Positions 1 to 22,809 of a stretch of 22,809 bases of DNA are shown here, in pieces (positions within the stretch are counted from its first letter, which is position 1; each line of letters opens with the position of its first letter). The notes under the pieces are model-generated. The model was not told the DNA's origin. It saw only the letters and a list, made by a program, of their open reading frames with translations, and searched no databases. The position numbers were made by a program, and so were the translations under genes. Origin of the DNA: a virus; IMG/VR virus record IMGVR_UViG_3300009502_000919, positions 1 to 22,809 of that record. One strand, written 5' to 3'.

Positions 1-197
1 GGTATTAGAGGTTCTGATGGCACAGCATGGGCATGGGGATATAATTCTGATTATGGCGTTTTGGGTGATGGGAGCACAATTGATAGATCAAGCCCTGTTT
101 CAGTTTTAGGCGGCATAAGTTTTACACAACTTTATATTGGATATAATAATAATATTTATGGTATTAGAGGTTCTGATGGCACAGCATGGGCATGGGG
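1..197 (+). repeat. 38-nt direct repeat within RCC1 blades (1-38 and 160-197)
   Basis: Bases 1-38 and 160-197 are identical and are spaced by 159 nt, exactly one blade (53 codons). They encode GIRGSDGTAWAW plus the following G. Identity at all third positions points to recent duplication or gene conversion, since protein constraint alone would allow synonymous drift. Confidence 0.85.
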
Positions 198-267
198 TGA
201 TGGAAGTCAAGGTTATTTAGGAATAGGTGATATGATAAATTATTCAAGCCCTGTATTAGTTATTTAA
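1..267 (+). CDS. RCC1-repeat tail protein, C-terminal fragment (5' truncated by window)
   Basis: The frame is open from base 1 to a TAA at 265-267, so this is the end of a gene that starts before the window. The 88 visible residues hold the end of one RCC1-type blade and one further blade, with the family signature GIRGSDGTAWAWG twice and LGDG/LGIGD loops after the WG core. It closes with SSPVLVI, the same strand that ends each blade in the next gene. RCC1 blades build seven-bladed beta-propellers; in phages they occur in fibres or adhesins, so a receptor-binding or fibre-tip role is inferred. The protein is a paralogue of the 287-3301 product, and the two share long identical DNA. A TTG at 61 could be mistaken for a start, but the repeat pattern continues unbroken upstream of it. 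Confidence 0.85.
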   Translation, partial: GIRGSDGTAWAWGYNSDYGVLGDGSTIDRSSPVSVLGGISFTQLYIGYNNNIYGIRGSDGTAWAWGDGSQGYLGIGDMINYSSPVLVI

Positions 268-286
268 TTTAAGAGGAAGTAATATA

Positions 287-3200
287 ATGGCAGAATGGGT
301 AGAAATAGGTTTATATGGTACATCTGGTTCTTCTGGAACTTCAGGAACATCGGGTAGTTCAGGAACATCGGGTAGTTCAGGAACATCTGGTTCTTCAAAG
401 ATTTCAGGCACAAGTGGAGGTTCTTCTGGAACATCAGGTAGTTCAGGTACTTCTGGATCGTCTGGTTTATCAAGATCTTCTGGCTCTTCTGGCACATCTG
501 GTTCTGCTGGTTCTTCTGGAACATCAGGTAGTTCAGGTACTTCTGGATCGTCTGGTACATCAGGTAGTTCAAAAACATCAGGTAGCTCAGGTACTTCTGG
601 CTCTTCTGGCACATCTGGTCTATTAGTTAATCATCAAAGTGGTAATACAATAGTATATACGAATACAAGTGTTGCTTTAACTACAGTTGATATACCTACA
701 AATACTATGGGACTTGAAGTTTTAACAAAAATATATACACCTAAAAGTACTAATAGTAAATTATTGATAGAAGTATATTTGAATGTGTCTAATTCAGGTA
801 CATCAAATTCCACAAATGCTGCATTATATAAAGATTCCGATTTATATGCATTGTGTTCAGGGCAAGGAAATAAGTATTCAGCGTCTGGTTTGGAACAGAC
901 TCATTTAATGTATGTTTATAATAATAGATCATTAAACACTATTACATTTAAAGTTAGAATAGGAGAGCAGGTAGGTACAAATACAAATATAAATGGTACA
1001 ACAGCAAGACTATTTGGTGGTTCTCAAGCATCAGTTATTAATATACAGGAATATGTAAATGATTATACGGATTTCTTAGAACTTGGATATAGTACAGTAT
1101 TTTATAGAGATACTTTTGGTAAATTATGGTCATGGGGCCAAAATGATTACGGACAGTTGGGTGATGGTACAATAACTAATCAAACAACACCAGTTTTAGT
1201 TTTGGGCGGTATTATTTTTTCTTCTATTACTACTTATTCTTCTCATACTTTAGGTATTCGTGGTTCTGATGGAATAGGATTTGGCTGGGGATATGGAAGT
1301 CAAGGTTATTTAGGAATAGGTGATAGTGCAGCATATTCAAGTCCAACTCTAGTTGCTAGTAATATAAGTTGGTCGCAATTATCAACTAGTATGTATCATT
1401 CTCTAGGCATTAATGGTTTAGATGGTACTGCGTGGGCATGGGGTATTAATAGTATTGGACAATTAGGTATGGGTAATGCAACATCATATTCTAGCCCAGT
1501 TTCAGTTCATGGTAATATTAGTTTTATACAAATATCGGCTGGTTATAATCATTCTCTAGGAATTAAGGGATTGGATGGCTCTGCTTGGACATGGGGTGGT
1601 AATGATAATGGGCAATTAGGAACTAATAATACTACAAGTTATTCAAGTCCTGTTTCAGTTGTAGGTGGTATAAGTTTTACGCAATTATCTGCTGGTAATT
1701 TTTATTCTTTAGGTATCCGTGGTTTAGATGGATCAGCATGGGCATGGGGTTATAATGGGTATGGGCAGTTAGGAACTAATAATACAACACAATATTCAAG
1801 CCCTGTTTCTGTTGTAGGTGGTATAAGTTTCAAACAAATTGATACATTTTTTTATTCTTCGGTAGGAATAAATGGTTTAAATAATACTGGTTATGCATGG
1901 GGTCTTAATTCAAATGGTCAGTTAGGAACTGGTAATTTAACAAATTGTTTATCACCTACTTTAATAATACGAAGTGTTAGTTTCTCTGATTTGAAAGTTG
2001 GGTATAATAATATTGGTGGTATAGGATATTATGATAATAAAGTTTGGTTGTGGGGAGATAATACATATAAGCAAACTACACAAAAAAATAATATGACATT
2101 ATATGTAAATCAGTCAAGTCCGGTTTTAGTAACAACTATTATAAGTTTTTCTGATATGTTTGGTGCTAGTAATTATATTGGCGGCATTCGTGGCTTGGAT
2201 GGTTCAGCATGGATGTGGGGAACTAATAATGTTGGACAGTTAGGTGATGGTACAATAACTAGTAAATATTATCCAACATTAATTTTAGGAAATATAAGTT
2301 GGAAGCAGATTGCTATTGGTGCCGATCTTAGAGTTGCGGGAACATATCCATATTTTAACCATTCTTTGGGTATTAGAGGCTCGGACGGTTCAGCATGGGC
2401 ATGGGGTGGAAACAATATTGGCCAATTAGGTCATGGAAATATAATATCATATTCAAGTCCTGTTTCTGTTCTTGGAGGAATAAGTTTTAAACAAGTTTCT
2501 TCTAATGATGATACTAGTATAGGGCTTCGTGGTTCAGATGGTACAGCATGGGCATGGGGTGATAATTCGTTGGGAAATTTGGGAAATAATACAAGAACTT
2601 CATATTCAAGTCCTGTTTCTGTTGTTGGTGGTATAAGTTGGAAAGAAACAGTTCTTGGCACTGATCATACATTAGGTATTAGAGGTTCGGATGGAACAGG
2701 TTGGGCATGGGGTTATAATACATTAGGACAGTTGGGAATTGATTCGGATCGCTCAATGCTTTCAGTATCAAGCCCTGTTTCTATTACTGGTAGTATAAGT
2801 TGGAAACAGATAGTAGCTGGGGGCTATCATTCTTTAGGTATTAGTGGTTCTAATGGTATAGCATGGTCATGGGGTAGCAATAGTTATGGGCAATTAGGTA
2901 ATGTTGGAACATTAACATCATATTCTTCAGGATTTTTTAGTGGGTCATATTATGATACTTCAATACCTACATCTGTTAAGGGTGGTATAAGTTGGGCACA
3001 ATTAGCTGCTGGTAGTGGCCATTCTTTGGGTATTAGAGGTTCAGATGGTACTGCGTGGGCATGGGGTAATAATAGTTCAGGTCAATTAGGAACTGGAAAT
3101 ACAACATCATATTCAAGTCCAACGTCAGTTCTTGGTGGTATGAGTTTTACAAAGATATATGCAGGTAGGGACTATTCTTCCGGTTTAAATGGTTTAGATG

Positions 3201-3301
3201 GTTCAATATGGGCATGGGGTAATAATGCTAATTATTGTTTGACATTTCAATATACACCAAAAAATTATATGTCACCTGTAAAAATATTACCAGATTTATA
3301 A
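287..3301 (+). CDS. Tail fibre/adhesin: Gly-Ser-Thr stalk, jelly-roll-like domain, 14 RCC1 blades
   Basis: The ATG at 287 follows AAGAGGAAG at 271-279. Three parts are visible in the 1004 residues. Residues 11-111 are almost pure GTSGSSG-type repeats, a collagen-like spacer common in phage virion proteins. Residues about 112-258 (LLIEVYLNVS, ARLFGGSQASVINIQEY) resemble the beta-sandwich domain that often follows such repeats in phage fibres. From about 264 to the end there are 13 complete RCC1 blades and a fourteenth partial one, each with a core like AWAWGxNxxGQLG followed by SSPVxVxGGIS and HSLGIRGxDG. The strand before blade 1 (ELGYSTVFYRDTFG) could complete the last blade, as in the RCC1 'velcro' closure. 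Fourteen blades would give two seven-bladed propellers. A host-recognition role is inferred. The Ser/Thr-rich stalk is a possible O-glycosylation target of the sugar enzyme encoded two genes downstream. Confidence 0.88.
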   Translation: MAEWVEIGLYGTSGSSGTSGTSGSSGTSGSSGTSGSSKISGTSGGSSGTSGSSGTSGSSGLSRSSGSSGTSGSAGSSGTSGSSGTSGSSGTSGSSKTSGSSGTSGSSGTSGLLVNHQSGNTIVYTNTSVALTTVDIPTNTMGLEVLTKIYTPKSTNSKLLIEVYLNVSNSGTSNSTNAALYKDSDLYALCSGQGNKYSASGLEQTHLMYVYNNRSLNTITFKVRIGEQVGTNTNINGTTARLFGGSQASVINIQEYVNDYTDFLELGYSTVFYRDTFGKLWSWGQNDYGQLGDGTITNQTTPVLVLGGIIFSSITTYSSHTLGIRGSDGIGFGWGYGSQGYLGIGDSAAYSSPTLVASNISWSQLSTSMYHSLGINGLDGTAWAWGINSIGQLGMGNATSYSSPVSVHGNISFIQISAGYNHSLGIKGLDGSAWTWGGNDNGQLGTNNTTSYSSPVSVVGGISFTQLSAGNFYSLGIRGLDGSAWAWGYNGYGQLGTNNTTQYSSPVSVVGGISFKQIDTFFYSSVGINGLNNTGYAWGLNSNGQLGTGNLTNCLSPTLIIRSVSFSDLKVGYNNIGGIGYYDNKVWLWGDNTYKQTTQKNNMTLYVNQSSPVLVTTIISFSDMFGASNYIGGIRGLDGSAWMWGTNNVGQLGDGTITSKYYPTLILGNISWKQIAIGADLRVAGTYPYFNHSLGIRGSDGSAWAWGGNNIGQLGHGNIISYSSPVSVLGGISFKQVSSNDDTSIGLRGSDGTAWAWGDNSLGNLGNNTRTSYSSPVSVVGGISWKETVLGTDHTLGIRGSDGTGWAWGYNTLGQLGIDSDRSMLSVSSPVSITGSISWKQIVAGGYHSLGISGSNGIAWSWGSNSYGQLGNVGTLTSYSSGFFSGSYYDTSIPTSVKGGISWAQLAAGSGHSLGIRGSDGTAWAWGNNSSGQLGTGNTTSYSSPTSVLGGMSFTKIYAGRDYSSGLNGLDGSIWAWGNNANYCLTFQYTPKNYMSPVKILPDL
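317..619 (+). repeat. GTSGSSG-coding tandem repeats, with a 48-nt exact duplication (419-466 = 509-556)
   Basis: The stalk-coding DNA is built from short units encoding GTSGSSG variants. Bases 419-466 recur exactly at 509-556 (offset 90 nt), and a 26-nt segment at 477-502 recurs at 594-619. Such repeats are prone to slippage and unequal recombination, so stalk length may vary between isolates. The reverse strand of this region is also open because of the repeat composition, not because it encodes a gene. Confidence 0.85.
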
Positions 3302-3324
3302 ATTAAAATATAGGAGAAATAGAT

Positions 3325-3624
3325 ATGGATATTACAATCACATTAACAGATGAACAAGTAACAGCATTGGAAACTTTGATTAAATCAGGCCAAAGTAGAT
3401 TTATTTTAAGAAGATTAGGTATTAGAGATAATCCTGTCGATATGAGAGCAAGTGTAGTTGCTGAAAGAAATGCTTCGCCAAAAACAACAGAGCAACTGAT
3501 TACAGAATATGCTAATACAGTTTTTAAGGGTGTGGCAACAGAGGCTGGACGAACACGAATAAGGCCAATTATACAAGAAAATCCCGCAATAAAAAATCTC
3601 TTTAACTTAAATAAAAAGGTCTAA
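3325..3624 (+). CDS. Small protein of tail region, function unknown
   Basis: This is a 99-residue product with an ATG at 3325 preceded by TAGGAGAA at 3311-3318, 23 bases after the fibre gene. The N-terminus MDITITLTDEQVTALE resembles the start of small uncharacterised proteins common in phage tail modules. The rest is soluble, predicted mainly helical, has several Arg residues and ends in LNKKV. No catalytic motif, membrane segment or cysteine is visible. It probably shares a transcript with the fibre upstream. The hairpin directly downstream could separate it translationally, or partly transcriptionally, from the sugar enzyme. I do not recognise a function; a small structural or assembly protein is only a guess from position. 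Confidence 0.72.
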   Translation: MDITITLTDEQVTALETLIKSGQSRFILRRLGIRDNPVDMRASVVAERNASPKTTEQLITEYANTVFKGVATEAGRTRIRPIIQENPAIKNLFNLNKKV

Positions 3625-3634
3625 TTTACAAAAC

Positions 3635-3676
3635 AATCCTCCAAACATAAATAATATAAAATATGTTTGGAGGATT
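3635..3676 (+). promoter_or_regulatory. 15-bp perfect hairpin sequestering the ribosome site of the sugar enzyme
   Basis: AATCCTCCAAACATA (3635-3649) is the exact reverse complement of TATGTTTGGAGGATT (3662-3676), with a 12-nt A/T loop (3650-3661). The right arm contains the only Shine-Dalgarno sequence (GGAGG, 3669-3673) of the gene starting at 3679, so read-through RNA should hide it. A late-promoter-like box (3646-3653) would place initiation near the start of the right arm and remove the left arm. T4 gene e (lysozyme) and soc use this arrangement. The short T-run after the stem (3675-3678) makes a terminator less likely, though not excluded. Confidence 0.75.
3646..3653 (+). promoter_or_regulatory. 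Late-promoter-like box CATAAATA inside hairpin
   Basis: CATAAATA differs in one base from the T4 late promoter box TATAAATA and is followed by ATATAAAA. A start 5-8 bases downstream would yield RNA beginning near 3660, which lacks the left arm of the hairpin. The placement gives it more weight than the match alone, because the region is A/T-rich. Confidence 0.4.
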
Positions 3677-3678
3677 TT

Positions 3679-6600
3679 ATGTTTTCTAATTATCAAAAAA
3701 CTACATTTGATGCTATATTAGGCCATACAAGTTTCATACCACATACAGGGTATGCATATCATGCTAGAGATTTCTTTACTAGATTAAATAAAAATATACC
3801 TACTAGAATAAGAAATTTTGCGCACACGCCAAATTTAACCCATCTAACACAAGAACAAAAAGATATGTGTATTGAACAAACATGGATAGGAGAACCATAT
3901 AAAATCGGTACTCCTTATACAAGAGATCATAATAAGTCTTTATTAAATATAGTTTTAATGGAATCAAATCATTATTATTTCTTTGAAAATTATGATGGGC
4001 CAAAAATTGCTTATAATGTATGGGAGAGTACTAGGCAAAAAGAACCATTTTTTAATAAATTATTGGAATTTGATCAATTATGGGTTCCAACAGAATGGCA
4101 AAAACGGGTTACTATTGAACAGGGGTATCCAGAAGAAAAAATTAGAGTAGTACATGAAGGTGTTGATTTTGATATTTTTAATATTGTATCGGAAGATAAA
4201 CCTAATGAATATAAAGATAACAGATTTAAATTTATTATTTTTGGCCGATGGGATTATAGAAAATATACAACAGAAATGATTAAAGCATTTCTTGAAGAAT
4301 TTAAATCTGATGAGCCAATTGATCTTATTGTTTCTATTGATAATCCATTTGCTGTTGATAATTTAAAAACAACAAAAGAAAGATTAAAATTTTATGGATT
4401 TACTGATAAAAGAATTAAAGATATAGGTTTTGTATCTAGGGAAGATTATGTAAAATATCTTAAAGCCGGCCATGTTTTTTTAAGTTGTTCGAGAGCTGAG
4501 GGCTGGCATCTGCCTCTTGGCGAGGCTATTGCTTGCGGTATTCCAACTATTTGTTCTTCTCATGGTGCTCAGTTAGAATTTGCGGAGGGGATTTCCCATG
4601 TAGTAAAAACAAAGGAATATAGAAAGCCGCAAAATGTTTTTATGTCAGATGATACACCAGGCGAATGGGATGAACCGGATTTTGATGACTTGAAACGGGT
4701 TATGAGATATGTATATAAAAATTATGAAGAGTGTAAAGAAAAGGCATTAATAGGTGCTGAAAAGATAAAAGAAAATTTTAAATGGGAAGATGCTATAAAA
4801 ACCGCTGAAGGTTATATTTCTGAACTATATCAAAAATTATATCCACCTGAAATTAAATTAAATATTGGTTGTGGTACAGATAAGTTGAATGGATATATAA
4901 ATGCCGATATAATTGAGGGTTTAGGCGATATACAAATGGATGCGACTAATTTAAATTGTGATGATTGTAGTATTGATGTATTAAATTCATCGCATTTACT
5001 AGAGCATTTCGGCAGAAGATTTATTTCAGATATTCTTAAAGAATGGTATAGAGTATTAAAATATAATGGTAAATTAATTTTAGAAGTTCCAAATTTTGAA
5101 TGGTGTGTAAATTATTGGTTACAATATGAAAAAGAAGAATTTCCATTGGATACAATATTTGGTAATCAACATAATATGGGTGAGTATCATAAGACCGGAT
5201 TTACTAAAGATTCTATTATAGATTTTGTAAATGATGCTGGATTTCATATAGAAAGTATTGAAGATATATGGTCACACGCACAACAATGTTTCAAATTGGT
5301 ATGTACAAAAAGGGATATAAAATTTTCAGATGATGTATTTATACTTAGTACTTATCCCGATGAAGAATTTAAGTTGGATATATTACGAAATACAATATCA
5401 AAATTAAAGTTATATAATAAACCTATTGCTATTACAACTCATTATATTTTACCTGAAGATATAATAAATAGTGTTGATTATTTAATATATGACAAAAATA
5501 ATCCTTTAAGTGAAAATTGGAATTTAAATCAATGGTTCACAGTTGCTAAAAAGTTAAAAATTGTTACTCAATATGAAAATAAATATCATGCTGTAACAGT
5601 TTTAACAAATATGACAAATGGTATTACATATTTATCAAATCTGTATTCATATGGGCATTTTATAGAATATGATATAGATGTTGATTTGGATAAGTATTTA
5701 GATGTATATGGAATGCAAAGAAATAAAAATAAAAAACTTGTTTGTTTTAGATATGATGTAGAACAAAAATATCCACCAGATAAAGAAAAGGGTGTCATAA
5801 CAAATTGCCTAAGTTTTGATTTAAAATATTGGAATGATTTATTTTCAAAGTATAATATTAGAAATTGGTCTGAATATGTTAAAGTTGATGATGATGCCTG
5901 TGAAAAATTAAATCAACCTAATGATTATATATTTGAAAACTGGTTCTATACATTTTTAAAATATAATGATTGCTTAAAAAATACATATATTATCCCTTAT
6001 AATATAAAAAAGGATATTCTGTTTGAGAGAAGTATGTTAGATCAGGGTAAAAAGGAACTTAATGTAAATATAGAAGTATCAAAAACAAATGATGATAAAG
6101 CTATACTTTTTATATGTAACTTTAAGTCAGATGAAGAACATCAATTTATAGTTAGACATATAAAAGATGATGTTGTAGTAGCAACTGGTAGTGATATTGT
6201 TAAAAAGGATGATATAAAATATTTAAAATTTGAAAGGGAAGGCTTATTAGAAGTAGTTATTGTGGGAACAAATATAAAAAAAATATTAGATTTAACAGAT
6301 GATAAAATTTATAAGGCAACATTTAAGTTTTATGATGATAAAATAATATGTAAAAATTGGCAAGAAATTAATTCAAAGGGATTTATAAAAAGTAGCAACA
6401 AAATAGAATATACTTTTAGTGATAAACCTAGAGTTGAAATTACAGGTATAAATGAATGTGAATATCATGTTCAATTTATAGACAATGATACCGGACTTAT
6501 AGTACATGAAGGTGATATAAAACATGGTGGAGATATAAAGAGTATTACTTGGATTGCTTGTAATAGAAGATACTATACTAACTGGAAAATAATAGTAAAA

Positions 6601-7476
6601 AACAAAACCGAAAATATAACTGAAGAATATATTTTTAATCCTGAAAACAAGTCTGTATATATTCTTTTAGATAGTAAATCTTTAGGCGATACAATTGCTT
6701 GGTTTCCATATGTTGAGGAGTTTAGAAAAATTCATAATTGTAAGGTTTATGTTGGTACATTCCATAATCACTTATTTGAAAATAACTATCCAGAATTAAA
6801 CTTTATAAAAATTGATACACTATCTAATTTTTATGCAACTTATATTGTTGGTTGTAGAGATAATGATTATAATTCTAATAAAAATAACTGGATGTCAATA
6901 CCATTACAACAAGTATCATCTGATTATTTGGGATTAGACTATAAAGAAATTAAACCAAATATAGTTAAAATAGATACTGGAAGGCCTATTAAGGAAAAGT
7001 ATGTGTGCATAGCAGAGCATTCTACGTTTCAAATGAAGTATTGGAATAATTCAGCTGGTTGGCAAGTTCTAGTAAACTATCTTAACTCTTTGGGTTATAA
7101 AGTTATAGTAATCAGTAAAGAAAGTACAAAGTTAAGAAGTATAATAGATAAAACTAATAAGTCCATAGAAGAAACTATAAATAACATTATACATTGTGAA
7201 TTCTTTATAGGTGTTAGTTCTGGCCCTGCTTGGTTGGCATGGGGTTTAGATAAAAAAGTAGTAATCATATCCGGTAGTACAAAAGAATATGTTGAAATGA
7301 AAGATTGTATTAGGATTATAAATAGAGATGTATGTAATGGATGTATGAATGATATAAATGTTACACTAGATAGAGGTAACTGGAACTTCTGCCCTCATAA
7401 TAAAAAATTTGAATGTACAAGAAATATAGATATAAAAATGGTTATCACAAGAATACAAAAATTATTAGGTATATAA
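3679..7476 (+). CDS. Multidomain glycosyltransferase/methyltransferase with TibC-like O-heptosyltransferase C-terminus
   Basis: I place the start at ATG 3679; the upstream in-frame TTG at 3667 lies inside the GGAGG ribosome site. The 1265 residues show several modules. Residues 1 to about 390 are a GT-B (GT4-type) glycosyltransferase with VHEGVDFDIF, FGRWDYRK and an E-x7-E motif starting at E274 (EGWHLPLGE). Residues about 390-550 are a class I SAM methyltransferase with motif I LNIGCG at 394-399. Residues about 553-760 (ILSTYPDEE, VDYLIYDKNNPL) look like a further sugar-transferase domain found in multidomain phage and bacterial enzymes. A beta-rich linker follows. Residues about 993-1265 match the autotransporter O-heptosyltransferase family (TibC/AAH): LGDTIAWFPYVEEF, AEHSTFQMKYWNN, SGPAWLAWG, and four Cys at 1219, 1222, 1238 and 1246 that bind iron in TibC. 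It probably glycosylates a protein or builds a glycan; the adjacent Ser/Thr-rich fibre is an inferred acceptor. Confidence 0.85.
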   Translation: MFSNYQKTTFDAILGHTSFIPHTGYAYHARDFFTRLNKNIPTRIRNFAHTPNLTHLTQEQKDMCIEQTWIGEPYKIGTPYTRDHNKSLLNIVLMESNHYYFFENYDGPKIAYNVWESTRQKEPFFNKLLEFDQLWVPTEWQKRVTIEQGYPEEKIRVVHEGVDFDIFNIVSEDKPNEYKDNRFKFIIFGRWDYRKYTTEMIKAFLEEFKSDEPIDLIVSIDNPFAVDNLKTTKERLKFYGFTDKRIKDIGFVSREDYVKYLKAGHVFLSCSRAEGWHLPLGEAIACGIPTICSSHGAQLEFAEGISHVVKTKEYRKPQNVFMSDDTPGEWDEPDFDDLKRVMRYVYKNYEECKEKALIGAEKIKENFKWEDAIKTAEGYISELYQKLYPPEIKLNIGCGTDKLNGYINADIIEGLGDIQMDATNLNCDDCSIDVLNSSHLLEHFGRRFISDILKEWYRVLKYNGKLILEVPNFEWCVNYWLQYEKEEFPLDTIFGNQHNMGEYHKTGFTKDSIIDFVNDAGFHIESIEDIWSHAQQCFKLVCTKRDIKFSDDVFILSTYPDEEFKLDILRNTISKLKLYNKPIAITTHYILPEDIINSVDYLIYDKNNPLSENWNLNQWFTVAKKLKIVTQYENKYHAVTVLTNMTNGITYLSNLYSYGHFIEYDIDVDLDKYLDVYGMQRNKNKKLVCFRYDVEQKYPPDKEKGVITNCLSFDLKYWNDLFSKYNIRNWSEYVKVDDDACEKLNQPNDYIFENWFYTFLKYNDCLKNTYIIPYNIKKDILFERSMLDQGKKELNVNIEVSKTNDDKAILFICNFKSDEEHQFIVRHIKDDVVVATGSDIVKKDDIKYLKFEREGLLEVVIVGTNIKKILDLTDDKIYKATFKFYDDKIICKNWQEINSKGFIKSSNKIEYTFSDKPRVEITGINECEYHVQFIDNDTGLIVHEGDIKHGGDIKSITWIACNRRYYTNWKIIVKNKTENITEEYIFNPENKSVYILLDSKSLGDTIAWFPYVEEFRKIHNCKVYVGTFHNHLFENNYPELNFIKIDTLSNFYATYIVGCRDNDYNSNKNNWMSIPLQQVSSDYLGLDYKEIKPNIVKIDTGRPIKEKYVCIAEHSTFQMKYWNNSAGWQVLVNYLNSLGYKVIVISKESTKLRSIIDKTNKSIEETINNIIHCEFFIGVSSGPAWLAWGLDKKVVIISGSTKEYVEMKDCIRIINRDVCNGCMNDINVTLDRGNWNFCPHNKKFECTRNIDIKMVITRIQKLLGI

Positions 7477-7618
7477 ACAATATAATAATACATAAATTAA
7501 TCAAGTATAATACCATAATACTATGCTATATTATATACTTTCCTTTTTGCCTGACCGTTGCACTTATTATAACAGATTGCCAGAATATGTAAATCAAAAT
7601 ATGAAAAATATTTTTTTA

Positions 7619-7630
7619 TAATAAATATAA
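7619..7630 (+). promoter_or_regulatory. Late-promoter-like box TAATAAATATAA before tail gene
   Basis: This lies in the 184-nt gap 7477-7660, the largest non-coding stretch in the left half. The same 12 bases occur at 11109-11120 before the paralogous tail gene, each preceded by a T-run and about 30 nt before the start codon. The core AATAAATA is one base from the T4 late box TATAAATA. The rest of the gap is A/T-rich with only a weak inverted repeat (AAGTATA near 7504, TATACTT near 7535), which I do not call as a terminator. Confidence 0.5.
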
Positions 7631-7660
7631 GAAAGATCAAGTGTTTGGAGATTTATATAT

Positions 7661-9451
7661 ATGAAATATCAAGAAGTTGATATGCAAGGGAAATTTTGGA
7701 TACAGAGAGTTAATGGTGTACCTGCTCATACTTCTGCTGATGAGGGGCGAATAATATATGATGAAATAAGTGAATATATGTATTTTGCCTCTGCAACTGA
7801 ATGGGTAATGTTATCATTAGAAGCGTTTAATAAAGTAAAAGTTCAGAGTGATACAGTAAGTTATATAGACGCAGTTGGTTCTGAAGATTCATTGTATTTT
7901 ATTGGTGATAATGGTGTAACAACAGTATCCGCATCAGCAAATTCAAATATTATAATTTCAGGTGCTAGTGAATTTTCTACAATTTCTACAGATAGTGGTA
8001 CTGTTAATGCAGATGGTGGAAATGATTCAGTAGATTTTATAGGTGAGAATGGTATAGATATAGTTAATGCTTCGTCTAGTAGTGTTGGATTTTCACAACC
8101 AAATCGTTATTCAGCATTAGAAGTTGCTGGAACAACATATACATCATCAACAGCGATAGAGTCAATTTTAACATTAAATTTTGAAGGTGTTGATGGCGAT
8201 TCTTCTTGGGTTGAAGAATCTCATGGATATACACCAGATGTTTGTAGTGAGGGTAATATTGATACAGGTCAGTACTATTCTGGATCATCTTCTTTAGTTT
8301 TAGGCCATCCTGAGAATGGGGGTTTAGTTAGATATGCTTTACCTACATATGTCGATAATATAACATTAGAACAATATGTTAGATCAGCGGGTGGGTCAGG
8401 TTCTTCAGGTTCGGGTAAATGTCTTGTTGCTTTGAGTTATACAGATGGTGTTCCATATGTTCTTATAGAAACGGGTTCTAATACTTTAGAGGTAGATATT
8501 GTTGATAGAGTTGGTATATCATTTACAGATGAGATTTTATATAATTTTCCTGTAGATGAGTGGGTAAAAGTGAAATTTACATCTATTGGCAGAACTATGA
8601 ACTTTTATCTTAATGATACTTTATATTATACTTGTACTTCAGGAGTAGATTATCCATTAGGGGGTGGATTACCTTCTTGGTATATATATAATAATTCTGG
8701 TTATTTAATGTGGGTTGATAAAGTTACATTAACTGCTAATATTATTCAGCAAACACCTGAAGATATGGCTTATGGAAATATGGATGCTATTACATATGCT
8801 GATAAGATAAATTTTATAGAAGGCCGTGATATAAGTTTCTCAAATGAACTTCATACTGTAACTGGGACACCTGATGATGTATCTGATTTAGTTTTATGGC
8901 TTAGAGCTGATAGTGTCGCCTTAAATAATGGTGATCCTGTTACTACTATAACAGATAAAAGTTCATATGGTACAGTTATTGATTTTACAGCAATAGAAGG
9001 TTTAAGTTCATTGCCTGTATATAAAACAAATGTTATAAATGGGCATCCAGCTATATCTTTTGATACTTTAAGTGTTAATGATTTGGAAATCATGGCGGGT
9101 TATTTAAATTCTTTAATGTCAGATAGACAGGCGATGGTGGAAAGTGCAACAGGTTTGTCTGCGATGCTTGTTTTTAATGTGAGTTCTAATAGTATTAATG
9201 ATCTATTTCCTTTTCTTTTTCCTTTTCCTTTAGGGCCACATTTTATGTTTATGTCATGTAGTTTTTCTGATTATATAGTACATTTGGATATAGATGGTGC
9301 TGTTATAGATTATTCTACTGTCAGTTTGCAAAATTCTATGACGATGATATTTGAATTTTTTTTATATATTACACTTTCAGTTGAATTAGTTGATGGTGCT
9401 ATATATTCTAGAGATATTGGTGGAATAAATGGTGTGGCTGGTTTAGGATAA
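7661..9451 (+). CDS. Tail fibre protein: fibre-repeat N-terminus plus two concanavalin/LamG-like domains
   Basis: The ATG at 7661 follows TTTGGAG at 7643-7649. In the 596-residue product, residues 1 to about 150 are shared with the 11142-12284 product (MKYQEVDMQGKFWIQR, TSADEGRIIY, FIGENGID). They contain two copies of the fibre repeat in which an IGxNG turn is followed by alternating beta strands. Residues about 165-365 look like a concanavalin A/LamG-type carbohydrate-binding sandwich (VKVKFTSIGRTMNFYLNDT). Residues from about 404 open a second such domain with the familiar LVLWLRADS, DKSSYGT and NGHPAISFDT motifs. This second domain ends early: the usual closing strands with a bulky NxRALS-type end are absent and the tail is an unusual hydrophobic stretch (FPFLFPFPLGPHF). 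A sugar-binding adhesin role is inferred. Confidence 0.8.
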   Translation: MKYQEVDMQGKFWIQRVNGVPAHTSADEGRIIYDEISEYMYFASATEWVMLSLEAFNKVKVQSDTVSYIDAVGSEDSLYFIGDNGVTTVSASANSNIIISGASEFSTISTDSGTVNADGGNDSVDFIGENGIDIVNASSSSVGFSQPNRYSALEVAGTTYTSSTAIESILTLNFEGVDGDSSWVEESHGYTPDVCSEGNIDTGQYYSGSSSLVLGHPENGGLVRYALPTYVDNITLEQYVRSAGGSGSSGSGKCLVALSYTDGVPYVLIETGSNTLEVDIVDRVGISFTDEILYNFPVDEWVKVKFTSIGRTMNFYLNDTLYYTCTSGVDYPLGGGLPSWYIYNNSGYLMWVDKVTLTANIIQQTPEDMAYGNMDAITYADKINFIEGRDISFSNELHTVTGTPDDVSDLVLWLRADSVALNNGDPVTTITDKSSYGTVIDFTAIEGLSSLPVYKTNVINGHPAISFDTLSVNDLEIMAGYLNSLMSDRQAMVESATGLSAMLVFNVSSNSINDLFPFLFPFPLGPHFMFMSCSFSDYIVHLDIDGAVIDYSTVSLQNSMTMIFEFFLYITLSVELVDGAIYSRDIGGINGVAGLG

Positions 9452-9469
9452 CAAATGGAGATAGAATAA

Positions 9470-11083
9470 ATGGCTAATATAAGTTGGAATTTTACAGAAC
9501 CAGTCCCACCACCACCTTTTGATATTGATGATAGTTATCTTGTTTTAGAAGATTATATAGATAAAAGATATTTTACACAAAGAATACCACCTAAAGTTGG
9601 TGCCATTACAATAAGTGATATAGGTACTGGAACCGTTGATAATTTTTTAAAAATTGGACGAAAAATCTGGTTATATGAGGATGTAGCACCTAATGGTTGG
9701 ACTATTTTAGATACCTGTATTGATGGTTTATTGGCAGTAAAAGGCTCTACAATAATAAATTATAATAATACTGGCGGTACAGTTACTACATATGGTCAGT
9801 ATATGATTCATACATTTACAAGTTCTGGAACATTTACTCCTAAAAATATGTCAGGTGTTGTTGATGTTCTTGTTGTGGCTGGTGGTGGTGGCGGTGCTGG
9901 CGGACAGTTTGGTGGTGGCGGTGGTGGTGCTGGTGGTTTTGTATATACTACTTCAGTTCCCGTTTCAGTAAATGTTCCTATAACTGTTACTGTAGGTGCT
10001 GGCGGTGCTGGTGGGCCTCTTACTACTAATCCAACTTCTAATGGTTTTAATGGCGGCAATTCATCTTTTGGTTCTATTTCTGCTACTGGGGGTGGCGGTG
10101 GTGGTGGTTGGAATTTTACTACAAGTACACCAAATGCTAAATCTGGCGGTTCCGGTGGTGGCGGTGGCGGTGGTAATCAATGGTATCCAACTGGCGGATT
10201 AGGTATTTTAGGGCAGGGAAATAATGGTGGCCTTGGTGGTTGGTATTATCATAATGTTGATCCTGCAAATGGCGGTGGTGGCGGCGGCGCCGGTAATGTA
10301 GGTGGGGCAGCAAATTATACTAATGGTGTTTATACTGAATATGTTGGTGGCGATGGAGGAGCTGGTTTATCATCAACTATTTATGATGGTACTGCTAGAT
10401 GGTATGCTGGTGGGGGTGGCGGTGGTGCATGGTATTCTGGTCGTGGTGGCTATGGCGGAATTGGTGGTGGCGGAGCTGGTAGTGTAATAGTTGCTTCAAG
10501 TGCATTAGCTAATACTGGTGGTGGCGGTGGCGGTGGCGGTCGTTTTGGTTCTGGAACTCTTGGTGGTTCAGGTGGTTCAGGTATTGTTATAGTTAGATGT
10601 TTAATAGTAGATTTTCAATCATTTACTACAACATATAATACAGCTGGCGGTAGCGGAGCTGGAACTTGGATGAGAGATAGCCATACCCATACAACAAGTG
10701 ATTCAACTTTAACATTAGAAAATATATCATCGCATTATCATTATGTATGTATTGATGAATCATTGCTAGGTAGACATATACCACCACATGATTATATGAC
10801 TGGTACTTTTGGTATTTATGGTTATGTAATTTTAACAAATTTAAATTCTATTCCATATAGTGCTGATTATTCTACTTGTGGCGCAACTACTGAGGCTCCT
10901 CATTATGGCTATATGCTATATGGTAGTGATATAACACCTACTATTGGAAAAACATCAAATATTGGCTCGACTACAGTTCATAGCCATGGTATAACGAATT
11001 CTGGTGGTAATATTGATACTTGGCGCCCTCTTTCTAATGTAGGTATAATCATAGGGAAAGATGCACCAGTTATAATAACGTAA
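9470..11083 (+). CDS. Tail adhesin: collar-like domain interrupted by a glycine-rich domain
   Basis: The ATG at 9470 follows ATGGAGAT, 18 bases after the preceding stop. The 537 residues start with a short Pro-rich N-terminus (PVPPPPFDID). Residues about 59-92 (GRKIWLYEDVAPNGWTILD, CIDGLLAVKG) are the first part of a tail-collar-like domain. Residues about 110-377 are a glycine-rich domain: FTSSGTFTPK, VVDVLVVAGGGGGAGG and many GGGGGG runs, ending in GSGIVIVRC. This type occurs in phage adhesins and probably forms packed polyglycine helices, as known for the distal adhesin of phage S16. Residues about 389-537 return to the collar fold (TAGGSGAGTW, SHTHTTSD, WRPLSNVGIII). The 11142 product has the same collar without the insert. 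A receptor-binding role is inferred. Confidence 0.82.
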   Translation: MANISWNFTEPVPPPPFDIDDSYLVLEDYIDKRYFTQRIPPKVGAITISDIGTGTVDNFLKIGRKIWLYEDVAPNGWTILDTCIDGLLAVKGSTIINYNNTGGTVTTYGQYMIHTFTSSGTFTPKNMSGVVDVLVVAGGGGGAGGQFGGGGGGAGGFVYTTSVPVSVNVPITVTVGAGGAGGPLTTNPTSNGFNGGNSSFGSISATGGGGGGGWNFTTSTPNAKSGGSGGGGGGGNQWYPTGGLGILGQGNNGGLGGWYYHNVDPANGGGGGGAGNVGGAANYTNGVYTEYVGGDGGAGLSSTIYDGTARWYAGGGGGGAWYSGRGGYGGIGGGGAGSVIVASSALANTGGGGGGGGRFGSGTLGGSGGSGIVIVRCLIVDFQSFTTTYNTAGGSGAGTWMRDSHTHTTSDSTLTLENISSHYHYVCIDESLLGRHIPPHDYMTGTFGIYGYVILTNLNSIPYSADYSTCGATTEAPHYGYMLYGSDITPTIGKTSNIGSTTVHSHGITNSGGNIDTWRPLSNVGIIIGKDAPVIIT

Positions 11084-11108
11084 ATAAAGTATACAAATTA
11101 TCTTTTTG

Positions 11109-11120
11109 TAATAAATATAA
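11109..11120 (+). promoter_or_regulatory. Late-promoter-like box TAATAAATATAA (second copy)
   Basis: It is identical to 7619-7630, also preceded by TTTTT within a few bases and followed by an A/G-rich leader, and it sits 22 bases before the ATG of the paralogous tail gene. Two identical copies in front of related genes support a real promoter or an element copied along with the gene. Confidence 0.5.
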
Positions 11121-11141
11121 AGATAAGGGAGAAATGTAGAT

Positions 11142-12284
11142 ATGCAATTTCATGAAATAGATATGGATGGAATTTTTTGGTTAGAACGTCTAGCGTCTTT
11201 ACCAAGTTGGACTTCTACAGATGAAGGTAGAATTGTGTATTCTATAGAAGATCAGAATATTTTTTATGGTAATGCTATCGAATGGGTATCGTTGCCTATA
11301 AATGTTTTCAAGTATATTTCAGCTCAATCTGGTGTTGCAATTGAAGCTACATCTACAAATAATACTTTAACTGTTACTGGTGAAAATGGTATTGTAGTTA
11401 GTACAGTCCCATATAATAAAGAACTGTATATAACAGGTAGTAATAGTTTTGGCGAAGTATCTACTGATTTTGGAAGTGTTTTGGCAAAAAATTCATCAGA
11501 CGACATTAATTTTTTAGGTGATAATGGCCTTAGAGTAACAGCTGTTGATTCTACAAAATCTGTTACATTTACAGGTTCTAATGCATATTCTGGTGTTGTT
11601 GCTGGTGGTGTTCTTATGAGTTCAACAACACCTTATGATGCTCTTGAATTGATAGCAGGCGATGGTATTATATTAGCATCTGAATGGCATACAGTATATG
11701 ATGATACCCTTGATCTTGATGTTGGTGTAGCATCTGTTACTATTTCAACAACAATGTTTGATACTGTAAATGATTTTTTTACTTCAGGTCGAAAACTTTG
11801 GTTATATGAAAATTCAGCACCTACTGGTTGGACGATTCTTACTGCTTGTTCTGACGGTTTATTAGCTGTAAAAGGTGGGACACAGGCATATAATGTTGCA
11901 GGTGGAACATCAGCTGGAACATGGACTATTACAGGTCATACACATACAACAAGTGATTTTACTTTAACCGAAACGAATTTACCAGCACATTATCATTTTA
12001 CTGCTACAAATGAATCAATGACAAATAAAACAGCAATGGTTGCGTTATCGTCTACGAATTCAATACCATTTTATTCTAGTTATCTTGCGCCTTTACTTCC
12101 TGAAAATGGTTATATGTTTTATGGTGGAAGTGCTGGTGTAACCCCAACAATAGGTAAAACATCACCATCTGGTGGTTCTGGCGGTGTTGCTTTACCGCAT
12201 AATCATGGTGCAACAAGTTCTAGTAATGAAACTAGTTTATGGCGTCCAAAAGCTTATGTTGGTATTATAGTTCAAAAATCATAA
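11142..12284 (+). CDS. Tail fibre protein with collar-like receptor-binding domain
   Basis: The ATG at 11142 follows AAGGGAGA at 11125-11132. In the 380 residues, the first 165 or so are homologous to the N-terminus of the 7661-9451 product (MQFHEIDMDGIFWLERL, TSTDEGRIVY, GENGI and GDNGL turns). Both therefore likely attach to the same tail site. From about residue 201 comes a tail-collar-like domain (GRKLWLYENSAPTGWTIL, ACSDGLLAVKGG). It has His-rich metal-binding-like elements HTHTTSD (about 266) and LPAHYH, and the ending NHG...LWRPKAYVGIIV, as in short-tail-fibre collar domains. The product thus combines the attachment part of one neighbour with the binding part of the other (9470-11083). 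It is the intact, uninterrupted version of the collar. Confidence 0.83.
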   Translation: MQFHEIDMDGIFWLERLASLPSWTSTDEGRIVYSIEDQNIFYGNAIEWVSLPINVFKYISAQSGVAIEATSTNNTLTVTGENGIVVSTVPYNKELYITGSNSFGEVSTDFGSVLAKNSSDDINFLGDNGLRVTAVDSTKSVTFTGSNAYSGVVAGGVLMSSTTPYDALELIAGDGIILASEWHTVYDDTLDLDVGVASVTISTTMFDTVNDFFTSGRKLWLYENSAPTGWTILTACSDGLLAVKGGTQAYNVAGGTSAGTWTITGHTHTTSDFTLTETNLPAHYHFTATNESMTNKTAMVALSSTNSIPFYSSYLAPLLPENGYMFYGGSAGVTPTIGKTSPSGGSGGVALPHNHGATSSSNETSLWRPKAYVGIIVQKS

Positions 12285-12300
12285 AGGAGTAATAAACTGT

Positions 12301-12651
12301 ATGGAAAATACTTGTGTAAAAGAGAAGTGCGAGTTTTGGAATAATGGTCATTGCCCGAATTATATGGAATCATGGTGGATGCCTCCTGAAACTCAAGGTA
12401 GTAAGCCAGTTTTAGTTTCTGATTGTGCACCAAAGAGAACATTTTTGATGATACAGGACTTGAGTAATAGACTTGTTGGCGTTCAAAAATCACAGGAAGA
12501 GTTGAGGAATGAAACAGTTTGGGTTCAAGTCGTAGCAAATGTCCTTGGAAAGAACTCTGGTATAGATTTAGAACATTTTGTTTCAGAACGTAAAAGGCAA
12601 CTAAATATACTTGATGTTAAAGAAAAATTGGAAATAGAAAATAAGGAGTAA
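12301..12651 (+). CDS. Small Cys-containing protein upstream of portal, function unknown
   Basis: The ribosome site AAAGGAG (12283-12289) overlaps the stop of the tail gene and the ATG is at 12301. The product is 116 residues. The N-terminal third holds Cys5, Cys10, Cys18 and Cys42 in the context CEFWNNGHCPNYMESWW and DCAPKR, a spacing that could bind a metal such as zinc. The middle and C-terminal parts (residues about 50-116) look helical and charged, and probably coil. Only 3 bases separate it from the portal gene, and the portal ribosome site overlaps its end, so the two are translationally linked. I believe similar small proteins precede portal genes in related phages, but I assign no function; a DNA-packaging or portal accessory role is speculative. 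Confidence 0.72.
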   Translation: MENTCVKEKCEFWNNGHCPNYMESWWMPPETQGSKPVLVSDCAPKRTFLMIQDLSNRLVGVQKSQEELRNETVWVQVVANVLGKNSGIDLEHFVSERKRQLNILDVKEKLEIENKE

Positions 12652-12654
12652 TTT

Positions 12655-14343
12655 ATGGCTTGGTATGATTTTTTTAATGGCAAAGATAGAGAATTAAATG
12701 GCCGATTAGATGAAGCCATAAAAGCATTTGAAAAGAAGGGTAATGATACATCTACTTTGAAGCAGTTACAGAAAACAACTGGTGAAGGTATTGATGATGT
12801 TTATGCTCTTATAAATGGCTATGGTACAACAGGTCTTGATGGTTTTAATAAATTCTATAACAGGTTTATCAATAAAACATTTGAAGATGAAGTCTCAAGA
12901 ATTATGGAATATAGAAAAATGGCTGAATCTCCTGAAATTGCCGATGTTATAGAAGATGCTGTAAATGAATCAACGCAGGTTAATGATAATGGAGATAGTG
13001 TTCAGTTACAAATTACAAATGATAAATTAGAAAAGAATAAAAATATAAAGAAAATTTTATATGAAGAGTTCCATGAGTTATTTTATAACAGAATACAAAT
13101 GAATGATAAGATTTGGGATATGTTTAGAAGATTTTTAATTGATGGGCGTATTTATTATGAAAGAATTATTCAAGAAGGTAATATAAAAAAGGGTCTTGTT
13201 AATATAAGAGTTTTACCATCTGAAACTATGGATTTTGAATATGATATAAGAACGGGAAAAGTTTTGAATTTTTATCAGTATTTATCGACTAATATTAAAA
13301 GGCCATCATCAAAGGATGAGGCTATAAAAAGACCTGATATAGTTGTATTTAATCCAGAACAGATTGGCTATTTTAATTATGGCATTTATGGAAGAACTAA
13401 ATATGAAATTTTTGGATATTTAGAAAAATCAAGAGTGCCATATAATCAGTTAAAACTTCTTGAAACATCTGTTATTATTTATCGTATAGTTAGAGCGCCT
13501 GAAAGATTTGTATTTAAAATTGATACAGGAAATATGCCTAGAGATAAAGCATTGAAATTTGTTGAGAAGATTAAATCAAAGTATATAAAGAAACAAAGTT
13601 ATGATCCAACTACAGGTAGCCTTTCGCAAGAGCCTGAAGTACTTTCTATTTTAGAAAATTTTTGGCTGCCTGTAAGTGCCGATGGCCGTGGTTCATCTAT
13701 TGAAACAGTTGGTGGTGGTAATGCTGCTGGGTTTACTGAGCTAGATGATATTTATTATTTCGCAAAGAAACTTTATAGAGCATTAAAGTATCCTCTTTCA
13801 AGAGTTGCAAATGAAAATAACAATACAACTAGTGAAACTTTGTTTGGTGGTTCAAAATCCGGTGAGATTTCAAGGGATGAAATTAAATGGGCTAAATTTT
13901 TAGAAAGACAGCAAGGTATGTTCTGTAAAGAGTTTAGGGATTTATTTTTACTTCATCTTGAATTTAAAGGTATAAAGAAACAATATGATTTAGATATAGA
14001 CGATATAACTATTACTATGACGCCACCTTCACATTATAATGAGCAGATGGAGCAAGGTTTCTTGGAGCAGAGTTTTGCTAACTATAATGCACTTTCAAAT
14101 AATGCAGAGTTTTCTAAGTATTATTTGATAAAGAAATACTTGAAATGGACAGATGAAGATATAGAAGAAAACAAAAAGGGATTTGAACTTGATAAGGAAT
14201 ATGGCTTGGCTCCCGAAGTTGACGAGTTCGGCGGTATGGGTGGTGAAGAAGGAATGGGCGGCCAAGAAGGTGGAGGGCAAGAAGGTAGTGAAGGAGAAGA
14301 AGTTGATTATTCTAATTTAGGCCCTCCACCCCCATCGGTGTAG
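12655..14343 (+). CDS. 20: Portal vertex protein (T4 gp20-like)
   Basis: The product is 562 residues, close to T4 gp20 (524). AAGGAG at 12643-12648 precedes the ATG. Recognisable gp20 stretches include YRKMAESPEIADVIEDAVNE (near residue 85), MFRRFLIDGRIYYERI (about 155), FKIDTGNMPRDKAL (about 286), ENFWLPVSADGRGSSIET (about 335) and AKKLYRALKYPLSRV (about 370). The portal forms the dodecameric ring at one head vertex, through which DNA is packaged and ejected, and it nucleates prohead assembly. The C-terminal 40 residues are an odd Gly/Glu-rich tail (GGMGGEEGMGGQEGGG) ending in PPPPSV, not typical of T4 gp20. The gene begins the head cluster and ends one base before the GNAT gene. Confidence 0.95.
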   Translation: MAWYDFFNGKDRELNGRLDEAIKAFEKKGNDTSTLKQLQKTTGEGIDDVYALINGYGTTGLDGFNKFYNRFINKTFEDEVSRIMEYRKMAESPEIADVIEDAVNESTQVNDNGDSVQLQITNDKLEKNKNIKKILYEEFHELFYNRIQMNDKIWDMFRRFLIDGRIYYERIIQEGNIKKGLVNIRVLPSETMDFEYDIRTGKVLNFYQYLSTNIKRPSSKDEAIKRPDIVVFNPEQIGYFNYGIYGRTKYEIFGYLEKSRVPYNQLKLLETSVIIYRIVRAPERFVFKIDTGNMPRDKALKFVEKIKSKYIKKQSYDPTTGSLSQEPEVLSILENFWLPVSADGRGSSIETVGGGNAAGFTELDDIYYFAKKLYRALKYPLSRVANENNNTTSETLFGGSKSGEISRDEIKWAKFLERQQGMFCKEFRDLFLLHLEFKGIKKQYDLDIDDITITMTPPSHYNEQMEQGFLEQSFANYNALSNNAEFSKYYLIKKYLKWTDEDIEENKKGFELDKEYGLAPEVDEFGGMGGEEGMGGQEGGGQEGSEGEEVDYSNLGPPPPSV

Positions 14344-14344
14344 C

Positions 14345-14842
14345 ATGAGATACCAAGCCTTTCTAAATGAAGAAAATAATAATGGTATAGTTATAAAGAA
14401 GCCATTAGAATGCACAGAAGATGAGCTAGATATATTTTATGATATGGTTATTGACGCTGATCAAGCCTATCCATCTGAAGGTGATTTAAAAGGGAAAGGT
14501 GTTTATTTAGGGTTTTATTATAAAGATGATGAAGTTATTGCCATTTCAGCTATTAAAAAACCATATAGAAGCAAAACTGTTTTTGAAATGGCGCCTGAAG
14601 AAGCTAAGAACTATAAATATGAAATGGGTTGGTCTTATACATTACCAGAACATCAGAGTAAAGGAATAATGCATCAGTTAAATACTGCATTGTTAAATAA
14701 GGTTAAAGGTAGTGGTGTATTTTCAACAGTTAGAATAGATAATAAGTTTTCTATTAAAGGACTTGAGAAACTTGGATTTACTATGTTGGGGCCAAAAATT
14801 GATGGTATGGTAACTAATCTATATTTAATGGTGAAAAACTAA
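14345..14842 (+). CDS. GNAT-family N-acetyltransferase, possibly head-packaged
   Basis: The ATG at 14345 is one base past the portal stop and has no clear Shine-Dalgarno, so translation is probably coupled. The 165-residue protein has a GNAT fold. Strands around VYLGFYYKDDEVIAISAI and MGWSYTLPEHQSKGIM (acetyl-CoA loop Q104-S-K-G-I-M, a slightly degenerate Q-x-x-G-x-G/A) lead to the C-terminal SIKGLEKLGFTMLGP. The family moves acetyl from acetyl-CoA to amines of proteins or small molecules; the substrate here is unknown. The N-terminus MRYQAFLNE resembles the T4 capsid-targeting peptide (MKTYQEFIAE) and ends in an L-x-E site usable by a gp21-type protease. That, and its place inside the head operon, suggest packaging in the capsid and delivery to the host. 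The cleavage idea is inference. Confidence 0.85.
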   Translation: MRYQAFLNEENNNGIVIKKPLECTEDELDIFYDMVIDADQAYPSEGDLKGKGVYLGFYYKDDEVIAISAIKKPYRSKTVFEMAPEEAKNYKYEMGWSYTLPEHQSKGIMHQLNTALLNKVKGSGVFSTVRIDNKFSIKGLEKLGFTMLGPKIDGMVTNLYLMVKN

Positions 14843-17088
14843 TGAAAGTAAAAGATTATTTAATAAACGAAGTAAAGGCGGATTTAAGTGATCCTTCAGT
14901 TAAAAAGGGTGCAAAGTTAGCACATCAATTAATTCAGATAATTGAAACTAATCCAGATAATATAGAGGTGCAGACTAAGGCAGCATCAGCAATTTTAAGT
15001 GCTATAAAATCATTACTTTCTACTTTATCATATGATAGTATTAAAAGTTTTCATGGTGCGTTTAATCATATATTAGGGAATAATATATCTAAAAAACTTT
15101 CTAAAGATGCCGATGCAATAATTATAGATGCTGAAAATAAAGCATCAAAAACTGGTGGTTCTACTGAAGAACTGCCTAAGGGTACTGGTGAGAAAAAACC
15201 AGAAGAAACAGGTGGTGAGAAAAAACCAGAAGAAACTATTGGATCAGTAATAAAAACAGCAGATGGTAGAGAAATTAATATTACACAAGTTAGTAAACAA
15301 GCAACAGATTTAATACTGTCAAATGATGTTATGGAAGATAGAAATAAAAATGTATATATGAGATTTTTTAAAGATGTTGATGATTTAACAAATCTTCCTA
15401 GAGATGAATCTATTAAAAGAGCTGAGGAAATAGTTTTAGAATATGGTTTGGAAACAAATAAAAATGGTGAACTGTATGTAAATAATGCTAGATTATCAAA
15501 AGATGATCATGATAATACTAGAAAGGGTATAAAAAAATATTCCAAATATTATGTAAATCTTTTTAATCATTACGATGTTGACCTTTCATATCAAGAAACA
15601 GAAAAAAATCCTGCTAGTATATTAGGTGCAACGGCTAAACCTGAACTTGATAGAGATACTATTAGAACTTCTCAGAGTGATGAAAAAGTTGCAAAACTTT
15701 TTGATAAACCACCATTTGATACATTTGAAACAAAATATAAAAGTGTATATGCGCCTGTAGATTCTGATGGATTACTTTTAGATAATGAAAAAGGTATAAA
15801 TTCAAAAGCTTATTTAGAACATTCTATAAATTCAAATACAGCTTTAACTAAATCTACAGAAGCTGCTAGAAGATTAGCTGACGCTGGAAAAATAGACCCT
15901 AAAGTTGTGACTACTTTTGAAAATCTTACAAATGATTTACAAAAGGTATTAAAAGACTATGATATTCCATCAGAAATGGCTAGTAAGGCAATAGGTGATT
16001 TATATTCTAATGCTGCAGTTAGTTTATATAATCTTGATGAAAATATTGCTAATGGTGTAATGAAACAGTTTGCTGAAATGGCTCTTTATGATACTGAAAT
16101 AGCTAACGGGGAAGAATGTTATTTACCTGCAAATGGTTCATTTCCTAGTGGTGATAAATTAAAAATATCTTCTGAAGGTAAAGGCTCAAATAAAGTAGAA
16201 AGAATTACAGCAATAAGTGTAAAATATGGTCTAGCTGGTGGTAAATTTGGCTATTATGGATTTCCTGGCGAAACTGCTCAATATCAAAGATACCATCCAG
16301 ATGAAAAGAAAAGAAAAATGCTATCTAGTAGTCCTGGCAAAACGGGTCATTTATTAGGTATTGGTGATGATTTTATAGATGATGATTCTAAATATGAAGA
16401 ACTTATGAAAAATAGTGGTTTTGGGAGTTCAATTAAAGATATAAAGGCATTTCGTGAATTTATAAAAAAACATAAACAAGATACGCAAGAAATAATTGCA
16501 AGTAAAAATGGTAATTTATCCAAATCAAGAAAATTAATAGATAGTTTAGATGTAAAAGCAGTTGAAGATATGATGAAATATATAGATAAAGACGAACTTA
16601 TAAAAATTTTAGGTAGCGATAATGCTAAACTTGCAATGACGAAGGGCCCAGCTTGTTTAATGTGTATGATTGGATTTTCAAATTTATTAATAACATCTAA
16701 TGGGTTAGATGTTATTGAGCATAATCATCAACATTTTGAAGATGGTGCATATCATACTTCTACAGATGATTATAAAACAGGAACAAATAAAATAAAACAT
16801 TGGAAATATATATGGCGTCCGAGCGGTGTGAGAACTCAAGGTGGTGCGGCAAGTTATAATAGTAAAAGAAAAGATTTGGATATAGATAAATCATATAAAG
16901 AACCAGATATGATTATAAAAAATGGTGATGATGATGACAATGATATTATCTTAAAACCAGATGGAACTGAAAAGATAGTTAAAAAGAAGCCCGAAAAGAC
17001 AAATAAACCAGAAGAAAATAAAAACGATAGTAAAATATATGATATACTACAGAAACGATTAGGTATATTGTTAGAAAAATACTTATAA
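14842..17088 (+). CDS. Large head-module protein of unknown function, candidate internal head protein
   Basis: Its ATG (14842) overlaps the GNAT stop by one base. The product is 748 residues. It begins MKVKDYLINE, a ten-residue peptide ending in I-N-E that fits the gp21-type (L/I)-x-E cleavage rule and resembles T4 capsid-targeting peptides. Residues about 12-95 look helical, and residues 103-135 are a charged linker with a duplicated GEKKPEET unit. A long globular part follows. Near the end are Cys605/Cys608 (GPACLMCMIGF) and a His-rich stretch at 627-638 (HNHQHFEDGAYH) that could bind metal. An acidic-basic linker (NGDDDDNDII, KKKPEKTNKPEE) comes before a helical C-terminus. I recognise no known enzyme. 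The position between portal and core genes suggests a virion protein inside the head; an injected effector is possible but unproven. Confidence 0.8.
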   Translation: MKVKDYLINEVKADLSDPSVKKGAKLAHQLIQIIETNPDNIEVQTKAASAILSAIKSLLSTLSYDSIKSFHGAFNHILGNNISKKLSKDADAIIIDAENKASKTGGSTEELPKGTGEKKPEETGGEKKPEETIGSVIKTADGREINITQVSKQATDLILSNDVMEDRNKNVYMRFFKDVDDLTNLPRDESIKRAEEIVLEYGLETNKNGELYVNNARLSKDDHDNTRKGIKKYSKYYVNLFNHYDVDLSYQETEKNPASILGATAKPELDRDTIRTSQSDEKVAKLFDKPPFDTFETKYKSVYAPVDSDGLLLDNEKGINSKAYLEHSINSNTALTKSTEAARRLADAGKIDPKVVTTFENLTNDLQKVLKDYDIPSEMASKAIGDLYSNAAVSLYNLDENIANGVMKQFAEMALYDTEIANGEECYLPANGSFPSGDKLKISSEGKGSNKVERITAISVKYGLAGGKFGYYGFPGETAQYQRYHPDEKKRKMLSSSPGKTGHLLGIGDDFIDDDSKYEELMKNSGFGSSIKDIKAFREFIKKHKQDTQEIIASKNGNLSKSRKLIDSLDVKAVEDMMKYIDKDELIKILGSDNAKLAMTKGPACLMCMIGFSNLLITSNGLDVIEHNHQHFEDGAYHTSTDDYKTGTNKIKHWKYIWRPSGVRTQGGAASYNSKRKDLDIDKSYKEPDMIIKNGDDDDNDIILKPDGTEKIVKKKPEKTNKPEENKNDSKIYDILQKRLGILLEKYL
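15187..15236 (+). repeat. Tandem 27-nt repeat encoding GEKKPEETG
   Basis: Bases 15187-15209 recur exactly at 15214-15236 (23 identical bases, unit 27 nt). They encode two copies of GEKKPEET in the charged linker after the N-terminal helical region. It is probably a slippage-generated linker that tolerates length change. Confidence 0.8.
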
Positions 17089-17104
17089 ATGTGGAGGATG
17101 TAAA

Positions 17105-17353
17105 ATGGAAGAAAATGAAATAAAGGGTGTACTTGATGATTTTGAGGCTGATAATTTTGTAGATGCACAGGATAAGTTACAGAAGATTGTAAGAACTGCC
17201 AGAGATGAATTTATACAGAATAAATTGGGTCTAAAAAATCCTTTGACAACACCAGAAGTAGTAAAAGTTGAAGATAATGTAGATATTGATATAAATAATA
17301 CTGATGTTGAAGATAAAAAACCGAAGGCAAAACGTCTTTTAAAGAAAAAATAG
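17105..17353 (+). CDS. 67: Prohead core protein (T4 gp67-like)
   Basis: GGAGG at 17093-17097 precedes the ATG at 17105. The protein has 82 residues (T4 gp67 has 80). It starts with an acidic helical half, FEADNFVDAQDKLQKIV and RDEFIQNKLGLKNPL, the latter typical of gp67-like proteins in T4 relatives. An acidic linker (VEDNVDIDINNTDVED) and a strongly basic end (KKPKAKRLLKKK) follow. gp67 is a minor part of the prohead core, is cut by the prohead protease and influences head shape. The location directly before the small core-like gene and the protease agrees with the T4 order 20-67-68-21-22-23. The basic tail differs from T4, where the C-terminus is acidic. Confidence 0.75.
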   Translation: MEENEIKGVLDDFEADNFVDAQDKLQKIVRTARDEFIQNKLGLKNPLTTPEVVKVEDNVDIDINNTDVEDKKPKAKRLLKKK

Positions 17354-17371
17354 TATCGTGGAGGATATAGA

Positions 17372-17719
17372 ATGGATAAAGAACTTGATGCAATTATTGA
17401 AAAGCACCTTGTAGAAGATACTGAATCTATTGATGAAGCAGGTGGTTTTGCAGAGTCCGAAGTATCAAGCATATCAACAGGATTAAAAAGAATATCATAT
17501 AGACTTTCTAAAGCAAATACGCCACAAAGATTTAAAGATGTTTTTGATATGGTAGCTTCTCTTGTTAATGCTTTTCCTATGAAATCAAAATATATATGGA
17601 AGATTGTAGCAGATGCATATCCTGAAAGATATGGTGCTGATATTGTAGAACCTGTAGTAACTCCTACACCTACTATATCTACAGGAAATAGTCTTTCTCC
17701 TAGAGGATATAAGGAGTAA
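17372..17719 (+). CDS. Small prohead core-like protein, positional match to T4 gp68
   Basis: GGAGG at 17360-17364 and ATG at 17372 give 115 residues. The first 30 residues are acidic (MDKELDAIIEKHLVEDTESIDE). The middle (GLKRISYRLSKANTPQRFKD to SLVNAFPMKSKYIWKIVAD) is basic and helical. The end is Pro/Thr-rich (VVTPTPTISTGNSLSPRGYKE). It lies between the gp67-like gene and the protease, where T4 has gene 68, and 4 bases separate it from the protease gene, whose ribosome site overlaps its end. I see no decisive sequence match to gp68, so the assignment is by position and general character only. IIE and LVE near the start could serve as prohead protease sites. Confidence 0.7.
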   Translation: MDKELDAIIEKHLVEDTESIDEAGGFAESEVSSISTGLKRISYRLSKANTPQRFKDVFDMVASLVNAFPMKSKYIWKIVADAYPERYGADIVEPVVTPTPTISTGNSLSPRGYKE

Positions 17720-17723
17720 TAAT

Positions 17724-19397
17724 ATGAAACTTATAACAGAACTATCAAGAAATGTTCAAGTATCCTCAAATGATTCAGGAAACCTTTTTATAGAAGGTAT
17801 ATTCAGTTCTGCTGAAATACAGAATAGTAATGGCCGAAAATATAGAAAAGATATACTTGATCGTGAATTAAATAAAATTACAGAAAAAATTAATGGCAAG
17901 TGCTTATGGGGAGAACTTGGGCACCCTGAATGTATTTTTGGTGATAATGAAATTCTTACTTCTAATGGATGGAAATATATTAAGGATGTTGATATAAATG
18001 ATGTGGTTGCAACTCTCAATCCAAATACAAAAGAAATTGAATATCATAAAGTAAATAAAAAAATAGAAGCTCCTTATAAAGGATTAATGTATAGATTTAA
18101 AGGAAGGCAAATTGATATGTCTTTTACACCAACTCATAGGCATCTTCTTTTTAATAGGAATGATAAGTCTATGTTTAAAACATCTAAAGAAATTGATGAA
18201 TGTGATACAAGACTTATTAGAAAATCATATATTCCTAAAACGGGTGTTTGGTATGGCAAAGATTTTGATACCATACTATTTAAAGGTTTAGATAAAGTAT
18301 ATCCGTCTAATTTTACACATAATGTTGATATTGAAATAGATATGCTGACATTTATTAAATTTTTTGGCATTTGGTTAGCAGAAGGTAATGTATCAAAGAA
18401 ATTTAATAATGGCATTCATATAACACAAAATGAAGGTGCGAAAGCAGATTTAATTAGAAATATTTTAAATGAATTTCCTATTGAAATGAAATGGCATGAA
18501 AATAATCATAATGGAAAAATAACTTTTAGTTTATATGATGGAAGATTAGCTAATTTTCTTAGACCTTTAGGTATTTGTTATGATAAATATATTCCTGATT
18601 TTATTAAGGAGTTGTCACCTAAATATCTTGAAGAGTTGATATATTGGTTTGGTATTGGTGATGGCAGAGGATTTTTAAAAGAAGATTGTAAAAAAGATAT
18701 TTTTTCTACTTCAGAAAAATTAATAGATGATTTTCATGAAATTGCTTTTAAATGTGGTATATCTGCCAGAAAAACTGTTCAATATTGCAAAGTTGATTAT
18801 AAATTTGCAGATAGAATTATTAAAGCTGAAAATAAAAGTCCTTTATATTTTTTAAAGATTTTATCTACTAATGGTATATATACTGATGATAGATTTTTAA
18901 AAATAGAAAAGGAAGAATATGATGGTTATGTTTATTGTATAGAGGTTCAAAATCATAATTTTTATGTTAGAAATGAAAATAGCGTTTCATTTTTCACAGG
19001 AAATTCACCTGATATAAACCTTGATAAAATTGCTATTATGATTGAATCATTGGGTTGGGATGGCGATAACATTTGCGGTAAAGCAAAAGTTATTGATACA
19101 CCTATGGGACAGATAGCTAAAACATTGATTAGAGAAGGTAACTTGGGTATTAGCTCAAGAGGTCTTGGAACAGTAAACGAATCAGATGGTTATGTAAATG
19201 AGGACTATTGCCTAATTACTTGGGATTTAGTTGGCGAGCCGTCTAATCATCCTTCTTGGATTAAAGGTGTATATGAAGGTAGAGATTTTAATCCTCCTGT
19301 AATTGTTGTTGAGCCTATTATAGACATCAATGAAGCAAAATCTCAATACTACAAGACAATTTGGCAAGTATTAGAAAATATCAGTAAAACTTTATAA
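17724..19397 (+). CDS. 21: Prohead core protease (T4 gp21-like), split by an intein
   Basis: AAGGAG at 17711-17716 and ATG at 17724. The 557-residue precursor is two extein parts around an intein at residues 70-427; the spliced protease would be 199 residues (T4 gp21 has 212). Extein motifs are LFIEGIFSSAEIQNSNGRKY and WGELGHPE (catalytic His67) before the intein. After it come SPDINLDKIAIMIE, GKAKVIDTPMG and GNLGISSRGLGTV (nucleophile Ser477 or Ser478). Serine proteases of this family cut scaffold, core and capsid proteins after (L/I)-x-E during head maturation. Without splicing, the His and Ser motifs are separated by 358 residues, so the protease should be inactive until splicing. This could delay maturation, though that is inference. 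The C-terminus (ILENISKTL) runs into a late-promoter-like box at the stop codon. Confidence 0.93.
   Translation: MKLITELSRNVQVSSNDSGNLFIEGIFSSAEIQNSNGRKYRKDILDRELNKITEKINGKCLWGELGHPECIFGDNEILTSNGWKYIKDVDINDVVATLNPNTKEIEYHKVNKKIEAPYKGLMYRFKGRQIDMSFTPTHRHLLFNRNDKSMFKTSKEIDECDTRLIRKSYIPKTGVWYGKDFDTILFKGLDKVYPSNFTHNVDIEIDMLTFIKFFGIWLAEGNVSKKFNNGIHITQNEGAKADLIRNILNEFPIEMKWHENNHNGKITFSLYDGRLANFLRPLGICYDKYIPDFIKELSPKYLEELIYWFGIGDGRGFLKEDCKKDIFSTSEKLIDDFHEIAFKCGISARKTVQYCKVDYKFADRIIKAENKSPLYFLKILSTNGIYTDDRFLKIEKEEYDGYVYCIEVQNHNFYVRNENSVSFFTGNSPDINLDKIAIMIESLGWDGDNICGKAKVIDTPMGQIAKTLIREGNLGISSRGLGTVNESDGYVNEDYCLITWDLVGEPSNHPSWIKGVYEGRDFNPPVIVVEPIIDINEAKSQYYKTIWQVLENISKTL
17931..19004 (+). mobile_element. 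Intein with LAGLIDADG homing endonuclease, inserted in the prohead protease
   Basis: The intein covers precursor residues 70-427 (358 residues). The first residue is Cys70 (CIFGDNEILTSNGWKYIKD, block A). Block B is SFTPTHRHLL with T135 and H138. A LAGLIDADG nuclease follows with first helix FFGIWLAEGNV (E220) and second helix LIYWFGIGDGRG (D313), so both acidic metal ligands are present and it may be active. Block F is HNFYVRN and block G is SFFTGN, with Ser428 as the first C-extein residue. The penultimate residue is Gly rather than the usual His, a variant tolerated in some inteins. The insertion follows GELGHPE, two residues after the catalytic His, a typical site in a highly conserved active-site sequence. 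Confidence 0.93.
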
Positions 19398-19400
19398 ATA
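19393..19400 (+). promoter_or_regulatory. Exact T4-late-type box TATAAATA at the protease stop codon
   Basis: TATAAATA overlaps the protease TAA (19395-19397) and is 20 bases before the next ATG. A start 5-8 bases downstream would leave a very short leader that still includes AAGGAG (19406-19411). It could drive the acidic protein, scaffold and capsid genes. Chance matches are common in this base composition. Confidence 0.35.
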
Positions 19401-19420
19401 GTTTTAAGGAGAATGAATCA

Positions 19421-19708
19421 ATGAATGTAGAAACTAAAATATCAAAATTATTAAAAGAAGATTATGATATGTATGGGTTTTCTGGTATGGGTTCTGTAGA
19501 AGATGTTCCAGAACCTGAAGTAGAATATGATGATACTGTTGATGAAGATGATATATCAGATGAGATAACAGAACTTCTTGAAAGTTTAGATGATTCAATT
19601 TTAGATGAGCATCAATCAGAACTTAAAGAAATGATTTTGTCAACTTTATATTCAGTTGACGAATGCTCAGAATTAAAGCCGAAGAAAAAGAAAAAATTAT
19701 TTAAATAA
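19421..19708 (+). CDS. Small acidic head-module protein with basic tail, function unknown
   Basis: AAGGAG at 19406-19411 and ATG at 19421; a closer upstream ATG at 19413 reads into TGA after three codons. The product has 95 residues. Residues 1-15 (MNVETKISKLLKEDY) contain an L-K-E that could be a protease site. Residues about 27-60 are strongly acidic (VPEPEVEYDDTVDEDDISDE), and the end is basic (KPKKKKKLFK). The middle forms likely helices (ITELLESLDDSILDEHQSEL). The acidic body and basic end resemble the gp67-like protein, so an extra prohead core or scaffold accessory protein is plausible. T4 has no gene between 21 and 22. I do not recognise a family. Confidence 0.72.
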   Translation: MNVETKISKLLKEDYDMYGFSGMGSVEDVPEPEVEYDDTVDEDDISDEITELLESLDDSILDEHQSELKEMILSTLYSVDECSELKPKKKKKLFK

Positions 19709-19752
19709 GAAAGGAAACTTTTTAAAATAACAAAACTAGGAGGATGATATTA

Positions 19753-20646
19753 ATGTTAATAGAAGAAATCGTAAAAATTCTTGGAGTTGAGAAACTTGAT
19801 GAATCTCAGCAGACATTAGTTAAAGAAAAATTGGATTCTATAATTGATGTTAAAGCAAGAGAAAGAGCTGATTCCCTTCTTGGTGAAGAAAAGGAAAGAC
19901 TTGTAACAGAGTATGAAACAAAGTTTGAAGATTATAAGAAGGATATTACTTCAAAGTTTTCAAATTTCGTGGATTCCGTTCTTGATCAGGAGCTTACTAT
20001 TCCAGAGAAGGTTATGGAATATGCAAGAAAGGGTGAATTGTATACCGATTTGGTAGAACAGTTCAAGATTCGTATTGGTATTGATGAAGGTGTTTTAGAT
20101 GAAGAAGCCAAAGCCCTTTTGAAAGAAGCCAAAGAAGAGATTACCAAATTGAAAGCAAAGGCAAATGAACTTATTTCGCAGAACACTGAATTGGTAAATG
20201 ATACAAAGCAGATGGCATCTAATCTTTATTTGAGAAAGAAATGTGATGGTCTGAGTGAAGCATCTAGGATTAAGGTTCTAAGTATTCTTGGTGATATTAC
20301 AGACAAGAAAGAAATTGATCGCAAGTATGATATTGTTATGGAAGCAGTATTGAAAGAAGAAGTAGCAGTTGGAACTGAACTTCCAGAACCAGAGGCTGCA
20401 TCAGAAGAATTTATTTGTACAGCTTGTGGCGCAATCTTGAAGGATAAGAGTATTAAAACTTGCCCTGAATGTGGTGCCAGTTTGGAACCCGTTGTTGATT
20501 CTATAGTACCTGCTGAAGAAGAAGGTCAGGGTAGTATGGAAGTTCCTACTGAAGAAAAACCAGTAGCAACAATTCAGGAAGATGATAGTCCATTCAATAG
20601 AGTTAAAGCACAATGGGTAAAGATTTTGAAAGAGAACAAATTTTAA
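19753..20646 (+). CDS. 22: Prohead core scaffolding protein (T4 gp22-like) with zinc ribbon
   Basis: I choose ATG 19753 because the in-frame ATG at 19744 abuts the AGGAGG ribosome site (19738-19743) and would leave no spacing. The 297-residue protein is mostly helical and coiled-coil, rich in Glu and Lys (FSNFVDSVLDQELTIPEKV, EEAKALLKEAKEEITKLKAK, LSILGDITDKKEIDRKYD), as expected for gp22. gp22 forms the inner core around which the capsid shell assembles and is then cut to small peptides by the prohead protease. An unusual feature is a four-cysteine zinc ribbon at residues 222-240: C-T-A-C, 11 residues, C-P-E-C. An acidic linker and a basic C-terminal helix (FNRVKAQWVKILKENKF) follow, the latter probably binding the shell protein. 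The capsid gene follows after 103 bases. Confidence 0.88.
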   Translation: MLIEEIVKILGVEKLDESQQTLVKEKLDSIIDVKARERADSLLGEEKERLVTEYETKFEDYKKDITSKFSNFVDSVLDQELTIPEKVMEYARKGELYTDLVEQFKIRIGIDEGVLDEEAKALLKEAKEEITKLKAKANELISQNTELVNDTKQMASNLYLRKKCDGLSEASRIKVLSILGDITDKKEIDRKYDIVMEAVLKEEVAVGTELPEPEAASEEFICTACGAILKDKSIKTCPECGASLEPVVDSIVPAEEEGQGSMEVPTEEKPVATIQEDDSPFNRVKAQWVKILKENKF

Positions 20647-20691
20647 GTTAGGCTAAGAACTTTTTGAGATTGTAGCAGGATTAAAGAAAAA

Positions 20692-20700
20692 TAATAAATA
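20692..20700 (+). promoter_or_regulatory. Late-promoter-like box TAATAAATA before major capsid gene
   Basis: It lies in the 103-nt gap between scaffold and capsid genes, about 50 bases before the capsid ATG. It shares TAATAAATA with the two tail-gene boxes and differs from the T4 late box in one base. T4 gene 23 also has its own late promoter in the equivalent gap, which supports the call. Confidence 0.5.
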
Positions 20701-20749
20701 AATGTAAGAGTTAAAAAATTAAGAAACAATTTAGGAGGAAAAATAAATA

Positions 20750-21955
20750 ATGGATATTAAAGCATTAGTAGATAAGTGGGGAGAAATTCTTAATGAGGGT
20801 GGAAAGATTAAGAGTCAGAAGATTCTTAAAGCAACAGCCTTGATGCTAGAAAATGAAAACAAGTATCTTACTGAAGGTGGAGATTATACACAGACAGGTT
20901 TTAATAGAGATGCTGGTTATGCTACATCAGGTGATTTCCATCAGATTGCTATTCCGATGGTTCGCCGTACCTTCCCTGAACTTATTGCCCACGACATCGT
21001 TGGCGTTCAGCCTATGACAGGCCCTGTTGGTTTGGCATTCGCATTGAGATTTAAGCCAGGTACAAGTTATACTGGTGACGGCCCTGCCAATGGTCAGTAT
21101 GGTATTAACTATCCTACAGATGAAGCTGGATACAACAGAATTGATACTACATATACTGGTACATATGTAACATCAGCTGGAGAACTTTTGGGTTCTAATA
21201 TATCAGGTGATATTGGTTTGGGTGTTGGCGCAGGAACAGCTATCAAAGAAGTTAATATGACAGTTGAGAAAGCACAGGTAGAAGCAAAGACACGAAAATT
21301 GAGAAGCCGTTGGTCATTGGAAGTTGCACAGGATTTGAAAGCAATGCACGGTCTTGATCTGGAAGAAGAAATGATGGACATTTTAGCATACGAAATTACG
21401 GCAGAAATTGACCGTGAAATTGTTAATAAGATGAATACAGTTGCCGTATCTGGTGATTGGGATTATGATAGTCCTGTTGATGCAGATGGTAGATGGCAGG
21501 CAGAGAAATATCGTACACTTTATAACATGATTGTAAGAAAGTCAAATGCAATCGCAGTCAATACACGCAGAGGCGCTGGTAACTTTGTTGTAGCATCTCC
21601 TTATGTATGTGCAGCACTTGAAGGTCTTTCATCATTTATTGTATGGCCAGTAAATAACGATATTAATGTTCTTACATCTGGTATCGCAAAAATGGGTAGT
21701 TTAGATGGTCGTTTGCAGGTATATAGAGATACATTTGCGGCTGTTGATTATTTGACAGTTGGATATAAAGGCCCATCAGAATATGATGCCGGCATCATTT
21801 ATTTACCCTACGTCCAACTTATGGTGAGCAAAACCATATATGAACAGTCATTCCATCCAACAGTTGGTTTGATGAGTCGTTACGCAATCCATGAACACAT
21901 CTTTGGTAGTAACCTTTACTATCAGTATGTGCGTTGTTATAATCTACCTCAATAA
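20750..21955 (+). CDS. 23: Major capsid protein (T4 gp23-like)
   Basis: A strong AGGAGG (20733-20738) precedes the ATG at 20750. The 401-residue protein carries the gp23 hallmark MVRRTFPELIAHDIVGVQPM (from about residue 71) followed by TGPVGLAFALRFKPG. LRSRWSLEVAQDLKAMHGLD and the C-terminal HPTVGLMSRYAIHEHIFGSN are also present. It forms the hexamers of the icosahedral shell (HK97 fold). It is about 120 residues shorter than T4 gp23, so the insertion domain is probably small or missing. The N-terminus looks like a propeptide with two (L)-x-E-G-G motifs (ILNEGG, residues 14-18; YLTEGG, 39-44). Cleavage after Glu42 would match the T4 position just before the GGDYTQTG stretch. Codon use is visibly more G+C-rich than in neighbouring genes, fitting very high expression. 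A terminator follows. Confidence 0.95.
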   Translation: MDIKALVDKWGEILNEGGKIKSQKILKATALMLENENKYLTEGGDYTQTGFNRDAGYATSGDFHQIAIPMVRRTFPELIAHDIVGVQPMTGPVGLAFALRFKPGTSYTGDGPANGQYGINYPTDEAGYNRIDTTYTGTYVTSAGELLGSNISGDIGLGVGAGTAIKEVNMTVEKAQVEAKTRKLRSRWSLEVAQDLKAMHGLDLEEEMMDILAYEITAEIDREIVNKMNTVAVSGDWDYDSPVDADGRWQAEKYRTLYNMIVRKSNAIAVNTRRGAGNFVVASPYVCAALEGLSSFIVWPVNNDINVLTSGIAKMGSLDGRLQVYRDTFAAVDYLTVGYKGPSEYDAGIIYLPYVQLMVSKTIYEQSFHPTVGLMSRYAIHEHIFGSNLYYQYVRCYNLPQ

Positions 21956-21979
21956 GCTTGAGTAGATAATAAAAATAAT

Positions 21980-22008
21980 AAAAGGTGAGATTTTTTCTCA
22001 CCTTTTTT
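21980..22008 (+). terminator. Intrinsic terminator after major capsid gene
   Basis: AAAAGGTGAGA (21980-21990) pairs perfectly with TCTCACCTTTT (21996-22006) around a five-T loop, and the T-run continues to 22008. The stem of 11 pairs with a flanking A-run and T-run is a classical rho-independent terminator, 24 bases after the capsid stop. It ends the head transcript before the homing endonuclease. Confidence 0.9.
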
Positions 22009-22009
22009 A

Positions 22010-22038
22010 TTGACAATTTTTGGGTATTATGTTAAAAT
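22010..22038 (+). promoter_or_regulatory. Host sigma-70/sigma-A type promoter for homing endonuclease
   Basis: TTGACA (22010-22015) and TAAAAT (22033-22038) are separated by exactly 17 bases, with a TGn extended -10 (TG at 22030-22031). The -35 is perfect and the -10 has five of six bases. It starts directly after the terminator and points at the homing endonuclease, about 30 bases from its ATG. Early expression by host polymerase is expected, independent of the late head operon. Confidence 0.8.
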
Positions 22039-22041
22039 ATG

Positions 22042-22049
22042 TATAAATA
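22042..22049 (+). promoter_or_regulatory. Exact T4-late-type box TATAAATA overlapping the early promoter start region
   Basis: TATAAATA followed by ATAAAAA lies four bases after the -10 of the host-type promoter and 18 bases before the ATG. It could give a second, late start, or may be chance in A/T-rich DNA. Confidence 0.3.
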
Positions 22050-22066
22050 ATAAAAAGTGAGAATAA

Positions 22067-22809
22067 ATGAATATAAAATATAAATTAGAAGAAGTTAGAA
22101 GTTATATTGAAAGTTGGGGGTATAAACTTTTATCAACTGAATATGTAAATAATAAAGAAATATTAAAATTAAAATGCCCTCAGAACCATTTATTTAATAT
22201 GTCTTTTCATACTTTTAAAAGTACTGGTAATAGATGTGCTGAATGCGCGGGTCTTAAAAAGAAAACATTAGATCAAGTTAAAGAATATGTTGAAATTGAT
22301 GGATATAAATTATTATCAACTGTTTATAAAAATGCTCTTTCAAAACTGGAACTGCAATGCCCAAAAGGTCATATATTTAAAATGAAATATAATAACTTTC
22401 AACGAGGCCAAAGATGCCCAGAATGTAATGGCGGTATTAGATTAAAATATATTTATGTTAAAGAATATATAGAAAGTTTTGGGTATAAACTTTTATCAAC
22501 AGAATATAAAAATGCTTTGACTAAATTAAGAATATTATGTTTGAATGGGCATATTTTTGAAATGAGTTATGGAAATTTTAGATTTAAGAAATATGGGTGC
22601 CCTAAATGTTCGTATATTAACAAAAGTTCAAAACCAGAAAAGATAATAGTTGAATATGTTAAAACTATTTATTCAGGTTCAATTTTAGAAAATAACAGAA
22701 CCATATGTAAAAATTATTGGTCTGGTAGACATCTTGAATTGGATATATTTTTACCTGATGTAAGAAAAGCAATAGAATTTAATGGTGAATATTGGCATTC
22801 TAGTGATAA
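22067..22809 (+). CDS. Free-standing homing endonuclease: zinc-finger repeats plus Vsr-like nuclease domain (3' truncated by window)
   Basis: The ATG at 22067 follows a weak AAGTGAG; 247 residues are visible before the window ends. Residues about 9-185 are three tandem repeats of about 60-66 residues. Each starts with VKEYIESxGYKLLSTEYKNA and contains a zinc site: Cys37-His41-Cys57-Cys60, Cys98-His102-Cys117-Cys120, and Cys158-His162-Cys178-Cys181. This is the CPxGHxF...CPxC arrangement of DNA-binding modules in phage homing nucleases. Residues about 187-247 begin a Vsr-like nuclease domain of the EDxHD homing endonuclease type, with ELDIFLPDVRKAIEFNGEYWH (acidic residues E224, D226 and E237, plus H244). 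Such enzymes cut a specific target, often in a nearby conserved gene, so that their gene spreads between coinfecting phages. The capsid gene directly upstream, or the gene downstream, is the likely target region. Confidence 0.85.
   Translation, partial: MNIKYKLEEVRSYIESWGYKLLSTEYVNNKEILKLKCPQNHLFNMSFHTFKSTGNRCAECAGLKKKTLDQVKEYVEIDGYKLLSTVYKNALSKLELQCPKGHIFKMKYNNFQRGQRCPECNGGIRLKYIYVKEYIESFGYKLLSTEYKNALTKLRILCLNGHIFEMSYGNFRFKKYGCPKCSYINKSSKPEKIIVEYVKTIYSGSILENNRTICKNYWSGRHLELDIFLPDVRKAIEFNGEYWHSSD

Follow-up and report, generated by a model that had tools for sequence, protein, structure and literature searches.

The window analysed here (22,809 nucleotides of IMG/VR record IMGVR_UViG_3300009502_000919) comes from a T4-like phage in environmental DNA, and its gene 3679–7476 encodes a large protein with several domains of the kind that build or modify glycans. 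What does such a protein act on, and is its acceptor encoded beside it? The original prediction saw a TibC-like O-heptosyltransferase, fused to other sugar enzymes, that decorates a Ser/Thr-rich fibre encoded nearby.

A four-domain protein encoded in a structural cassette

The gene is a single open frame in the window translation, and an alternative in-frame TTG start is possible at 3667. The protein, its domains and the neighbouring structural genes are as follows.

3679–7476 (+), four-domain glycan-modifying protein, 1265 aa (ORF, Pfam/NCBIfam profiles)
3679–4833 (+), GT4-type glycosyltransferase domain, residues 1–385 (PF00534, 1e-10; phrog_2170, 9e-36)
4834–5313 (+), SAM-dependent methyltransferase domain, residues 386–545 (PF08241, 1.1e-6)
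5314–6393 (+), GT-A-fold domain (about residues 546–795, HFIEYDIDVD motif) and beta-rich linker to residue 905 (AF2 model)
6394–7473 (+), TibC-family domain, probable O-glycosyltransferase, residues 906–1265 (TIGR04414; PDB 4rap/4rb4, E 2e-45; AF2)
287–3301 (+), candidate acceptor fibre of 1004 aa with GTSGSSG tract and RCC1 beta-propeller repeats (RCC1, 2e-102; Collagen, 1.6e-4; phage tail-fibre PHROGs)
317–622 (+), Ser/Thr-rich GXX tract, fibre residues 11–112 (48 Ser, 15 Thr and 32 Gly in 102 residues)
7661–12284 (+), three more fibre-like genes: 7661–9451, 9470–11083 (PF21722, tail-fibre PHROG matches) and 11142–12284
12655–14343 (+), T4-like portal, marker of the structural cassette (PF07230, 1e-99)

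The fusion that had been proposed, of a GT4-type glycosyltransferase, a methyltransferase and a further sugar-transferase-like domain, is borne out by the matches to Glycos_transf_1 (PF00534, residues 174–301) and Methyltransf_11 (PF08241, residues 418–468) and by a GT-A fold in the model. Because the middle domain (residues 546–835) has no family match in the Pfam search and its AF2 model, with a pLDDT of 74, reaches a best VIA-align Z of 13.4 (LARGE1, over 200 residues), we regard it as a likely, not a certain, GT-A glycosyltransferase; the model also gives Z 12–13 with many GT-A transferases and nucleotidyltransferases. The entire four-domain order is common to close portal relatives (L327, L337, L347, L351 and L356).

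The window covers part of a structural cassette of the T4 type, and the gp23 capsid protein (20750–21955) is also encoded in it. The enzyme gene lies two genes downstream of the fibre 287–3301, whose tract of about 100 residues is present as predicted, with GXX repeats and 62% Ser+Thr, and upstream of the fibre-like genes 7661–12284, two of which (7661–9451 and 11142–12284) gave no family match in Pfam and PHROG profile searches. Phage glycosyltransferases often modify DNA, as is generally known and as PMC12619734 states, and the enzyme could in principle glycosylate the phage genome. However, the neighbouring genes encode fibre and head proteins, no gene for nucleotide modification could be recognised in the window, and proteins are the substrates of the TibC-family enzymes that have been characterised; we consider an action on DNA extremely improbable.

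Several minor features of the window were also recorded. The cut frame 1–267 (+) resembles the final part of a further RCC1-type gene, and the RCC1-type region at 1–267 and 287–3301 occurs several times in a 127.5-kb IMG/VR contig of the same phage (L002). This contig is identical to window positions 1–17392 except for a length difference near 15200, where 81 bases differ at window 15186–15236, inside gene 14842–17088 (748 aa in the window, 775 aa in the contig). A GNAT acetyltransferase (14345–14842, +) lies between the portal and the next gene, and the prohead protease (Peptidase_S77; 17724–19397, +) is split at about residues 67–420 by an intein that carries a LAGLIDADG-like domain. By the capsid gene is a homing-endonuclease-like gene (22067–22807, +; PHROG HNH endonuclease; CapR/DUF4379 zinc-finger repeats), which is cut at the window end.

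The C-terminal domain belongs to the TibC family

The profile search that had been suggested for the C-terminus matched TIGR04414 (hepto_Aah_TibC) at residues 904–1261 with 266.8 bits, above the curated cut-off of 200, and the domain matches the solved TibC structures (PDB 4rap, 4rb4) at E 2e-45. An AF2 model of the domain built with 34 sequences (pLDDT 93.7) can be superimposed on TibC (4rap) with a Z of 41.1 and an rmsd of 1.6 Å over 349 residues, and it contains the N-terminal beta-barrel, the GT-B catalytic domain and the iron-finger region that define the TibC fold; LPS heptosyltransferases reach only Z 19. Membership of the autotransporter heptosyltransferase family is thus upheld by profile and fold, while the extent of about 270 residues first given for the domain has to be enlarged to about 358.

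TibC is an E. coli enzyme that glycosylates adhesin repeats, in which R286 contacts the adenine and a thumb region forms the dodecamer (PMC4358343). Residue roles were taken from that study and transferred through an alignment of 136 family members (59 phage and 77 bacterial rows).

6688–6690 (+), Asp1004, equivalent of the TibC catalytic base D110 (in 136/136 aligned members)
7036–7038 (+), Lys1120, equivalent of the phosphate-binding K230 of TibC (57/59 phage and 77/77 bacterial rows)
7174–7176 (+), Thr1166, where TibC has the adenine-contacting R286 (Arg in 55/56 AIDA-side and 20/59 phage rows)
7333–7416 (+), predicted iron-finger Cys 1219, 1222, 1238 and 1246 (Cys at all four columns in 59/59 phage rows)

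The equivalents of D110, T226, K230 and W305 are all kept in the window protein. The four Cys lie exactly where they had been placed and align with Cys339, Cys342, Cys358 and Cys370 of the TibC iron finger. With profile score, fold and active-site residues in agreement, a chance match is excluded. The thumb region (TibC residues 255–285) comprises 21 residues in the window protein, in contrast to 31 in TibC and 30–32 on the AIDA-associated side of the family. Because R286 is replaced by Thr and the dodecamer-thumb region is shortened, we prefer to call the domain a probable TibC-family O-glycosyltransferase and avoid the name heptosyltransferase. Of the name heptosyltransferase, the TibC-family part stands on profile and fold; heptose as the sugar is not established, given the Thr at R286 and the lack of a phage ADP-heptose synthase above cut-off.

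The enzyme recurs with Ser/Thr-rich tracts in phages

A scan returned 133 viral contigs with this gene family, and close relatives of the enzyme are found in four records of a phage collection of 50,697, one of them cultured. To survey co-occurrence with GTSGSSG fibres, as had been suggested, 50 viral records picked for a GTSGSSG-type tract were compared with 50 picked for a GAQ/GPQ collagen tract (3.23 and 2.44 Mb searched). The TibC family is present in 17 of the former (16 above cut-off). In contrast, the GAQ/GPQ records yielded three matches of any kind and one above cut-off (Fisher p 3e-5 for 17 versus 1), and this sole record also has a short SSGTSG stretch. The other 33 tract records, in part fragments, lack TibC. 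In the reverse direction, the strict pattern (G[ST][ST])x5 occurs in 21 of 33 TibC-anchored records, often with tens to hundreds of matches, and the reversed control pattern in none of the 33. In 16 of these 21 records, against 5.7 expected, the tract falls within the TibC locus; among the 12 records without a strict tract, some have looser tracts and some are short.

A further set was picked by portal similarity, independently of both TibC and tract. Among these records, which are related to one another and include several short negatives, the tract is present in 7/7 with TibC and 1/21 without, the single exception being a contig that ends in the tract. When a near-duplicate is dropped and only region-covering contigs are kept, the figures are 6/6 and 1/6 (p=0.008). 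Rather than lying consistently away from fibre genes, the homologues show the opposite.

In the cultured Microcystis phage Mel-JY01 (PP395634.1), tracts lie on both sides of the TibC fusion (4750–8430, with the annotation FkbM methyltransferase), at 95–2169 and 9446–9664, and nowhere else in the 190 kb of the phage; this phage makes the prediction of tract glycosylation directly testable. The hypothetical proteins deposited on the minus strand at 1–2298 and 9361–9898 of Mel-JY01 are antisense to plus-strand Ser/Thr collagen-like repeats. In a 735-kb phage, TibC gene and tract are separated by about 6 kb, and in a 636-kb phage no tract lies within 20 kb of the TibC gene.

Enzyme and tract could also be common passengers of large-phage structural cassettes, in which case the tract would be bare or the acceptor would be another virion protein. 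Both are found in fibre regions and could be co-inherited as structural cassette genes. In a survey of same-strand genes within 6 kb, the idea that every GTSGSSG tract adjoins some glycosyltransferase was rejected, since one weak match (Anp1) was found among 46 neighbours of TibC-negative tracts; neighbours of GAQ/GPQ genes include GT4 (4/109) and GlcNAc-transferase (2/109). Since TibC is absent from 33 of 50 tract records and no other glycosyltransferase is enriched near TibC-negative tracts, a tract can occur where no dedicated enzyme is recognised. However, the GAQ/GPQ collagen genes, which are the same kind of gene, lack TibC apart from the one record above cut-off, and the bacterial loci described below argue further against mere co-inheritance.

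The TibC family divides along likely acceptor type

A scan of bacterial genomes gave 77 TibC-family loci, and a tree was built from 136 domains (59 phage, 77 bacterial; quick IQ-TREE, midpoint root). One side of the tree holds the 59 phage sequences with 21 bacterial ones and the other holds 56 bacterial sequences, including a 54-row AIDA-side clade with a support of 100. A Ser/Thr-rich GXX gene is present at 17/21 of the phage-side bacterial loci versus 1/56 on the other side (p 2e-12, uncorrected for relatedness). These tract genes are typically adjacent and encode short proteins with an N-terminus that is signal-peptide-like or lipobox-like by eye; the loci come from Methylobacter, Methylococcaceae and other Gammaproteobacteria. 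Some of the 21 loci (Bacteroidota, Rickettsiaceae) may lie on phage contigs that were assigned to bacterial bins. In three bacterial loci (L396, L399 and L405), two Ser/Thr-tract genes lie in the locus of one TibC-like gene, and the tract proteins are lipoprotein-like by eye.

The strand-loop-strand repeat of AIDA type (TIGR04415), the target of the classical autotransporter enzymes, shows the converse distribution, being present in 25/29 other-side genomes and 0/13 phage-side genomes (p 9e-8, uncorrected for relatedness). It is also absent from all 44 TibC-carrying phage records, the window phage included, and an AIDA-type acceptor for the phage enzyme was rejected on this basis. The TibC family thus divides along likely acceptor type. 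The passenger explanation has to account for methanotroph and gammaproteobacterial loci in which members of this same enzyme clade are accompanied by short, unrelated secreted tract proteins, and for the other part of the family being paired with AIDA repeats instead; we judge it unlikely.

The enzyme might instead alter a host surface glycan or surface protein during infection, for example to block superinfection, with the tract a mere neighbour. Serotype-altering phage glycosyltransferases are known, as cited in PMC12619734, and a relative of heptosyltransferases would find LPS-like substrates if the host bears LPS. Yet TibC-family enzymes act on protein Ser and the LPS heptosyltransferases are far less similar in fold (Z 19, compared with 41 for TibC), and the association is with Ser/Thr tracts, not GAQ/GPQ collagen genes, and is repeated in bacterial chromosomes. 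A host-surface role therefore appears improbable.

A proposed glycosylation system for collagen-like tracts

Because enzyme and tract recur together across phages and bacteria, the enzyme probably adds sugar to the Ser/Thr collagen-like tract, and the proposed acceptor, a Ser/Thr-rich GXX fibre tract, is supported by controlled co-occurrence in phages and separately in bacterial chromosomes. We consider it likely that the protein assembles glycans as a fusion enzyme, in which the TibC-like domain O-glycosylates the fibre tract and the fused domains elaborate the glycan. The domains, fold, active site and co-occurrence were computed, and from them we infer the acceptor residues, the donor sugar, the order of the domains and the benefit to the phage. 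Most likely, the TibC-like domain takes a sugar from a nucleotide-sugar donor and attaches it by an O-link to Ser/Thr of the tract (317–622), as TibC does with adhesin repeats and SgtA with BclA collagen repeats. The GT4 and GT-A domains would then most likely extend it with further sugars, which the methyltransferase would methylate. The outcome would be a densely glycosylated fibre stalk that is plausibly stiffened, protease-resistant or shielded.

The window enzyme shares with TibC/Aah (BAHT; TIGR04414; PDB 4rap, 4rb4; PMC4358343) the fold (Z 41.1), an above-cut-off profile match, the catalytic Asp, the donor-phosphate Thr/Lys, Trp305 and the four-Cys iron finger. It differs in its place in another part of the family tree, in the Thr at the adenine-contacting R286 and the thumb of 21 rather than 31 residues, and in being phage-encoded, fused to three other domains and placed beside a collagen-like tract in a record without AIDA-type target repeats. 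By analogy of function, the closest working parallel is SgtA of Clostridium difficile, which is encoded next to bclA3 and attaches GlcNAc by an O-link to Thr in the collagen region, and also to Ser in test peptides (PMC7157674). Both are glycosyltransferase genes adjoining a Thr/Ser-rich GXX collagen-like gene, although SgtA uses UDP-GlcNAc and serves a spore-surface system. Mycobacteriophages likewise encode glycosyltransferases that modify virion structural proteins (Freeman et al., 2023, as cited in excerpts of PMC12363180 and PMC12619734); their targets are the capsid and the tail tube, and these excerpts mention neither a TibC-type enzyme nor a collagen tract.

More broadly, we lean towards the view that a second branch of the TibC family represents an O-glycosylation system that is widespread and as yet undescribed. 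Its substrates would be collagen-like tracts of Ser/Thr type (GTSGSSG) in place of autotransporter repeats, on virion fibres in large phages and on small secreted or lipoprotein-like proteins in methanotrophs and other Gammaproteobacteria, and fused enzymes would elaborate the glycan and cap it. If true, this would be protein glycosylation of an undescribed kind, and the autotransporter O-heptosyltransferase label is being put on enzymes with another substrate. In a literature search of partial coverage with few subscription papers, no paper joined a heptosyltransferase with collagen-like proteins or phages in this sense. Modification of collagen-like fibres by phages is hardly known, though such fibres are common in phages, and the match between a distinct enzyme clade and a distinct acceptor motif gives a gene family that has drawn little notice a substrate rule that can be tested.

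Donor sugar and decorating domains

Phage-made ADP-heptose was rejected as the donor, as ADP-heptose synthase (TIGR02199) matched 5 of 44 TibC-carrying phage records, none above cut-off, and gave no match in the window phage. Any heptose would therefore be host-made; we infer a host-made donor sugar, for which heptose is possible and not favoured over others.

The fusion partners that would decorate the glycan vary among relatives and include GT4 (20/50), several methyltransferases, one sulfotransferase and GT25. In L331 (frame 4562–8959, +), a SAM-methyltransferase-like domain (residues about 1091–1292) is inserted inside the TibC domain itself, at about profile position 204. The varied fusions and this insert fit a variable capping of the glycan. 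The original proposal that one protein starts, extends and caps a glycan is a reasonable reading of the fused GT4, GT-A and methyltransferase domains, with a presumed order of action. In L017, L056 and L071, a second partial TibC-like gene (271–281 aa) lies directly downstream of the main gene.
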